Positions 1 to 64,000 of a stretch of DNA of 64,000 bases are shown here, piece after piece. Within the stretch, counting starts at the first letter, position 1; every line of letters starts with the position of its first letter. The notes beneath the pieces were generated by a model. That model had not been told where the DNA came from and ran no database searches. It worked only from the letters and a program-made list of their open reading frames with translations. The position numbers and the translations under genes were made by a program. The stretch is taken from the NCBI RefSeq assembly GCF_021390175.1, contig NZ_CP090004.1:2232001-2296000 (forward strand), in the 5' to 3' direction. Origin of the DNA: Flagellimonas sp. HMM57. Lineage in GTDB: Bacteria; Bacteroidota; Bacteroidia; Flavobacteriales; Flavobacteriaceae.

Positions 1-2315
1 TTATATATGTTTTTTCTCAACTCAACTTCTAAACCTGCAATATTGGCGTTGTCACCACTGTTTCGATATGATAATTGACTCGCAGCTGCTGAGTTTACGT
101 TCACCCGGTTAATTGGATTTTGGATAAGTTTGTAGAAACCGGTTACGGAGATAATCTCTCCCGCAGAAAAGTAATATTCGTATTTGAGATCTAGGTTATA
201 GTTATCGGAATTTATCAAATCCGTGAAACCAAAACTTGAAAAGTTAACGTCTTCATATAAAAATGGTGCTACTTCTTTAAATTGGGGGAAAGTATATGAC
301 TGACTTCCTGCTAAACGAAGGATACTATTCTCATTGAAAGAGTATCTCAGACTGAAACTTGGTAATACAAAGGTTTCTTCCCTATCTATTGGGTCTGTGT
401 TCTCATCCCTAAAACTACTGGACAGGTTCGTGTCCCATTCAACAAATTGATTGATTTGTTCAAAACGCGCTCCAACATTCATTGAAAATCTAGAGCTAAA
501 AACCAAGTTGGTGCTTAAAAATCCTGCGTAAACGTCACGATCTCCAGAATAGAAGAATGGCTCAAGAGGATCAATATCCCCAGAATTGATACCTCTATTG
601 GTCTCCAATTGAAAAATACCGTCGGTAATGCCACTTTGACTAAAGAAAGCGTCGGGATTATTAATATCAACTATAAGTTGCTCGGAAGTTGGAGGTGGCG
701 TTAAACTTGTAAAGTTGTGGTTCACTTGGTTAAAGTCAAATTGACGATCTGTATTTCTGTAATCCCCTCCTATTGAAATAGTACCGTTTATTTTTTCTTC
801 TGACCCAAACTTGTAATCAAGTTGAAGTGATGCAGCAATCTCGTCCTCAGCTAACTCTGAAAAGAAGCGATGTGTTCGCCCGGGAGAACCTAAAGACGGT
901 CTGTAGTTTTCGCCATCGAAAACATAAGTGTTCGTTCTTCGATCGGGTTCAAACCCTCTTGTTAAGTTGTAAGAGGCCCCTGTGCTCAAACTAAGTTTTT
1001 CACTTATGTTAAAATTAGCGGCAAGTTGATTGACGGCAAGAGTATTTTCATTCTGCTGTTGCCTTCTTATAAAAGCAGAAACTGCTTCTTCAGAGATATT
1101 CTCGGCAAAACCTTCATAATCACCAACACTCTGTTTGTTGCTGTGTACAAACAATCCGTTATAGGAAATGAAATTTCCATTTCCGAAGCTATATTTTAGC
1201 TTGCCCATACCAATTTGGGTAGCTTCATAAATATATTTTTGGAAGTCAAGATTTCTTCTATTTCCACCTTGAGCGGTAATTACCCTTTCGTTACCTTCTT
1301 GATAAAAGTAGTCACTGTCCACAGAGCCCACTACATAGACAGATAGTGAATTGTTTTCGCCTATTTGAAACTTTTTGCCAGCTTGGATGCCAAAAGAATT
1401 GTTAAGCTGTGTGCCCTGCGATTCAGGAGCGAAGCTATTATCAAAGTTGTATCTGTTCAGACTTCCTAACGGAATACTTCTGTCTTCATTAATACCAAGA
1501 AAATTTCCTTCATCCAACCGAAGAAAGTCTTGGCTTACGGCAGCTGTGTTCGCACCAGTTCCAAGACTAATTTGAAAGATACTCTCTCCTACTAATTCTT
1601 TGGAGACGATATCTATAACAGCTCCCCCTACATCCCCATACATCTTAGAATTGAAAGCCTTATCGATACCAACACTATTAATGATATCTGAGCTGAAAAA
1701 ATCTAAAGAAATATTTTTATACTCTGGATCTTCAGATGGTAGAGGTAAAGAATTGAATGTTGTAGCATTGTAACGGTCGCCTAATCCTCTTACAAAAACA
1801 TTTTTCTCGCCTTCTTGTTTGGTGACACCGGCCACTTTGGTTACCGCACCTTCTGCATCGCCTACACCTTTTCTTGCTAATTCCTGTGCTCCAATACTGG
1901 TTTTTATTTCAACGGCTTTCTTCTGGTCCAAAAGCAAGGCCGTCTCAGAATCCTTCCTAGAAACTGTAGTCACAACAACCTCGTCTAGTTCAAACCCTGC
2001 AGAAGCACTCATGGGAACGTCTATATTTGTAACCTTGTCCGCAACAACCTCAACGTTTGGAATTTCAATGGTCTCGTAACCTAAATAGCTATATACTACG
2101 GTATAAGTCCCTGGTTCAACTCCTGCAATTTCATAAAGCCCATCAAAGTCTGAAGTGGTACCTGTGGTAGTCCCTTTGATCAATACATTGGCAAATGCCA
2201 AAGGCTCATTGTTTAACTCTTTGTCTGTCAGCTTTCCTACGATGCTTCCCGTGGTTCCCTGTGCAATCATCTCTGTTGTAAAAACTAGAGTAAGTATCAA
2301 TAAAAATAATCTCAT
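1..2315 (-). CDS. TonB-dependent receptor with CarboxypepD_reg-like domain, C-terminus cut by window edge
   Basis: Outer membrane active transporter powered by TonB. Reading the minus strand from the ATG at 2315 gives a signal peptide (MRLFLLILTLVF...AQG), then a carboxypeptidase-regulatory-like beta sandwich (about residues 22-110, with the GTTTGTTSDFDG turn), then a plug domain with ELDEVVV, a KNVFVRGLGDRYN stretch and LPSEDPEYKNISLDFF. The frame stays open to base 1, where the barrel strand GDNANIAGLEVELRKNIY is still running, so the stop lies outside the window; about 771 residues are visible of an expected 900 or more. It is divergent from a PhoB/PhoR-like pair, and an 11-bp direct repeat array lies between them. 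I infer phosphate-linked regulation; the substrate cannot be read from sequence. This plug type without a SusD neighbour is common in Flavobacteriaceae. Confidence 0.92.
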   Translation of the reverse strand, partial: MRLFLLILTLVFTTEMIAQGTTGSIVGKLTDKELNNEPLAFANVLIKGTTTGTTSDFDGLYEIAGVEPGTYTVVYSYLGYETIEIPNVEVVADKVTNIDVPMSASAGFELDEVVVTTVSRKDSETALLLDQKKAVEIKTSIGAQELARKGVGDAEGAVTKVAGVTKQEGEKNVFVRGLGDRYNATTFNSLPLPSEDPEYKNISLDFFSSDIINSVGIDKAFNSKMYGDVGGAVIDIVSKELVGESIFQISLGTGANTAAVSQDFLRLDEGNFLGINEDRSIPLGSLNRYNFDNSFAPESQGTQLNNSFGIQAGKKFQIGENNSLSVYVVGSVDSDYFYQEGNERVITAQGGNRRNLDFQKYIYEATQIGMGKLKYSFGNGNFISYNGLFVHSNKQSVGDYEGFAENISEEAVSAFIRRQQQNENTLAVNQLAANFNISEKLSLSTGASYNLTRGFEPDRRTNTYVFDGENYRPSLGSPGRTHRFFSELAEDEIAASLQLDYKFGSEEKINGTISIGGDYRNTDRQFDFNQVNHNFTSLTPPPTSEQLIVDINNPDAFFSQSGITDGIFQLETNRGINSGDIDPLEPFFYSGDRDVYAGFLSTNLVFSSRFSMNVGARFEQINQFVEWDTNLSSSFRDENTDPIDREETFVLPSFSLRYSFNENSILRLAGSQSYTFPQFKEVAPFLYEDVNFSSFGFTDLINSDNYNLDLKYEYYFSAGEIISVTGFYKLIQNPINRVNVNSAAASQLSYRNSGDNANIAGLEVELRKNIY

Positions 2316-2351
2316 TATCTGGTAAGTATTTGGCGCAAAGAACGCACCATG

Positions 2352-2417
2352 CTGTAAAAGCGATGTTAGGCATATGTTAAGAGTTTATTTGAAAACTGTT
2401 ACAATAATGTTACGACA
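2352..2417 (+). promoter_or_regulatory. Pho-box-like array of 11-bp direct repeats
   Basis: Six consecutive 11-bp units start at 2352, 2363, 2374, 2385, 2396 and 2407. Five begin with (C/A)TGTTA or CTGTAA: ctgtaa, atgtta, atgtta, (ttattt is degenerate), ctgtta, atgtta. PhoB-class regulators bind head-to-tail 7+4 bp direct repeats of exactly this 11-bp period. The array sits between the divergent receptor gene and the response regulator gene, whose DNA-binding domain is of the OmpR/PhoB type, so autoregulation and control of the receptor are likely. The assignment to PhoB is inference; the periodicity is seen directly. Confidence 0.7.
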
Positions 2418-2459
2418 TTAAATGAATGTTAAGCATTAATGCCGTTATAGTATTATATT

Positions 2460-2467
2460 TACATTTG
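2460..2467 (+). promoter_or_regulatory. Bacteroidota -7 promoter box for the response regulator operon
   Basis: TACATTTG is a perfect TAnnTTTG -7 element recognised by the Bacteroidota primary sigma factor. It lies 28 bases before the chosen ATG at 2495 and 43 bases after the 11-bp repeat array. This supports the internal ATG rather than the in-frame ATG at 2426, which lies upstream of this box. No clear -33 TTG was seen. Confidence 0.6.
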
Positions 2468-2494
2468 GGCGATCAACGTAAAAAATACCATCCC

Positions 2495-3181
2495 ATGAAA
2501 ACAAAGGACATTAAGATTCTACTGGTTGATGATGAACCCGATATTCTAGAAATTGTTAGCTATAACCTTTCTTCGGAAGGGTATGAGGTTTACACTGCTG
2601 TTAATGGTGTAGAGGCTGTAGCAAAAGCAAAGAAGAAAAATCCGCATTTGATCATTCTGGATGTTATGATGCCGGAGATGGATGGCATTGAGGCTTGTGA
2701 GGTCATACGCAGTACACCAGGGCTTGAGAATACTATAATTACATTTCTTACGGCTCGTGGCGAAGATTATTCGCAAGTGGCAGGTTTTGATGCTGGTGCA
2801 GATGATTATATTACTAAACCCATAAAGCCAAAGGTTTTGGTGAGCAAGGTAAAGGCCTTACTGCGAAGACTCAAAGAAGAGAAAGCTGATGTTGAGGATA
2901 TTGTAAAGGTCGGGAACATTGTTATCAATAGGGAGGAGTATAAAATTGTCAATAATGGTAAAGAAATTGTACTTCCAAGAAAAGAATTTGAATTATTATC
3001 CTTGTTGACGTCCAAACCTAGTAAAGTCTTCAAGCGAGAGGTTATTCTGGACAAAGTATGGGGCAACGAAGTGGTAGTTGGTGGCAGGACCATTGATGTA
3101 CATATTAGAAAATTACGGGAAAAAATAGGGGACCATCATTTTAAAACCGTAAAGGGCGTAGGGTATAAGTTTGTATTGTAA
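2495..3181 (+). CDS. PhoB/OmpR-family response regulator
   Basis: DNA-binding response regulator of 228 residues. The receiver domain (residues 1-125) has the acidic pocket LLVDDEPD, the phospho-acceptor Asp56 in LIILDVMMPEMDG, the switch threonine in TFLTARG, and the KPIKPKVL lysine. The C-terminal winged helix (about 130-228) shows LPRKEFELLSLL and the VWGNEVVVGGRTIDVHIRKLREKIG recognition region, ending KGVGYKF, as in PhoB. The start is the ATG at 2495 because it precedes MKTKDIKILLVDDEPD directly and follows a -7 box; an in-frame ATG at 2426 would add 23 residues with no family counterpart. It overlaps the kinase gene by one base (TAATG). The Pho-box-like repeats upstream point to phosphate starvation as its signal, which is inference. 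Confidence 0.93.
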   Translation: MKTKDIKILLVDDEPDILEIVSYNLSSEGYEVYTAVNGVEAVAKAKKKNPHLIILDVMMPEMDGIEACEVIRSTPGLENTIITFLTARGEDYSQVAGFDAGADDYITKPIKPKVLVSKVKALLRRLKEEKADVEDIVKVGNIVINREEYKIVNNGKEIVLPRKEFELLSLLTSKPSKVFKREVILDKVWGNEVVVGGRTIDVHIRKLREKIGDHHFKTVKGVGYKFVL

Positions 3182-4236
3182 TGGCGATTCAGCTAAGGAA
3201 ATCCTATAAGTTTGCCCTTCGTTCTTCTTTTCTGATAACGGTTTTCCTTGCGACATCGATTATAGTTTTTCTATTTCTAAAGGATCAGTTGGACTGGCTT
3301 TTTGTAGTTCTGTTTGCACTCATCAGTTTCATTATTTCATTTACTATCCTTCAGATTCGGGTAGAACGTTTTATCTACAGGCGTGTCAAAAAAATATATG
3401 ATGACGTTTCGCTGCTCGAATCCTCTTCGTTTTCCTCAAAACCAGTGACCACTGATATGAAAACCCTGACCCAGGAGATTGAAAAGTTTGCCGAGGATAA
3501 AAAAATAGAGATAGACACATTGAAAATTCGGGAGGAGTATAGAAAAGACTTTTTAGGCAATGTATCCCACGAATTAAAGACACCATTATTTACGGTACAA
3601 GGTTACATTCTTACATTGCTGGATGGTGCCATGAACGATAAAAAAATCAGGGAGAAATATCTGGAACGTGCCAATAAAGGTGTGGAACGATTAATTTACA
3701 TTGTAAAAGACCTTGATTTAATCACAAAGCTCGAAGTAGGGGGACTTAAACTTGAAGAAGAGAATTTTGATATTGTAGAGCTTATACAAAGTGTCTTTGA
3801 TCTCTTGGAAATGAAAGCGTCCCAAAAAAACATTACCCTTACTTTTGATATGGATTACCCTGAACCTATCTATGTAAACGCAGATAGGGAAAAGATTCAG
3901 CAAGTCATTACCAACTTGTTGGTGAATTCGATTAAATACGGGCATCCTAAAGGAACCACGGAAGTAAGTGTTGAAAATCTGATAAAAAACAAAGTGATCG
4001 TTCGTGTGACCGATAATGGCGAAGGAATACCAAAACAGCACATCCCCAGACTGTTTGAACGCTTTTATAGGGTGGACCAAAGCGGTAGTCGTACAGAAGG
4101 CGGTTCAGGTTTAGGCTTATCTATCGTTAAACACATTATTGAAGCCCATGATGAAAAAATCTACGTAGAAAGTGAAGAGGATGTAGGCTCCGAATTTTCA
4201 TTTACACTCGAAAAAACAGCGAATAATTCTGAATAA
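3181..4236 (+). CDS. PhoR-like sensor histidine kinase
   Basis: Membrane sensor kinase of 351 residues, partner of the preceding regulator by TAATG overlap. Two transmembrane helices lie near residues 15-35 and 40-60 with almost no periplasmic loop, so no extracytoplasmic sensor domain is present. A short linker leads to HisKA, with His130 in NVSHELKTPLFTVQGY, and to HATPase_c with the N box NLLVNSIKYG, G1 box DNGEGIP, F box LFERFYR and G2 box GSGLGLSIV. The absence of a periplasmic sensor fits PhoR-type kinases that sense through a partner membrane complex. Its last 76 bases overlap the convergent glycosyltransferase gene, which is more than usual, but both reading frames look genuine. Confidence 0.92.
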   Translation: MAIQLRKSYKFALRSSFLITVFLATSIIVFLFLKDQLDWLFVVLFALISFIISFTILQIRVERFIYRRVKKIYDDVSLLESSSFSSKPVTTDMKTLTQEIEKFAEDKKIEIDTLKIREEYRKDFLGNVSHELKTPLFTVQGYILTLLDGAMNDKKIREKYLERANKGVERLIYIVKDLDLITKLEVGGLKLEEENFDIVELIQSVFDLLEMKASQKNITLTFDMDYPEPIYVNADREKIQQVITNLLVNSIKYGHPKGTTEVSVENLIKNKVIVRVTDNGEGIPKQHIPRLFERFYRVDQSGSRTEGGSGLGLSIVKHIIEAHDEKIYVESEEDVGSEFSFTLEKTANNSE

Positions 4237-5273
4237 TCCAAACTAGATTCAAAACAAACAAGGCCTTGAAAATCATCAATTTGTTTTAGATGTTTTAGTT
4301 CAAAATCTTCTTGGTCGCAGTAAGGAACCAGTTTTTGTTTTTGTAAGCGTCTTGCAAGATATTCTTGTTCATATTGCCCGGGAGTAGGAATAAAAAAGGC
4401 CTTTTTTTCCAGTTTGGCCAAATCCATTACTGTTGTGTACCCTGATCGGCATAATACTTTTTCACTTTCATTAATTGCAGTTTCCAGTTCTTGGGATTGC
4501 ATATAATTGTGCATGGTTATGCTTCCTTTTTTAATGCTGATTTTTTGCTGGCTCTTAGTATCTTCAATTTTTCCTTTCACAAAAAGAATATGACCTTCAT
4601 AACCAGTAAGTTCTTCCAAAAGTTTTTCTTCTAGAATAGTTCGCTGTGGTTCTGGACCCGATAGCAAAACCATAAGTTGGTACTTTAAAACAATGTCTTT
4701 TTTTTCAAACCGGCTCAAAGGCCCAAGGTATTTTATATTGATTTTGGATTTTTTCAAGTGTCCCAGCTTGCCGGTAAGGTTGGGTTTCTCCTTCACGTCG
4801 GGAACCCAGCAGGCATCAAATTTTTTTATGATTTTTTGATGTGCTTTTGAGCTCATCCATGTAGTGTTTCCGGAAAGTACGTTCAGTTGGTGCGTTATGA
4901 AAACGCAAGGTGCTTTTTTATAAAAAACACCCAGTCGATTGTCCGAAATGATACCATCCAAGTGATGTTCTTTTGCAAGACGTTTTACTGCTTTTTTCTC
5001 TTTGGCCATCGCTTTCAACACTTTTGGAGAATCCCATACCATCTTTATTTTAAAATTTTTCGCTTTTTCAGCATACTTGATTTTGTAAGAAGGCAATTCA
5101 AAAGAAGGTAGATCGGGAAATTCTTTCCGAAGTAGCGCTAGTGCAACTCCATCAGAAGCTAAATAGGGTTGGTGACCATGGTCCAACAGTGCGTTGATAA
5201 TTGGAATGCAGCGGGTGGCATGGCCCAAACCCCAGTTCAATGGGGCAATCAAAATACGTTTAGAACTTTGCAT
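4161..5273 (-). CDS. GT28/MurG-like glycosyltransferase family protein
   Basis: Predicted cytosolic glycosyltransferase of GT-B fold, 370 residues. The N-terminal motif LIAPLNWGLGHATRCIPII is the Gly-rich acceptor loop of MurG-like and UGT-like enzymes. The C-terminal half carries the donor-site pattern YTTVMDLAKLEKKAFFIPTPGQYEQEYLARRL, as in GT28 C-terminal domains that bind a UDP-sugar. No signal peptide is present. The acceptor cannot be read; an envelope glycolipid is a reasonable guess. The last 25 or so residues (Ser/Thr-rich) are encoded over the 3' end of the kinase gene. It is transcribed away from trmB, with an 87-base divergent spacer. Confidence 0.75.
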   Translation of the reverse strand: MQSSKRILIAPLNWGLGHATRCIPIINALLDHGHQPYLASDGVALALLRKEFPDLPSFELPSYKIKYAEKAKNFKIKMVWDSPKVLKAMAKEKKAVKRLAKEHHLDGIISDNRLGVFYKKAPCVFITHQLNVLSGNTTWMSSKAHQKIIKKFDACWVPDVKEKPNLTGKLGHLKKSKINIKYLGPLSRFEKKDIVLKYQLMVLLSGPEPQRTILEEKLLEELTGYEGHILFVKGKIEDTKSQQKISIKKGSITMHNYMQSQELETAINESEKVLCRSGYTTVMDLAKLEKKAFFIPTPGQYEQEYLARRLQKQKLVPYCDQEDFELKHLKQIDDFQGLVCFESSLDYSELFAVFSSVNENSEPTSSSLST

Positions 5274-5360
5274 AACTACAAAGCAACAAAATCAAAATTG
5301 CTTACGGATTTCCTTAGTTTTGCTAAAACATTAAATTTTGGTCAATACGATAATTTATAA

Positions 5361-6029
5361 GTGGGAAGTAAGAATAAACTGAAACGATTTAAGGAGAACG
5401 AAACGTTTTCCAATGTAGTTCAACCGTCAAGGGAGGAGGTGCTAAATGGATTTGACCTTAAAGGAAATTGGAATTCGTTTTTTGACAACGATAACCCCAT
5501 TGTATTGGAATTGGGTTGTGGAAAAGGAGAATATACTGTCGGTCTGGCAAAACAAAATCCAGATAAAAATTATATAGGAATTGACATTAAAGGTGCACGT
5601 TTTTGGCGAGGAGCCAAATCCGCATTGGAAATGCAGCTGCATAATGTTGCTTTTCTTCGCACGCAAATCGAATTGGTGGACCATCTCTTTGGACAAAATG
5701 AAGTTGACGAAATATGGATTACATTTCCAGACCCACAGATTAAATATAAGAGGACCAAACACCGTATGACCAATCCTGTATTTATCAAAAAATATCAGAC
5801 TATTTTAAAACCCAAAGGAACGGTTAATTTAAAAACGGATAGTGAATTTATGCACGGCTACACGCTGGGTTTATTACAAGGCCAGGGGCATGAGATTTTA
5901 TACGCCAACCATGATGTTTATAATAACGAGGGTAGTCCAAAGGAGGTTTTGGAGATTCAAACTTTTTATGAAAATCAGTATCTTGAGAAGGGAAAACCAA
6001 TAACCTACATCCAGTTTAGGATAAGCTGA
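5361..6029 (+). CDS. trmB: tRNA (guanine-N7)-methyltransferase
   Basis: Forms m7G at position 46 of the variable loop of tRNA from S-adenosylmethionine. The 222-residue protein has the SAM-binding motif VLELGCGKGEY (near residue 49), the acidic strand NYIGIDIKGARFWRGAK, and the TrmB signature WITFPDPQIKYKRTKHRMTNP. Start choice: the codon at 5361 is GTG and gives (V/M)GSKNKLKRF, the usual Bacteroidota TrmB N-terminus; no in-frame ATG exists nearby. LysE follows after 3 bases and the alkyltransferase-like gene 3 bases after that, so the three are probably cotranscribed. Confidence 0.93.
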   Translation: MGSKNKLKRFKENETFSNVVQPSREEVLNGFDLKGNWNSFFDNDNPIVLELGCGKGEYTVGLAKQNPDKNYIGIDIKGARFWRGAKSALEMQLHNVAFLRTQIELVDHLFGQNEVDEIWITFPDPQIKYKRTKHRMTNPVFIKKYQTILKPKGTVNLKTDSEFMHGYTLGLLQGQGHEILYANHDVYNNEGSPKEVLEIQTFYENQYLEKGKPITYIQFRIS

Positions 6030-6032
6030 CCA

Positions 6033-6662
6033 ATGACACATCTACTCATACTTTTCTTTGTCACTTTTTCCGCGGCATTTATGGCAACTGTACCACCAGG
6101 GCTGTTAAACATGAATGCGGCCAAGACCAGTGTTGAAAAAGGAAAATTAAACGGCATTATTTTCAGCTTCGGGGTATCTACCATGATTATGGTACAGGCC
6201 TATGTAGCTGTAATGATCTCAAAATTCCTCTATAAAAACCCTGAGGTTATAGATATGCTACTAAAAATCGCTTTAGGTGTTTTTGCTTTTTTTGCGATTT
6301 ATTTCTTTTTTAAGGCAAAAGGAAATAAAAAGAATAAACCAAAAGAAGTGAAGGTCAGCAAGAAAAATAGCTTTTTCAAGGGCATGTTGTTGGCGGCATT
6401 GAACCTGTTGACCATTCCTTACTATAGTGGCCTAAATGCAATGTGGAACAAGGCTGGTTGGATTAAGTTTGAGCCAAAAGATATCACGACTTTTGTCGTT
6501 GCGGCAGGAGCAGGCACATTCTCGGTATTGTATTTGTACACTTTTTATTTCAACAAATTGGAGACCAAAACAAATCGGTTTTCAAAAAACTCAAATTATA
6601 TTCTGAGTGTGTTAATGTTGATTTTGTTGATCATCACACTTATCCGAATTTTTTATAGCTAG
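6033..6662 (+). CDS. LysE/RhtB-family transporter
   Basis: Inner membrane protein of 209 residues with about six hydrophobic helices: FVTFSAAFMATVPPGLLNMNA near the N-terminus, IIFSFGVSTMIMVQAYVAVMI, LLKIALGVFAFFAIYFFF, then a Lys-rich cytoplasmic loop (KAKGNKKNKPKEVKVSKK), and two more helices at the C-terminus. The PPGLLNMNAAKTSVEKG region matches the first conserved block of LysE-family amino acid exporters (P-G-P in many members, here PPG). The exported substrate is unknown. It lies tightly between trmB and the alkyltransferase-like gene, suggesting one transcript without implying a shared pathway. Confidence 0.75.
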   Translation: MTHLLILFFVTFSAAFMATVPPGLLNMNAAKTSVEKGKLNGIIFSFGVSTMIMVQAYVAVMISKFLYKNPEVIDMLLKIALGVFAFFAIYFFFKAKGNKKNKPKEVKVSKKNSFFKGMLLAALNLLTIPYYSGLNAMWNKAGWIKFEPKDITTFVVAAGAGTFSVLYLYTFYFNKLETKTNRFSKNSNYILSVLMLILLIITLIRIFYS

Positions 6663-6665
6663 TGC

Positions 6666-7001
6666 ATGGAGGAAAAAAACTTTTTCGACAAGGTTTATGA
6701 AGTTGCTAAACTGATCCCATATGGGAGAGTTACTTCCTATGGGGCTATTGCCAAGTATTTGGGGGCTGCCCGTAGTGCTCGCATGGTAGGTTGGGCCATG
6801 AACAACTCCTTGGCAAAAGACGTCCCTGCGCATCGTGTTGTAAATAGGGTTGGGGTTTTGACTGGAAAGCATCATTTTGACGGTACCAATCTAATGCAAC
6901 AGCTTTTGGAGAATGAAGGTATAGCCGTAAAAGACAATCAAATTATCGATTTCAAAAAGCATTTTTGGGATCCGGGAAAAGAGCTTGAATTTGACATTTA
7001 G
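6666..7001 (+). CDS. alkyltransferase-like protein (MGMT fold without the reactive cysteine)
   Basis: DNA lesion-binding protein of 111 residues formed by the C-terminal winged-helix part of O6-alkylguanine-DNA alkyltransferase alone. The start IPYGRVTSYGAIAKYLG and the ARMVGWAMNNS recognition region with its arginine finger are intact. The active site that reads PCHRV in true transferases is PAHRV here: residue 55 is Ala (codon at 6828), so it cannot accept an alkyl group. Such ATL proteins flag alkylated guanines for nucleotide excision repair; that role is family knowledge. The usual N-terminal Ogt domain is absent. It follows lysE by 3 bases. Confidence 0.88.
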   Translation: MEEKNFFDKVYEVAKLIPYGRVTSYGAIAKYLGAARSARMVGWAMNNSLAKDVPAHRVVNRVGVLTGKHHFDGTNLMQQLLENEGIAVKDNQIIDFKKHFWDPGKELEFDI

Positions 7002-7120
7002 CTTCATTATTTTAATTTGATTTAAGCAAGCCCAAGTTCCGCTTATTTTTTGCAAAATATTTATCTATCGCATCATCTTCATTTTCAATACCCAAACTTC
7101 TTAATCTAAGTCCCAAATCG

Positions 7121-7128
7121 TATCTTTG
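7121..7128 (+). promoter_or_regulatory. Bacteroidota -7 promoter box for mrp
   Basis: TATCTTTG is a perfect TAnnTTTG element 44 bases upstream of the mrp ATG at 7173. It lies in the 170-base spacer after the alkyltransferase-like gene, indicating that mrp begins a new transcript. Confidence 0.55.
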
Positions 7129-7172
7129 TAATTTAGAATCAGTTTAAACGACTGGCAAATAAAATAGGATTG

Positions 7173-8318
7173 ATGAAGCTGAACAAAGCAGATATTATAA
7201 GGGCATTGGAAAACATATCCGCACCTGGAGAGGGGCAGAATATAGTAGAGAGTGGAGCGGTGACCAATGTGCAGGTGTTTGGGGATGAGGTTGAGGTAGA
7301 TGTTACCATAAAGAACCCAAGTCTTCAGGCTAGAAAAAAAACTGAAGTGGAAATTTTAAAAATTATCCACAAAGAAGTTTATGAAAAGGCAAAAATCAAG
7401 ATAAATCTTAAGGTCGATGCACCTTCAAAGCCCAAAGTAAATCAGATTAAGGGAAACCCGATTCCCGGGATACAGAATATCATCGCTGTAGCTTCTGGAA
7501 AAGGAGGTGTAGGAAAATCTACGGTGACCGCTAATTTAGCTGTTACCCTTGCCAAGATGGGCTTTAAGGTTGGTCTGCTCGATACAGATATTTATGGACC
7601 ATCCATGCCCATTATGTTCGATGTAGCTATGGAGAAACCGTTATCGGTGAATGTTGATGGAAAAGCAAAAATGAAGCCCGTTGAAAATTATGGGGTAAAA
7701 TTGCTTTCCATCGGTTTTTTCACCCAGCCCAACCAAGCTGTAATTTGGCGGGGGCCTATGGCTTCAAAAGCATTGAATCAAATGATTTTTGATGCCCATT
7801 GGGGCGAACTGGATTTTCTATTATTGGATTTACCTCCCGGAACCGGAGATATTCATTTGAGCATTATGCAATCGTTACCGGTTACCGGAGCTGTAGTCGT
7901 AAGTACACCGCAAGAAATTGCGTTGGCAGATGCTAGGAAGGGAGTGGCCATGTTTCAGCAAGAAGCCATAAGTGTGCCGGTTTTGGGAATCGTGGAGAAT
8001 ATGGCTTATTTCACTCCAGAGGAGTTGCCTAACAACAAATATCATATCTTTGGAAAAGATGGTGCTAAAAATTTGGCCAACGATTTAGAGACACCGTTTT
8101 TAGGGGAAATTCCGATAGTTCAAAGTATTCGCGAAGCGGGAGATGTGGGAAGACCCGCAGCATTACAGACTGCTACTCCAACAGAAGAGGCATTTGAGGA
8201 GCTCACAAAAAATGTAGTCCAGGAATTAGTGAGAAGAAATACCGCGCTCCCCCCTACCGAAGCAATTAAAATTACAACAATGGCAGGTTGTGCTGCCGTT
8301 AAAAAGAAAAGAGCATGA
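7173..8318 (+). CDS. Mrp/NBP35-family iron-sulfur cluster carrier ATPase
   Basis: Cytosolic P-loop ATPase of 381 residues that carries [4Fe-4S] clusters to apoproteins. Residues 1-90 are a MIP18/DUF59 domain (ALENISAPGEGQNIVESGAV). The deviant Walker A GKGGVGKST lies near residue 109, followed by DTDIYGPSMP and the LLLDLPPGTGD Walker B/switch region. The C-terminus carries a single Cys near AGCAAVKKK. The ATG at 7173 is preferred over the TTG one codon earlier. A NifU C-terminal domain gene overlaps its end by 4 bases, and a ferredoxin reductase and ferredoxin lie downstream, so this stretch handles Fe-S assembly and electron supply. Confidence 0.93.
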   Translation: MKLNKADIIRALENISAPGEGQNIVESGAVTNVQVFGDEVEVDVTIKNPSLQARKKTEVEILKIIHKEVYEKAKIKINLKVDAPSKPKVNQIKGNPIPGIQNIIAVASGKGGVGKSTVTANLAVTLAKMGFKVGLLDTDIYGPSMPIMFDVAMEKPLSVNVDGKAKMKPVENYGVKLLSIGFFTQPNQAVIWRGPMASKALNQMIFDAHWGELDFLLLDLPPGTGDIHLSIMQSLPVTGAVVVSTPQEIALADARKGVAMFQQEAISVPVLGIVENMAYFTPEELPNNKYHIFGKDGAKNLANDLETPFLGEIPIVQSIREAGDVGRPAALQTATPTEEAFEELTKNVVQELVRRNTALPPTEAIKITTMAGCAAVKKKRA

Positions 8319-8554
8319 CGTCAGAAGAGATTAAATTAAACGTAGAAAAAGCTTTAGATGAAATACGTCCATTTTTACAAAGTGATGGAGGTGATATTTC
8401 ATTGATTTCAATAGATAATGACAGTTCTGTTAAAGTTAAATTGGAAGGCAATTGTATTGGCTGCAGCGTAAATCAAATGACCTTGAAAAGTGGGGTTGAA
8501 ATGACAATTAAAAAATATGTTCCTCAAATTGAGGAAGTTGTCAACGTTGGTTAA
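8315..8554 (+). CDS. NifU C-terminal domain Fe-S scaffold protein
   Basis: Small scaffold of 79 residues consisting of the NifU C-terminal (Nfu) domain only. It has IRPFLQSDGGDISLISID and the cluster-binding pair Cys47/Cys50 in GNCIGCSV, followed by QMTLKSGVEMTIKKYVPQI. These two cysteines hold a [4Fe-4S] cluster between subunits of a dimer. The start codon overlaps the mrp stop (4 bases), so translation is coupled and the pair probably works as scaffold plus ATPase carrier. Confidence 0.93.
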   Translation: MTSEEIKLNVEKALDEIRPFLQSDGGDISLISIDNDSSVKVKLEGNCIGCSVNQMTLKSGVEMTIKKYVPQIEEVVNVG

Positions 8555-8622
8555 CTGACAAATATCATTTCCCCTTTTTCTCACAAATTTTAAGTTGCGC
8601 AGATTTCCAAATACGATTCTGA

Positions 8623-9684
8623 ATGATAAAAACCGATATACTGATTATTGGAGCAGGCCCTACGGGTCTTTTTGCTGTTTTTGAGGCAGGTTTATTACAG
8701 CTAAAATGCCATTTAATAGATGCCTTGCCACAAGCGGGTGGACAATGTGCAGAAATATATCCTAAAAAACCCATTTACGATATTCCCGGATTCCCAGAAG
8801 TATTGGCAGGGGATTTAGTGGATAATTTAATGGAGCAGATAAAACCGTTTCAGCCTGGTTTTACTTTAGGAGAACGCGCCGAAAACATCGAAAAATTGGA
8901 AGATGGTTCTTTTATAGTGACCACTAATAAAGGGACACAACATCACGCACCTATAATTGCCATAGCAGGTGGATTGGGTAGCTTTGAACCCCGAAAACCT
9001 TTGCTCGAAAACTTGTCCAAGTACGAGGACAACGGTGTTGCGTATATGATCAAGGAACCGGAAGTCTATAGGAATAGGAAAGTGGTCATTGCTGGTGGAG
9101 GAGATTCCGCATTGGATTGGAGTATTTTTTTGGCAGATGTTGCCTCAGAAGTCACTTTAGTACATAGGCGTAATGAATTTAGGGGTGCTTTGGATTCTGT
9201 TGAAAAAGTACAACAACTTAAGGACCAAGGAAAAATCAACCTGATTACCCCAGCTGAGATTGTTGGTTTACAGGGAGAAGACCGCTTGGAATCAGTTCTG
9301 ATTAGAAAGACAACGAATGGTTCGGAAGATATCTTGTTGAAAGTAGATGATTTCATTCCCCTATTTGGACTTTCTCCAAAATTAGGTCCTATTGCCAACT
9401 GGGGCTTGGAGATTGAGAAGAATGCGATTAAAGTCGATAATACGTTGGATTACCAGACTAATGTTCCCGGAATATATGCCATCGGAGATGTAAATACGTA
9501 TCCTGGAAAATTAAAACTGATCCTATGTGGTTTTCACGAAGCTACGTTGATGTGTCAAAGCGCGTATCAGCGCATATTTCCAGATAAAAAGTATGTAATG
9601 AAATATACTACGGTAGGTGGTATAACAGGTTTTGATGGAAGCAAAAAGGAAGCTCCAAAAGCTGTAGTGAAGGCGATAGAATAG
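8623..9684 (+). CDS. ferredoxin--NADP+ reductase, thioredoxin reductase-like (YumC type)
   Basis: FAD enzyme of 353 residues moving electrons between NAD(P)H and ferredoxin. The N-terminal FAD site is IIGAGPTGLFAVFEAG; QAGGQCAEIYPKKPIYDIPGFP follows, and the NAD(P) site is VVIAGGGDSALDWSIFLAD near residue 155. The redox-active CxxC of true thioredoxin reductases is missing, which is the mark of the YumC/FNR2 group. The C-terminal GIYAIGDVNTYPGK binds FAD. A 2Fe-2S ferredoxin gene lies 527 bases downstream, with a four-helix-bundle gene inserted between them. The last 18 bases before the stop are nearly repeated 49 bases downstream. Confidence 0.9.
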   Translation: MIKTDILIIGAGPTGLFAVFEAGLLQLKCHLIDALPQAGGQCAEIYPKKPIYDIPGFPEVLAGDLVDNLMEQIKPFQPGFTLGERAENIEKLEDGSFIVTTNKGTQHHAPIIAIAGGLGSFEPRKPLLENLSKYEDNGVAYMIKEPEVYRNRKVVIAGGGDSALDWSIFLADVASEVTLVHRRNEFRGALDSVEKVQQLKDQGKINLITPAEIVGLQGEDRLESVLIRKTTNGSEDILLKVDDFIPLFGLSPKLGPIANWGLEIEKNAIKVDNTLDYQTNVPGIYAIGDVNTYPGKLKLILCGFHEATLMCQSAYQRIFPDKKYVMKYTTVGGITGFDGSKKEAPKAVVKAIE

Positions 9685-9731
9685 TTGAATAGTAAGCTAG
9701 TGATAAAGTATCCTAGTGAAGGCGATACAAT
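9665..9731 (+). repeat. 18-base imperfect direct repeat at the FNR stop
   Basis: TAGTGAAGGCGATAGAAT at 9665-9682 (the end of the reductase gene) recurs as TAGTGAAGGCGATACAAT at 9714-9731, 17 of 18 bases equal, 49 bases apart. The spacer and the region after the four-helix-bundle gene (10147-10195) are both rich in TAGTG/CACTA words in opposite orientation. This may be the scar of an insertion or local slippage. Confidence 0.6.
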
Positions 9732-9768
9732 GGTTTGTTTTATTATAGGCTACAAATTTTAAATTTAA

Positions 9769-10116
9769 ATGACCGTACAGCGTTTTGAAGATTTGAAGAT
9801 GTGGCAAAAATCTCAGGATTTAGCTGTCCAGATTTATAAGTATTTTTCCATAAGCAAAGATTATGGTTTTAGAGACCAAATCACTAGAGCATCAGTTTCT
9901 ATATCAAATAATATTGCAGAAGATTTTGAACGACAATCGAATGCTGATTTTAAAAGATTTCTTTATTTTGCCCTAGCATCAAATAGTGAGTTAAGGTCAA
10001 TGCTTTATTTATCAGAAAGATTAGATTATTTGCAATCAAAGAGCTCTAGGGAATTGATTGAAGCGACCAATGAAATTTCGAAAATGCTGTATTCATTTAT
10101 CAAATCCATGAAATAA
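9769..10116 (+). CDS. four-helix bundle protein (23S rRNA intervening-sequence type)
   Basis: Small cytosolic protein of 115 residues belonging to the widespread four-helix bundle family first noticed in 23S rRNA intervening sequences. The family pattern is clear: FEDLKMWQKSQDLAVQIY at the N-terminus, YGFRDQITRASVSISNNIAEDFER in the middle, and FKRFLYFALASNSELRSML later. Its function is unknown; related proteins form pentamers. It sits between the ferredoxin reductase and the ferredoxin and breaks up an otherwise natural gene pair. Both flanks carry TAGTG-type words, which suggests recent mobility. The A+T-rich codon use differs slightly from the neighbours. Confidence 0.88.
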   Translation: MTVQRFEDLKMWQKSQDLAVQIYKYFSISKDYGFRDQITRASVSISNNIAEDFERQSNADFKRFLYFALASNSELRSMLYLSERLDYLQSKSSRELIEATNEISKMLYSFIKSMK

Positions 10117-10211
10117 TCCATATGTCCCAAACTAATAATTCATCTATTTTAAGATTCCACAAGTAAACTAACCACTATTTCACTAACCCACTAGATTTTA
10201 ATCCAGCATTA

Positions 10212-10544
10212 ATGTCCGATATCAAAATCAAAATAACCGACCGAGAAGGAACGTTGCACGAAGTAGACGCCCCAACCGACATGAACATGAACCTAATGGA
10301 AGTTGTCCGTTCCTATGAACTTGCTCCAGAAGGTACTATTGGAATTTGTGGTGGAATGGCCATGTGCGCTTCCTGTCAATGCTATATAAAATCCGAACAC
10401 GCACTCCCGGAAAAGTCGGACGATGAAGAAGCTATGCTCTCCGAAGCCTTTTTTGTTGAGGACAATAGCAGGTTGGGTTGCCAAATTCATATCACCAATG
10501 ACTTGGATGGACTGGAAGTGGAATTAGCTCCCGAAGAGGCTTAA
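10212..10544 (+). CDS. adrenodoxin-type [2Fe-2S] ferredoxin
   Basis: Electron carrier of 110 residues. Cluster ligands are Cys46, Cys52, Cys55 (GICGGMAMCASCQCYI) and Cys90 (RLGCQIH), i.e. C-x5-C-x2-C-x34-C, the adrenodoxin/ISC-ferredoxin spacing. The protein is acidic, as usual for this class. The most likely electron donor is the YumC-type reductase upstream; targets may include Fe-S assembly or monooxygenases. Its TAA stop and that of the convergent ABC transporter share the palindrome TTAA at 10541-10544. Confidence 0.92.
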   Translation: MSDIKIKITDREGTLHEVDAPTDMNMNLMEVVRSYELAPEGTIGICGGMAMCASCQCYIKSEHALPEKSDDEEAMLSEAFFVEDNSRLGCQIHITNDLDGLEVELAPEEA

Positions 10545-12280
10545 ATTCTGGCTTGATAGGTAAACAAATTGTAATACCTGCCTTCAGAAGCGATTAGTTC
10601 TTTGTGGGTTCCTTGTTCGGCTATATTTCCATTTTCGATTACCAAAATCTGGTCCGCTTTCCGGATCGTGCTCAAGCGGTGGGCAATAACAAAGGTAGTT
10701 CTGCCCTTGGTCAGTTCGGCCAAACTCTTTTGAATAAGCGCTTCGGATTCTGTATCCAAACTGGAGGTCGCTTCATCTAAAATCAGTATCCTTGGGTCAG
10801 CGAGAATTGCACGTGCAATAGCGATACGCTGTCGCTGTCCTCCAGAAAGTTTTACGCCACGTTCACCGATCAAGGTATCTAGGCCATCATCAAATCTATC
10901 GGTAAACTCATTCACATAGGCAGCTTTTACTGCATCTAGCAGCCTATCTTCGGAAGCGTTAGGTCGTGGAAAGAGGATGTTTTCCCGTATCGTACCTTCA
11001 AACAAAAAATCGTCTTGCAGTACAACCCCTAGGTGCTGTCTAAAGCTATTGAGGTTTACTTTTGATAGATTGTGGCCATCAATGCTAATTGTACCCTTGC
11101 TAGGGTTTAAAAAACTAGCAGCCAATCCGGCAATTGTGGATTTTCCAGAACCAGAACTCCCCACCAATGCGATTACCTGTCCCGATTTAACGTTAAAACT
11201 GACACCGTGCAACACTTCTTCATCAGCTTCATAGGAAAAAGAAACCGAATTGAAACTAATATCACCATGAATGGTATCCAATTGAATGGTTCTATTTTTT
11301 TCATCGGACTCGGCAGTCTCATTCATTAGTTCTTCTGTACGGTCCAAGCCTGCCAAGGCTTCGGTAAGTTGACTTCCTATGTTGCTCATTTGAACAATTG
11401 GTGCAACCATTAACGCAAGCAGAAATGTAAATTCAAAATATTGTCCGGTAGTCAGTTCGCCCTGCATCATTTTGTAGCCCCCATAACCCATCATAATTCC
11501 TGTGGTGGCCAGTCCTAAAAGAAAGGTGGATGAGCTTGTCATTACTGCGGTGGCAGTCAGGCTCTTTTTCACATTTTTGAACAATCGTTCTACACCGGTT
11601 TCAAAAACTTTTCCCTCTTGTACTTCCGCATTAAACCCTTTAATTACCCTAATTCCACTTAAAGTTTCGGTAAGCCTTCCTTTTACTTCAGCATTGATTT
11701 TACCACGTTCTCTAAAAACAGGACGAATTATTTTGAAAGCCTTTAAAGCTATAACTGCAAATAAAATCAGTGGAATAAAGGTTAAAAGTGTCATGCTGGG
11801 ACTAATTCGTAACAGTAAGACCAGTGAAACCACTGCGGTAATGGTTCCTCCTACCAATTGGACCAACCCGGTTCCAATAAGATTGCGTACCCCTTCAACA
11901 TCGCTCATAATCCTAGAGACCAAGGCCCCGGATTTTGTGTTATCAAAAAAACGAATGGGTAGCGACAGCACCTGTTTTTGTACCTGTGCCCGTAGTTCCG
12001 ATATCATAAATTGCGCCTGAATGCTCAAAACTTTGGTCAAGAGAAAGGACATGATCGCTTGAACCAAAAATGAAGCAATAACAATAGCAACAAGGATTTT
12101 AAGGAAATCATAGTTCTTATTGGGTACAACATCATCAAGAAAATATCTAAGGGATATGGGCGCCACAAAACTGGCCGCTTTACTAATTACGATAAGCAAA
12201 AGACCAGTAAAGACAAGATTTCTTCTGGGCCAAATAATGGTTTTGAAGGCCTTTAAAATACTTACTTTTTTATCTGACAT
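10541..12280 (-). CDS. ABC transporter, fused permease and ATPase (MsbA-like exporter)
   Basis: Inner membrane half-transporter of about 579 residues. Six transmembrane helices (about residues 20-310) form an ABC_membrane exporter domain, followed by an ATPase domain: Walker A LVGSSGSGKST, signature LSGGQRQRIAIARA, Walker B ILILDEATSSLD and H-loop FVIAHRLST. It acts as a homodimer or heterodimer; lipid or drug export is typical, but the substrate cannot be read. I chose the ATG at 12280 (MSDKKVSILKAFK) over the in-frame ATG at 12304, whose extra MRLLLIPF is atypical. It is divergent from the TPM gene. Confidence 0.9.
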   Translation of the reverse strand: MSDKKVSILKAFKTIIWPRRNLVFTGLLLIVISKAASFVAPISLRYFLDDVVPNKNYDFLKILVAIVIASFLVQAIMSFLLTKVLSIQAQFMISELRAQVQKQVLSLPIRFFDNTKSGALVSRIMSDVEGVRNLIGTGLVQLVGGTITAVVSLVLLLRISPSMTLLTFIPLILFAVIALKAFKIIRPVFRERGKINAEVKGRLTETLSGIRVIKGFNAEVQEGKVFETGVERLFKNVKKSLTATAVMTSSSTFLLGLATTGIMMGYGGYKMMQGELTTGQYFEFTFLLALMVAPIVQMSNIGSQLTEALAGLDRTEELMNETAESDEKNRTIQLDTIHGDISFNSVSFSYEADEEVLHGVSFNVKSGQVIALVGSSGSGKSTIAGLAASFLNPSKGTISIDGHNLSKVNLNSFRQHLGVVLQDDFLFEGTIRENILFPRPNASEDRLLDAVKAAYVNEFTDRFDDGLDTLIGERGVKLSGGQRQRIAIARAILADPRILILDEATSSLDTESEALIQKSLAELTKGRTTFVIAHRLSTIRKADQILVIENGNIAEQGTHKELIASEGRYYNLFTYQARI

Positions 12281-12400
12281 AAATGGTATTAAAAGAAGCC
12301 GCAAGTTACTTGAAATTACGATACTGTAAACCCAAAATAATACTGCCCTCCATTACTACATAACAAATACTATCTTTAGTTGTTTTTGTTGAAAAAGACT

Positions 12401-13456
12401 ATGCACAAAAAAGGACTTGTTTATTTTTTGATGTTATTATCCGCCATTTGTGCTGCACAAGGACAATATTTGGAATTAAGGCAAATAGTCACGGATAGTG
12501 CCAACATATTTACCCCTCAAGAACTACAGGGGTTAAAGACCAAGTTGACCGAACTGGAAACGAATACGACCAACCAGTTGGTACTATTGACGATTAATGA
12601 TCTAGGAAACGAAACCATCGAGGAATATGCATTCGGTGTGTTCAATCAGAACAAGTTGGGCCAAAAGGATAAAGACAATGGTATTCTCATCCTTTTTGCC
12701 AAAAATGCAAGACAAGTACGGATTGAGGTTGGATATGGCTTAGAACCCTACATTACAGATGCAGTAGCTTCACGTATCATAAGGAATACCATGATTCCTA
12801 AGTTTAAGGAAGAGCGTTATTTTGAAGGCTTGGACTTAGCTGTAGACCAGCTTATCGAATTTTTGAACGATCCTGCAGCTCTTGAGGAATTCAAAAATAA
12901 AATTGACCAAAAAGAAGAAATGAGTTTAGGGATAAAAATATTCATCATTCTTTTTCTTTCCATGTTCGTATGTGCTGGCGGTTTTGTGTTTTATAGGGCT
13001 TACAGTGGACTAATTGAGACGTTTCGGGGAATGCTAATTGGGAAGCTAGGCCTCTTACCGGGAATTATTATGGCCGCTTTCACACTTATACCAACGTTGT
13101 TTTCCCTTGTTTTTATGGTCATGCCCTTATTTTTTGCTTCAATGATCTTTGATTTGGGACTTGATGCAAACAACTACGAATATCTTCTAAATGATAACAC
13201 GTGGGTTTATGTTGCCTTTATAGTGTTCTTTGGAATAAGCATTTTAATAGCGATGGTGAAAATCCTGATAAAAGGTAAAGATGATTTTAAACTGTCCTTA
13301 TATAAAAATGACAAGAGTTATGTACGAAAGACATTCTCTTCATCTGGCAGCCATTCCTTCGGTTCAAGTTCTGGGTCTTCTTTTGGGAGTAGTTCCAGCA
13401 GCTTTTCTGGAGGTGGAGGTAGTTCGGGTGGTGGCGGTTCAAGTGGAAGCTGGTAA
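12401..13456 (+). CDS. TPM domain membrane protein with Gly/Ser-rich tail
   Basis: Envelope protein of about 351 residues starting at the ATG 12401 (MHKKGLVYFLMLLSAICAAQG), which gives a clean signal peptide; an upstream in-frame TTG adds a few residues only. Residues 20-160 are a TPM domain (VTDSANIFTPQEL, GILILFAKNARQVRIEVGYGLEPYITD). Three or four membrane helices follow at about 175-295, and the C-terminus is a low-complexity run of Ser and Gly ending SGSW, typical of YgcG-like proteins. TPM proteins are implicated in photosystem or membrane-complex maintenance and some have weak phosphatase activity; the role here is unknown. A 7-of-8 match to TAnnTTTG lies at 12371. Confidence 0.85.
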   Translation: MHKKGLVYFLMLLSAICAAQGQYLELRQIVTDSANIFTPQELQGLKTKLTELETNTTNQLVLLTINDLGNETIEEYAFGVFNQNKLGQKDKDNGILILFAKNARQVRIEVGYGLEPYITDAVASRIIRNTMIPKFKEERYFEGLDLAVDQLIEFLNDPAALEEFKNKIDQKEEMSLGIKIFIILFLSMFVCAGGFVFYRAYSGLIETFRGMLIGKLGLLPGIIMAAFTLIPTLFSLVFMVMPLFFASMIFDLGLDANNYEYLLNDNTWVYVAFIVFFGISILIAMVKILIKGKDDFKLSLYKNDKSYVRKTFSSSGSHSFGSSSGSSFGSSSSSFSGGGGSSGGGGSSGSW

Positions 13457-13533
13457 CTTTATGATAAACAGTAGATAGAAATAATTGGTAATTGAATTGC
13501 ATTTCCGCTATTTTCACATTGTAAAATAAACCT

Positions 13534-13743
13534 ATGGATACAAAGGATAGTAATGGTAACATTTTGGAGAACGGCGATAATGTTCATGTGACGAAGGATT
13601 TGAAGATTAAGGGCATGTCCAAAACCTTAAAAAGGGGAAATGTCATTAAAAATATCCGTTTGACCGGAAGCCCTCAAGAAGTAGAATGTAGGGTAGGTAA
13701 GGCACAAATTGTGCTGAAAACCCAATTTTTAAAAAAAGCTTAA
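13534..13743 (+). CDS. PhnA/YjdM C-terminal domain protein
   Basis: Small protein of 69 residues that matches only the C-terminal domain of PhnA/YjdM: KDSNGNILENGDNVHVTKDLKIKG, then TLKRGNVIKNIRLTGSPQEVECRVG and IVLKTQFLKK. The N-terminal zinc ribbon of full PhnA is absent. Despite the historic name 'alkylphosphonate utilisation', no such role is shown for this domain. It is followed after 10 bases by the acylase gene. Confidence 0.85.
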   Translation: MDTKDSNGNILENGDNVHVTKDLKIKGMSKTLKRGNVIKNIRLTGSPQEVECRVGKAQIVLKTQFLKKA

Positions 13744-13753
13744 ATATAATGCC

Positions 13754-15940
13754 ATGAGAGTACTATCCTTGATTACTTTATTTTTTCTGGTAAGCTGTTC
13801 ATCCAAACCACAAGACCAGAAAGCACTAACTGAAATTGAAAAATGGAAGTCACAAGCTGAGAACATCACTATAATCAGGGATGATTTTGGGGTTCCGCAC
13901 ATATATGGTAAAACCGATGCAGATGCCGTTTTTGGATTGTTATATGCGCAGTGTGAAGACGACTTTAATCGTGTGGAACAAAACTATATCTGGGCTACTG
14001 GAAGGTTGGCAGAAGTAGAGGGTGAAGAGGCGTTGTATAGTGATCTTCGTGCCAAACTTTTTATGACAGAAACGGAAGCCAAGGCGAACTATGAAAAAAG
14101 CCCGAATTGGTTGAAGAAATTGTGCGATGCCTTCGCTGACGGAATTAATTATTATCTGCATACCCATCCCGAGGTAAAACCTAAATTATTGACCCGTTTT
14201 GAGCCTTGGATGCCCATGTACTTTAGTGAAGGAAGTATTGGTGGGGATATAGAACGCATTTCCATTAAAAAAATCAAAGCGTTTTATGAAAGCGGTATGG
14301 AGATTCCTGAGCTTGAGGCGTTGAAAATGAAAAAGGCAGAGGAAATGGAGGAACCTCAAGGATCTAATGGTATAGCCATTTCAGGAGCATTGACCAAATC
14401 TGGCAATGCAATGTTGTTGATCAATCCGCATACTTCCTTTTATTTTAGGGGTGAAGTACATGTGGTTAGCGAAGAGGGATTGAATGCGTATGGTGCGGTT
14501 ACATGGGGGCAATTTTTTGTATATCAGGGTTTTAATGAAAAAACAGGATGGATGCACACATCGACCTATACCGATGTGATGGATGAGTTCAAAGAAACTG
14601 TTTTAAAGAACGATGATAATTTGTTTTATCAGTATGGAGAAGAATTAAGGCCAGTAGAAAAATCTGAAGCGATTTTAAAATACAAAGATAGTGATGGATT
14701 GAAAGAGAAAAGCTTTCCGATGTATCGTACACATCATGGACCTATTACTCATGCTGTTGATAAGCAATGGACGGCTTCAGCAATGATGTGGGAACCCGTA
14801 AAGGCTCTAGAACAATCTTTTGTTCGAACCAAACAAGAAGGATATAAGGGATTTCGAAAGATGATGGATATCCGAACAAATTCTTCAAACAATACCGTGT
14901 ATGCAGATGCGGAAGGGAACATTGCTTATTTCCATGGAAATTTTGTTCCTAAGCGAGATACTATTTTTGACTTTACAAAACCTGTAGATGGCAGCAATCC
15001 AAAAACGGATTGGAAAGGTCTGCATACCGTGGATGAGAATATCTTGATTTTGAATCCGAAAAATGGTTGGATTCAAAACTGCAACTCTACACCCTATACA
15101 GCTGCTTTGGAGTATAGTCCCAAACGAGAAGATTATCCAAAATACATGTCAAGAGATCAAGAAAATTTTAGAGGTATCCATGCCATTGAGTTATTGACAG
15201 ATAGGGATGGATTCACTTTGGATAGTTTGATTCAACTTGCGCATGACCCCTATTTGCCTGCATTTAAAGCTTTGGTTCCAGGGTTGATTAAAAATTATGA
15301 ACGGTATGATGATAAGAATCCCAAGTTATTGGAACCTATTGAAGTATTGAAAAAATGGGATTTTACTACTTCTGAAGAATCTGTTGCGATGACCTTGGCA
15401 CATTATTATGGAACACGATACTACAAAGTTGGAAAGTATCCAAAGGGAATGACGCCCATGGAGCGTGTTCTATTTTGGGGGAGCGATGAACCAAATGGAG
15501 AACAACTCAAGATTTTTGAAGAAGTCATCGAACAGCTTATAGCAGATTTTGGCACTTGGGAAATCCCTTGGGGCGACGTCCATCGATACCAAAGACTCAA
15601 TGGGGATATCCGTCAGCCTTTTGATGATTCCAAACCAAGTATTCCAATCGGATTTGCCAGTGGACGTTGGGGAGCTTTGGCGGCCTATGGTGCCCGCTAC
15701 GATAATGATACTAAAAAGATTTATGGTACTCGTGGAAATAGTTTTGTGGCTGCCGTAGAATTTGGTGAAAAAGTAAAGGCAAAGACTATTCTAGCAGGAG
15801 GCCAGAGCGGTGACCCTGCATCACCACATTTTGATGATCAAATTCAAATGTATGCGGATGTAGAATGGAAAGATGCTGCTTATTACAAAGAAGATGTTTT
15901 AAAAAGAGCGGTAAAGACTTATCAACCTGGTGAAGAGTAA
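13754..15940 (+). CDS. penicillin acylase family lipoprotein (Ntn hydrolase)
   Basis: Exported N-terminal nucleophile amidase of 728 residues. A lipoprotein signal (MRVLSLITLFFLVSCSS) leads to an alpha chain with IIRDDFGVPHIYGKTDADAVFGLLYAQCEDDF. The cleavage site and nucleophile are at Gly203-Ser204 in EPQGSNGIAISG, giving a beta chain that begins with Ser204. Later motifs include INPHTSFYFRGEVHV and HHGPI. Members cut penicillins, cephalosporins, acyl-homoserine lactones or other N-acyl compounds; the substrate here cannot be told. The closest pattern is the acyl-homoserine-lactone/aculeacin acylase side of the family. Tandem repeats begin 5 bases after the stop. Confidence 0.92.
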   Translation: MRVLSLITLFFLVSCSSKPQDQKALTEIEKWKSQAENITIIRDDFGVPHIYGKTDADAVFGLLYAQCEDDFNRVEQNYIWATGRLAEVEGEEALYSDLRAKLFMTETEAKANYEKSPNWLKKLCDAFADGINYYLHTHPEVKPKLLTRFEPWMPMYFSEGSIGGDIERISIKKIKAFYESGMEIPELEALKMKKAEEMEEPQGSNGIAISGALTKSGNAMLLINPHTSFYFRGEVHVVSEEGLNAYGAVTWGQFFVYQGFNEKTGWMHTSTYTDVMDEFKETVLKNDDNLFYQYGEELRPVEKSEAILKYKDSDGLKEKSFPMYRTHHGPITHAVDKQWTASAMMWEPVKALEQSFVRTKQEGYKGFRKMMDIRTNSSNNTVYADAEGNIAYFHGNFVPKRDTIFDFTKPVDGSNPKTDWKGLHTVDENILILNPKNGWIQNCNSTPYTAALEYSPKREDYPKYMSRDQENFRGIHAIELLTDRDGFTLDSLIQLAHDPYLPAFKALVPGLIKNYERYDDKNPKLLEPIEVLKKWDFTTSEESVAMTLAHYYGTRYYKVGKYPKGMTPMERVLFWGSDEPNGEQLKIFEEVIEQLIADFGTWEIPWGDVHRYQRLNGDIRQPFDDSKPSIPIGFASGRWGALAAYGARYDNDTKKIYGTRGNSFVAAVEFGEKVKAKTILAGGQSGDPASPHFDDQIQMYADVEWKDAAYYKEDVLKRAVKTYQPGEE

Positions 15941-15944
15941 TTTT

Positions 15945-15990
15945 GTTAGGAGTTAGGAGTTAGGAGTTAGGAGTTAGGAGTTAGGAGTTA
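15945..15990 (+). repeat. tandem heptamer repeat GTTAGGA x 6.6
   Basis: Six perfect consecutive copies of GTTAGGA followed by GTTA directly after the acylase stop. There is no variation between copies, so the number is likely to vary between strains. It lies between two convergent genes and is not part of a coding region. Confidence 0.95.
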
Positions 15991-15995
15991 ATGTT

Positions 15996-16075
15996 GTTCT
16001 TGAACCTGTGCTTGAACTTGAATTTGCACTTGAAACTTGATCTTGTGTATTTGAACTTTGAATTTGTATTTGAAA
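15996..16075 (+). repeat. degenerate TTGAACTTG-type tandem repeat
   Basis: About 80 bases built from variants of cTTGAAcTTGaa/TTTG with a period near 11-13 bases. Adjacent to the heptamer repeat and ending just before the stop of the convergent hypothetical gene. It may form a weak transcription barrier; no hairpin was seen. Confidence 0.6.
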
Positions 16076-16079
16076 AACC

Positions 16080-16721
16080 CTACTCCTCCTCTTTAACAAC
16101 AATAAGACTAGCCTTAGATCCAGTGGAAAGATTCCATCGATTGTTGTGAATCACTACACCTTTATCATCAGTAATAACAACTTGAGCAGTATTTGGACCA
16201 GAGGAACCTTGGTTCAGTGCTTCAAAATCGAGACGATTGAATCCTTTGATCAAATCAAGGTTGATTCCTTTAAAAGAACCTGTAAGTAAAATATTGGGCT
16301 CTACCACTTCTCCATTAACGTATATTTTCACGCGGTCACCATCAACATATTCATGATCCCTGCAAACAATACCCACAAATTTTGCCGTAGTTTTTACATC
16401 CCCTAAATACTGGTCGCCGAAATGTTTCTTAGAGCCTTTTTTCTCTTTTTCGCCTACTTTGGGGTCAATGACCATATTGTGCCCGGCTTGAACCAATTCT
16501 CGGTCTGGAAGCATTTTAATACCTGGGTTATTACTATCCGAAGTTAAGTTCTCATTTATCACGGAAGGCATACGCAATGAAGTTCCCTGATTCGTGGACT
16601 TGATATCCAAAGTGTTCCGTTCCCCAATTTTTAGCGGACGTGTCGTAGGAATGTCACCTTGGGCCATTACGAAGGCATGGCCAAAAACGATGAAAGAAAA
16701 AAGTAAAACAAGCTTTTTCAT
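16080..16721 (-). CDS. conserved secreted protein of unknown function
   Basis: Secreted protein of about 213 residues. The ATG at 16721 gives a signal peptide MKKLVLLFSFIVFGHAFVMAQG; an upstream in-frame ATG at 16769 would bury it behind 16 extra residues. No known domain was recognised. The C-terminal half (about 100-210) reads as a beta-sandwich-like stretch: TTAKFVGIVCRDHEYVDGDRVKIYVNGEVVEPNI, then LDLIKGFNRLDFEALNQGSSGPNTAQVVITDDKG, which resembles a carbohydrate-binding or adhesion-type fold, but this is only an impression. It is divergent from the outer membrane barrel gene by 178 bases. Confidence 0.8.
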   Translation of the reverse strand: MKKLVLLFSFIVFGHAFVMAQGDIPTTRPLKIGERNTLDIKSTNQGTSLRMPSVINENLTSDSNNPGIKMLPDRELVQAGHNMVIDPKVGEKEKKGSKKHFGDQYLGDVKTTAKFVGIVCRDHEYVDGDRVKIYVNGEVVEPNILLTGSFKGINLDLIKGFNRLDFEALNQGSSGPNTAQVVITDDKGVVIHNNRWNLSTGSKASLIVVKEEE

Positions 16722-16899
16722 GGGAACTTGGTCGATACAATGTTTTAAAGTTAACAAATACCTTGCCATTACAGTAATAAAAGGAAGTTAAATCTAAAAG
16801 TAGTATGCCTCGTTAAAGTCTTCATAAATCAGTTCGGATGGGTGATAGGGGAACAATACTTGATAACGATTAGGCTTAACCTTTTAATTTAAAACGAAC

Positions 16900-17574
16900 A
16901 TGAAAAGAGTAGTACTAGTTGCAGCACTGTTTGGTATGATGTCCATTCAAGCACAGGAACAAATCAACGACAAACTGACTATCGAAAAGGGGACATGGAC
17001 CCTTGGAGGGAATGTGTCTATTGGAGCGAATAACTTTGAGTCTACATCAGAGTTCAATAATGAGATTTTACAAAATGAATCTGATCGATTTTCAGTTTCT
17101 GTATTTCCCAGATTTGGATATGCTTTTAACGATAATTGGATCGTGGGGTTGGTAACGGAATATAGCCTTAGTAAAACGGAGAATGAAAACGAGAATCCCA
17201 ATTCAGAGTTGAGCACATCCGAGTTTAAAAGTGAATCTTTGGCCCTGGCACCATATGTTAGAAGATATTTTGGCGTAACCAAAAATCTGGCTTTTTATGC
17301 ACAGGGAGAATTGGGATATGGAAAATCGTGGTCTGAAGATATTGGAAGTAATCAAGAACGCCGAACTTCGGAAGCGGATCGATTTTTTGTTGGGTTACGC
17401 CCAGGAATATCATTCTTTGCCTCAAAAAATCTGGCATTTGAATCATCTGTAGGGTTACTTCAATATACTTCGGTCACAGGTGAAGATAGTTCAGGTACTG
17501 AAAATGAAAATCAAGGCTTTAATTTCAATTTGAACGCATCTAACCTCTTGTTCGGTCTATCCTATTTTTTCTGA
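16900..17574 (+). CDS. outer membrane beta-barrel protein (OmpA-like/porin family fold)
   Basis: Outer membrane protein of 224 residues with signal peptide MKRVVLVAALFGMMSIQAQ. The mature part alternates hydrophobic and polar residues in about eight strands (GTWTLGGNVSIGANNF, FSVSVFPRFGYAFNDNWIVGLVTEYSL, FFVGLRPGISFFASKNLAFESSVG) and ends in LLFGLSYFF, with the terminal aromatic residue needed for Bam-dependent insertion. No OmpA peptidoglycan domain is present. Function unknown. A strong terminator follows 10 bases after the stop. Confidence 0.87.
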   Translation: MKRVVLVAALFGMMSIQAQEQINDKLTIEKGTWTLGGNVSIGANNFESTSEFNNEILQNESDRFSVSVFPRFGYAFNDNWIVGLVTEYSLSKTENENENPNSELSTSEFKSESLALAPYVRRYFGVTKNLAFYAQGELGYGKSWSEDIGSNQERRTSEADRFFVGLRPGISFFASKNLAFESSVGLLQYTSVTGEDSSGTENENQGFNFNLNASNLLFGLSYFF

Positions 17575-17584
17575 TGTGAAATAG

Positions 17585-17610
17585 AGCCCGCTAAAACTTA
17601 GCGGGCTTTT
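17585..17610 (+). terminator. Rho-independent terminator after the outer membrane barrel gene
   Basis: Ten-base perfect stem AGCCCGCTAA / TTAGCGGGCT around a 3-base loop, followed by TTT on the plus strand. Confidence 0.85.
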
Positions 17611-17643
17611 CTGTATTCTTAAATTATTTGCTATTGATTGCAA

Positions 17644-18540
17644 CTACTTTTCAATGTAATCCGATAGTTTTTCCGGGCCTTCCAGCAATAAGCGTACTAT
17701 TTGCAAAGTGCCATCAGGTTTAGTGGCTATTTGCCACTTGATCAGGGATATTTCCCCATTTTCTATTTCCAGTCCGGTAATGCTTCTAGGATGTACACAA
17801 CTACCTGCATTAAAATAGGGAATTTGTTTTGGCTCCGGAAAACGTGGTCTGTGCGTATGCCCCGAAATTGTAATCTTAAGATTGTTTCTTAAAATCCAAC
17901 GTTTAATTCTTCTTTCTATTCTTATGAGTTCTTTATAATTTTTCGCTGGACTTGTAGGGTCGGCAATACCAACTACTTGTAGCGGTTTCCAAAGAACTCG
18001 AACAAGAAACCTTCCAATACGCCAACAAACATAGTTCCACCAATCCGCTTGATGTCCGTGTGTGCAAAACAATTCTTGGTCTGTCTTCTTATGCTTTAGA
18101 ATTAGGGCTTCGTGGTAAGTTATTCCTTCAAAAAGCTCTTTGTCCGAGCCATCTATAGGTTCAAAATAGCTCGATAAGTGCTCATCCACATAGGATTTGT
18201 CCCTATAAACCATATCGTGGTTCCCCCATACCATATGCAATCTATTTTCAAGATGAAACTGGCGTAACAATTGAAAAACATTCTTATGTGCCTCGAAAAT
18301 TGATTCAAAAGTTATGTTCTCCCAAAGTTCATCGCCATCTCCCAGTTCACAGTATTGAAATCCTTCGCGATAGTAATGGTTCAAGGCGTGAAAGTAAATG
18401 TTTCTATTGTTTGCAAAATCATCTGCAAAACTGTTGTCGCCCCTATGGCAATCACTAAAAAGTATGAACTTGTCGCTATTGTCAAAATGAATGATTTTGG
18501 CACTTTTAAAAGCTCGGTCTAACCTTTTGAATGAGGACAT
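17644..18540 (-). CDS. calcineurin-like metallophosphoesterase
   Basis: Soluble dimetal phosphoesterase of 298 residues. The five metal-binding blocks are present in order: ILFSDCHRGDN, LGDGDELWEN, VWGNHDMVY, CTHGHQADWW and ISGHTHRPRF, with YFNAGSCVHPRSITGLEI at the end. The DCHRGDNSFADDF variant of the first block recalls UDP-2,3-diacylglucosamine hydrolase relatives (LpxH/UshA-type small phosphoesterases), but the length and tail differ, so the substrate stays open. No signal peptide. It is divergent from the GAF gene with a 114-base spacer. Confidence 0.85.
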   Translation of the reverse strand: MSSFKRLDRAFKSAKIIHFDNSDKFILFSDCHRGDNSFADDFANNRNIYFHALNHYYREGFQYCELGDGDELWENITFESIFEAHKNVFQLLRQFHLENRLHMVWGNHDMVYRDKSYVDEHLSSYFEPIDGSDKELFEGITYHEALILKHKKTDQELFCTHGHQADWWNYVCWRIGRFLVRVLWKPLQVVGIADPTSPAKNYKELIRIERRIKRWILRNNLKITISGHTHRPRFPEPKQIPYFNAGSCVHPRSITGLEIENGEISLIKWQIATKPDGTLQIVRLLLEGPEKLSDYIEK

Positions 18541-18654
18541 ACGCCAATTTTTTTTAAATATCTAAAAAATGCGGCTAATCGAGTATTGAATTCATTGATA
18601 ATGTCCCATTATTTCTTTTTGTAACTTTACAGTTAAAATCTCGTCTAACCTCAT

Positions 18655-21027
18655 ATGGAGAATAATGGCAGCATAGAAACCCCAATGTTGAAATTAGTAA
18701 GTTTCAATAAATTGTTGGAACATTATGATAATCAACTTAACAGCAAGGATAAGTACTTGGCGGATAGGGCAAAATATGTCTTGGATGCTCAAGCACCGTA
18801 CCCTGAGTTGAGAGAAGGTTTTGATGACATTACTTTACTGGACAAACACAAAGAAGTTATCAGCATTATTCTTGCGGATACGTTTGCTCCCGTATTGACC
18901 AACAATGAGATTAAGACGGCGTCGACACCTTTTGAAAATTTGGTGTTCAATTCATCTGAACGCTTTCAGAAAATCTTAAAGGATGCTGGTGAAGGTTTTG
19001 AACTGGAGATTCGGAATCTGCCTATGGATATCAATTACATTATGAAATGTACCATAATCCTAAATTTTTATTATGGGTTTAAGATGGATTTGAAGCGTCC
19101 ATTGTTCTATGATATTCCAGATGCAAATGGGGTCATGCGTCATTATAGGATACTTTATAATGCGGATTTTATGGAAATTATTCCTACAGAACTTTCCAAA
19201 GAGCTTTCCCAAGAAGATGTTGATGAACTCTTGGAAAATTTTGATGATTTAGAGCTTTGGAAAGAAAAAATCCCACCAAATAGTTTTATCTCTAAAGGTT
19301 TCGTGATTTCCAATATGTTCGATGTCAGTGCAGAGCATTCGATTTCTGAAATAAAATCTACACTGATAGGAAGCAATAAAAGAGGCAATGAAGACTTTAT
19401 GGAAAGTTTTCAAGACACTTTTAGATCGCTGTTTAATCTGAAAAAAATCAATGTTGGTTTTGCAGGTTATGATGCCAATACCGACAAATTCCTAAAAATA
19501 TATGGAAAGGGCATAGAAAGCTATGTTCTTAAGGGAGTGGAAACCGAATCTTGCGATGCTATTCTGTGTGACCATTCCTATGGTAAGTTGTTCAATGAAA
19601 ACACTTATGTGGCAATATCCAATGTAGATAAATATTATGAGAAATCGGAAGGAGGACAACCCTATAAAAACCTATATGAACAAGGGATAAAAAGTGCCAT
19701 TCTAGCTCCGATAGCGGACAACGGAGTTTTGTTAGGTGTTTTGGAATTGGTCTCTACTACCGTAAATGAGTTGAACAGCGTCAATGCAAATAAGTTGGAT
19801 GATGTAATGCCCTTCATTGTTTCCGCAGTTATCCGTTCTATTGAAGAAGAGGAAAACCTAGTAGATGCAATTATACAGCACGAGTGTACTACCGTTCACT
19901 CTTCGGTATATTGGAAATTTCAGGAAGAGGCAAAACGTTTCATGGCAGACGAACTTCTGGGAAATCAACCTATTTTTAAGGAAATTGTATTCAAAGATGT
20001 TTATCCCCTCTATGGCCAAGTGGACATTAAGGATTCTTCTAAAGAACGAAATCTTTCCATACAGCGGGATTTAATGATTCAACTTTCAGAAATCAATGAT
20101 GTTTTGTGGGCGGCGGTCAAAAAATATCAACTTCCCGTTTACGAAGAATTAATGTATAGGGTAGATACCTATTTGGAAGAGGTACGGGATGCATTATACA
20201 CACATACGGAACAAGCGATTTTTGATTTTGTAAAAGAAGAAATAACTCCTGTTTTCAAACATTTAAAAAAGGAAGACAAACAGCTAAGAAAATTGGTTGA
20301 GGGGTACGAGGCCCAGATTGATGCTGAAACCGAGTCCTATTATGACCATCGTCGTAACTATGATCATAGCGTAATGGAAGCCAATATGCAATTAGCAGCT
20401 TTGTTGGATCGAAAACAATTGGATGCCCAAAGAATGTTCCCACATTATTTTGAGCGTTACAAAACAGATGGTGTAGAACACAATATGTACATTGGCAGTT
20501 CTATAGCAAATGATAGGGATTTTAATGCATTATATCTAAGCAATTTAAGGTTGTGGCAGCTTCAGGTCATGTGCGATATGGAGAATAAGTACTATACACT
20601 TAAATCCAAATTGCCCGTAAAACTGGATGTAGCTTCGTTGATTTTAGTTTATAGCGCTTCGTTGTCCATTAGATTTAGAATGGATGAAAAACGTTTTGAT
20701 GTGGACGGTACATACAATGCACGGTACGAAATCATCAAAAAACGTATTGACAAATCCTATATAAAGGGTACTAACGAGAGATTGACCCAGAAAGGGAAAC
20801 TGTCCATTGTCTACTCACAACGAAAAGATGAAAAAGAGTATTTACGCTATATTAAATTTTTGAAGTCCAAGGGATACTTTACCAACAATATTGAAATCGT
20901 AGAGCTAGAAGGTTTGCAGGGCGTTACGGGGTTAAAAGCAATAAGGGCTGAGATTCTGTATACCAAAGATGTGAAATCTGAACGTACGTATACCTATGAG
21001 GATTTAATGGAAGAATTGAAATCCTAA
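18655..21027 (+). CDS. large GAF domain protein of unknown function
   Basis: Cytosolic protein of 790 residues with no signal peptide or membrane segment. A GAF-like sensory domain fits residues about 245-400: FRSLFNLKKINVGFAGYDANTDKFLKIYGKG, GIKSAILAPIADNGVLLGVLELVSTT. The remainder is helical and charged, with MIQLSEINDVLWAAVKKYQLPVYEELMYRVDTYLEEVRDAL and long stretches that could form coiled coils, ending in a conserved RYEIIKKRIDKSYIKGTNERLTQKGKLSIVYSQRKDEKEYLRYI block. No output domain (GGDEF, kinase, HTH) was recognised. Such GAF proteins occur as orphans in Flavobacteriaceae. It ends 16 bases from the convergent HD-PycTM gene. Confidence 0.8.
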   Translation: MENNGSIETPMLKLVSFNKLLEHYDNQLNSKDKYLADRAKYVLDAQAPYPELREGFDDITLLDKHKEVISIILADTFAPVLTNNEIKTASTPFENLVFNSSERFQKILKDAGEGFELEIRNLPMDINYIMKCTIILNFYYGFKMDLKRPLFYDIPDANGVMRHYRILYNADFMEIIPTELSKELSQEDVDELLENFDDLELWKEKIPPNSFISKGFVISNMFDVSAEHSISEIKSTLIGSNKRGNEDFMESFQDTFRSLFNLKKINVGFAGYDANTDKFLKIYGKGIESYVLKGVETESCDAILCDHSYGKLFNENTYVAISNVDKYYEKSEGGQPYKNLYEQGIKSAILAPIADNGVLLGVLELVSTTVNELNSVNANKLDDVMPFIVSAVIRSIEEEENLVDAIIQHECTTVHSSVYWKFQEEAKRFMADELLGNQPIFKEIVFKDVYPLYGQVDIKDSSKERNLSIQRDLMIQLSEINDVLWAAVKKYQLPVYEELMYRVDTYLEEVRDALYTHTEQAIFDFVKEEITPVFKHLKKEDKQLRKLVEGYEAQIDAETESYYDHRRNYDHSVMEANMQLAALLDRKQLDAQRMFPHYFERYKTDGVEHNMYIGSSIANDRDFNALYLSNLRLWQLQVMCDMENKYYTLKSKLPVKLDVASLILVYSASLSIRFRMDEKRFDVDGTYNARYEIIKKRIDKSYIKGTNERLTQKGKLSIVYSQRKDEKEYLRYIKFLKSKGYFTNNIEIVELEGLQGVTGLKAIRAEILYTKDVKSERTYTYEDLMEELKS

Positions 21028-21043
21028 ATTTTAATCTGGATAC

Positions 21044-22228
21044 TTATCTCGGTTGTCCATATAAATGAAATGAAACTCCAAAAGCGATTACGGATATCAC
21101 GATACCTATGATAAAAATAGTATAGGTCCAACGTAAAATATTATATTTTCTATTTAGTACAAGTCCCAAAAAGTATAGATCCTTGGTAAGAGAGGAATAA
21201 ATATAATCTTTATCCTTAACCAATTCCTGAATGGCCCATTCATAATCGTTTAGGCTCATTTTATGAAAATTGCCAAAGAACAAAAGGTTTACTTTTTTGT
21301 CCTGCACATCTTGCTTGGTAAACTGACCGCTTGTTACATTAGGTCTTGTGGCCAAAACCGCTAATACCATAGATATAACACTGAAAGAAATAAATATGGC
21401 CGTTGGGTAGATGAGATATGTGTTGGAAGGATTATCCAATTTAGGAATGAGGTTGGAAAGGGCGACAGATATGATAATGGCATTTACAGATAACAAGATA
21501 TTGGCCTTGGTATCCGCAATATCACTGAGGGTCAAATGGTTTTTTAGGGTTACCCTAAACAGGGTTTGTATGCCCCTATCCGGACTTTCACTCTTATATT
21601 TTGCCTTTAGGGCCTCCTTTTTGGCAATTTCTTTTTCGGTCTTTTTTTCCTTTACAAGTTGTTTTAAATTCCGCTCTTTTGCTTCTTCCCAATTTTCTTT
21701 GGCATATTCCGTATAAAACTCATGTTCATTTCTGAACATCTTTATATTTTCATCCCTCCACTCTTTGTTGGAATATTTTGCAATTCCCAACTCTTTCAAT
21801 TCTTCTTTCAGAAAATCCGTTGTTTCCCAATAGGTTTTTTTTGCAAAATGAGAGGCATCCGCATCTCTAATAATTTCTTCGTGTAAGTTATGGGGCTCAT
21901 GGTATCTTTTTGTTGCCATAATGTTGGCACATATCTGTTCAATACCCTCTTTGGTATACTTATGTTCTTTTAGAAATTCTGTTGCTATAGCACAACTCGC
22001 CTCTTCATGATTTTCAATTGTTTTTGTGTAGCCCGTATCATGAAACCAAGCGGTCAAAAGAAGCCTTTCGTTCTCATTGTTGGGAAGCATATAGAAATTG
22101 AGCAATTCTTTAGTACTTTTAACCACACGTTGGGTATGTCGTAAATTGTGGTATAGAATTTTTGGATTCAATTCATTTTCCAAAAGTTTGGAGACAAATT
22201 GTTCAGCTTTTTCAACTATTTCCGACAT
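21044..22228 (-). CDS. HD phosphohydrolase fused to a PycTM (Pycsar effector) membrane domain
   Basis: Two-part protein of about 394 residues. Residues 1-180 are an HD-superfamily domain with YHNLRHTQRVV, AWFHDTGY (the HD pair), NHEEASC and RDADASHF, a full metal-binding set for a nucleotide or cyclic-nucleotide phosphohydrolase. After a Lys/Glu-rich helix (about 185-225), the C-terminal part matches the PycTM domain of Pycsar anti-phage effectors: LSDIADTKANILLSVNAIIISVALSNLIP, a second helix IYPTAIFISFSVISMVLAVLAT, a soluble stretch, and a third helix near 370. I chose ATG 22228 (MSEIVEKAEQF) over 22294 because the longer form overlaps the divergent gene. No pyrimidine cyclase gene is in the window. 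Confidence 0.85.
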   Translation of the reverse strand: MSEIVEKAEQFVSKLLENELNPKILYHNLRHTQRVVKSTKELLNFYMLPNNENERLLLTAWFHDTGYTKTIENHEEASCAIATEFLKEHKYTKEGIEQICANIMATKRYHEPHNLHEEIIRDADASHFAKKTYWETTDFLKEELKELGIAKYSNKEWRDENIKMFRNEHEFYTEYAKENWEEAKERNLKQLVKEKKTEKEIAKKEALKAKYKSESPDRGIQTLFRVTLKNHLTLSDIADTKANILLSVNAIIISVALSNLIPKLDNPSNTYLIYPTAIFISFSVISMVLAVLATRPNVTSGQFTKQDVQDKKVNLLFFGNFHKMSLNDYEWAIQELVKDKDYIYSSLTKDLYFLGLVLNRKYNILRWTYTIFIIGIVISVIAFGVSFHLYGQPR

Positions 22229-22282
22229 ACATAATGTTTTGAATTCCCCAAAATACAAAAATTTGAAATCAACCTCACTGAT

Positions 22283-25200
22283 ATGAAAAAACATTACCTA
22301 GTTCTTCTATTACTTGTTGTTGTATATAGTTGCGCCACATATGAAACAAAGTATGAAACTCCTTATGTGGCCCAGAAAGTAAAAACTGACAAAGAGCTCG
22401 AACATACCTTTTATTTGATAGGGGATGCCGGGACATCTCCAATGGGTGATTTAAACCCCGCGTTAAAAATTTTCAAATCAAAATTGGATAAAGCGGGAAA
22501 AAACAGCACTGCAATATTTTTGGGAGATAATATATACCCTGCGGGGTTGCCAGATAAAAAAGATTCAAAGGAGGCCTACTTAAAAGCCACAAATGATTTG
22601 GATGCCCAACTAGCATCCGTATCTGATTATAAAGGTAAAGTTGTTTTCATTCCGGGAAACCATGATTGGTATAATGATGGATTGAAAGGACTAAAAAGAC
22701 AGGAAAAGTATATTGAAAAAGCATTGGACAGCAAAGAAGTCTTCTTTCCTGAAAACGGTTGTCCAATAGAGAAGATCAAGATAAGTGATGATGTTATTGT
22801 TGTTGCTATTGATACAGAATGGTATCTGGTAAACTGGGACAAGCACCCAACAATAAATGATGACTGTGAAATTAAAGATCGAGGTAGATTTTTTGAAGAG
22901 TTAGAAGGTATTATCAAGAAGAATCGGGATAAAACAGTACTTCTTGCCCTGCATCATCCTATGTTCACTTATGGTTCCCATGGAGGGTACTATTCTTTTA
23001 AACAGCACATGAATCCTAGTGGCGGTAAGTTTCCTTGGCCAATTGTTGGTTCAATGGCCAATGTTTTGCGAAGAACTTCGGGAGCTACTACGGAAGATTT
23101 ATCCAATAAAGTCTACAATCAATTAAAAAACAGGATTGTAACACTGGCCAAATACTCCGATAATGTGATTTTCGCTTCGGGGCATGAGCATACACTACAA
23201 TATATTGTTGAAAGCGGAGTACCACAAATAGTAAGTGGTTCTGGAGCTAAAAAAGGAGCAACAAAACTTTTGAATGGAAGTAAGTTCTCTACGGGTCGAA
23301 TGGGCTATGCAACCTTAAAAATATACAAAGACGGTTCGTCAAGTGTTGATTTTTTTGGCGTTGGAAATGATGGTAAGGAAGAACTATTATATGATACAGA
23401 AGTACTGCCTGCCGATGAGAAACCCTATCAGAAAGCATACGATAATGACTTTCCGGCTACTATGAAAGCATCAATCTATACAGCAGAAGAAATTGACAAG
23501 GGAGGTTTTTACAAATGGGTTTGGGGAGAGCGTTATCGAAAATATTATGCTACTGAAGTAGAGGCACCAACCGTTCTTTTGGATACTTTATTTGGCGGAT
23601 TAACGATTGTGCGAAAAGGAGGTGGAAACCAGTCAAACTCCTTAAGATTGCAACATAAGGATGGAAGGCAATTTGTAATGCGTGCCATGCGGAAAAGTGC
23701 GGAGCGTTATCTACAAGCGATAGCATTTCAAGAGCAATACATCATAGGAGATTTTGAAGGATCGTATACCGAAAAGCTTTTAATGGATTTTTATACGGGC
23801 GCACACCCTTATGCACCTTTTACTATTGGACCACTTTCAGATGCAGTAGGTCTTTATCACACCAACCCGAAACTATATTATGTCCCAAAGCAGAAAACTC
23901 TGGGAGGATATAACGACAATTACGGAGGCGGTCTTTATATGATTGAAGAACATGTTTCTGAAGGCCATGATGATCTGGCCAGTTTTGGATACACTAAAAA
24001 GATTGAGAGCACCTACGATTTAGTGGACAGACTGAGGAAAGATGAAAAATACAGCATTGATGAAAAAGAGTATGTAAAAGCACGTTTGTTCGATATGGTA
24101 ATCGGGGATTGGGACCGTCATGTGGATCAATGGCGATGGGCAGGGTTTGAAGACGAAAAGGGCAATACTGTTTTTAAACCAATACCCAGGGACAGGGATC
24201 AGGCTTACTCAATCTGGGGAGATGGTGCACTAATGGCCTTTGCATCCCGTACCGTACCTTCACTTAGGATATTTGAAGGTTTCAATGAAGAAATACGAAG
24301 TGTTAAAGGGTTTAATTCCTCTCCTAGGACTTTTGCTTTGGATATGGCACTTCTTTCCCAAACCGATATTGATGTATGGATTGCACAAGCTAAATACATT
24401 CAAGACAATATAGATGAAGCAGTAATTGATCGTGCCTTTTCATATTTTCCAAAAGAAGTGAACGATGAAACGGTATCCAATTTCAAAAAAGTATTGCTAG
24501 CCAGAAAAAAGAACCTTGTGGAAACTGCCAAGGAGTATTTCAAGGTAATTAATACATATAGTGTGGTTACGGGAACGGATAAGGATGATTATTTTGAAAT
24601 CAATTCACTGAAAAATGGAAATTTAGAAATCAAGGGCTATCGAATAAAGGACGGGAAAAGGCAAGATTTGTTCTTTGAAAAAATATATCGGCCAGAATTC
24701 ACTAAAGAGATTTGGCTGTACGGTCTGGATGATGATGATGTTTTTGATGTTAAAACGAACACTTCAAAAATTAAGGTGAGAATTGTTGGGGGGCATAATA
24801 ATGATATCTATAAAGTGTCTGATGATAGTAAGAAAGTCCATATCTACGATTTTAAAGCTAAAAAGAACACTTACGACGAAGCGTATAGTGGCAAGATTCA
24901 TAAACTCAGCGATTACGATACGAACACTTATGCGTTTCTTAAGGTAAAGGCCAGTAACAATCAGTTATTGCCTTCACTGGGATTTAATCCAGATGATGGC
25001 TTTAGAATCGGACTTACGGATACGTACACTTTCAATGGATTCAAACAAAATCCGTTCACACAGCAGCACACTTTCAATGCGGCTTATTATTTTGCCACCA
25101 ATGGTTTCGACTTGGGGTATAACGGTGAATTTGCCAATGTTTTTGAAAATATAAATCTAGAATTGAATGCAAAATTTACCAGTCCGAATTTCAGTATTAA

Positions 25201-25999
25201 CTTTTTTGGATTTGGTAATGAAACGGAAAACAATGATGATGACGAACCGTTAGAGCTGGATTTTAACCGGGTAAAGATCAGGACCATAGCCTTTGCTCCA
25301 TCTTTGGTCTGGAGAGGCTATTTGGGTTCAAAGGTGCGCTTGGGCGTTTCTTATGAAAACTACGATGTTGAAGAAACGGATAATCGTTTTATTGAAGGAT
25401 TTTTTACGGATGCCGGAAGGGATACACAACAGGATTTCTTTGGTGTTGATGCAGAGTACAGCTATTCCAACACGGATAACGAAGCTTATCCAACACTTGG
25501 GATGAGTTTTTCATTGCATGGCGGATACAAGACCAATTTGAGCGACTCGGATAGGGCATTTGGATTTATAATACCTAGTTTATCGATTGACCATAAATTG
25601 TCTTCCAGTGGAAGATTGGTGCTTGCCTCCAAAGTAAAGGCGCACTTTAATATTGGAGATGACTTTGAGTTTTATCAAGGCGCTAGCATAGGGGCCAATA
25701 ATGGTTTAAGGGGTTTCCGCTTTCAACGATTTGTTGGGAAAACTGCCTACTTCCAAAATACGGATTTACGCTATAGTTTCAGGAGACAGCGAACGGGACT
25801 TCTACCCGTGACCCCAGGTGTTTTTGGAGGTTTTGATTATGGAAGGGTCTGGTTTCCCGGTGATGCTTCTGGACAATGGCACAATTCCTACGGTGGCGGG
25901 TTTTTTGTGAATGGAGCCGATATTCTATCTGCTAACCTGGGACTGTTCAATAGCTCAGATGGGTTACGGTTTGCTTTTGGAGTAGGTTTCGGTTTTTAA
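22283..25999 (+). CDS. metallophosphoesterase fused to a BamA/TamA-like outer membrane barrel
   Basis: Very large lipoprotein-type envelope protein, 1238 residues. Signal MKKHYLVLLLLVVVYSCATYE. Residues 40-370 are a calcineurin-like phosphoesterase: YLIGDAGTSPMG, IFLGDNIYPAGLP, FIPGNHDWYNDG, LALHHPMFTYGSHGG and FASGHEHTLQY (purple-acid-phosphatase-like order). A middle region of about 450 residues (WDRHVDQWRWAG, IPRDRDQAYSIWGDGAL) has the look of a kinase-like or CotH-like fold. The C-terminal 330 residues form a D15/surface-antigen barrel: FYQGASIGANNGLRGFRFQRFVGKTAYFQNTDLRYSF ending FAFGVGFGF. The enzyme is thus tethered to or displayed by an outer membrane barrel. Its stop shares TTAA with the convergent gene. 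Confidence 0.87.
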   Translation: MKKHYLVLLLLVVVYSCATYETKYETPYVAQKVKTDKELEHTFYLIGDAGTSPMGDLNPALKIFKSKLDKAGKNSTAIFLGDNIYPAGLPDKKDSKEAYLKATNDLDAQLASVSDYKGKVVFIPGNHDWYNDGLKGLKRQEKYIEKALDSKEVFFPENGCPIEKIKISDDVIVVAIDTEWYLVNWDKHPTINDDCEIKDRGRFFEELEGIIKKNRDKTVLLALHHPMFTYGSHGGYYSFKQHMNPSGGKFPWPIVGSMANVLRRTSGATTEDLSNKVYNQLKNRIVTLAKYSDNVIFASGHEHTLQYIVESGVPQIVSGSGAKKGATKLLNGSKFSTGRMGYATLKIYKDGSSSVDFFGVGNDGKEELLYDTEVLPADEKPYQKAYDNDFPATMKASIYTAEEIDKGGFYKWVWGERYRKYYATEVEAPTVLLDTLFGGLTIVRKGGGNQSNSLRLQHKDGRQFVMRAMRKSAERYLQAIAFQEQYIIGDFEGSYTEKLLMDFYTGAHPYAPFTIGPLSDAVGLYHTNPKLYYVPKQKTLGGYNDNYGGGLYMIEEHVSEGHDDLASFGYTKKIESTYDLVDRLRKDEKYSIDEKEYVKARLFDMVIGDWDRHVDQWRWAGFEDEKGNTVFKPIPRDRDQAYSIWGDGALMAFASRTVPSLRIFEGFNEEIRSVKGFNSSPRTFALDMALLSQTDIDVWIAQAKYIQDNIDEAVIDRAFSYFPKEVNDETVSNFKKVLLARKKNLVETAKEYFKVINTYSVVTGTDKDDYFEINSLKNGNLEIKGYRIKDGKRQDLFFEKIYRPEFTKEIWLYGLDDDDVFDVKTNTSKIKVRIVGGHNNDIYKVSDDSKKVHIYDFKAKKNTYDEAYSGKIHKLSDYDTNTYAFLKVKASNNQLLPSLGFNPDDGFRIGLTDTYTFNGFKQNPFTQQHTFNAAYYFATNGFDLGYNGEFANVFENINLELNAKFTSPNFSINFFGFGNETENNDDDEPLELDFNRVKIRTIAFAPSLVWRGYLGSKVRLGVSYENYDVEETDNRFIEGFFTDAGRDTQQDFFGVDAEYSYSNTDNEAYPTLGMSFSLHGGYKTNLSDSDRAFGFIIPSLSIDHKLSSSGRLVLASKVKAHFNIGDDFEFYQGASIGANNGLRGFRFQRFVGKTAYFQNTDLRYSFRRQRTGLLPVTPGVFGGFDYGRVWFPGDASGQWHNSYGGGFFVNGADILSANLGLFNSSDGLRFAFGVGFGF

Positions 26000-26856
26000 T
26001 CTAGCTTATAGGAATATAGATTACGTCCTTTGGTCTTGGATTGTTCGTCCGCAATAACTAACAGGTTGTCATCTAGAAAGCAAATAGATTCTTGTTGGGT
26101 CCTGTGTTTTACGTCTATAGTGGTTAAAACGCCCTTCGTAAAATCATCAGAAGTGAAATCTGTAAAAAGCCATATAAAACCAGAGCCCAAGAGAACAACC
26201 TTTTCACCATTTGGAGAAATATCCGCGGCCGTGATAGAACAGAACTGGGAATCTGAGCAAGAGGTAAACTCTCCTATTAACTCTGCAGTATATGTGCCTT
26301 TTACAGCTGGGATTTTATAGATTGATGCTTTTCCAGTGTAAGGCCTTGCTCTATTTTTTGTGATAAGGTATAGGAAACCATCCCTATAAAAAAATGCTTC
26401 ACAATCATATACTAAGTTTGATTTCTTGGGAGGGAATTTGTTTTGTTCCGGATAGTGAAATTTTATTTTTTCAGCTTCAATCTTGTTTCCCTTTTCGTTT
26501 TCTGGATTTGGTAACTTGTAAATACACAGATTTTTTCTATCGTTGGAATTGTTTCCAAAATCACCGATATATAAGTTGCCCACATCGTCTTTGGCCAAAT
26601 CTTCCCAGTCGTTGTTTTTAGCATCTTTTACATCGATTTTTCTGATGATTTTGCCTTCAAGATTTACCTTATAGATATCATCCTTGTTGCCATTGTCCTC
26701 GATGGCCCAAATAGTTGTACCATCAAAAGAAACAATCCCTGATATTTCACTCAGTTTTGAAGGTAATTTTCCCAAAAATGTGAGGTCTCCATAGTACGGT
26801 TTTTGTGCGCATCCTTGAATGAAAATAAGAATGAGAAAATATTTAATTTTATTCAT
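25996..26856 (-). CDS. beta-propeller lipoprotein of unknown function
   Basis: Exported lipoprotein of 286 residues, signal MNKIKYFLILIFIQGCAQ. Repeated short strands in the pattern LSEISGIVSFDGTTIWAIEDNGNKDDIYKVNLEGKIIRKI, DWEDLAKDDVGNLYIGDFGNNSNDRKNLCIYKL and CEAFFYRDGFLYLITKNRA fit a five- or six-bladed propeller of the SdiA-regulated/esterase-like group. No catalytic motif was recognised. The start overlaps the end of the SRPBCC-GyrI gene by 8 bases, so it is the last gene of the FG-GAP/haloperoxidase operon. Confidence 0.78.
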   Translation of the reverse strand: MNKIKYFLILIFIQGCAQKPYYGDLTFLGKLPSKLSEISGIVSFDGTTIWAIEDNGNKDDIYKVNLEGKIIRKIDVKDAKNNDWEDLAKDDVGNLYIGDFGNNSNDRKNLCIYKLPNPENEKGNKIEAEKIKFHYPEQNKFPPKKSNLVYDCEAFFYRDGFLYLITKNRARPYTGKASIYKIPAVKGTYTAELIGEFTSCSDSQFCSITAADISPNGEKVVLLGSGFIWLFTDFTSDDFTKGVLTTIDVKHRTQQESICFLDDNLLVIADEQSKTKGRNLYSYKLD

Positions 26857-27751
26857 TGGGTTCTTTTAATGGCATGTATATTTCGGCAATCCATTCCAAC
26901 TCATTACCTCCCATATTGGGATTGTTTTGAAAAATTTCTATAGGTGTTTTCTCCACGTTTATTGCATTCGTTTCAGCATAATCCAAAAGTTTGTACCAAG
27001 CTCTATCCGAAGTAATGTAATTTCCATTATAAATAGCTTTTAAAGCTTTTTTTGATTCAAAGTTCTTATACTTTATTTCTTTATTCATGGGCAAAGAGTC
27101 CTGTTTTAGAATTGGAAAACAAAAATTATATTCGATACTGTCACTTTCCATATTCCATTTGGTAAGTTCAACAAATGGACTGCCATTCACCTTAAGATCG
27201 TTTTCTTTTACAAAGCCACTTAAAAAAGGGAAGTCGCGCATCATCCCAAACGCTTTTTCAGATTGCAAGCCTTTTACTTCTATGTAAGCGCAATACGTTG
27301 ACTTTAAGTTGTCCTCTCCAACAATTTTCACTTTAAATTTTTTAAGATGCTCATTCAAATATTTGTTGAAGTTCAGTAAGTTTTTTTTGGAGCGTTCTTC
27401 TATGACGGTCGATGTGAAAGGAATCATGATTTTATTCATCAAGCTATGGTCCAAATCCTTGATATGTACTTTGACTTTTGAGGTAGAATCCGTAAGGGGG
27501 ATAATTTTCCAATCGTATTTGACAATACTATCTCCAAACCTTAGCTGTTGCTCAATATTACGAATCCCATATTCTTTGAGCGGAGCATCTACTACCATAC
27601 TTTTTTCCCAATTTTTAATCGTTTTATTTACGGTGCCGGGAAAAGTATTTACCGTGAAGGAAACCAAATAATCGGCTGGCTTGATAAATAGGTACCAAAT
27701 TAGGGCAGCAGAAAGTACAGCGAAAAGTACCAAAGAAATCTTTCGTTTCAT
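26849..27751 (-). CDS. membrane-anchored SRPBCC protein with GyrI-like effector domain
   Basis: Protein of 300 residues with one N-terminal helix (MKRKISLVLFAVLSAALIWYLF). Residues 30-150 resemble an SRPBCC/polyketide-cyclase fold (FTVNTFPGTVNKTIKNWEKSM, WKIIPLTDSTSKVKVHIKD, RSKKNLLNFNKYLNEHL). Residues 155-300 resemble a GyrI-like small-molecule-binding domain, with YCAYIEVKGLQSEKAFGMM and the closing IFQNNPNMGGNELEWIAEIYMPLK. Both folds bind small hydrophobic ligands; no DNA-binding part is present, so it is probably a binding or carrier protein in the periplasm. It follows the haloperoxidase gene by 33 bases. Confidence 0.8.
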   Translation of the reverse strand: MKRKISLVLFAVLSAALIWYLFIKPADYLVSFTVNTFPGTVNKTIKNWEKSMVVDAPLKEYGIRNIEQQLRFGDSIVKYDWKIIPLTDSTSKVKVHIKDLDHSLMNKIMIPFTSTVIEERSKKNLLNFNKYLNEHLKKFKVKIVGEDNLKSTYCAYIEVKGLQSEKAFGMMRDFPFLSGFVKENDLKVNGSPFVELTKWNMESDSIEYNFCFPILKQDSLPMNKEIKYKNFESKKALKAIYNGNYITSDRAWYKLLDYAETNAINVEKTPIEIFQNNPNMGGNELEWIAEIYMPLKEPNE

Positions 27752-27784
27752 TAGTAGTTAATTTTACTTTTTTTGATTTTAGGT

Positions 27785-29116
27785 TTACTGAACCATATTA
27801 AGATTGTCCACAACAAATTTGCCCAAACGTCTTCCTTGATCCACGCCAATATCTACTGCGGCTCTATAGTGTATACCACCATACATTCTACTAATAGCAG
27901 CTTCATTTGCTGCTTGTTTAAAAGAGGTAAATGAACGAACAGGCAGTCCATAGGGGACTTCGGTATCGTCATCAAAAGCAAAGTTGTCACCAAAAATATG
28001 GGTCAAGGCCACAGCAGCTGCACCAGAGACAACACTATGTCCACTTGTGTATTCAGGAAATGGCGGGGTTTGCAGTATTGGCTCCCAATTCTCATCAATA
28101 TGTTCATTGATCAGTGTTTCTGGGCGGATTAGATTACTTCTATATTTTTCGTCCCAACAGCTAATAAAGGCATCTGCCATGGCAATGGATGCTTTGGTGT
28201 AGGCATAAACGGTTTTGTTCAAATTGGCATTTGAATTTCTACTGGCTATTTTGGTGATACCTATCCAATGTGCTCCGGGCGTAATCTTTTTTGTTGCAAA
28301 CATTAAATGCCCGCGGGTAACCGAAACATAAGGGTTGCAATCCCAAAATTGGGCAATCTCTACCTCTTCTGAAGTATCTCCAGAAGCGGTTATTTCGTTG
28401 CTAATGTCATAGACTTCTTTTAATTCCTTGTAGAAATCAGAATCTTCTTCCATGGAGAAAGGAGGAGGAGGAGTTGGTCTAAATTGACTTGCAGAATCGA
28501 TTACAAAAGGCCTGATTTTGTTCCAATGTGGCTCTATTCCGGCCATATAAGCCGGAGGGGTAGGTTGCCATCTGGAAGGATTTTCCGTATCCACTGTAAA
28601 CTTGGGCATGGTTCGGGTCTGATTGTAGTTATCCTTGCTCATCCATTCTGCAACATGTTCAGCCACCTTAAGACCATAATTTTTAGATGCGTTGAATTCA
28701 TCGGTGTTTTTGTCTTCCCAAATCATATAAAGGCTATCCCTATATGCTTCAATCCTATCTTCTGAAAAAATGAGTCGCTTGCTCAATTCCATATGTGCAA
28801 TTAAAGCAGCCAATTCGTGATTCACTGTTTCACCTTCATTAGGGGTAGGAATGGCCGTAAAGTCTGTAACTTGATTTGCCAACGACACATATTCATTCTC
28901 CTGCAAAGCTAAAATCTCGTAAGCAGCTATGTTTGGATAGGCAAAAATCCGACTTGCGACTGGGGGAGAAAAAATATCATGGATCATCACCTCGATTACC
29001 TTGTCCACAGCACTATGAAAATCCTCTGGGTCAATGGTAATTGATTCGTTCTTCTTTGTACAGGAAAAAAGAAAAATTAAAAATATAAATACTAAGCCTA
29101 TTCGCTCTTTCATCAT
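27785..29116 (-). CDS. vanadium-dependent haloperoxidase-type lipoprotein (PAP2 superfamily)
   Basis: Exported lipoprotein of 443 residues, signal MMKERIGLVFIFLIFLFSCTKK. The all-helical body carries the vanadate/phosphate site of the PAP2-haloperoxidase superfamily: Lys and Arg in EKYRSNLIRPE, the SGH block with His360 in PEYTSGHSVVSG, and Arg410/His416 in RMYGGIHYRAAVD. His416 would bind vanadate or be phosphorylated. Bromo- or iodoperoxidase activity or an acid phosphatase are both possible; the long form with an N-terminal helical bundle favours the haloperoxidase side. It lies 10 bases after a FG-GAP/ASPIC lipoprotein gene in one operon. Confidence 0.88.
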   Translation of the reverse strand: MMKERIGLVFIFLIFLFSCTKKNESITIDPEDFHSAVDKVIEVMIHDIFSPPVASRIFAYPNIAAYEILALQENEYVSLANQVTDFTAIPTPNEGETVNHELAALIAHMELSKRLIFSEDRIEAYRDSLYMIWEDKNTDEFNASKNYGLKVAEHVAEWMSKDNYNQTRTMPKFTVDTENPSRWQPTPPAYMAGIEPHWNKIRPFVIDSASQFRPTPPPPFSMEEDSDFYKELKEVYDISNEITASGDTSEEVEIAQFWDCNPYVSVTRGHLMFATKKITPGAHWIGITKIASRNSNANLNKTVYAYTKASIAMADAFISCWDEKYRSNLIRPETLINEHIDENWEPILQTPPFPEYTSGHSVVSGAAAVALTHIFGDNFAFDDDTEVPYGLPVRSFTSFKQAANEAAISRMYGGIHYRAAVDIGVDQGRRLGKFVVDNLNMVQ

Positions 29117-29126
29117 TGTAGTTGTT

Positions 29127-32100
29127 TTATTTCAGCAGTTCGTAGACATGTGCCTTATCATTGTTCACCGTAACCAATAGATACGTTCTATTCTCTAAAC
29201 TAAAGATATTAAGGTGTCTGATAGATTTTTGGGTAAGCTCTAAACCAAGCTCGTCACCCAAAATTATGTCATTTTCATTACTTATCAATGCTCCCGGAAA
29301 AGAATCGAACTTTCCGTGGAATGGGGTTACGCCAAAATAATTTCCTGCGACCAATACTTCTTTCTTGGCATCCCCATCAAAATCATGGGCTAGAAAAGCC
29401 TTTATGGGTGAAACCTGTAACTCAGATTTAAAGGGGACAAAGCTATATGAGCCACCATTGTTTTTCAAGTACCCGGAATGTAACTCGTGTACTTGTAAAA
29501 CCTCGGCTTTTGCTAGTGTTTCTTTGTCAAAAAGCTCTTCTACGGTTTTGCCTGCAAAACTCTTATAGGTATTGAATTTTTTTCTCAAAAAAACCAATTG
29601 TGCAGATAATTCGTCCAAGCCCAACAATGGATAATATTTTCCGTTTTTTTCTGTAGCTACTATGGTTTCAGTACTGCCGTTACCATCAAAATCTGAAAAA
29701 TAGAGTCTCATAGGAGCTTTTTTGGAGGCCTTGAACTTTGAGTTGGTGCCCCAATTGCCCAACAAATAGTCCATGTCTCCATCTCCATCAATATCAAAAG
29801 GCTGAATGGTTTGCCATAGACCGTTTAGCTCATTTTCCAATAGGGTCACTTCCTTAAAAGTATCTCCTAAATTTTTAAAAAATTTGGGTGCCATCCATTC
29901 GCCTATCAAGATGAGGTCGTCCAATCCATCGTTATCAAAATCATCCCAAGTGGCATCGGTGACCATTCCCGCATTTTGAAATGGCGTATTTTCCACAATT
30001 GAAAGCCTACCTTTATCATTTTTCAGCAAGTATGAATTCGGGATTTCCCCGAATTTGGATGTTACGACATTACTTCCTACAAATAGATCTAAATCACCAT
30101 CCTTATCATAATCGTTTGCCTTGATTACAGAAGTATTTTCAAAAAAGTCGGGGATAACGCCTTCTTTGAATAACGTATCTTTTTGAATAAAGTAGCTATT
30201 TAACAATGCTTTGGCTTCTCCATAGAAATCTGCTCCTCCTGAACCCAAAAAAATATCGTTTTTTCCATCTCCGTTGAAGTCTTTTATCAGCGCAACTACA
30301 TCCTCTTTTACAGAATCTTTTTGCAGTTCAGGAATTTTTTCCTCGGTAAATAGCGTATCCCGCTGTATATAGATTTTTGACGAGAAGAATTTTGAACCTC
30401 CAAAGAAGACATCTTCTTTTCCATCACCATTTAGATCTCCAATGGCCGTGGCAGGCCCTCTGTCGGATACACGGTATGGAATGAGCTTTTCCCTATTGAA
30501 ATCGATGTGGTTATCCTCTTTGTGCGTAAAACTCAACCCTAAATTATCTTCAACTTTTTTGAAAATAGGTCTTGTTTTTGGTTTTATTAGTTCAAAGTTA
30601 AATGGACGGGTATGCTTCGGTTTTATTTCTAAGGTTTGATTGACTTCAATATTTTTTAACGTCTGATAGGATTTATCTGGCCAAACAATTCTTAGGGAAT
30701 CCACCTTTTGTACGGCTCCATATCCAAAATGCACTATCGGCTCGGAGCTGGATTGAAAGCCCCTACTTGTATAGAGTTCTTTGTACTGTAATTTTCCCTG
30801 ATGAAAGGAATAGACTTTTGTTCCTATCGCAAATGGATTTTCCCCTTGGTACTCTAACCTAATCTTCAAATAATTTGAAGCAGTATTGGTTTTGTTCAAA
30901 TAAATTGTGGCAGGTCTATTGATGTTGTTGGTGACCAAATCCAGATCCCCATCATTGTCCAAATCGCCGTAAGCCGTAGCTCCAGATATCAAGGTGTCTT
31001 TTGCGATCCAGCTATTCGATTTATTCTCGAATTGAAGATTTGATTTTCCTTTAAAAACAATGTTATTGATTGCCCCTGATGGCATTAAGTTCAATGCTTT
31101 TTGATCTACCAGTTTTGTATTGTCCAGTTTCTTCTGAATCTGTTCGTTCGATATAAAACGGATATAGTCCAAGTCGTTCGGTCGCTTGGGAATACCATTG
31201 GAAACGAATAGGTCTTGTTCCCCATCTTGATCATAATCACCAAAAAGTGCGCTCCAGCTCCAATCCGTGGCAGCGACTCCGCTTAAAAGCGCTGTTTCTA
31301 GATAGTTGCCGTTTGGTTGATTTACATAGAGCATGTTTCGGGTAAATTGATAGTGATAACCATATCGTTCCGTACGCAGTCGTTGTACTTGGATGTTGTC
31401 ATCGCCTTCTGAGGATTTAAGGGGTATTTCGTCTTCCGGTAGCATGTCCAGCGAAATGAAATCTGGTAGTCCATCATGGTTAATATCCGTAACATCACTC
31501 CCCATGGAGAATCTAGTGGTATGCCCAAAATGCTTGCGAAGGCTTTCGGTAAAGGTGCCATCCCCATTATTTAAATAATAATAATCATCCTCATGAAAAT
31601 CATTGCCTATATAAAGATCAGGGTATCCATCTACATTAAAATCAGAAACGGCTATTCCCAGACCATAGCCATTGATTCCACCATAAATTCCAGCTTCTTC
31701 ACTTACATCCGTAAATTTTCCGTTGTCGTTTCGGAGCAATCTATCCCCAGTTTCGTAATTTCTGGTATAACGCAAATCTACCTTACCAAAAGATTCTTGT
31801 GTATGTACAGCATGGTTCAATAGATAAATATCCAAATCCCCGTCAAGGTCGTAGTCTAAAAATGCCGCTGAAGAACTGTAGGTGTCAAAATCCAATTCAT
31901 ATGCTGATGCCTGCTCTGTAAAAGTGTTGTCTCCGTTGTTGATATAAAGTTCATTGGCACCTTCGAACCCATTGATTCCAATTACGGCGCATACGTAAAT
32001 ATCCAAAAAACCGTCCCCGTTAACATCGCCCATTATAGCGCCTGTATTCCACGTACTGTTCCCTTGAATGCCTGCTTTTTCAGAAATATCTTCAAATTTT

Positions 32101-32375
32101 AAGTCACCTTTGTTGAGGTACAAGGCATTTTTCACTTGATTTCCAGAAAAGAATATGTCGGGCAATCCATCATTATTGATATCGCCTATAGCCACGCCAC
32201 CACCATTGTAAAAATAGAGGTAGTCTAAAATATTCAGGTCATCGGATTCTGATAGGGTATTTGTAAATGAAATACCTGTATCCTCTGCTGATGGGTTTGA
32301 AAAAAGTTCACCTTCTTTTTTTCCACAACTAAATACCAGCAGTAAAAGAATGACCGAAACGGTATATTTATTCAT
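29127..32375 (-). CDS. giant FG-GAP/ASPIC-UnbV (CRTAC1-like) lipoprotein, copy 1
   Basis: Exported lipoprotein of 1082 residues, signal MNKYTVSVILLLLVFSCGKK. Many calcium-binding FG-GAP/VCBS blades with the D-x-N-x-D-G core (VAIGDINNDGLPDIFFSGN, MGDVNGDGFLDIYVC, GDLDNDGDLDLVTNNINRPA) surround an ASPIC/UnbV domain at about 498-583 (YLKIRLEYQG...ELYTSRGFQSS, VDSLRIVWPD). A second propeller follows (AIGDLNGDGKEDVFFGGSKF, FDIDGDGDMDYLLGNWG). The role is unknown; these proteins are repeatedly found with SusC/D, haloperoxidases and sugar or sulfonate genes, so surface ligand binding is a fair inference. The start overlaps the previous copy by 8 bases. Confidence 0.9.
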   Translation of the reverse strand: MNKYTVSVILLLLVFSCGKKEGELFSNPSAEDTGISFTNTLSESDDLNILDYLYFYNGGGVAIGDINNDGLPDIFFSGNQVKNALYLNKGDLKFEDISEKAGIQGNSTWNTGAIMGDVNGDGFLDIYVCAVIGINGFEGANELYINNGDNTFTEQASAYELDFDTYSSSAAFLDYDLDGDLDIYLLNHAVHTQESFGKVDLRYTRNYETGDRLLRNDNGKFTDVSEEAGIYGGINGYGLGIAVSDFNVDGYPDLYIGNDFHEDDYYYLNNGDGTFTESLRKHFGHTTRFSMGSDVTDINHDGLPDFISLDMLPEDEIPLKSSEGDDNIQVQRLRTERYGYHYQFTRNMLYVNQPNGNYLETALLSGVAATDWSWSALFGDYDQDGEQDLFVSNGIPKRPNDLDYIRFISNEQIQKKLDNTKLVDQKALNLMPSGAINNIVFKGKSNLQFENKSNSWIAKDTLISGATAYGDLDNDGDLDLVTNNINRPATIYLNKTNTASNYLKIRLEYQGENPFAIGTKVYSFHQGKLQYKELYTSRGFQSSSEPIVHFGYGAVQKVDSLRIVWPDKSYQTLKNIEVNQTLEIKPKHTRPFNFELIKPKTRPIFKKVEDNLGLSFTHKEDNHIDFNREKLIPYRVSDRGPATAIGDLNGDGKEDVFFGGSKFFSSKIYIQRDTLFTEEKIPELQKDSVKEDVVALIKDFNGDGKNDIFLGSGGADFYGEAKALLNSYFIQKDTLFKEGVIPDFFENTSVIKANDYDKDGDLDLFVGSNVVTSKFGEIPNSYLLKNDKGRLSIVENTPFQNAGMVTDATWDDFDNDGLDDLILIGEWMAPKFFKNLGDTFKEVTLLENELNGLWQTIQPFDIDGDGDMDYLLGNWGTNSKFKASKKAPMRLYFSDFDGNGSTETIVATEKNGKYYPLLGLDELSAQLVFLRKKFNTYKSFAGKTVEELFDKETLAKAEVLQVHELHSGYLKNNGGSYSFVPFKSELQVSPIKAFLAHDFDGDAKKEVLVAGNYFGVTPFHGKFDSFPGALISNENDIILGDELGLELTQKSIRHLNIFSLENRTYLLVTVNNDKAHVYELLK

Positions 32376-35300
32376 TTTGATTTCTTTCTAAAAATAAAGG
32401 AGCGGAATTATTAATGCCAATAATATAAAATTCCTTTGTATCGATAGTTATTTTTTCAATACTTCTAGATGGCCCAGGGATATTGATTTTCAAATCTTTG
32501 GCCCAATGCAATCCATTTTCCCCAAAACGTAAAAATATACCATGTGATGCATCCATCCTACCGAGTTGTGTGCTAATTTCATAATTGTTTCCGACGGCGA
32601 GAATTTCTTTTTTTCCATCTTCATCAAAATCAGCTATCATCATATCATTTATAGTGGAAATCTGTGCCATTTTAGGGAATTCAATTTTTCTAAATGTATT
32701 ATTTCCCAAGTTTTCAAAATAACAGCTGGAAAGCTCATAAACTTTTTTTTGCATAGTCTTTTCCAGATTTTTTGAACCAAAGAGCTCGTTCAGGGATGCC
32801 TTTGCAAAGTCGTTATAGGACAGAAACTTTTTATTCAAAAAAGGCATTTGTTTTACCAACTCATCTTTAGAGGCAAAAGGAGTTTCTTTTTCATTGTGAA
32901 AATAGGTTACCAATGGTTCTACGGAACCATTCGAATCAAAATCATGGCTATAAAGCGTAATGGGGTATTCCAATGAGGCTTTAAATTTACTGTTCTGGCC
33001 CCAATTCCCCGCTACAAGGTCTATATCTCCATCATTGTCAAAATCTTCTGCAAGAATACAGTTCCAAAATCCATTGGTCTTTTCCAGCCCATTATTTAAG
33101 GCAGGATTTAGGTTTTTTCCATCATTCATGAAAATGGAAAGTGGCATCCAATTCCCTACTGCAATAAGGTCTTTGAATCCATTACCGTCCAAATCCATCC
33201 AAACAACATCTTTGACGTTGCCTACGGATTCAAAGTTTTTCGCAACAGTTGCGGTTACATTTTTAAAATTGCCCTTCCCATCATTTTCGAATAAATATTG
33301 TGCCGAAGTAATTCCAAATTGCTGCGGCAATTGATCCGAAGTAATCGTGAGATCCATATCGCCATCGTTATCAAAATCAACAGCAATTACTTTTGAAGCA
33401 TTCAGCTCTATACCTGCGAATGCATTGGGCTGTTTTTCAAAAATACCCTTATTGTTAAGGTAAAGCCTTGGCTGAATTCTATTGGAAGATTTGAACTCGT
33501 TGCCCGCACTCACAACGATTAAATCTTGAAACTCATCGCCATTAGCGTCAAAAAAAGCATGGGAGACATCTTCGTTAAAGGCATCGACAGCAAAAACGGT
33601 TTCCTGTTCGCTGTTAAAAGAACCATCAATCTGTTGAACATATAATTTGGAGGCTTGTACTTTTGCCCCTGAGACAAAAATATCTTGAAGGCCATCATTG
33701 TTTATATCGGCAATCGAAATTGAAGGCCCCTCATTGGTGTTTGCAAATGGAACCAAAGGGTCTCTGTCGAACTCAAATGTATTTTGCTCTTTATGGATAA
33801 ATGGGATTATACTATCTTTTTGGACAAGTACAGAGTGCCTTTCGTATTTGTTTTCTAGATAAAAGTTGCCAGCTGCATTTTTCTCTTCCAGTTGTAGATT
33901 ACCGGCTGCCACAGCCTTTAAGGTTTGATGTTTTCCACCTGGCCAGACGACAGTGAGCGAATCCAAAATGGAGTCCTTGCCAATTCCCATGTGAATTGTG
34001 TTGGGAACCGCGGATAAATATCCCCTGCTCACAAAGTTCTCTTGGATAATAGTTCTGTTCTTGGTGCAGGCAATAACCTTAGCTCCAATACCAAATATAT
34101 TGTTTGTATTTCCTTTAAAAACTAGCTGTAAAGCATTTTGCTTCGATGTTTCGTTGAATGTGTTCTCCAAGATTGAAGCCTCATCATTGACATTGTTTAT
34201 TACTAAATCCAAATCTCCATCGTTATCCAAGTCTGCGTAAACACAACCATTGCTAAAGGAAGCTTCTTTTTTAAACCAAGCATCGGTTACGTCTTTAAAT
34301 GTAAGGTCACCATTGTTGCTGAAGAAATAATTAGGGACTTTTTTTTCTGGAAGTTCGTTGATGAAGGCCATTTCTTTTTCGGACATTCCTTCTTCAATTT
34401 TCTTCTGGATTTTATCATTGGCAATAAAACTGATAAAGTCCATATCATTGGTTGCCCCTTTTATTCCGTTAGAAACGAACAGGTCTTTATGACCATCATT
34501 ATCAAAATCTGCAAAAAGAGCTCCCCATGACCACTCTGTGGCGGAAATACCAGAAAGATTTGCTATCTCGCTAAAATTGTTGTCTCCCAAATTTAAAAGA
34601 AATGCATTTTGCATGTATTGTGGCGCGAATCCGTTTTTTAGATATTGCTGGTATATGGGAAAAGGATATTCCAGACCAGAGGTTTTGTAAGTTTCCAGAT
34701 TTTCAGGTAACATATCCAAAGAAATAATGTCTGTTAAACCATCATTATTTACATCGGCAATATCATTGCCCATGGAGAAATGCGAAGTATGTCCAACCTT
34801 ACGGCTGTCTTTTGAAATGATTTCTTTGAACGTACCGTCTTTTTGATTGATGTAGAGATAATCATTTTCAAAAAAGTCATTGCCAACATAAATATCTGGA
34901 TAACCATCGTTGTTAAGGTCGCTAATCCCTAGACCAAGACCATACCCAATGCCACCTTGAAAAATTCCCGCATCTTTTGAAACATCTATAAACTTGCCAT
35001 TGTCATTTCTGTATAGAACATCACCTGATAAGGAGTCAATCTGCTTTCTTTTTGTTCCTTTTCCATAAGAACGATTTGGATTTACAGAGTGGTTTAGCAA
35101 AAACATGTCCAAATCGCCATCAAGGTCATAGTCAAAAAAAGCGGCCTGTGTAGAGAACCCAGAAAAATCGAGATTGTATTTGGATGCTTCTTCTTTGAAC
35201 TTAGGTATCCCTTCTGTGTTTACCCCCTGATTCACATAGAGTAAATTTTTGCCTTTAATGCCCTTATATTGACCAACTTTACAAATATAAATGTCCAGTA

Positions 35301-35667
35301 GCCCGTCATTATTAATATCTACATGCGTCACCCCAGTTGTCCATCCATCCTTGTTCTGAATATTGGCAGCTTTGGTAATATCGTCAAACTTAAAATCTCC
35401 TTTGTTCAAATACAGTTTATCCTCAGTTTGGTTTCCTGTAAAATAGAGATCTATTAGACCATCGTTATTGAAATCTCCAGCTGCTACACCTGCACCGTTA
35501 TAATAATAGAGATAGGTGAGAATGTTTAGTTCTGGAGTGTCCTTAAGTTCATTTTTAAAGGTTATGCCAGTATGCGAAGAAGATTGTTTTCTAAATACGT
35601 TTTCTTCTTCCTTGTTACAAGAAATGAAAATGCCAAATACCCAAAAAGCCAATAAAACCCTAGTCAT
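32368..35667 (-). CDS. giant FG-GAP/ASPIC-UnbV (CRTAC1-like) lipoprotein, copy 2
   Basis: Exported lipoprotein of about 1099 residues. ATG 35667 (MTRVLLAFWVFGIFISCNKEEE) is chosen because it starts the lipobox signal directly; 35700 would add 11 residues. The CNKEEE after the lipid-modified Cys resembles the X-K-(D/E)2 surface-export signal described in Capnocytophaga, suggesting display on the cell surface. FG-GAP blades (AAGDFNNDGLIDLYFTGN, GDLDMFLLNHSVNPN) lead to an ASPIC/UnbV domain at about 510-600 (FVSRGYLSAVPNTIHMGIG, LTVVWPGG) and a second propeller (SIADINNDGLQDIFVSGAK, FDSNGSVEPLVTYFHN). Same architecture as copies 1 and 3. It is the first gene of the haloperoxidase operon, 141 bases after the SGLT-like transporter. 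Confidence 0.9.
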   Translation of the reverse strand: MTRVLLAFWVFGIFISCNKEEENVFRKQSSSHTGITFKNELKDTPELNILTYLYYYNGAGVAAGDFNNDGLIDLYFTGNQTEDKLYLNKGDFKFDDITKAANIQNKDGWTTGVTHVDINNDGLLDIYICKVGQYKGIKGKNLLYVNQGVNTEGIPKFKEEASKYNLDFSGFSTQAAFFDYDLDGDLDMFLLNHSVNPNRSYGKGTKRKQIDSLSGDVLYRNDNGKFIDVSKDAGIFQGGIGYGLGLGISDLNNDGYPDIYVGNDFFENDYLYINQKDGTFKEIISKDSRKVGHTSHFSMGNDIADVNNDGLTDIISLDMLPENLETYKTSGLEYPFPIYQQYLKNGFAPQYMQNAFLLNLGDNNFSEIANLSGISATEWSWGALFADFDNDGHKDLFVSNGIKGATNDMDFISFIANDKIQKKIEEGMSEKEMAFINELPEKKVPNYFFSNNGDLTFKDVTDAWFKKEASFSNGCVYADLDNDGDLDLVINNVNDEASILENTFNETSKQNALQLVFKGNTNNIFGIGAKVIACTKNRTIIQENFVSRGYLSAVPNTIHMGIGKDSILDSLTVVWPGGKHQTLKAVAAGNLQLEEKNAAGNFYLENKYERHSVLVQKDSIIPFIHKEQNTFEFDRDPLVPFANTNEGPSISIADINNDGLQDIFVSGAKVQASKLYVQQIDGSFNSEQETVFAVDAFNEDVSHAFFDANGDEFQDLIVVSAGNEFKSSNRIQPRLYLNNKGIFEKQPNAFAGIELNASKVIAVDFDNDGDMDLTITSDQLPQQFGITSAQYLFENDGKGNFKNVTATVAKNFESVGNVKDVVWMDLDGNGFKDLIAVGNWMPLSIFMNDGKNLNPALNNGLEKTNGFWNCILAEDFDNDGDIDLVAGNWGQNSKFKASLEYPITLYSHDFDSNGSVEPLVTYFHNEKETPFASKDELVKQMPFLNKKFLSYNDFAKASLNELFGSKNLEKTMQKKVYELSSCYFENLGNNTFRKIEFPKMAQISTINDMMIADFDEDGKKEILAVGNNYEISTQLGRMDASHGIFLRFGENGLHWAKDLKINIPGPSRSIEKITIDTKEFYIIGINNSAPLFLERNQNE

Positions 35668-35808
35668 ACAAATGATAAAAGAATTTGTCAAGATAACCAA
35701 TCCATTTAGGTTGAAAAATTCTTAAGCGTTAATATTCATGGTATTTACATGTATGGGTGCCATCGAATAAAAGGTGCATTTCGCAGCGTGGCAAAGGGAA
35801 TTGATTTT

Positions 35809-37461
35809 TTAATTCCAGAACATTGCATACAGCGCAGTAAGAATGATCAACACCGCAAATGCCCCAATATTGAACAAAGGTGTGGTTTTAAATAGACCAC
35901 CTCCCAACTGGATTCCTTTTTTATCATCCTTTCCTTTGTTTTGCGAAAGACTTGCAATAATAATTACCAATGCTGTCAGTAGTGCTGTATATCCCATTTG
36001 ATCGATAAAAGGAACATCAATGAATAACGAACTTGTAGACCAACCATTTGGGGCTACTTTAAAATACATGGCTATGGGGATAGAAACCAAAGCACCTATA
36101 ATAGCTCCCCTGTTCGTCGTCTTTTTCCAGAAAAGTCCTAACATGAAAACTGCAAGTATCCCTGGGCTTACGATTCCGGTATATTCTTGGATAAATTGAA
36201 AGGCCTGATCAATACCTCCTAACAAAGGTGCCATAATAGCTGCGATAATCAGTGCAATAGCGGCAGAGATCCTACCAACGTTTACTGTTTTTTTATCACT
36301 TGCATTTTTGTTGATATACTGTCTATAAATATCCATGGTGAATATTGTAGAGGTGGAATTGAGCATCGAAGCCAATGAAGAAACAATGGCAGCTGCCAAA
36401 GCAGCGAAAGCAACTCCTTTCAAACCTACTGGTAAAAATTGCAACAACCAAGGATACGCTTTGTCCGCTTGATCTAAGGAAGGAAGGTTCTTAAGTCCAG
36501 CATCCCCTAAACTTGCCAAAATCTCAGGGTCATTGACCATAACATAGGCTGCAATACCTGGAACCACAACAATTAACGGAATAATGAGTTTTAAGAAAGC
36601 GGCCAAAAGGATACCTTTTTGGGATTCCTTTAAAGATTTAGCGGCAAGAGTACGTTGAATGATATATTGGTTAAATCCCCAATAGTAGAGGTTTGCAACC
36701 CATAATCCACCAACGAGTACGCCAATACCGGGCAGATTTTTATATTCTGGATTGGATTCATCCAAAATCATGGCAAATTTTTCGGGAACGGCATCGTAAA
36801 CCTTGCTTAAACCTACCATTATCCCTTCTCCACCTGATACTGTGTTCAAGGCCAGATACGTGGTGACCAGTCCGCCCAAGATTAAAAATACAACTTGAAT
36901 GACATCGGTCCATGCCACAGCAGAAAGACCGCCGTACAAAGAGTACGCCGCTGCAAAAAGGGAAAGACCTATTACCCCATAAATCATTGGTACATCAAGG
37001 ATTGTTTCTAGCGCCAGTGCTCCTAAATAAAGGACGGAAGCTAGATTGACAAAAACATAAAGTGCAATCCAAAAAACAGCCAATATTGTTTTTAGATTGG
37101 TAGAATATCTTTTTTCAACAAATTCTGGAATGGTATAAAGCCCTTTTTCTATAAAAATTGGAAGAAAGTATTTTCCAACAATGATCAACGTCAATGCGGC
37201 CATCCACTCATAAGAAGCAATGGCGAGTCCAACAGCGAAACCAGAGCCCGACATTCCAATAAATTGTTCTGCGGAAATGTTTGCAGCAATCAATGAAGCA
37301 CCAATGGCCCACCATGGTAGCGATTTACTGGCCAAAAAATAATCTTCAGCATTTTTTTGATGTCCTTTTTTATCTCTAGAGACCCAAAGACCTACTCCTA
37401 AAATAAGTATGGCATAGCAGACAAATATTAAATAATCCCAAGTGCTGAATGAAGTTGTCAT
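35809..37461 (-). CDS. SGLT-like sodium/solute symporter (SSS family)
   Basis: Inner membrane transporter of 550 residues with about 14 helices. Family marks: WDYLIFVCYAILILGVGLWVSR and AEDYFLASKSLPWWAIGASLIAANISAEQFIGMSGSGF at the N-terminus, YGGLSAVAWTDVIQVVFLILGG (SSS signature 1 region), NQYIIQRTLAAKSLKESQKG and FAALAAAIVSSLASMLNSTSTIFTMDIY later. The AANISAEQFIGMSGSG segment is as in sugar-type SGLT/vSGLT proteins, so a sugar or sugar derivative driven by Na+ is the best guess. It lies between the sulfite oxidase block and the FG-GAP operon, 131 and 141 bases from its neighbours. Confidence 0.9.
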   Translation of the reverse strand: MTTSFSTWDYLIFVCYAILILGVGLWVSRDKKGHQKNAEDYFLASKSLPWWAIGASLIAANISAEQFIGMSGSGFAVGLAIASYEWMAALTLIIVGKYFLPIFIEKGLYTIPEFVEKRYSTNLKTILAVFWIALYVFVNLASVLYLGALALETILDVPMIYGVIGLSLFAAAYSLYGGLSAVAWTDVIQVVFLILGGLVTTYLALNTVSGGEGIMVGLSKVYDAVPEKFAMILDESNPEYKNLPGIGVLVGGLWVANLYYWGFNQYIIQRTLAAKSLKESQKGILLAAFLKLIIPLIVVVPGIAAYVMVNDPEILASLGDAGLKNLPSLDQADKAYPWLLQFLPVGLKGVAFAALAAAIVSSLASMLNSTSTIFTMDIYRQYINKNASDKKTVNVGRISAAIALIIAAIMAPLLGGIDQAFQFIQEYTGIVSPGILAVFMLGLFWKKTTNRGAIIGALVSIPIAMYFKVAPNGWSTSSLFIDVPFIDQMGYTALLTALVIIIASLSQNKGKDDKKGIQLGGGLFKTTPLFNIGAFAVLIILTALYAMFWN

Positions 37462-37592
37462 ATGGTTGGTTTGTAATTTATGGATTGTTTGTTAAAAAGC
37501 TAATATAATATGGATTACTTGATTTTGTATCAAGAATATTCCTAAAATAACATAATTCCAAGGTAAAAATGTTAGTTTATGAAAACTCTTGA

Positions 37593-38057
37593 TTATTGTT
37601 TCAAAACATACCACTCGATGTTGGTCAATGCTTCGCGGCGCCCTTTTTTCTGAGGCGCATAATTAGTAGCGAGGTAATTTACGATTTTTTTTTCTTGGTC
37701 TCCTAAATCCCAAAGGTTTTGTGTTTCCTGCATCCATCGTATGGTCGCTATCCATCCTTCCTTGGACATTCGGTTTTGGGTTACGAGCTTGGCAGAATGG
37801 CAGTTGGTACAATTTTGAATTACTTCTGTAAGTCCGTCACCATCTACAAAACCAGTGTCAACATGGATTCCGCTTTCAATTTCATTATTGGTTTCTGGTA
37901 CTTCAACCACAGTTTCTTCTGGTTTTTTAGAAAAAACGGATGGATTCAAGGCAATATAAAGAAAACCAAATACGGCAATACCAATCATACCAAAAGCTAT
38001 TAAAATCTTTTGGTATAAATCTTTAACCTGTTTTTTGAATTCGTTTTCAGAAGACAT
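37593..38057 (-). CDS. membrane-anchored monoheme cytochrome c, likely electron acceptor of the sulfite oxidase
   Basis: Protein of 154 residues with one N-terminal anchor (ILIAFGMIGIAVFGFLYIAL) and an acidic linker before a small c-type domain. The heme is attached at CTNCH (residues about 92-96, IQNCTNCHSAKLV) and the axial Met is likely in TQNRMSKEGW. It follows the molybdenum oxidoreductase gene by 3 bases, the arrangement of SorA/SorB sulfite dehydrogenases, where the cytochrome takes the two electrons from sulfite oxidation and passes them to the respiratory chain. The anchor places it on the outer face of the inner membrane. Confidence 0.85.
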   Translation of the reverse strand: MSSENEFKKQVKDLYQKILIAFGMIGIAVFGFLYIALNPSVFSKKPEETVVEVPETNNEIESGIHVDTGFVDGDGLTEVIQNCTNCHSAKLVTQNRMSKEGWIATIRWMQETQNLWDLGDQEKKIVNYLATNYAPQKKGRREALTNIEWYVLKQ

Positions 38058-38060
38058 CAG

Positions 38061-39284
38061 CTAGATAACTTTGATTGCGATTCGATGACACGCATTGTTC
38101 AAATACCCTTTTGGATTCCATCCCGGTAAAAGCATAGGTTGGCCAGTACCTTTTGAGTCTATAGCTCTTGCCCAAACCTCATAATATCCTTTTTTCGGAA
38201 AGTTGCTAATATTTGCTGAAAAATGTTGCCAAGCCAAGCGATTTTTTGGCTTTTCTAAGGTACACTCAATCCATGTGGCACCAAAATCTATGGAATATTC
38301 CATTCTGGAAACTTCTAGTTCACCGGCCCATGCATGGCCTCGTATATTCAAAGTAGCTCCCTCTTTAATCATGGCTCCAGATTTAGGATAGGTAATCAAA
38401 GATTTTACGGGCATGGATTCTATGATGCACATATCTTCATCTGCAACCTTCTCCCCCGGAGCAACAGATTCACATGGAACCCGGTATGACGTGCCGTTCA
38501 TTTTAGCGCCATCGTGTACTTTATTTCTAATGCTAATTCTATTTATCCATTTGCCGGATGCAGAGGCAGGCCAACCTCCTGCAATCAATCTTAAAGGGTA
38601 ACCGTGGGCCAATGGAATATCTTCACCGTTCATTTTAAAAGCAAGTAAGGTTTCATCTTGGAATGCTTTAGCAATAGGAACACCTCTGGAGATAGGTTCT
38701 TTTTCAGGATTCAGGCTCAGATGTTTATCTGCTGCGTGGTACCCTATATAGACTGCATTACTTTTTATACCCACGTCTTCCAATACATCCTTTAATCGTA
38801 CACCGGTCCAGTTGGCACATGATACTGCTCCAACAGTCCACTGATTACCTTTCGCTGGTGGATTAAATTCACTTCTGCCATTTCCCCCACATTCCAAAGT
38901 AAGCTGATAGGTATAGTGTCTAAATTTTGATTTTAATTCCAACAGGGAGTAAGTCTTACTGTTTTGTACAGATTCACCGTCAAAGGTCAGCGACCAATTT
39001 TTAACGTCAATGTTTTCTGGAATAAGTCCATTGTTTCTAATAAACATGTGTTTATTTGGAGTGACTTTATCATCCAAAAGGTGTGCCTTGGCTTCAATAT
39101 TCCAGGGTTTATTGTTAAGGACCGTCATATCGGTATCCTTGCCAAACATTTTAAAGGGGTCTGGGTCTTGTAGTGCCAAGGGCTTATACCCAAAAGGTAT
39201 TTTGTGGCTAAAGACAATTTCAGTGCTTAGTATTCCACCAAAAGCACTTAGGGTTCCTTTCGCAATAAAACTACGTCGTTTCAT
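38061..39284 (-). CDS. sulfite oxidase/dehydrogenase-like molybdopterin enzyme (SorA-like)
   Basis: Exported molybdenum enzyme of 407 residues. The N-terminus MKRRSFIAKGTLSAFGG is a twin-arginine type signal. The oxidoreductase molybdopterin domain holds the Mo ligand Cys132 in LTLECGGNGRSEF, preceded by FIRNNGLIPENIDVKNWSLTFDG and followed by WTGVRLKDVLEDVGI and HGYPLRLIAGGWPASASGKWI. The C-terminal Mo-co dimerisation domain (IRGHAWAGELEVSRMEYSIDFGATW) is complete. No heme domain is fused, matching bacterial sulfite dehydrogenases that use a separate cytochrome, here the next gene. Substrate sulfite would come from the SsuD-like monooxygenase nearby. Symporter gene ends 5 bases upstream. Confidence 0.9.
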   Translation of the reverse strand: MKRRSFIAKGTLSAFGGILSTEIVFSHKIPFGYKPLALQDPDPFKMFGKDTDMTVLNNKPWNIEAKAHLLDDKVTPNKHMFIRNNGLIPENIDVKNWSLTFDGESVQNSKTYSLLELKSKFRHYTYQLTLECGGNGRSEFNPPAKGNQWTVGAVSCANWTGVRLKDVLEDVGIKSNAVYIGYHAADKHLSLNPEKEPISRGVPIAKAFQDETLLAFKMNGEDIPLAHGYPLRLIAGGWPASASGKWINRISIRNKVHDGAKMNGTSYRVPCESVAPGEKVADEDMCIIESMPVKSLITYPKSGAMIKEGATLNIRGHAWAGELEVSRMEYSIDFGATWIECTLEKPKNRLAWQHFSANISNFPKKGYYEVWARAIDSKGTGQPMLLPGWNPKGYLNNACHRIAIKVI

Positions 39285-39289
39285 CTTTT

Positions 39290-40834
39290 CTAGTGAAAAA
39301 TAATATGCAGGGCAATTAATGATAATAGCATTCCGATACCAGCTTTTCCAAGTATTGGTGAAGCGGGTTCCGCTTTTAATTTATCTCTTACAAAGCCTGT
39401 TCTAGAACCTAACCAAATAATTGTAAATCCAATTAATATAACCCACATGGCCCTTACGAAGTAATTCATTTCCGGGAAAAATTCCAAAAAGAAAAATTGA
39501 AGTGGCACGGTAGCCAAGAAACCAAATAACGCTACTCGGTGTTTTGGAAAAGCCAAAAATGCTGCAGAACATATTAAAACTACAATACCACAATTGATAA
39601 AGTATCGTAACTGATTAAGCGTATGCGTGAAAGCAGCTCCCGGATCTTGAAACTTAAGATACAATAATACAACACCAATAATAACTCCCGAGATAAAAGA
39701 TAGTAAAATAGCTCTTTTTCCAGAACGTACTATTTGCTTGTCCGAGGCATCTTTCTTTACATATACCTTGTAAATATCTATTGACCATAATGTTGCCAAG
39801 GAATTAAAAGTAGAGTCCACAGTACTCATCAGCGATGCAAAAAGTGCACATAAAATAAGGCCTTTGACTCCTATTGGTAGATAGGTGTTTACTAGATAAG
39901 GGAATGCCGCATCTGGTTCTGGTAAACCATTTTCCCCTAAAATGCCTACCAAAGCTATCCCGGGAAGAATAATAATGGCTGCCATAAAATACTTCATAAG
40001 ACCACCGACCATAAGTCCTATTTGCACGTCTTTTAGGCTTTTAGCAGCTAAAGAACGCTGGACAACAGATTGGTTGGCGCACCAGTAATTGATATTCAAG
40101 AGGAATGCTCCAAAAATATGAATCCAAGGGAGTGTATCGTGATCTGCAGGTAAATGTAGATGCATTAAATCTCCAGTTTTCTCGTATAACTGGGACCAAC
40201 CACCAAGGTGATATATGGAGATAAACAATACGACAATCCCGCCTGTCAATAAAATAGCAAATTGGATAACATCAGTACGCACTACTGCTGCTAATCCTCC
40301 AAAATAGGTGTACGTTGCTGAAAAAAGCCCCAAGAAAACAATCAATATTGCTATCCGAATCAGTCTATCTTGATGAATAAACGATAGGAAATCCCCGAAA
40401 ACCAAGTCAACGGAATAAGCTCCCCAGAATAGTGCTGCACCAAGTGTTATTGTAGAGAAAAGTAGAATATTTGAAGCAGAATACAATAAAGCAACCGTGC
40501 TTCCCAATCTTGTTTTTATGAATTGTGTTATGGTGATAATCTTTTCCCTCAAATACATGGGGACAAAAATGAAGGCCGCTAAAAGCAGTCCTTGGATTGC
40601 ATTGATTTCAAAGTTTGCCTGTGCCAATCCATAGAGGTATGCGGAGCCCATGAAACCGAGAAATTGATATCCTTGTACATTGGTTGCAATAGTTGAAAAG
40701 GCTATTGATGGCCATCGAAGGTTTCTTCCACTTAAAAAATATTCCTCTGTGGTTGCCTCCTTAGAAGTTCTACCCGTGATGGCGGTAACAAATACAATAA
40801 TGAAATAAGCACTTACAATTAGTAAATCAATCAT
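39290..40834 (-). CDS. sodium:solute symporter (SSS family), candidate sulfonate importer
   Basis: Inner membrane transporter of 514 residues and about 13-14 helices. Motifs: TTEEYFLSGRNLRWPSIAFSTIATNVQGYQFLGFMGSAY, YTYFGGLAAVVRTDVIQFAILLTGG, NQSVVQRSLAAKSLKDVQIG and LCALFASLMSTVDSTFNSLATLWSIDIY. The last block carries the Ser/Thr pair of the second sodium site. It is paralogous to the SGLT-like gene at 35809-37461 but divergent in the substrate helices. Being packed 5 bases before the sulfite oxidase gene and after the LLM/AKR genes, it most probably imports the organosulfonate; this is inference from position. Confidence 0.88.
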   Translation of the reverse strand: MIDLLIVSAYFIIVFVTAITGRTSKEATTEEYFLSGRNLRWPSIAFSTIATNVQGYQFLGFMGSAYLYGLAQANFEINAIQGLLLAAFIFVPMYLREKIITITQFIKTRLGSTVALLYSASNILLFSTITLGAALFWGAYSVDLVFGDFLSFIHQDRLIRIAILIVFLGLFSATYTYFGGLAAVVRTDVIQFAILLTGGIVVLFISIYHLGGWSQLYEKTGDLMHLHLPADHDTLPWIHIFGAFLLNINYWCANQSVVQRSLAAKSLKDVQIGLMVGGLMKYFMAAIIILPGIALVGILGENGLPEPDAAFPYLVNTYLPIGVKGLILCALFASLMSTVDSTFNSLATLWSIDIYKVYVKKDASDKQIVRSGKRAILLSFISGVIIGVVLLYLKFQDPGAAFTHTLNQLRYFINCGIVVLICSAAFLAFPKHRVALFGFLATVPLQFFFLEFFPEMNYFVRAMWVILIGFTIIWLGSRTGFVRDKLKAEPASPILGKAGIGMLLSLIALHIIFH

Positions 40835-40985
40835 AGACTATGTAATTAAATGAGTTAATTCCATAGCGCAGCGTTCCAATTTACGATTAAATGTGATTGG
40901 CCTAGTTTGAGGTGGTTGGTTATGAAATTATCCTTGATTATGTAATATACCATTTTGTTTCCAAAGTCAGTGTTCAACAGGTGCT

Positions 40986-42143
40986 TTAAATGCGTATTCC
41001 AGCAGCTAAAGGGCTCATGGGCTCTTCTGATGTTACCTTTCCTTGTACTTCCGGCATTGAGAATGTTTTTAGATGTGGTAAAACCAGTTTTGCAAAACGT
41101 TCGCACTCTTCCTTATGGGGATAACCAGAAAATATGAATGCCCTGATTCCCATGTCCATATACCTGTTTAGTTTCTCTACAATCTGGTCTGGATTCCCAA
41201 CAAGCGCTGCTCCACATCCTGAACGTCCTCTACCGATTCCTGTCCACATATGCGGTTCTACATAGCCATCGTCTTCGGCTATTTCTCTCATTTCAGCTTG
41301 CCTACTTACTCCATAAGATTTTGCATCCAAGGCTCTTTCCCGTATTTCCTTTCCTTGTTCTACTTCCAATTTGGAAACAATACTATCAGCATATGCTCGT
41401 GCTTCTTCTTCGGTTTCTCGTACCACTACATGTACCCTTAGTCCAAAGTCGATTTTACGTCCATAATTTGCTGCTTTTGCGCTCATGTTTTCCATAAGTT
41501 TACGAAGGTTCCCTTCAGTCTCGGGCCACATAAGATATACATCGCAGTGTTCGGCACATAAATCTACTGCAGCAGGTGAATAACCTCCAAAATAAAGTAA
41601 TGGACCACCATTTTGATAAGGTTTACCAGGAGAGGACGAAAGCTTCAAATTATAGAACTTGCCTTTATAATCGATATCATCTTGCGTCCAAATTTGTTTT
41701 AAAATTTCTATCACTTCCCTTGATCTTTGGTACCGGTCTTCCGATGACATTTCTTCGCCAGGTAGGGGAGAGGAAATGATATTGATGGTAAATCTGCCTT
41801 TTAAAATATGATCTATGGTAGCTAACGTTCTTGCTAACATCGGAGGGTGAATTTCTCCGCAGCGAATTGCAGCCAATAAATTGATTTGTTCCGTCATTGG
41901 AGCAACTGCGGAAACAAAAGGGAGTGTATCTTGTCCAACTTGATATGATGAAGGACATAAAATATTTCGAAACCCATTTTTATCTGCGGTAAGTACTATT
42001 TGGGAAGTATTCTCAAATGTACTTTTGTGATCCATGCTTCGTTCGCCTAAATACCTGTCGTCTCCGTTGCAAATTGGAGCAAACCATGAGACTTCGGCTC
42101 CTTCTAAATGAGGAGATCTTATTTCTATTTTTGAATTATCCAT
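40986..42143 (-). CDS. LLM-class FMNH2-dependent monooxygenase, SsuD-like (candidate sulfonate/sulfoquinovose monooxygenase)
   Basis: Cytosolic flavin monooxygenase of 385 residues, close to SsuD length. Hallmarks of the alkanesulfonate monooxygenase group are GPLLYFGGYSPAAVDLCAEHCDVYLMWPE, AANYGRKIDFGLRVHVVVRETEEEARAYAD and the C-terminal EPHMWTGIGRGRSGCGAALVGNPDQIVEKLNRYMDMGIRAFIFSGYPHKEECERF. SsuD-type enzymes use FMNH2 and O2 to cleave the C-S bond of sulfonates, releasing sulfite and an aldehyde. With an FMN reductase, an AKR, sulfite-handling genes and a LacI regulator around it, a SmoC-like role on sulfoquinovose is proposed; other sulfonates or sulfones remain possible. It lies 21 bases after the AKR gene. 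Confidence 0.85.
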   Translation of the reverse strand: MDNSKIEIRSPHLEGAEVSWFAPICNGDDRYLGERSMDHKSTFENTSQIVLTADKNGFRNILCPSSYQVGQDTLPFVSAVAPMTEQINLLAAIRCGEIHPPMLARTLATIDHILKGRFTINIISSPLPGEEMSSEDRYQRSREVIEILKQIWTQDDIDYKGKFYNLKLSSSPGKPYQNGGPLLYFGGYSPAAVDLCAEHCDVYLMWPETEGNLRKLMENMSAKAANYGRKIDFGLRVHVVVRETEEEARAYADSIVSKLEVEQGKEIRERALDAKSYGVSRQAEMREIAEDDGYVEPHMWTGIGRGRSGCGAALVGNPDQIVEKLNRYMDMGIRAFIFSGYPHKEECERFAKLVLPHLKTFSMPEVQGKVTSEEPMSPLAAGIRI

Positions 42144-42164
42144 TGTAGTTTCTTTATATTTTAT

Positions 42165-43055
42165 CTAATCAACTTCGCTGCCTAATGCTGCTTCCCATAA
42201 CATGTACCATTCTTCGTGGGTCAATGTTATATCCAAAGCCTGTTTTGCAATTTGAATACGCTCAATCTTTGAGGTTCCCAGAACGGGAATGATTCCTGCC
42301 GGATGTTTCCGCAACCATGCGTAGAGGATTTGGTCACTTGTTGCACTATACTTTTCCGCAAGTGTGCTCAACGTTTTTTGAATAGCTTGGATTTTTTCAT
42401 CCGCTCCTTCTTTGAACAACAGTCCTCCACCGAGCGGGGACCAAGCGGTCGGAATTACATTTAACTTTTGACATTGATCCAACGTGCCATCTTCAAAAGC
42501 GTTTCTGTGCAATAATGATATTTCAACTTGATTTGTAACAAGAGGCGTAAGGGAGTGCAATAAATCGAATTGCGAAGGTGAGAAATTGGACACCCCAAAA
42601 TCTAAAACCTTTCCTTCTTTTTTAAGTTTTGAAAAAGCAGCGGCAATCTCATGAGGATTAAATAAGTAATCTGGCCTGTGCAGCAAGAGAACATCTATAT
42701 AATCCGTTTGAAGGCTTGCCAACGATTTTTCGACCGAAGCAATTATATGCTCTGCACTTAAATCATATGATTTGATTTTATGTTCAGGTCTGTTTTCTGA
42801 GGTTAATTTTATACCACATTTAGTAGTAATGCGCATTTTCTTTCTTAAATCCTTTCTGGACTTGAGCACATTTCCGAAATCGTTCTCGGTGGTGTAGTGT
42901 CCATAAATATCTGCATGGTCAAAATCTATTAAGTCTAGATCAAGGCATCCTTCGATAAAACGTTCATATTCGGTGGTATTTAGATTGCTCCCCCAGGTAC
43001 CCAATCTCATAGTACCGATAATATATGGGGAAATACTGTCTTTTGTCAGTTTCAT
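42165..43055 (-). CDS. aldo/keto reductase, YdhF-like
   Basis: Cytosolic NAD(P)H-dependent reductase with a TIM-barrel fold, 296 residues from ATG 43055. Catalytic tetrad: Asp and Tyr in DFDHADIYGHY, Lys in ITTKCGIKL, His in DVLLLHRPD. Cofactor-side motifs include FGVSNFSPSQF, TNQVEISLLHR and the C-terminal PVLGTSKIERIQIAKQAL. The sequence pattern matches E. coli YdhF (COG4989). ATG 43055 is preferred over 43085 because a perfect -7 box sits at 43083-43090. In the sulfo-SMO pathway an AKR (SmoB) reduces the 6-aldehyde released by the monooxygenase to glucose; this gene stands in the right place, but SmoB identity is inference. Confidence 0.87.
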   Translation of the reverse strand: MKLTKDSISPYIIGTMRLGTWGSNLNTTEYERFIEGCLDLDLIDFDHADIYGHYTTENDFGNVLKSRKDLRKKMRITTKCGIKLTSENRPEHKIKSYDLSAEHIIASVEKSLASLQTDYIDVLLLHRPDYLFNPHEIAAAFSKLKKEGKVLDFGVSNFSPSQFDLLHSLTPLVTNQVEISLLHRNAFEDGTLDQCQKLNVIPTAWSPLGGGLLFKEGADEKIQAIQKTLSTLAEKYSATSDQILYAWLRKHPAGIIPVLGTSKIERIQIAKQALDITLTHEEWYMLWEAALGSEVD

Positions 43056-43082
43056 GTATGCTAAATGAGTCGTGTTAAGGGT

Positions 43083-43090
43083 CAAATTTA
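43083..43090 (-). promoter_or_regulatory. Bacteroidota -7 promoter box for the AKR-LLM operon
   Basis: Read on the minus strand the sequence is TAAATTTG, a perfect TAnnTTTG. It lies 27 bases before ATG 43055. The palindromic operator begins 15 bases upstream of it, covering the expected -33 region, an arrangement suited to repression. Confidence 0.6.
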
Positions 43091-43105
43091 AATAAATTAC
43101 TGATA

Positions 43106-43123
43106 AATGTAAACGTTTACATT
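43106..43123. promoter_or_regulatory. LacI-type operator, site 1
   Basis: AATGTAAACGTTTACATT is a perfect 18-bp palindrome with a central CG, the standard form of LacI/PurR-family operators. It stands in the divergent spacer between the AKR-LLM operon and the FMN reductase gene. The same 16-bp core is repeated exactly at 45745-45760. The LacI gene at 43728-44729 is the likely cognate regulator. Confidence 0.8.
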
Positions 43124-43179
43124 GTAAAATTCCATATTTTCGCCATCAAATATTATGTTTAATTTGATTTTTAGCTTGA

Positions 43180-43722
43180 ATGATTACAATTATCTCAGGA
43201 TCCAATAGAAAAAACAACAAAACTTTGCACTTTGCTAAGCATGCATACGAGAAGCTTTGTTCGGCAACCAAAGAAGAAGTAAAATTTTTGGATTTAGCAC
43301 CCCTTACAGGTAATGTCATTTATGAAAATATGTATAAAGATTCCAATCAACCCAAAATGATTCAGGAGATACAGGACACTTATTTTATACCATCTTCTAA
43401 ATTTTGGTTTTTCGTTCCAGAATACAATGGGAGTTATCCCGGAATTGTAAAACTACTCTTGGATGCGATGTCGGTTCGTGAAATTAAACCAAGCTTTGAT
43501 AATAAAAAAGCCTGCATTACTGGAATAGCTTCGGGAAGAGCAGGTAATTTAAGGGGGATGGACCATCTTGCAGATGTGTTGAACCATTTGGGAATGCATG
43601 TCCATCCAAATAAAAATCCAATTTCTTCTATTTTTAAGTTATTGAATTCTGAAAACAATTCTATACACGAGGATGCGGATAAAACCATTCAAAACCAAAT
43701 TGAACAATTACTGAGGTTTTAA
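43180..43722 (+). CDS. NAD(P)H-dependent FMN reductase
   Basis: Flavodoxin-fold reductase of 180 residues. The FMN phosphate loop is ISGSNRKNNKT at the N-terminus and the isoalloxazine-side loop is FVPEYNGSYPGIVKLLLDAM, both typical of the SsuE/ArsH-like NADPH-dependent FMN reductase family. It would supply free FMNH2 to the SsuD-like monooxygenase encoded divergently; the pair shares one palindromic operator. It is equivalent in role to SsuE or SmoA, though SmoA belongs to a different flavin reductase fold as far as I recall. It ends 5 bases from the convergent LacI gene. Confidence 0.88.
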   Translation: MITIISGSNRKNNKTLHFAKHAYEKLCSATKEEVKFLDLAPLTGNVIYENMYKDSNQPKMIQEIQDTYFIPSSKFWFFVPEYNGSYPGIVKLLLDAMSVREIKPSFDNKKACITGIASGRAGNLRGMDHLADVLNHLGMHVHPNKNPISSIFKLLNSENNSIHEDADKTIQNQIEQLLRF

Positions 43723-43727
43723 GACTT

Positions 43728-44729
43728 CTATACTTGAGTAGACGCTCTTTTAACCAACTTTGGTGATAGTACTTTGGTTTCGGGTCTTGCATTTTTATTG
43801 TTGAGGTTTTGGAGCAGTAATTCGGCTGCCAATTCTCCCATTTGAGAACATTCTTGATCAACAGTACTTATTTTGGGCTGTGTGAGGTTGCTGAAATTTG
43901 CATTCCCAAATCCAATAAGTTTTATTTTTTCTGGAACATTTACGTTTAAATCTTTGAGTAGGTTTAAAACATGAAGGCCTATTTCGTCACCATAGGCAAA
44001 AATGCCGTCCATGTTCGGGTTCACTTTGAACAATTTTTTTAAGATCTTCATATCTTTTTCTACATCTCCTGTCAATTCTACGATATGGGACGTAATATCT
44101 TTTCTCCCACTTTTTAAAATTGCATTGGAAAAACCCCTCTGTCGATCTTTGAAAATCGAAACTTTGGGATTCCCAGCAACATGAAGAAGGTTCTTGCAAT
44201 TGCTAGTCAATAAATGTTCGGTAGCTATAAAGGCTCCCATATAATCGTTGAGCGTTACAGAGTTTACACTATCTAAATTTGGTATCCTGTCGAAGAAAAC
44301 TATGGGTGTTTTGCTCTTCAATATTTTTTTAATTGAAGAAAAGTCAGTTGTTTGTTTAGAAATGGACAGTAATATGCCCTCCACATTTAATTTTAGAAAC
44401 GAGTTTAGGGCTTCGTCTTCTTTCTCTTGCAATTCATGGGATTGTGCGATGATGATATTATAATCGGATTCGCTTACAATTCCTTCTATTCCATTTATGA
44501 TACCACTAAAAAAATAATTGTTCACTTCTGGGACGATTACCCCAATAATTTTGCTTTTTCCACTGCGCAAAGCAGCCGCTGTAATATTGGGCTGATAATC
44601 TAGGTCCTTTGCTGCTTTTAGTACTTTTTGCCTTGTTGTTGGAGAAACAAGCGCACTGTTGTTGAATACCCTAGATACCGTAGCTAAGGATAGTCCAGTT
44701 CGTTTAGCAATTTCCTTTATTCCTGCCAT
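43728..44729 (-). CDS. LacI-family transcriptional regulator, likely controlling the sulfonate locus
   Basis: Regulator of 333 residues. The N-terminal helix-turn-helix reads IKEIAKRTGLSLATVSRVFNNSALVS, followed by the hinge helix ITAAALRSGKSKIIGVIVPE and a periplasmic-binding-protein-like effector domain (VNNYFFSGIINGIEG, GAFIATEHLLTSNCKNLLHVAG, LIGFGNANFSNLTQPKISTVDQECSQMG). The hinge Leu typical for minor-groove insertion is in AALRSG. Two identical palindromes (43106-43123, 45745-45760) bracket this gene, its upstream neighbour yeiH and the FMN reductase, so they are its probable operators. The effector is likely the imported sulfonated sugar or a product. Confidence 0.93.
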   Translation of the reverse strand: MAGIKEIAKRTGLSLATVSRVFNNSALVSPTTRQKVLKAAKDLDYQPNITAAALRSGKSKIIGVIVPEVNNYFFSGIINGIEGIVSESDYNIIIAQSHELQEKEDEALNSFLKLNVEGILLSISKQTTDFSSIKKILKSKTPIVFFDRIPNLDSVNSVTLNDYMGAFIATEHLLTSNCKNLLHVAGNPKVSIFKDRQRGFSNAILKSGRKDITSHIVELTGDVEKDMKILKKLFKVNPNMDGIFAYGDEIGLHVLNLLKDLNVNVPEKIKLIGFGNANFSNLTQPKISTVDQECSQMGELAAELLLQNLNNKNARPETKVLSPKLVKRASTQV

Positions 44730-44782
44730 GTAAGCCTTTATTAAACCCTATTTGTGATTTCACAAAAGGAATTTCTAAAATG

Positions 44783-45715
44783 TTAAACGTAATTTAAGAC
44801 ATATAGTAAAGAGACAATGCCCAAAACAATCCACGTAAAAATACCAACTATTAGAATGTTGAAGCCAAGCTTTTTTAGTTGTGAAATGTTAATTTGTAAA
44901 CCGATCAAGAAAAGTGTGAATATCAATGCCTTTCGTGCACCCCATACAATATGTTCACTAAAAACCTCAGCGGATGATACGTAAGAATTGATCAACATTG
45001 CCCCGATAAACCCAAAAATGAACCATGGGAATGTAAATTTTTCTTTTGAGTTAGAACCGAACGAAATGATCAGTACTAATGGAATGATCCAAAGTGTCCT
45101 GACCAGTTTAGTAGTGGTAGCTACATTTAATGCAACATTTCCGTAAACTTCCGCTGCGCCGACCACAGAACTTGTATCGTGAATAGCGATGGCGCTCCAA
45201 GTACCAAATTGAATTTGATTTAGTTCAAAGTAATGACCAATGTATGGGAAGATAAATAGTGCAATAGCGTTGAGCAAAAAAACAATGGCAAGTGAAATTG
45301 AGGTTTGGGATGAATCGGCTTTTAAACTTGGACTGACCGCTGCAATAGCACTGCCACCACATATGGCTGTTCCAGAAGCAACCAATATTGTGGTAATTCT
45401 TTCTGAATTAAGGATTTTGCCAATAGCAAAAGCAATGATAAAAGTGCAAACAATAGTAATGAGTGTAATGAAAAAGCTATTTGAGCCAACTTCTATGGCT
45501 TGTTGCATGTGAATTCCGAAACCAAGTCCAACCACCGAAAGCTGTAACAAGGTTTTTTGGAAATTCTTACTGTTTTGAACTAAATCCTGTTCGGCAATCT
45601 TGAAGATTCCGCAAACCATTCCTGCACCAAGGGCTATTGCAGGAGATATATATCCTAAAAGGGTACCAATAAGTACCACTATACCCAATATATATGTCGC
45701 TGTTTTTGAAAGCAT
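44783..45715 (-). CDS. YeiH/PSE-family membrane protein, putative sulfate/sulfite exporter
   Basis: Integral membrane protein of 310 residues with about nine or ten helices, member of the conserved 698 family (PF03601-type). Family marks: GYISPAIALGAGMVCGI, LLQLSVVGLGFGIHMQQAIEVG, ILVASGTAICGGSAIAAVSPSLKA, and the last helices LIFTLFLIGLQINISQLKKLG. Some members are annotated as sulfate exporters; experimental proof is thin. Its position next to a LacI gene and behind a copy of the operator suggests export of sulfite or sulfate released from sulfonate. It precedes lacI by 53 bases and probably shares its transcript. Confidence 0.85.
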   Translation of the reverse strand: MLSKTATYILGIVVLIGTLLGYISPAIALGAGMVCGIFKIAEQDLVQNSKNFQKTLLQLSVVGLGFGIHMQQAIEVGSNSFFITLITIVCTFIIAFAIGKILNSERITTILVASGTAICGGSAIAAVSPSLKADSSQTSISLAIVFLLNAIALFIFPYIGHYFELNQIQFGTWSAIAIHDTSSVVGAAEVYGNVALNVATTTKLVRTLWIIPLVLIISFGSNSKEKFTFPWFIFGFIGAMLINSYVSSAEVFSEHIVWGARKALIFTLFLIGLQINISQLKKLGFNILIVGIFTWIVLGIVSLLYVLNYV

Positions 45716-45744
45716 TCTGAATGGCTGTAAATCTACAAATAAAA

Positions 45745-45760
45745 ATGTAAACGTTTACAT
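45745..45760. promoter_or_regulatory. LacI-type operator, site 2
   Basis: ATGTAAACGTTTACAT is a perfect 16-bp palindrome identical to the core of site 1. It lies 29 bases before the YeiH start. A 7-of-8 match to the -7 box (minus-strand TTTATTTG, plus-strand 45736-45743) abuts it, so bound repressor would cover the promoter of yeiH-lacI, giving autoregulation. Confidence 0.8.
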
Positions 45761-45778
45761 CCAATAAATTGTGAATAG

Positions 45779-48700
45779 CTACTTGTTGTATCTAAATATT
45801 TTTGGTTTCTGACTATTGATGGCAACAAATAAAAACGCTACACCATTTTTATCTTTAAAGGTTTGAAGATGTTTTACTTCACCTCTCACATAAAAACCAG
45901 ATTCATCATGAGGTAACCAATCGTACTCGCCATTTTCACTTGCAATTAAGACACTACCATAACTTGCGTCCAGTCTACCATACTGTGGCTTAAAATTGTA
46001 ATTATTGCCCGCTAAAATGATATCGAGTTTGCCATCTCCGTTAATATCCTTGCAGTTAACACTACAAATGCACGAAAATTGTGTCTCTCTTGGCAGCTTC
46101 TTTATGTCAAAATTACCAGTTCCATCGTTTATCGCAATAACGCTCTCGGTAGTATTAACTTCTTTGACAATAGTGTTTTTTAAAATGCTGGGATCTATCA
46201 ATTGATCAATACTTTTAGTTGCGTAGTCCGAAAACTTCAAATTCTGTTTTTTTAACGATACGAGTTGTGAGGTCAATTCTCTTTTTAGGGATACGGGAAA
46301 ATCTCTATTATCAATACTTCTTGTAACGATTTGTTCTATTGTTCCATTATCATCAAAATCGTTGATAAACATTTTGGCCGGAGCTTCTTTTGAAGCATTG
46401 TACGCCGCATTGCTTCCTTGGTTTCCCAGTATCAGATCTATATCGCCATCATTGTCCAAGTCTTTAGGATAAACCGTATTCCACCAACCGAGTAAGTTAT
46501 CTAATGAACTTGTTTTCGGACTAAGTCTTCTTCCGTTGTTCTTGAAAATCTTAGGACTTCCCCAATCGGTCATTACCACCAAATCTTTTTTCGAATCCCC
46601 ATCTACATCTGCCCATTTGGCGTCTGTGACCATTCCTGCTTTTTTAAGGTGAAATGCTTTACTTTCAGTTATGTCCGAAAAGTTTCCTTCCCCATCATTC
46701 TGCAGAAATAGATGTTGTGGTGTAACCCCATAAGTGCCAAGGATACTTCTGCTTCCAATAAAAAGGTCTTGGTCACCATCAGCATCAAAATCATAGGGAG
46801 CAATTACCGAAACATTGGTATTGAGACTTGCTATTTTATTAGGGCTTTTGGAAAAGTTTCCTTTTCCATCATTAATATAGATGCGATTCTGGTAATTGCT
46901 TGCATCCCCAGGAATGTTTCCGCCTGATCCAACCACTAAATCCATATCTCCATCTCCATCTACATCTACAAAAGCAGAAGCAGTATCTTCAAAAAGCCTA
47001 TCGGCCCTAAAAACATCTTGGACATATGCTGGCTTTAGTGTGCCATTCCCTTTGTGCAGATATATTTTTGCGGCTTCGCCTTTGGCACCACCAATAAAAA
47101 TATCTTCATTGCCATCATTGTCAATATCCGCTACAGCAATTGTTGGTCCTTCTTTGGAAAGCATTTTTGATATAAGCCCTTCATAATCAAAATCTACATG
47201 CCTGTCCTCAATATGCCTAGGTATCGAAGATTCTATTTCGGTCAAAAATGGTGTTTTGATTTCTTCAATCTTTTTGAAAATTTCAACAGCATCAACTTGT
47301 TTGAGTATTAATGTTGTGTTGATGGTAACGGATGTGAGTGTTTGGGTTTCATCATTGGGCCATATCACCCGTAACGAATCAATCGTTGATTTTTTTCCGA
47401 GGCCTATAACCATTTTATAATCTACCGAGGATTGAAAACCTCTGCTCGGAATCAGTTCTTGCCGTATTATTTCGCTCCCTGTAAAAAGTTCTACAACGCT
47501 GCCTACCCCAAAGGTATTCGGAGCCTTTCCTATCAGATTTATATTGATATAATTGTTCGAGCTCTTTTCGGAGTTATTTTGGTATACAAAAAGTTCTTGG
47601 TTTACGTTATTTACAATGATATCCAAGTCACCATCGTTGTCTAAATCCCCATAGGCTGCCCCGTTGGAAAAACTAGGGGTATTTAATCCCCAATTTTCAG
47701 ATGAATTTGAAAAAGTTAAATCTCCATTGTTCTTAAAAGCATAATTTGAGATAGGGGTGGAGGGCATAGCATTGATAACCGCATCTTTTTGGTCTTTACT
47801 CCCAGAAATGGCAGTTTGTTGCCTAGCTACATCTTCAAAAAAATCTATAAAGTCTTGATTGGTCAAGTCATGGTAAATACCGTTGCACACATAAATATCT
47901 CGATAACCATCATTATCCATATCGAAGAGAAGCGCTCCCCAGCTCCAGTCCGTTCCGGAAACTCCACTATAATTGGCAATTTCTGAAAACGAATTTCCTT
48001 GATTCAGTTGCAGTGTATTCTGCATGTATTGATAATAATAATCATTCTGCAGTTTTCGTTGGTGTGTGTCGTAGGTCTCAAAAGTGGTCGTGTTTTTCAA
48101 TCTTTCATCGCCTTCGGGCAACATATCGGTAACAAAAATATCCGACTTTCCATCGTTATTGATATCTGCCATATCCGCTCCCATGGAAAATAAGCTTAAA
48201 TGGTTGGCCCAATCCTTAATACTTTCGGTAAAAGTTCCATCTTGATTGTTAATGTAGAGATAGTCATGTTCAAAAAAATCATTGGACACATAGATATCAG
48301 GGAAAAGATCATTGTTAATATCCCCTATAGTGACTCCTAGACCAAACCCCACAAGGCTCCCGTATATGTTGGCCTCCTCGCTTACATCTTTAAAAACACC
48401 ATTATCATTTCGAAACAGTTTATCTCCACCACCTTTTATTTCATCTATGACGTTCCAGTCTTCGGCTCTTAAGTCTCTTTTGTTTTCATACCCTAAACTA
48501 GCTACTGGTATGAAACTATTGTTCAGCATATATACATCAAGGTCCCCATCTTTATCATAATCGAAGAATGCTGCATGCGTAGTGAACCCGCTATCTGCTA
48601 AGTTGTATTGTTCTGCTTTTTCGGTAAAGGTCAAATCTCCATTGTTGATGAAGAGTTCATTTTTCTGGTCATCTCCTTTAATGTTACCAGCATTGCAGAC

Positions 48701-49114
48701 GTAAATATCCAAAAGGCCATCAGCATTGATATCCACTAAAACTACCCCGGTTGACCATGCTTTGGTTCCGGAAACACCAGAAGACTCGGTAATATCTTCA
48801 AAAGTGAAATTTCCTTTATTTAGAAACAGTTTGTTTTTTTTGCGGTTAGCGGTAAGGTAGATGTCGGGCAATCCGTCATTATTGATGTCCCCAATGGCAA
48901 CGCCGCCACCGTTATAGAAATTACGGTACAAGAAAATATTAAAATCTTCCTCGTTTTCTATTTGGTTGATAAAGGATATCCCAGTTTGGGTGCTGTCTAA
49001 AGCTGTGAAGAGTAGTTCAGAAGAGATGTTTTTTTCCTCCGTTTTCTTCTTGGAACAAGAAACGGACAGAAAAACTAAAATGCTTATAAAATAAAAAAGA
49101 AGTCTTTTTGACAT
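45779..49114 (-). CDS. giant FG-GAP/ASPIC-UnbV (CRTAC1-like) lipoprotein, copy 3
   Basis: Exported lipoprotein of about 1111 residues; ATG 49114 (MSKRLLFYFISILVFLSVSCSKKK) gives the lipobox signal directly, while ATG 49147 adds 11 residues. Same architecture as copies 1 and 2: FG-GAP blades (VAIGDINNDGLPDIYLTAN, GDLDVYMLNNSFIPV, MDNDGYRDIYVCNGIY), ASPIC/UnbV domain at about 520-610 (LIPSRGFQSSVDYKMVIGLG, LRVIWPND), then a second propeller (AVADIDNDGNEDIFIGGAK, DVDGDGDMDLVVGSGG). It follows susD after a terminator and precedes yeiH; it has its own upstream region of about 145 bases. Probably a surface component linked to one of the two neighbouring loci. Confidence 0.9.
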   Translation of the reverse strand: MSKRLLFYFISILVFLSVSCSKKKTEEKNISSELLFTALDSTQTGISFINQIENEEDFNIFLYRNFYNGGGVAIGDINNDGLPDIYLTANRKKNKLFLNKGNFTFEDITESSGVSGTKAWSTGVVLVDINADGLLDIYVCNAGNIKGDDQKNELFINNGDLTFTEKAEQYNLADSGFTTHAAFFDYDKDGDLDVYMLNNSFIPVASLGYENKRDLRAEDWNVIDEIKGGGDKLFRNDNGVFKDVSEEANIYGSLVGFGLGVTIGDINNDLFPDIYVSNDFFEHDYLYINNQDGTFTESIKDWANHLSLFSMGADMADINNDGKSDIFVTDMLPEGDERLKNTTTFETYDTHQRKLQNDYYYQYMQNTLQLNQGNSFSEIANYSGVSGTDWSWGALLFDMDNDGYRDIYVCNGIYHDLTNQDFIDFFEDVARQQTAISGSKDQKDAVINAMPSTPISNYAFKNNGDLTFSNSSENWGLNTPSFSNGAAYGDLDNDGDLDIIVNNVNQELFVYQNNSEKSSNNYININLIGKAPNTFGVGSVVELFTGSEIIRQELIPSRGFQSSVDYKMVIGLGKKSTIDSLRVIWPNDETQTLTSVTINTTLILKQVDAVEIFKKIEEIKTPFLTEIESSIPRHIEDRHVDFDYEGLISKMLSKEGPTIAVADIDNDGNEDIFIGGAKGEAAKIYLHKGNGTLKPAYVQDVFRADRLFEDTASAFVDVDGDGDMDLVVGSGGNIPGDASNYQNRIYINDGKGNFSKSPNKIASLNTNVSVIAPYDFDADGDQDLFIGSRSILGTYGVTPQHLFLQNDGEGNFSDITESKAFHLKKAGMVTDAKWADVDGDSKKDLVVMTDWGSPKIFKNNGRRLSPKTSSLDNLLGWWNTVYPKDLDNDGDIDLILGNQGSNAAYNASKEAPAKMFINDFDDNGTIEQIVTRSIDNRDFPVSLKRELTSQLVSLKKQNLKFSDYATKSIDQLIDPSILKNTIVKEVNTTESVIAINDGTGNFDIKKLPRETQFSCICSVNCKDINGDGKLDIILAGNNYNFKPQYGRLDASYGSVLIASENGEYDWLPHDESGFYVRGEVKHLQTFKDKNGVAFLFVAINSQKPKIFRYNK

Positions 49115-49259
49115 CTGATGTTGAGATAAGTTTGAATATGAGATCATTATGTTTTTGAAAGTATCAAAAGGTACAACCTTTTATATCTTGAAAACTAACT
49201 ATTTTGAGCCGACTTTCATAATGATATGTTGATATTAACGCTGTTAAAATTTATAATAA

Positions 49260-49287
49260 AAAAGAGGGCAATGCATTGCCCTCTTTT
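49260..49287 (-). terminator. intrinsic terminator of the susCD transcript
   Basis: A perfect 28-bp palindrome whose arms are AAAAGAGGGCAATG and CATTGCCCTCTTTT. In the minus-strand direction it ends in a run of T (TCTTTTTT). It begins 25 bases after the susD stop. Confidence 0.9.
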
Positions 49288-49312
49288 ATTGATAAACTTA
49301 AACTGTATTGAT

Positions 49313-50863
49313 TTAGTAACCTTCGTTTTGTACTAAATTTGGGTTTGATCCTAATGCAGTTGCTGGTATGGGGAACAAATTTCTAAATTCATCCTGTACG
49401 GTTTTCATTTCCCAAGTATCAGCAAAGGTGCCGAAACGAATTTGTACAGCCCTATTACCAGCTATATTGGCTTCTGAATTTAATTCTTTGGTAATCTCAT
49501 CCTTCAATTCCTCTAGGGTAATAGAACCCAACGTAGCTACACCGGCTCTCTCTCTAATCAGGTTTACATCGGCCAATGGATCTGCACCTTCGCCACCTCT
49601 CAATCCTGCTTCCGCTCTCATGAGTAAGGCCTCGGCAAAACGTAACCAAACGAAATTATTAGTGGGGTCAGGAAAACCATCAGCTCCTCTTTGAGGATAC
49701 TTCACGATTCTAATACCATTTCTTTCGTTATTGATTTCAAGACTTGTCAAGAGTTCGTCCTCGTAAACCAACGATGTTCCTTGTCTGTCTTGAAGAGGTT
49801 CTCCACTGCCATTTAATTGCTGCCCTCGAAGATAACCTGTCGATAGCCCATTGAAATCAGGGCCAGCTAAACCTAATCTGGCATCATCATTAACATCACT
49901 TGTTCCATGCAACCTAAAGGTTTCGGTAAGCGTAACAAAACCGTTCCATCCGGTTTGGTTGGGGTGAATCATATTGAAAACCCTTTGTCCTGTTCCTACG
50001 TCCAATGCCATAATAACCTCGTCATTACCCGCGGCAGCAGATAAATCCCAAATATCAAAATATCCATTTGGGCCATCACTATCATCTAAGGTAAACCCTA
50101 AAAGTTCTATGGCATCAACATCATCTATAACCGCATCCATTGCTCCTGCAGGAGCTGAACCCAATATACTCATTGAATTTAAATTAACTTTTGCCCTTAG
50201 AAAACGAGCAGTGGCCTCACCAATGTTGAATATGTCTCCATCTGGTCCATCGGTATGCAGATTACCACTTGAGATTGCGGTATTTAAGTCTTCTAGAATG
50301 AAATCAAAAGCTTCTTGTGCACTAAGTACAGTTGGATCAACGTCTACACCTTCATTTACTCCCCTAAAGGGTACTTGACCGAAAAAATTTAAAACCATAA
50401 ACATATTTATAGCTCTAATTACTTGTGCTTGTGCAGTTATTGACGCATCGGCACCAGAAGCGGGATCTAAAAGCTGTGTGGCCGCCAAAACCTGGGAATT
50501 TCTATTATTCCAAGAATTTAATACATATAGCTGGGTAGCATTCCATGAATGGTTGTGAAGTTGCCTCCATACACCATTATCTCCCCAGTCCGCTCCCCTG
50601 GTGAGTACTGCTATATTGTCCGCAGTAACTTCCATAAGTGCATATTCATTGTTTTGGGCATTTAGATTTTCTATGTTGTTGTATAGGGCCTCTAGTGAAT
50701 TTACCGTGCTGACAACACCTCCAAAACTACCATCTTCAGTTGATGCTGAAACGGAATCTTGTAACGGAACCTCTAAATCGGTACATGATTGTCCAACAAG
50801 AAATAGTACCACTATTCCAATTGATTGGATCAATCTTTTTTTAAACATTTTTTTTCTCATCAT
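49313..50863 (-). CDS. susD: SusD/RagB-family nutrient-binding outer membrane lipoprotein
   Basis: Surface lipoprotein of about 516 residues that caps the SusC channel and binds the ligand. The ATG at 50863 (MMRKKMFKKRL) follows an A-rich leader and lies just after the susC stop; the longer in-frame ATG at 50890 lies inside susC. Lipobox LVGQSCTD. SusD features: TPR-like helices with ALYNNIENLNAQNNEYALMEVTADN, AQVIRAINMFMVLNFFGQVPF, QEAFDFILEDLNTAIS, NFVWLRFAEALLMRAEAGLRG, DVNLIRERAGV and a C-terminal LFPIPATALGSNPNLVQNEGY. The ligand cannot be read from the sequence, though an alpha-glucan is suggested by the divergent GH65-GH13 operon. A strong terminator follows. Confidence 0.93.
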   Translation of the reverse strand: MMRKKMFKKRLIQSIGIVVLFLVGQSCTDLEVPLQDSVSASTEDGSFGGVVSTVNSLEALYNNIENLNAQNNEYALMEVTADNIAVLTRGADWGDNGVWRQLHNHSWNATQLYVLNSWNNRNSQVLAATQLLDPASGADASITAQAQVIRAINMFMVLNFFGQVPFRGVNEGVDVDPTVLSAQEAFDFILEDLNTAISSGNLHTDGPDGDIFNIGEATARFLRAKVNLNSMSILGSAPAGAMDAVIDDVDAIELLGFTLDDSDGPNGYFDIWDLSAAAGNDEVIMALDVGTGQRVFNMIHPNQTGWNGFVTLTETFRLHGTSDVNDDARLGLAGPDFNGLSTGYLRGQQLNGSGEPLQDRQGTSLVYEDELLTSLEINNERNGIRIVKYPQRGADGFPDPTNNFVWLRFAEALLMRAEAGLRGGEGADPLADVNLIRERAGVATLGSITLEELKDEITKELNSEANIAGNRAVQIRFGTFADTWEMKTVQDEFRNLFPIPATALGSNPNLVQNEGY

Positions 50864-50876
50864 TTTAATTTTTTTA

Positions 50877-53800
50877 TTAGAAACTTGCATTAAAGCCTAA
50901 AGATATAGTTGTTGGTCTAGGAAATGCTGTCAAGTCAATGCCTAACGAAGGAACATTATTCAGATTTCTGTCTACTGAAACTTCAGGATCTTGTCCACTG
51001 TAATCAGTTAAGACAAAAAGATTTTGAGCACTTGCAAAAACACGCAGGCTACTAAACAGACTGGTTTCAGCTAACGGAAAGTTATGTCCGACAGTTACAT
51101 TTTGTAATCGTAAAAATGAGCCATCTTCTAAAAATCTAGACGAAACTTCTGCAATGTTCAGAGGGTTTTCGGCCCCAACGAATGGAAGAATATCAGTCGT
51201 AACGTTTCTTCCCTGTGCCAAATTACCTATAGCAAAAAAAGCATTTCTATTATTGCTATAAATGGATTGACCAAATTGACCGTTAAAGAAGATGCTCATA
51301 TCCCAGTTTTTGTAGCTGAAGTTTTGGGTAAAACCCAAAGTTACATCTGGTAAAGCGCTCTCACCAACAAATCTGGGAGTTCCTATAGTCGATTCCTCGC
51401 CATTAGCATCCAAAAATAAGTTTACACCTTCTGTTGGTTGTATATTGTTTGGATCAGCTACAGGAGTTAATCCCCTCCAGTCATTCAAATAAAAACTAAA
51501 TAGAGGTTGGCCGTTCTCTAGTTGTTGGGCAAAAGCACCTGTTAGGCCTGGCCCGTTAATGGCACCTGTCTGAATCGGCTGTCCATTGAAATTCTGAATT
51601 ACATTATCATTATAACCAACATTGAAATTTAGGTCCCAAGAAAAGTCTTCATTTTCCACTATAAGGGCATTCAAGTTCAATTCGACTCCTGAATTCTTGA
51701 TTTCCCCATCTACGTTTTCGAAAACAAAGGGTTGAACTGCTGGCTGGGCACTCTGAGTCTGTAAAAGGAATCCTGAAGTAATTCTGCTGTAATATTCCAC
51801 AGAACCACTAATCCTGCTATCCAAAAATGCGAAATCAACACCAATATTCAATTGTTCGTTTTCTTCCCATCTTAAATCTGGATTTTCAAAGGCAGGAAAT
51901 AGGGTTCCCCCTGGGTTGAAAACCCCACCGTTGTCTATACCTCCGGTTGCTGGAGGAGTTGGGTCAAGATTTCCCACATTGAATCTTTCGCGGCGGGTAA
52001 AATTGTTTGAACCAAGACCCTCTTGGTTTCCGGTTACGCCCCATGCGGCCCTAAGTTTAAACCTGTCAAAAAACTCTGGAAACCAATCCTCTTCAGAAAG
52101 TGTCCATGCAGCACCCACAGCTCCAAATGTTCCGTACTTATTATTACCACCGAACCTTGAAGATCCGTCTATTCTCAATGTACCTGAGAAATTGTACTTG
52201 CTATTGATAGAATAATTTGTTCTGAGAAAGAACGATTGTAACTCATCTCTGTTCAAAGAAGTTTGATTAGAAAAAGTAGTGGCAGAAGCCAAGTTGTTTA
52301 CCATTTGAAACAAATCTGCTGTTCTAAAATTTGCGGCTTCTATTGATATATTTTCAGCAACAAATTCTTGATAGGAATGTCCCAGAGTAATGTCTAATAC
52401 ATCGCCCTCCCCAATTTCCTTATTATAATTTAAATAAGATTCCCATGTAGTGTTTGTTAAATCAACCTCAAAAAAGGTAGCCTTTCCTATTCCTGAAGTT
52501 TGCTCGGAATTAAACAAAGATGAAATGGCCGAGTTTGCAGATGATGTCGATTTATCTAAGCCTATGTTGGTATTCAGTTTTAGATTATCTGTGAATCTAT
52601 ATTCTGCTCCTACATTGATCAGTGCCCTCAACGTACTTGAGATATTTCTTGAAAGCCCAAGTACGGCCAATGGATTCCTAGTTTCAAAGGTTGGTTGATT
52701 AAAACTTCCATTTTCCAAACGAATGGGTTGAGTAGGATTAAAAGCCCAAGTAGTAGCCAATAAATCACCTCTAGCATTTGGATTATCAGAAATAGAAGGT
52801 CTTTGTGCTTCTATGTTTGATATAGTCGCTTGGGTTGTTAATCGTAACTTATCATCAAAAAAGCGTTGTGATGCATTAAATCTAGCCGTCAATCTATCAA
52901 AATAACTATCTTCTACCTCCCCTTCTTGATCTTGGTAGCCAAATGATAACCTATAATTTCCATTTTCATTACCACCGCCATAGGAAAGATTATAGTTTTG
53001 TGTAAATGAAGTTCTATAAATTTCATCTTGCCAAGAATTTCTAGCACCAAAATCGAAGTCTGCAGCGTTTCCACCAAGATCAGTTTGAGCCTGTAAAAAT
53101 TGATCTACCGATAATAAATCTAATTGATTTGGAACATAACCGACCGAAAGTGTTGTCGAAAATTCCAGTGTACTTTTCCCTGGAGTACCTCCTTTAGTAG
53201 TTATTAAAACTACGCCGTTAGCTCCCCTAGAACCGTATATTGCAGTTGCCGAAGCATCCTTTAATATATCTATACTTGCAATATCATTAGGATTTAGGAA
53301 ACTTAATGGGTCAAGAGCAGCGGATGTACCAATGTCCGTGTTTCCTCCACCTGATACTCCCGAAGTATTTCCACCATTCAATGGAACACCGTCAACAACA
53401 TATAATGGATTGTTATTTGAACGTACAGAAGCGGTACCCCGTATTCTAACATTTACTGCTGCACCAGGTTCACCTGTGGTAGCTGATATTTGCACCCCTG
53501 CTGTTTTACCTTGAATTAATTGCTGTGGATTTACTATTACACCTTTGTTGAACTCTTCAGATTTGACACTCTCAATAGCACCAACTGCTGTCCTCCTTGT
53601 TTGAGTACCATAACCAACAACAACGACTTCGTCCAATTCGCTTGCATCTTCCTGTAAAACAACATTAATAGTTGTTTGTCCACTTACAGAAACCTCTTGA
53701 GAGGAGAAACCAATATAACTGAAAACGATAACTGCATCAGCAGCAACATCATTTAAAGTATAGTTACCGTCAAAATCAGTTTGAGTACCATTTGTTGTTC

Positions 53801-53936
53801 CCTTGACAACAACGCTGGCTCCCGGCAAAGGACCACTTGCGTCCGAAACAGTACCTGATACTGTCTGAGCTTTCGTTACTCCGAAACAAATAAATGCTCC
53901 CAATAACAAAAAACTTTTAAGTAGCGTAATCTTCAT
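50877..53936 (-). CDS. susC: SusC/RagA-family TonB-linked outer membrane transporter
   Basis: TonB-dependent outer membrane channel of 1019 residues. Signal peptide to about residue 23 (MKITLLKSFLLLGAFICFGVTKAQ), CarboxypepD_reg-like domain (VSGTVSDASGPLPGASVVVKGTTNGTQTDFDGNYTL), the SusC TonB-box region LDEVVVVGYGTQTRRTAVGAI, plug (GVQISATTGEPGAAVNVRIRGTASV, NNPLYVVDGVPLNGG, DASATAIYGSRGANGVVLITTKGG) and a 22-stranded barrel ending PTTISLGFNASF. It imports oligosaccharides together with SusD, 13 bases downstream. Divergent from LacI; a palindromic operator and a -7-like box (minus-strand TATGTTTA, plus-strand 53978-53985) lie upstream. Confidence 0.95.
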   Translation of the reverse strand: MKITLLKSFLLLGAFICFGVTKAQTVSGTVSDASGPLPGASVVVKGTTNGTQTDFDGNYTLNDVAADAVIVFSYIGFSSQEVSVSGQTTINVVLQEDASELDEVVVVGYGTQTRRTAVGAIESVKSEEFNKGVIVNPQQLIQGKTAGVQISATTGEPGAAVNVRIRGTASVRSNNNPLYVVDGVPLNGGNTSGVSGGGNTDIGTSAALDPLSFLNPNDIASIDILKDASATAIYGSRGANGVVLITTKGGTPGKSTLEFSTTLSVGYVPNQLDLLSVDQFLQAQTDLGGNAADFDFGARNSWQDEIYRTSFTQNYNLSYGGGNENGNYRLSFGYQDQEGEVEDSYFDRLTARFNASQRFFDDKLRLTTQATISNIEAQRPSISDNPNARGDLLATTWAFNPTQPIRLENGSFNQPTFETRNPLAVLGLSRNISSTLRALINVGAEYRFTDNLKLNTNIGLDKSTSSANSAISSLFNSEQTSGIGKATFFEVDLTNTTWESYLNYNKEIGEGDVLDITLGHSYQEFVAENISIEAANFRTADLFQMVNNLASATTFSNQTSLNRDELQSFFLRTNYSINSKYNFSGTLRIDGSSRFGGNNKYGTFGAVGAAWTLSEEDWFPEFFDRFKLRAAWGVTGNQEGLGSNNFTRRERFNVGNLDPTPPATGGIDNGGVFNPGGTLFPAFENPDLRWEENEQLNIGVDFAFLDSRISGSVEYYSRITSGFLLQTQSAQPAVQPFVFENVDGEIKNSGVELNLNALIVENEDFSWDLNFNVGYNDNVIQNFNGQPIQTGAINGPGLTGAFAQQLENGQPLFSFYLNDWRGLTPVADPNNIQPTEGVNLFLDANGEESTIGTPRFVGESALPDVTLGFTQNFSYKNWDMSIFFNGQFGQSIYSNNRNAFFAIGNLAQGRNVTTDILPFVGAENPLNIAEVSSRFLEDGSFLRLQNVTVGHNFPLAETSLFSSLRVFASAQNLFVLTDYSGQDPEVSVDRNLNNVPSLGIDLTAFPRPTTISLGFNASF

Positions 53937-54308
53937 AAATAATTAATTTTAAGTTTAGTTAATTTCAATTCAAGTGTTAAACATATATAAAAAAAATGTT
54001 AATCTAAATTTAAGGAGTGTGTCACCTATTACGAAAACGGTTTCGTGTTAATAACTTTGAAAAAATGAAAGGTTCACAAAACTAAAAGAGTTAATTTATG
54101 TAAATCATAATGTAAAGACATAAAAATAATCAAATCTATACCGTTGTTGCTAATATACTATTTTTATTTTTTACATCATGTTAACACATTTCAAGAAATT
54201 TTTGTAAGTATTCACATTAGTTTTTGTTAAAAAAAATCAATTGATTAAGTTACGCTGCTTTATTGAGTAATTTGAAAACCTTAACTAACAAATACAAATC
54301 TCTTTTTT
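53937..54308. other. 372-base divergent regulatory region between susC and the second LacI gene
   Basis: Very A+T-rich spacer without an ORF. It holds a candidate -7 box for susC (7 of 8, 53978-53985), a near-perfect LacI-type palindrome at 54031-54046, and several GTTAA/TTAAC words including GTTAAC at about 54180. No terminator or small RNA could be recognised. Confidence 0.6.
54031..54046. promoter_or_regulatory. LacI-type operator upstream of susC
   Basis: ACGAAAACGGTTTCGT is a CG-containing inverted repeat, 14 of 16 positions symmetric, in the class of LacI-family operators and different in sequence from the ATGTAAACG sites of the sulfonate locus. It lies about 46 bases upstream of the susC -7 candidate and 263 bases upstream of the LacI gene; the distance from the promoter would also fit activation. 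Confidence 0.65.
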
Positions 54309-55328
54309 TTGAAAACTAAGATTACGCTAAAAGATATCGCAAAGGAACTTGAAGTTTCTATTTCTACTGTGTCAAAGGCTTTAAAGAACAGTGAAGAGAT
54401 AAGCAGAGATACGAAAGAAAAAATTCAGGCTTTTGCCAAACTTTACAATTACAAACCGAACAATATTGCCATTAGCCTTAAGAACAAAAGAACTAAAAAT
54501 ATAGGGGTGGTGATACCGGACATCGTCCACCATTTTTTTACTACTGTAATCAGAGGTATTGAAAAATATGCGAATGCAAAAGGTTACAATGTCATTGTTT
54601 GCCTTTCTGAGGAATCTTTCGACAAAGAAGTCATAAATATGGAGATGTTGGCGAATGGGAGTATCGATGGCTTTATCATGTCCCTATCTTCTGAGACACA
54701 ACAAAAAGGAGATTTCAACCACTTAAAAGAAGTAACGGAACAAGGCATACCCGTTGTATTGTTCGACCGTATTACCAACGAAATTGATTGTGATAAAGTA
54801 ATCATAGATGATCAATTAGGGGCCTATATGGCAACGAAAAAGCTTATAGAACAAGGAAGGCAAAAAATAGCATTGATTACCACGGATGATTACTTAAGCG
54901 TAAGCAAAGCTCGGACCGAAGGCTATAGAAAAGCGCTTATGGAAAATAATCTTCCTGTCGACGAATCCCTAATCCTTAAGCTTTCATCAATGGAAATAGA
55001 TGAAAAAAGCATTATTGATTTCTTCGATTCCAACAGCATGGATGCTGTATTGTGCGTTAATGAGATTTTCACCGTTTATAGTATGAAGCTAATTCAGAAA
55101 AAAGGCCTCCATATTCCTAACGATGTTGCATTTATAGGATTTACAGATGGACTCTTGTCCAAATATGCCAACCCCAGTTTAACCGCTGTGGCACAACATG
55201 GTGAAAAAATGGGAGAAACATCTGCCCAAATGTTAATCGATAAAATTGAAAGTGAGGTTGAAGAAGAATCATTTCAAACCAAAATTTTAGAACCTACATT
55301 AGTGGTCAGGGATTCCACAATTAATTAA
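54309..55328 (+). CDS. LacI-family transcriptional regulator of the SusCD/GH65 locus, TTG start
   Basis: Regulator of 339 residues. The HTH reads TLKDIAKELEVSISTVSKALKNSEEIS, the hinge NNIAISLKNKRTKNIGVVIPD, and the effector domain HHFFTTVIRGIEKYANAKGYNVIVC, VVLFDRI and AFIGFTDGLLSKYANPSLTAVAQHGEKMG. The start codon is TTG at 54309: it gives MKTKITLKDIAKEL, the normal N-terminus of this group, and no in-frame ATG precedes the HTH. It stands between susCD (divergent) and the GH65-GH13 operon (58 bases downstream, same strand), so it probably controls both in response to a malto-oligosaccharide or a similar sugar. Confidence 0.92.
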   Translation: MKTKITLKDIAKELEVSISTVSKALKNSEEISRDTKEKIQAFAKLYNYKPNNIAISLKNKRTKNIGVVIPDIVHHFFTTVIRGIEKYANAKGYNVIVCLSEESFDKEVINMEMLANGSIDGFIMSLSSETQQKGDFNHLKEVTEQGIPVVLFDRITNEIDCDKVIIDDQLGAYMATKKLIEQGRQKIALITTDDYLSVSKARTEGYRKALMENNLPVDESLILKLSSMEIDEKSIIDFFDSNSMDAVLCVNEIFTVYSMKLIQKKGLHIPNDVAFIGFTDGLLSKYANPSLTAVAQHGEKMGETSAQMLIDKIESEVEEESFQTKILEPTLVVRDSTIN

Positions 55329-55386
55329 TTTTGCAATGTCTTATTCCAAGGCATGCATTTAACTACCTACATTTTAGTTTACAGCA

Positions 55387-57693
55387 ATGAATCAAGATTA
55401 TATAAAAGCGGACCCTTGGTCCATAATAGAAGAAGGTTTTGACAAAGAACAAGTAAAATCTTCAGAAAGTTTGTTCAGTCTTGGCAACGGTGCTATGGGG
55501 CAGCGGGCCAATTTTGAAGAACAGTATTCCGGAGATACCTTTCAGGGGAGCTACATTGCAGGGGTCTACTATCCTGATAAAACCAGAGTGGGCTGGTGGA
55601 AAAACGGCTATCCGGAGTATTTTGCAAAAGTGTTGAATGCACCAAACTGGATTGGTATAAACGTACAAATTGATGATGTTCCGCTGGATTTGAATACCTG
55701 TAAAGAAGTTTCCGGTTTTAAAAGGAAACTGAACATGAAAGAAGGGTGGTACTGTCGAAATTTTAGGGCAACCTTATCCAACGATATTGAGGCTTCCATA
55801 ACTGTTACACGTTTTTTGAGTTTAGATATTGATGAAGTAGGTGCTATAAAGATGGAAATAGAATTGCTGAATGCTGATGCTAAAGTAACCTTTACGCCCT
55901 ATTTGGACAGCGGTATTACAAATGAAGATAGCAATTGGGACGATAAGTTCTGGGACACGACGAAAGTTGATTACCAACAAAACCGAGCTTATATAGAAGC
56001 ACATACGATGAAAACCAATTTCGCTACATGTACTTTTATGGAAGCGCATGTAGTTTATAATGGTACCACAATATCGGAGTCCAAATTAGACAGGAAAACA
56101 GATTCTTTTGTTGGTCTTGGGTTTGAACAACATGTTTCAAAAGGAGAAAAAATTGCTTTGGTAAAATTCGGTGGTTACACAGTTTCTCGGAATCACGATG
56201 CATCGGAACTTGTCAATGTTGCAAACGATGTTTTGGACAAAGCGACTTCCATTGGGTTTGATGAATTACTTCAAAAGCAAAAAGAAGCTTGGGCAAAGAT
56301 TTGGGAGATGAGCGATATTGAAATTGAAGGCGATGTAAAAGCACAACAGGGCATACGTTTTAACATTTTTCAATTGAACCAGACCTATTTAGGAAGGGAT
56401 TCGCGATTGAATATAGGTCCAAAAGGATTTACGGGAGAGAAGTATGGGGGCAGTACGTATTGGGATACCGAAGCCTATTGTGTTCCATTTTATATGGCAA
56501 CCAAGGGCCAAGAAGTAGCTTGGAGTTTATTGGAATATCGTTATAATCATCTGGAAAAAGCCATAGAGAATGCTCAAAAACTTGGTTTTACCAATGGGGC
56601 CGCACTATATCCCATGGTAACAATGAACGGTGAAGAATGTCATAACGAATGGGAGATTACCTTTGAAGAAATCCATAGAAATGGAGCTATCTCATTTGCA
56701 ATTTTTAATTACCACAGATTTACGGGAGACTATAGCTATATTCCAAAAATGGGATTGGAGGTCTTAATAGGAATTGCAAGGTTCTGGCACCAACGCTTTA
56801 ATTTTTCTGAAGATAAGCAGCAGTATGTAATGTTGGGAGTTACTGGCCCTAATGAATACGAAAACAATGTCAACAATAACTGGTACACCAACTACTTGGC
56901 TAAATGGTGTATAGACTATGCTTTGGAGCAACTTGAGGTGGTTGAATCCAAATATCCAAAGGATTATGACAGAATATGGAACAAAACCAGTTTAACGACA
57001 TCCGAAACCGAAGCTTGGAGCAAAGTGGCCAACAATGTTTATTTTCCTTATTCAGGGAAACATGAGGTGTTTTTACAACAAGACGGATTTTTGGACAAAG
57101 AATTGGTGAAGGTTCAGGATTTGGATAGATCACAAAGACCCATTAACCAAAAGTGGAGTTGGGACAGAATATTGCGTTCCCCCTATATAAAACAGGCCGA
57201 TGTTTTGCAAGGCTTCTATTTTTTTGAAGACCATTTCAGCAAAAATCAATTGGAAAAGCATTTTGATTTCTATGAACCCTTTACGGTACACGAATCCTCA
57301 TTGTCTCCCTGTGTACATAGTATTCAAGCAGCAACCTTGGGAAGAATGGAACAGGCCTATACCTTTTATTTAAGGACGTCAAGATTGGACCTGGATGATT
57401 ACAATAAGGAAGTAGAGGAAGGATTGCACATTACATCCATGGCCGGTACATGGATGAGCATTGTGGAAGGCTTTGGGGGAATGCGGATAATTAAAGACCA
57501 GCTTCATTTTACACCTCAAATACCAGAGCAGTGGACTTCTTATGCGTTCAAGATTAATTTTAGAAATCAGATTATTACGATATCGGTTTCAAAACAAGGC
57601 GCTAGTTTTGAAATCACCGGAGAAAAAGAACTTGCAATTCAAGTGAACAATACACCATTGACATTAATTCCGGGAAAAGTAGTTGAAGCATGA
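55387..57693 (+). CDS. maltose phosphorylase (GH65)
   Basis: Cytosolic inverting phosphorylase of 768 residues: maltose + phosphate gives beta-glucose 1-phosphate + glucose. N-terminal beta-sandwich with ESLFSLGNGAMGQRANFEEQYSG, then the (alpha/alpha)6 barrel. The general acid is Glu490 in TGPNEYENNVNNNWYTNY; phosphate binding near HESSLSPCVHSIQAATLGR. Residues His419-Glu427, HNEWEITFE, match the loop that gives maltose preference in characterised lactobacillus maltose phosphorylases, which separates it from trehalose or kojibiose phosphorylases. No signal peptide. It overlaps the GH13 gene by 4 bases. A beta-phosphoglucomutase, usual in such operons, is not in the window. Confidence 0.93.
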   Translation: MNQDYIKADPWSIIEEGFDKEQVKSSESLFSLGNGAMGQRANFEEQYSGDTFQGSYIAGVYYPDKTRVGWWKNGYPEYFAKVLNAPNWIGINVQIDDVPLDLNTCKEVSGFKRKLNMKEGWYCRNFRATLSNDIEASITVTRFLSLDIDEVGAIKMEIELLNADAKVTFTPYLDSGITNEDSNWDDKFWDTTKVDYQQNRAYIEAHTMKTNFATCTFMEAHVVYNGTTISESKLDRKTDSFVGLGFEQHVSKGEKIALVKFGGYTVSRNHDASELVNVANDVLDKATSIGFDELLQKQKEAWAKIWEMSDIEIEGDVKAQQGIRFNIFQLNQTYLGRDSRLNIGPKGFTGEKYGGSTYWDTEAYCVPFYMATKGQEVAWSLLEYRYNHLEKAIENAQKLGFTNGAALYPMVTMNGEECHNEWEITFEEIHRNGAISFAIFNYHRFTGDYSYIPKMGLEVLIGIARFWHQRFNFSEDKQQYVMLGVTGPNEYENNVNNNWYTNYLAKWCIDYALEQLEVVESKYPKDYDRIWNKTSLTTSETEAWSKVANNVYFPYSGKHEVFLQQDGFLDKELVKVQDLDRSQRPINQKWSWDRILRSPYIKQADVLQGFYFFEDHFSKNQLEKHFDFYEPFTVHESSLSPCVHSIQAATLGRMEQAYTFYLRTSRLDLDDYNKEVEEGLHITSMAGTWMSIVEGFGGMRIIKDQLHFTPQIPEQWTSYAFKINFRNQIITISVSKQGASFEITGEKELAIQVNNTPLTLIPGKVVEA

Positions 57694-59561
57694 AGCGATA
57701 CCTCTACTTACCCATACTTATGGTCTTAGTGTCGATTCATTCGTGTGAACAGAAAACAGAAAAGAAAACAGTTGAGAAAAAAATGAAGAAAAAGGCTGTA
57801 GTTTATCAGGTTTTTACACGACTTTTTGGTAATACCAATACCACTAACAATCCTTGGGGTACCATTGAAGAAAATGGAATAGGGAAGTTTGCCGATTTTA
57901 CCGAAGAAGCACTAAAGGAAATCAAAGACCTTGGCGTAACACATATTTGGTATACGGGCGTTCCCCATCATGCTGTAATAAATGACTACACGGATTACGG
58001 TATCTCCAACGACGACCCCGATGTGGTAAAAGGACGTGCAGGCTCTCCATATGCTGTCAAGGATTACTATAATGTAAACCCAGATTTGGCAATCGACCCT
58101 TCAAAAAGATTGGAAGAGTTTGAAGCACTGATCGAGCGGACACATAAAGTTGGAATGAAAGTACTCATTGATATTGTTCCCAACCATGTCGCCAGAAATT
58201 ATGAGGGCTTGACCAACCCTGAAGGAGTTTCGGATTTTGGTTCCAATGACGATACCTCTTTGGAATACCATATCAATAACAACTTTTATTACATCCCCGA
58301 TTTATCGTTTACCGTGCCCCAATGGCAAGATGGATACCTTCCACTTGGAGGAAGCCAAAATAAACTTGCTGATGGAGCGTTCAAGGAGCGACCTGCTAAA
58401 TGGACTGGTAACGGATCACGACTGGCACAACCCCACTTTAACGATTGGTATGAGACGGTCAAAGTAAATTATGGGGTAAGACCAGATGGTACTAAGGATT
58501 TTGACGAGCTTTCAGAAGACTTCAGCAACAAAGATTATAAAGCACATTTGGAGTTCTGGAAAGATAAGACTGTTCCAGATTCATGGGATAAGTTCAAGGA
58601 TATCACACTGTATTGGCTCGACCTTGGCGTAGATGGTTTCCGTTTTGATATGGCCGAAATGGTGCCCGTAGAGTTTTGGAGTTATTTGAATTCCAATATC
58701 AAAACCAAGAATCCAGATGCTTTTTTACTGGCGGAGGTATATAATCCACAACTTTATAGGGACTACATCCATAAAGGAAAAATGGATTATCTCTACGATA
58801 AAGTGGAGTTGTACGATAGCATCAAGCATATTATGAAAGGCTATGGTTGGACCGATCATATTCCCGTTGTGCAAAAAGGCATGGCTGACATAGAGCACCA
58901 TATGCTACACTTTCTGGAAAACCACGACGAACAACGTATTGCAAGTCCAGATTTTGTGGGCAGGGCAGAAATAGCAAAACCGGCAATGGTGGTTTCCGCG
59001 ACCTTGAGTACTTCTCCGACCATGATTTATTTTGGACAAGAGGTGGGAGAGCCAGGAGCAGAAGATGCAGGTTTTGGTAAACCTACGCGTACTTCCATAT
59101 TTGATTATATTGGAGTTCCGCACCACCAAAGATGGATGAACAATAAGAAGTTTGATGGCGGGCAGCTTTCAGAAGAAGAGAAAACCCTTCGGGATTTTTA
59201 CAAACGTCTTTTAAACTTTACCATCAACAGTGAAGCTTTGATGGGGCGCTATCAAGAAATACACTTTTACAATAAAGATAATACCGAAAATTATGACCAT
59301 AGAGTGCTCTCGTATGTGAGATGGTCTGAAAATGAAAAATTGGTAATTGTTTCAAATTTTGATTCTGATAAAAGCTACACCTTTGATTTAAAACTACCTC
59401 AAGACATAATTTCTAAATGGAATTTGTCGGAGGGTGGGCATAGTTTAGTGGAAGAACTCTATGGAAAGAAGAACATAGAACTCAATGTAAAAGATGGGAT
59501 TGGGGTCGTGGCTATTGAGCTTCAACCTTTGGAATCGATTATTTTAAGTGTTGCCCAATAA
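57690..59561 (+). CDS. alpha-amylase family lipoprotein (GH13)
   Basis: Exported glycoside hydrolase of 623 residues. Lipoprotein signal MKRYLYLPILMVLVSIHSCEQK followed by a Lys/Glu-rich linker. Catalytic (beta/alpha)8 barrel: region I DIVPNH, region II DGFRFDMAEM with nucleophile Asp320, region III LLAEVY with acid Glu349, region IV FLENHDEQR with Asp413; a C-terminal beta domain closes the protein (VLSYVRWSENEKLVIVSNFD). It probably cleaves alpha-glucans on the surface or in the periplasm to maltose, which the coupled GH65 enzyme phosphorolyses after import. The YTGVPHHAVINDYTDYGIS insertion is typical of flavobacterial periplasmic amylases. ATG overlaps the GH65 stop by 4 bases. Confidence 0.92.
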   Translation: MKRYLYLPILMVLVSIHSCEQKTEKKTVEKKMKKKAVVYQVFTRLFGNTNTTNNPWGTIEENGIGKFADFTEEALKEIKDLGVTHIWYTGVPHHAVINDYTDYGISNDDPDVVKGRAGSPYAVKDYYNVNPDLAIDPSKRLEEFEALIERTHKVGMKVLIDIVPNHVARNYEGLTNPEGVSDFGSNDDTSLEYHINNNFYYIPDLSFTVPQWQDGYLPLGGSQNKLADGAFKERPAKWTGNGSRLAQPHFNDWYETVKVNYGVRPDGTKDFDELSEDFSNKDYKAHLEFWKDKTVPDSWDKFKDITLYWLDLGVDGFRFDMAEMVPVEFWSYLNSNIKTKNPDAFLLAEVYNPQLYRDYIHKGKMDYLYDKVELYDSIKHIMKGYGWTDHIPVVQKGMADIEHHMLHFLENHDEQRIASPDFVGRAEIAKPAMVVSATLSTSPTMIYFGQEVGEPGAEDAGFGKPTRTSIFDYIGVPHHQRWMNNKKFDGGQLSEEEKTLRDFYKRLLNFTINSEALMGRYQEIHFYNKDNTENYDHRVLSYVRWSENEKLVIVSNFDSDKSYTFDLKLPQDIISKWNLSEGGHSLVEELYGKKNIELNVKDGIGVVAIELQPLESIILSVAQ

Positions 59562-59588
59562 AAGTTGCTTGTTCCAACTTGGTTTTTT
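59562..59588 (+). terminator. weak candidate terminator after GH13
   Basis: AAGTTG at 59562-59567 pairs with CAACTT at 59575-59580 (6 bp, 7-base loop), followed by GGTTTTTT. The short stem makes it only a candidate. Confidence 0.4.
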
Positions 59589-59733
59589 GTTGGTCAGAAG
59601 CTAGATAATATTGGTGTGAGGGAGACTTTGCTGAGCCATTTTCATTATCTTACCTTATAAGGGCTTGCAATTAATTGTTTTACTGTTCCAATTCACTTTC
59701 AAGTTGTATTTTTAGAGGTATAAAATAACCAAG

Positions 59734-60486
59734 ATGAAGAAAAACTTACCATTAGCTTTAGCAGCTGCTTTTTTACTCAATAGTTGTAGTATGATGGAAA
59801 AAAAACCATTGGTCATCGGCCACAGGGGAGCTATGGGACATGAGACCGAAAATACGTTGGCTTCGGTCCAGAAAGCCTTGGATTTGGGTGTGGATATGAT
59901 AGAAATCGATGTGTTCAAGATATCGAGCGGGGAAATAGTGGTCTTTCATGATGAACGCGTGGAACGCCTTTCCAACAGTGGTGGCAACATCGAAGAATAC
60001 AACATCTATGATTTAAAAAAACTTACCCTTGACGGAAATCATAAAATTCCAATGCTACAAGATGTTCTCAAACTAATTGATAATAAAGTAGCAATGAACA
60101 TAGAACTTAAAGGAGCCAATACTTCTGAAAGGGTAAACTTTATAATAGAAAACTATATTGAAGGAAAAGGGTGGATTTTGGACAATTTCGTTATCTCCAG
60201 CTTTAATTGGGACGAGTTGAGAGAAATGCGAAAAATCAATAAAAACATAAAGATTGCCGTGTTGACTGAAGAAGACCCAATGGATGCAATTTCAGTAGCC
60301 AAAGAATTAAATGCTGTCGCTATAAACCCTGATTACACAACATTGACCGAAGAGAATACGGGGAAAATTAAGGATGAGGGGTTTAAAATCTACACATGGA
60401 CGGTCAATGAACCTGACGATATCCAAAGAATGAAAGCGTTTGGAGTAGATGGCATTATCACCAATTTTCCAGAACGGGTACATTAA
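59734..60486 (+). CDS. glycerophosphodiester phosphodiesterase lipoprotein
   Basis: Exported GDPD of 250 residues, signal MKKNLPLALAAAFLLNSCSM. It cuts glycerophosphodiesters to sn-glycerol 3-phosphate and an alcohol. The metal site is seen in IGHRGAMGHETENTLAS (His-Arg), DMIEIDVFKISSGEIVVFHD (Glu-x-Asp, His) and AMNIELKGAN (Glu); the C-terminal TWTVNEPDDIQRMKAFGVDGIITNFP is the usual family ending. It shares TAATG with the next gene. Being near glpF/glpK, it fits recovery of glycerol from phospholipid head groups. Confidence 0.92.
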   Translation: MKKNLPLALAAAFLLNSCSMMEKKPLVIGHRGAMGHETENTLASVQKALDLGVDMIEIDVFKISSGEIVVFHDERVERLSNSGGNIEEYNIYDLKKLTLDGNHKIPMLQDVLKLIDNKVAMNIELKGANTSERVNFIIENYIEGKGWILDNFVISSFNWDELREMRKINKNIKIAVLTEEDPMDAISVAKELNAVAINPDYTTLTEENTGKIKDEGFKIYTWTVNEPDDIQRMKAFGVDGIITNFPERVH

Positions 60487-61757
60487 TGTTCGATGTCATA
60501 ATCGTTGGTGGTGGCGCAGCAGGATTTTACACGGCCATCCATATTGCAGAGCAGTCACCAAAGCTTAAAATTGCCATCTTTGAAAGAGGAAAGAATGTAC
60601 TTTCAAAAGTCAAGGTCTCAGGTGGCGGTCGTTGCAATGTAACCCATGGTGAATTCTCGGCCCATGAATTGGTAAACAACTATCCCAGGGGCAGAAAAGA
60701 ACTTTTGGGTCCCTTTCATACCTATGCACCCATAAATGTGATGGCATTCTTTGAGGAAAGGGGAGTACCTTTAAAAATAGAGTCCGATGGACGGGTTTTT
60801 CCACAAAGCAATTCCTCGCGATCCATTATTGACTGCCTGCTTTCGGAAACGGAACGTCTGGGAATACAGGTTTTAAAGAATAGTGCCGTTAAACATTTTA
60901 AGAAAACCAGTAACGAAGATGGGTGGCAAGTAACCACTATGAACAAGCACTACAACTGCAAAAAACTGGTCCTAACTACAGGAAGTAATCCTAAAATGTG
61001 GACTTTATTGGAATCCTTAGGACATAAGATAGTCCCGCCAGTTCCCTCGCTGTTTACATTCAATATCAAGGATGAGCGGATAAAGGGAATTCAAGGTGTA
61101 AGTACTTTTGCCACTGTTGAAGTTTTGCCAAAGAAGATTTTTTCATCCAAAGTAGATGTCAAACTAAAGAGTGTTTCAAGAGAAGAACCGGTTCTACAAT
61201 CCGAAGGTCCCGTATTGATAACACATTGGGGGTTGAGTGGCCCTGCTATTTTGAAGCTTTCGGCATGGGGGGCAAACATATTGCATGATTATAAATATAA
61301 TTTTAGGATAAATGTTAATTGGACTCCCGAGTATTCAACAGAGTCTATGGAGATGCTCCTTAAAGAAGTAAAAAAGGTAGAAACAAAGAAAACTATCTTG
61401 AGAACGCAGGTAGTGGATTTGCCCAGAAGGTTATGGGCAAGTTTGGTAAAGGCTGCCGGTATCGAAAAAGACTTAAAATGGGCGGATGTTACAAAAGAAA
61501 AACTCCAAAATTTAGCACAACAGCTTACGCAATGTTCGTTTAGGGTTGAAGGGAAAAGTACCTTTAAAGAGGAGTTTGTAACCGCTGGAGGCGTAGATCT
61601 AAAAGAAATTAATTTCAAGACTTTTGAAAGCAAAATACACCCAAACCTTTACTTTGCTGGAGAAATAATAAATGTGGATGCAATAACGGGTGGCTTCAAT
61701 TTTCAGAACGCTTGGACGGGTGCTTACATAGCTGCACAAGCAATCTCTTCCGAATAA
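60486..61757 (+). CDS. HI0933/BaiN-family NAD(P)/FAD-dependent oxidoreductase
   Basis: Flavoprotein of 423 residues. The FAD-binding fold starts at once with DVIIVGGGAAGFYTAIHIAE, then the family signature KVKVSGGGRCNVTHGEFSAHELVNNYPRG; the second FAD contact is YFAGEIINVDAITGGFNFQNAWTGAYIAAQ at the C-terminus. The substrate is unknown for most members (BaiN acts in bile acid metabolism, others are uncharacterised). It is translationally coupled to the GDPD gene by TAATG, and its stop abuts the stop of glpF directly (61757/61758). Confidence 0.9.
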   Translation: MFDVIIVGGGAAGFYTAIHIAEQSPKLKIAIFERGKNVLSKVKVSGGGRCNVTHGEFSAHELVNNYPRGRKELLGPFHTYAPINVMAFFEERGVPLKIESDGRVFPQSNSSRSIIDCLLSETERLGIQVLKNSAVKHFKKTSNEDGWQVTTMNKHYNCKKLVLTTGSNPKMWTLLESLGHKIVPPVPSLFTFNIKDERIKGIQGVSTFATVEVLPKKIFSSKVDVKLKSVSREEPVLQSEGPVLITHWGLSGPAILKLSAWGANILHDYKYNFRINVNWTPEYSTESMEMLLKEVKKVETKKTILRTQVVDLPRRLWASLVKAAGIEKDLKWADVTKEKLQNLAQQLTQCSFRVEGKSTFKEEFVTAGGVDLKEINFKTFESKIHPNLYFAGEIINVDAITGGFNFQNAWTGAYIAAQAISSE

Positions 61758-62486
61758 TTATTGAAGAACCATAGCGATGCCTGCGGCAAGGGTAGCTCCC
61801 AAAATAGGCCCCACTACGGGAATCCAAGAATAGCGCCAACCGTTGGAACCTTTATTCTTAATGGGAACCAGCGCATGAATAATTCGGGGTCCTAAATCCC
61901 TAGCTGGATTTATGGCATAACCGGTCGTTCCGCCCAAACATAAACCTATTCCCCACACAATAATAGCAACGGGCAATGCACCTAAAGACCCCAAACCAAT
62001 TATCGTATTGTCCTTCATAGAAACGGCATCGGTAAAATAGAGCACCGCAAAGACCAGGACAAAAGTGCCCAGAATTTCAGTCAAAATATTTAAAAATACG
62101 TTGGGAATGGCAGGGGAATTACAAAAAACACCTCTTTTGCTATTTCCATCTTCCGTAGCATCAAAATGGTCCTTATTCATAAGCCACACAAAGAAAGCAC
62201 CTAGCATAGCCCCTATAAATTGAGCCAAAATATAATTGGGAACATCATAAATAGAGAACTCTCCTGCTATTGCTAGACCAATAGTAACGGCAGGATTGAG
62301 ATGTGCGCCGCTGTACGGCCCGGCGACGACTACACCTGTGTAGACGGCAAAAGCCCATCCTGTTGTAATCACTATCCAACCTGAGTCACTTCCATAGGTT
62401 TTTTTTAATGATACGTTTGCGTTTACACCGCATCCCAAAAGAATGAGGAGGAACGTTCCCATAATTTCAGCGATAAAAGGAGTCAT
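61758..62486 (-). CDS. glpF: glycerol uptake facilitator (aquaglyceroporin)
   Basis: Six-helix channel of 242 residues of the MIP family. Both pore motifs are present: NPA in SGAHLNPAVTIG and NPA in GYAINPARDLGPR. The Asp after the second NPA arginine (NPARD) is the mark of glycerol-conducting members, which together with the upstream glpK makes glycerol the likely substrate. It follows glpK by 56 bases on the minus strand and is probably cotranscribed. Confidence 0.93.
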   Translation of the reverse strand: MTPFIAEIMGTFLLILLGCGVNANVSLKKTYGSDSGWIVITTGWAFAVYTGVVVAGPYSGAHLNPAVTIGLAIAGEFSIYDVPNYILAQFIGAMLGAFFVWLMNKDHFDATEDGNSKRGVFCNSPAIPNVFLNILTEILGTFVLVFAVLYFTDAVSMKDNTIIGLGSLGALPVAIIVWGIGLCLGGTTGYAINPARDLGPRIIHALVPIKNKGSNGWRYSWIPVVGPILGATLAAGIAMVLQ

Positions 62487-62542
62487 TGTAGGTTTGTTAA
62501 AGTTTTATGGGTAAATAGTTTTGTTTGTCAACTGCCAATAGT

Positions 62543-64000
62543 TTACTGATTTTTTGTCCAGTGTTCCAAAGCTTCAATGGCCCTGTACCATCCTTTAATT
62601 CCAGCATCTATATACGCTCTTTCATTGGATGGTTTAAAATGGACATCGGTTTGCCAAATATCCTGAATTTCTTCCTGGCTTTCCCAATACCCAACAGCAA
62701 GTCCGGCCAAATAAGCCGCCCCCATCACTGTAGTCTCTACTATTTTTGGTCGAATAGTTACGGTGTTCAAAACATCTGCCTGGAATTGCATCAACAAATC
62801 GTTTACAGTGGCACCGCCATCGACCCTAAGCTCTTTTATCGAAATTCCAGAATCTGCTTCCATGGCTTTCAAAATATCCATGGTCTGGTAGGCAATGGAT
62901 TCTAAAGCGGCTCTGGCAATATGTGCATCGGTACTTCCACGGGTTAGTCCAAAAATGGTTCCTTGGGCATGTTGATTCCAATGCGGGGCACCCAATCCAG
63001 CAAAGGCTGGCACAAAATAAACACCTTCTGAGCTATCCACAGAACCTGCAAGTTGTTCAACATCAGAAGAATTCTTTATGATTTTTAAACTATCACGAAG
63101 CCATTGCACGACCGCTCCGGCAATAAAAATACTTCCTTCAAGTGCGTAATGCGTTTTTCCATTTATTTTCCATGCCACTGTAGTCAGAAGGTTGTTTTTA
63201 GAAACAATGGGCTTTTCACCAATATTCATAAGCATAAAACAACCTGTGCCATACGTATTTTTCACCATTCCCTGCTTGGTGCACATTTGCCCGAACAATG
63301 CTGCCTGTTGGTCACCGGCAATACCTGCTATTGGAATTTTAGCAGCGAAAAAATTTGGACTTGTATTTCCGTATACCTCGCTGGATTGTCTTACTTCGGG
63401 GAGCATACTTTTGGGGATGGTAAAAAGTTCCAAAAGTTCATTGTCCCATTCCATGGTATTTATGTTGAAGAGCAAGGACCTGGATGCATTGGTAACATCG
63501 GTAATGTGCATTTTCCCCTCCGTCATTTTCCAAATTAACCAAGTATCTATGGTGCCGAGTACCAAATCACCAGATTCCGCTTTTTCACGAGCACCTTCCA
63601 CATTGTCCAGAATCCATTTTACTTTGGTGCCCGAGAAATAAGAATCAATGACCAATCCTGTCTTTTCCCGAATCATTTCGGACTTACCCTGACTTTTAAG
63701 CTCATCACAATAATCCGCAGTTCTTTTGTCTTGCCAAACTATGGCATTGTATATGGGTTTGCCTGTATTTCTGTCCCATACCACAACAGTTTCACGTTGA
63801 TTGGTAATCCCTATCGCAGCAATTTGTTCTCCTTTTAATCCTTTTTTGCTTACAGCTTCGGCTGCCATCCCTGCTTGTGTGGCCCAAATTTCATCTGCAT
63901 CGTGTTCTACCCATCCTGGCTTGGGGAAAATTTGGGTGAACTCTTTTTGGGAAACGGATATTATAGTTCCTTTTTTATCGAAAACTACAGCTCGGGAACT
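62543..64000 (-). CDS. glpK: glycerol kinase, start outside the window
   Basis: Phosphorylates glycerol to sn-glycerol 3-phosphate with ATP. The reading frame is open to base 64000, where it reads [20 protein letters not shown], the residues just after the DQGTTSSR N-terminus of GlpK; thus about 12-16 residues are missing from the window and 485 are visible. Motifs: [64 protein letters not shown], the [14 protein letters not shown] substrate loop and [19 protein letters not shown]. The ATG at 63868 is internal. It is the first gene of a glpK-glpF unit. Confidence 0.95.

Follow-up and report, generated by a model that had tools for sequence, protein, structure and literature searches.

The genome of Flagellimonas sp. 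HMM57 probably encodes a sulfolytic pathway of the sulfo-SMO type for sulfoquinovose (SQ), the sugar arriving most likely in the form of sulfoquinovosyl-glycerol (SQ-glycerol), a reading to which we give roughly three chances in four. The genes form an eight-gene cluster at positions 37593-45760 of the window (the whole 64,000-nucleotide stretch of DNA analysed), with all open reading frames intact, and we regard the locus as a Bacteroidota variant of sulfo-SMO. Marine Bacteroidota rank among the major consumers of algal material. SQ is a highly abundant sulfosugar of plants and algae. About 10 billion tons of it are produced each year (PMC10755693). Two reviews assign the monooxygenase route chiefly to alpha- and beta-proteobacteria (PMC9594981, PMC12890257).

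Gene content and proposed pathway

All eight genes named in the preliminary description are present as open reading frames, the LLM monooxygenase being called SsuD-like there:

37593-38057, minus strand: cytochrome c; open reading frame with a CxxCH site
38061-39284, minus strand: Mo sulfite oxidase, SorA-like; PF00174 and PF03404 (Oxidored_molyb and Mo-co_dimer)
39290-40834, minus strand: SSS symporter; Pfam SSF, 161.5 bits
40986-42143, minus strand: LLM monooxygenase, 385 aa; Pfam Bac_luciferase
42165-43055, minus strand: AKR; PF00248 Aldo_ket_red, 185.7 bits; alternative TTG start possible at 43085
43108-43121: putative operator TGTAAACGTTTACA at the divergent AKR and FMN reductase promoters; conserved in relatives
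43180-43722, plus strand: NAD(P)H:FMN reductase; PF03358 FMN_red, 69.7 bits
43728-44729, minus strand: LacI-family regulator; Pfam LacI, 57.5 bits, and Peripla_BP_3, 97.5 bits
44783-45715, minus strand: YeiH-family exporter; PF03601 (Cons_hypoth698), 195.6 bits
45746-45759: putative operator TGTAAACGTTTACA upstream of YeiH-LacI; conserved in relatives

Seven of the eight proteins exceed their Pfam cut-offs; the exception is the cytochrome, whose sole Pfam match, Dehyd-heme_bind at 20.9 bits, lies under the cut-off of 25.2. Because the order YeiH-LacI-FMN reductase-AKR-LLM-SSS-SorA-cytochrome is identical in six relatives, among them Flagellimonas meridianipacifica DSM 25027, the gene set at the locus is beyond chance.

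In the pathway that we propose, an SGLT-type symporter would bring in SQ or SQ-glycerol with Na+, and a glycosidase step would free SQ from SQ-glycerol. With FMNH2 supplied by the FMN reductase, the SmoC-type monooxygenase would convert SQ and O2 to sulfite and 6-dehydroglucose, which the AKR would reduce to glucose. Exported to the periplasm by YeiH, sulfite would be oxidized to sulfate by the Tat-exported Mo enzyme, which would hand its electrons to a cytochrome c in the membrane. The targets of repression by LacI would be the divergent SMO promoters, the YeiH-LacI unit itself and glpD, so that the aglycone glycerol would be burned simultaneously.

The LLM is a SmoC/SquD orthologue by sequence

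Compared with seven reference SMO enzymes, the window LLM shows 59-60% identity to five and 57% and 50% to the other two; its identity to SsuD and MsuD is 31-37%. Among PDB chains, phmmer gave 504 bits for 7oh2, which we take to be the SmoC of A. tumefaciens (59% identity), 493 bits for 7olf and 243 bits for 7jv3. The phylogeny of the LLM had been set beforehand as the refuting test of the preliminary description. In a tree that took in the seven reference SMO enzymes and six other sequences, all seven references group with the window LLM, and SsuD, MsuD and SfnG fall outside (98/96). The protein also retains 44 of 58 SMO-diagnostic columns. By these measures the LLM is a SmoC/SquD-type FMNH2-dependent sulfoquinovose monooxygenase. 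The resemblance to sulfo-SMO put forward in the preliminary description is thus supported by the identity, tree position and diagnostic residues of this enzyme, by the SGLT-like symporter and by the operator that glpD has in common with the cluster.

A putative operator shared with glpD

The palindrome TGTAAACGTTTACA has three exact sites in the 4.16-Mb genome, two at the cluster promoters and one just upstream of glpD, the glycerol-3-phosphate dehydrogenase gene, which is distant from the SMO cluster. A genome-wide scan allowing one mismatch added no site to these three; the reversed pattern, used as a control, has no exact site genome-wide and two places at one mismatch. The site upstream of glpD is exact in three other SMO-positive genomes and has one mismatch in a fourth, and it is missing in an SMO-negative congener, where the best match is five mismatches off. 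In six further SMO-positive genomes the best glpD-upstream match is 3 to 5 mismatches off, and in one of these (G400) an exact copy precedes an unrelated gene. Among the genomes read, only the Flagellimonas/Allomuricauda group has a good operator at glpD. The presence of the operator in 13 of 13 SMO genomes is not independent evidence, 12 having been known beforehand to carry an exact site near the LLM; the independent evidence lies in the few sites per genome and in the positions of the extra ones.

The LacI gene follows YeiH by 53 bases, in the same direction and downstream of the second putative operator, and its product would be the repressor of the SMO regulon, pairing with TGTAAACGTTTACA. 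The preliminary description had argued from the LacI regulator to a sugar sulfonate; this is a weak argument alone, although it fits the putative operators.

Of 101 related loci, eight have glpD no more than three genes from the LLM, two of them with glpK as well; glpD is a neighbour of the LLM gene in Novosphingobium and in Bacteroidota other than HMM57. Since glpD shares the operator and adjoins the LLM elsewhere, we infer that the natural food is SQ-glycerol. The shared operator is a clue to a glycerol glycoside as the real food, and it exposes the missing glycosidase. Alternatively, only free SQ may be used, with glpD co-regulated for another reason such as the burning of glycerol from co-encountered lipids. 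The known sulfoquinovosidase (SQase) types were not found in the genome, and the good glpD operator is restricted to one group, both of which suit this explanation. We nevertheless consider it unlikely, at perhaps one chance in a handful, given that glpD and the LLM are neighbours in other Bacteroidota as well, and in Novosphingobium together with a GH31 gene.

Two further genes in the window could possibly partner the glycerol released from SQ-glycerol:

61758-62486: MIP-family channel, GlpF-like; MIP, 154.5 bits
62543-64000 (runs off the window), minus strand: FGGY-family kinase, read as glycerol kinase, a name taken from sequence; FGGY_N, 214.9 bits

Their neighbourhood is kept in L148, and the genome-wide site search places no SMO operator at either gene. 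SusC/SusD genes flank the SMO cluster; like the two cluster operators and the distant glpD, they are absent from the preliminary description. As candidate members of the SMO regulon they were rejected: the gap between SusC and a second LacI gene holds a different palindrome (54032), similar in L148 and L006, and we therefore kept SusCD out of the cluster parts.

Search for a sulfoquinovosidase

A GH31 sulfoquinovosidase, proposed as a target in the preliminary description, was not recovered from the genome. PF01055 (GH31) marks four places, three full proteins and a weak match of 25.9 bits, and none reaches the cut-off of 553 for the YihQ-family model NF007746, the full proteins scoring 205, 134 and 205 bits. 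In a scan of 64 genomes with this model, two places in HMM57 passed 1e-50, both under the cut-off; the cut-off was passed by two genomes, one of Saprospiraceae and one of Chitinophagales, and missed by the E. coli control, which matched and is thus an imperfect control. For GH188 we built a residue pattern from the numbering in PMC10755693; it was recovered in both control sequences and in none of the 13 MocA-type proteins of the genome. Neither the GH31 nor the GH188 type was therefore found in HMM57.

Seven of the 101 loci have a GH13 gene no more than three genes from the LLM. Its conserved regions and motifs look like those of ordinary alpha-glucosidases, in a comparison from which a motif filter dropped 11 of 34 loci (L193 among them). 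The NHDF and GEG residues are common in GH13 proteins away from the LLM, and we rejected GH13 as the SQase while keeping it as a lead. HMM57 has a single match to the LLM-adjoining GH13, at 51% identity and a distance of about 2 Mb.

An AKR outside the SmoB clade

The AKR carries motifs holding D, Y, K and H, presumably those of AKRs, and may act as the 6-dehydroglucose reductase. It is 41% identical to SmoB (7bby) versus 45-46% to YdhF, and in a tree in which two long branches join, and whose rooting is tentative, it stands outside the SmoB clade, slightly nearer YdhF. An AKR gene beside the LLM, as given in the preliminary description, was confirmed; orthology with SmoB is not supported. In the 101 related loci, an AKR of this type is found no more than three genes from the LLM in only 38 cases, suggesting that elsewhere the LLM often works without this AKR type or with another reductase.

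This placement would also suit an LLM that is a SmoC relative with a different sugar sulfonate as its substrate, such as sulfofucose, sulforhamnose or a sulfonated oligosaccharide, the AKR then reducing the corresponding 6-aldehyde. Fourteen of the 58 SMO-diagnostic columns differ in the LLM, 11 of them within the first 54 residues, and the LLM-adjoining GH13 genes point the same way, though their motifs look ordinary. Against this, the LLM is 59% identical to 7oh2 and shares a clade with LLMs from clusters carrying a GH188-type or GH31 gene, and we judge a different sugar sulfonate to be improbable.

Import, flavin supply and sulfite handling

The best PDB match of the SSS symporter is the sodium/glucose cotransporter 2xq2 (175.7 bits), and 72 of the 101 loci carry an SSS gene at most three genes from the LLM. 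This SGLT-type sodium:sugar symporter may import SQ or SQ-glycerol, in agreement with the earlier suggestion that a sodium symporter replaces ABC import. The FMN reductase stands beside the LLM as described earlier, divergent from the AKR operon and with a putative operator common to both. It is of family PF03358, unlike the PF01613 enzyme of the Ruegeria SMO cluster, and scores under the NCBIfam cut-offs for MsuE (26.7 versus 212.5 bits) and SsuE (19.9 versus 164.05 bits).

The Mo enzyme has a twin-arginine motif and CGGNGR at residue 132, whose Cys we take to be the expected Mo ligand, and is probably a periplasmic SorA-like sulfite oxidase. The adjoining cytochrome c, with a single haem site (CTNCH at residue 83) and a hydrophobic N-terminal stretch, is probably a membrane-anchored, SorB-like monohaem protein. 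Known SorAB and SorT sulfite dehydrogenases share PF00174 and PF03404, the Mo-site Cys, the Tat motif and an adjoining monohaem cytochrome c; the HMM57 pair differs in its apparently membrane-anchored cytochrome and in scoring far under the NCBIfam cut-offs for SorA (224.1 bits, cut-off 600), SorT, SoxC and SorB (28.6 bits, cut-off 93). The sulfite handling attributed earlier to SorAB is therefore better worded as SorAB-like. SorA-like and cytochrome genes also adjoin the LLM in another genome (G644), and a Spirosoma plasmid has a sulfite dehydrogenase and a cytochrome c.

YeiH exceeds the Pfam cut-off and stays under that of the TIGR00698 subfamily (121.4 versus 232.6 bits); it may export sulfite. 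Of five proteobacterial plasmid SMO clusters, three (Ruegeria, Rhizobium, Salipiger) have a gene annotated as a putative sulfate exporter family transporter, which was not seen in the stretches examined in the other two.

An alkanesulfonate, methanesulfonate or dimethylsulfone system for sulfur scavenging is very improbable: the LLM resembles SsuD and SfnG in NCBIfam, but at 279.1 and 169.4 bits it is far under the curated cut-offs (518.2 and 382.95), the tree sets these enzymes and MsuD apart, the symporter is sugar-like, and a sulfite oxidase would presumably waste sulfur.

Comparison with known systems and distribution

The sulfo-SMO (sulfo-ASMO) systems of A. tumefaciens (SmoABC) and Novosphingobium aromaticivorans (SquD/SquF) have a monooxygenase that cleaves the C-S bond and belongs to the same clade, with a flavin reductase and AKR beside the LLM, and yield sulfite and glucose, the products also expected in HMM57. 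HMM57 differs from them in the placement of its AKR, in its own sulfite oxidase-like gene and cytochrome, and in a genome without a detected SQase of the two types, which are common in sulfo-SMO clusters and not in every one. For A. tumefaciens, PMC9594981 describes an ABC transporter for SQ-glycerol, whereas HMM57 has the SGLT-type symporter.

The plasmid clusters of Ruegeria sp. TM1040, Rhizobium sp. SL42 and Salipiger sp. CCB-MM3 resemble that of HMM57 in having a SmoC-type LLM, AKR, flavin reductase and YeiH-family exporter, and differ in a TRAP transporter, a GntR regulator and a MocA-type neighbour, whose GH188 residues we checked in Ruegeria and Rhizobium. In Novosphingobium pentaromativorans pLA3, LacI, AKR and LLM recur in the run GH31-LacI-AKR-LLM-GlpD-GlpK, where GlpD and GlpK make within the cluster the glycerol link that HMM57 makes by its operator; the GH31 gene and the inclusion of glpD, rather than a distant copy, set pLA3 apart.

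A 2026 survey adds Actinomycetota and Spirochaetota to the monooxygenase route and scores a genome as positive only if SmoB and SmoC are both found near each other (PMC13372026), so that it could miss loci that lack a SmoB-like AKR. We tentatively suggest, at somewhat less than even odds, that marine Bacteroidota hold a widespread sulfo-SMO branch in which transporter, flavin reductase and aldehyde reductase were separately recruited and SQ-glycerol is opened by an SQase that is neither GH31 nor GH188. If so, the LLM-adjoining GH13 enzyme would be an SQase candidate in some lineages. Of 397 sampled genomes in the window's family, 22 (HMM57 included) carry SmoC-type genes, and such genes are present in several other Bacteroidota families.

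Identity of the monooxygenase

The locus had been described as resembling the sulfo-SMO pathway, a likeness borne out for its SmoC/SquD-type monooxygenase candidate (LLM) by our comparisons. Against the PDB it scores 504 bits with 7oh2, 493 with 7olf, 243 with 7jv3 and 203 with 1nqk; the PDB titles, in this order, are 'Alkanesulfonate monooxygenase', 'Methanesulfonate sulfonatase', 'Alkanesulfonate monooxygenase' and 'Alkanesulfonate monooxygenase'. We take 7oh2 and 7olf to be SmoC of A. tumefaciens and of Rhizobium oryzae, 7jv3 to be MsuD and 1nqk to be SsuD of E. coli. Five plasmid clusters in which an AKR gene and a MocA-type, 'putative dehydrogenase' or GH31 gene adjoin the monooxygenase supplied independent SMO labels.

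A 54-row tree places the window LLM, seven reference SMO sequences and 40 others on one side of a branch (98/96) and five SsuD/MsuD sequences on the other. SfnG likewise falls outside, so the placement among dimethylsulfone or methanesulfonate enzymes that would have spoken against the preliminary description was not observed. Identity reaches 59-60% with five SMO references, falls to 57% for the Salipiger one and 50% for the Novosphingobium one, and is 37% with MsuD and 31-34% with four SsuD sequences. The window LLM retains 44 of 58 SMO-diagnostic columns, which the seven references share without exception and the five SsuD/MsuD lack, and 79 of 117 columns identical across six close references.

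The central enzyme belongs to an established type, and in that sense the chemistry is known. Judged by sequence, the window system is a distinct, widespread version of it: the partners are its own, the putative regulon takes in glpD, and a sulfoquinovosidase is missing.

Distribution

A contig scan found an LLM relative encoded in at least 590 of the 591 stretches listed; the best 80 are 67-92% identical, and by title 75 of them are Bacteroidota and 3 belong to other phyla (Calditrichia, two Chloroflexota). Among the matches listed and in the LLM tree, the closest named relatives are Allomuricauda and Flagellimonas. At E 1e-100, whole genomes with LLM number 22/397 in the same family and 7/395 in the phylum, the window's own being counted in both. 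SmoC-like genes also occur on Emticicia and Spirosoma plasmids; the Spirosoma one is accompanied by genes for SusC/SusD, a cytochrome c and sulfite dehydrogenase.

We presume that 'Flavobacterium sp. strain K172' is an actinobacterium under an old name. This strain is named in PMC10755693. Sulfo-ASMO is mainly alpha- and beta-proteobacterial according to two reviews (PMC9594981, PMC12890257), and PMC13372026 extends it to Actinomycetota and Spirochaetota. In the literature searched, by title and start of abstract, we found no description of Bacteroidota sulfo-SMO; the supplements of PMC13372026 may list Bacteroidota.

Cluster layout and partners

The window occupies G000:C1:2232001-2296000 of a genome consisting of one contig of 4,159,450 bases. 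Its features are:

27785-35700 and 45779-49147: flanks of the cluster, encoding three FG-GAP/ASPIC-UnbV proteins of large size and one protein of PAP2 type
35809-37461: second SSS symporter
40986..42143, minus strand: LLM
53937-59561: second LacI gene, then GH65 and GH13, opposite SusC/SusD across a gap
59734-64000: GDPD, HI0933-like FAD protein, MIP-family channel (GlpF-like) and FGGY kinase (GlpK-like), near the cluster

The gene list given earlier, from FMN reductase to LacI, stands: every gene is an intact frame, and all have the expected Pfam domain except the cytochrome c, which was identified by its CxxCH site and whose own Pfam match falls below the cut-off. AKR, LLM, SSS, SorA-like and cytochrome genes are co-directional, with gaps of 21, 151, 5 and 3 bases in turn; the FMN reductase gene is oriented divergently to that of the AKR. 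A separate unit consists of YeiH and LacI. The FG-GAP gene adjoining YeiH is conserved in several flavobacterial SMO loci.

The top PDB matches of the cluster symporter, earlier called a sodium symporter, are indeed sodium/glucose cotransporters (2xq2, 175.7 bits, followed by SGLT1 and SGLT2). Other PDB chains score lower, among them 5nv9 (81.4 bits), presumably a sialic-acid transporter. Near the place matching the second symporter, four loci (L002, L003, L004, L010) carry another SSS gene, 34-35% identical and in the opposite direction; in L013 and L015 one 77% identical lies upstream of the AKR-LLM pair. A GntP (gluconate-permease-like) gene precedes LLM in L060 (8600-9940), L074, L105 and L106, from small-genome flavobacteria such as Arcticimaribacter.

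The window AKR shares 41% identity with SmoB and 45-46% with YdhF. A 28-row tree groups 18 AKRs of Bacteroidota SMO loci in one clade (100/98) and five from proteobacterial SMO clusters in another (100/99); YdhF is closer to the Bacteroidota clade (90/81, branch not starred), although two long branches meet there and the rooting is uncertain. We read the two sets as probable parallel recruitments from one AKR family rather than orthologues. The flavin reductase of the Ruegeria SMO cluster is of PF01613, whereas the window FMN reductase is of PF03358.

The SorAB earlier proposed to handle the sulfite is better termed SorAB-like. The window Mo enzyme combines the domains of sulfite oxidases with a twin-arginine motif and a CGGNGR site, but falls below the NCBIfam cut-offs for SorA (224.1 against 600 bits), SorT (189.5 against 570) and SoxC (169.3 against 420). 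If the enzyme is periplasmic, sulfite would have to leave the cytoplasm before oxidation, which would give YeiH a role.

A putative operator shared with glpD

The palindrome TGTAAACGTTTACA, a putative operator, occurs between the AKR and FMN reductase genes and again ahead of YeiH. Genome-wide there are three exact sites (reversed control, 0) and no additional one when one mismatch is permitted (reversed control, 2 places). The third is immediately upstream of glpD, whose product has Pfam DAO and DAO_C domains.

Scanning 20 further genomes gave 25 sites in 13 genomes drawn from SMO loci, 12 of which were already known to carry a site and so are not independent of the choice, and none in 7 others, which include the SMO-positive G341 with a diverged LacI. 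By position, 22 sites are in or beside SMO clusters (one, in G409, assigned by position alone), 2 precede glpD (G397, G398) and 1 precedes an unrelated gene (G400).

A glpD search of 23 genomes yielded 14 loci, and the upstream site was compared at 12. It is exact in G229, G397 and G398, and has 1 mismatch in G405, 3 in G399, 4 in G400, G401, G403 and G406, and 5 in SMO-negative G384 and G001 and SMO-positive G341. Among the glpD loci compared, the good site thus tracks the Flagellimonas/Allomuricauda group and is absent from an SMO-negative congener.

Neighbours of LLM and the link to glycerol

Neighbours were surveyed at 101 LLM loci (two duplicate contigs removed; two loci from one genome, G644). 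As 67 of the 101 loci have at least three genes on either side, all counts are lower bounds. Within three genes of LLM lie SSS in at least 72 loci, window-type AKR in at least 38, window-type FMN reductase in at least 11, GlpD in at least 8 (GlpK also in at least 2 of these), SorA-like in at least 7, GH13 in at least 7 and GH188-like in at least 2, both Chloroflexota. GlpD of L031 has DAO and DAO_C domains. On a Novosphingobium plasmid, GH31, LacI, AKR, LLM, GlpD and GlpK are consecutive.

The putative operator before glpD and the GlpD genes adjoining LLM elsewhere both connect SMO with the oxidation of glycerol-3-phosphate, which is what sulfoquinovosyl-glycerol as the food would predict. The gene order at 59734-64000 is conserved in Allomuricauda (L148). 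Two genes adjoin the SMO clusters of L004 (14648-17459) and L006 (13099-15910): one for an FGGY-family kinase whose sequence reads as xylulokinase-like, the other taken for a xylose isomerase but without a Pfam match.

Search for a sulfoquinovosidase

The GH31 sulfoquinovosidase sought in the genome was not found: in a search of 64 LLM-positive genomes, 2 passed the YihQ-family cut-off, and no protein of the window's genome reached it. Novosphingobium-like GH31 was within three genes of LLM in 0 of the 101 loci (67 with at least three genes on each side). None of the 13 MocA proteins of the window's genome has the GH188 residues, a pattern present in both controls.

GH13 genes adjoining LLM are candidate sulfoquinovosidases, as a lead only. 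These alpha-glucosidase-family genes occur in L009 (6769-8418), L016 (6768-8417), L019 (6195-7838), L044 (4211-5857), L193, L194 and L195, and are paired with an FMN reductase gene in L009 and L016. In the window, SusC/SusD may belong to the alpha-glucoside side, with the second LacI, GH65 and GH13. The gap between this LacI and SusC/SusD has its own palindrome, CGAAAACGGTTTCG, at 54032, and a similar one is found in L148 and L006.
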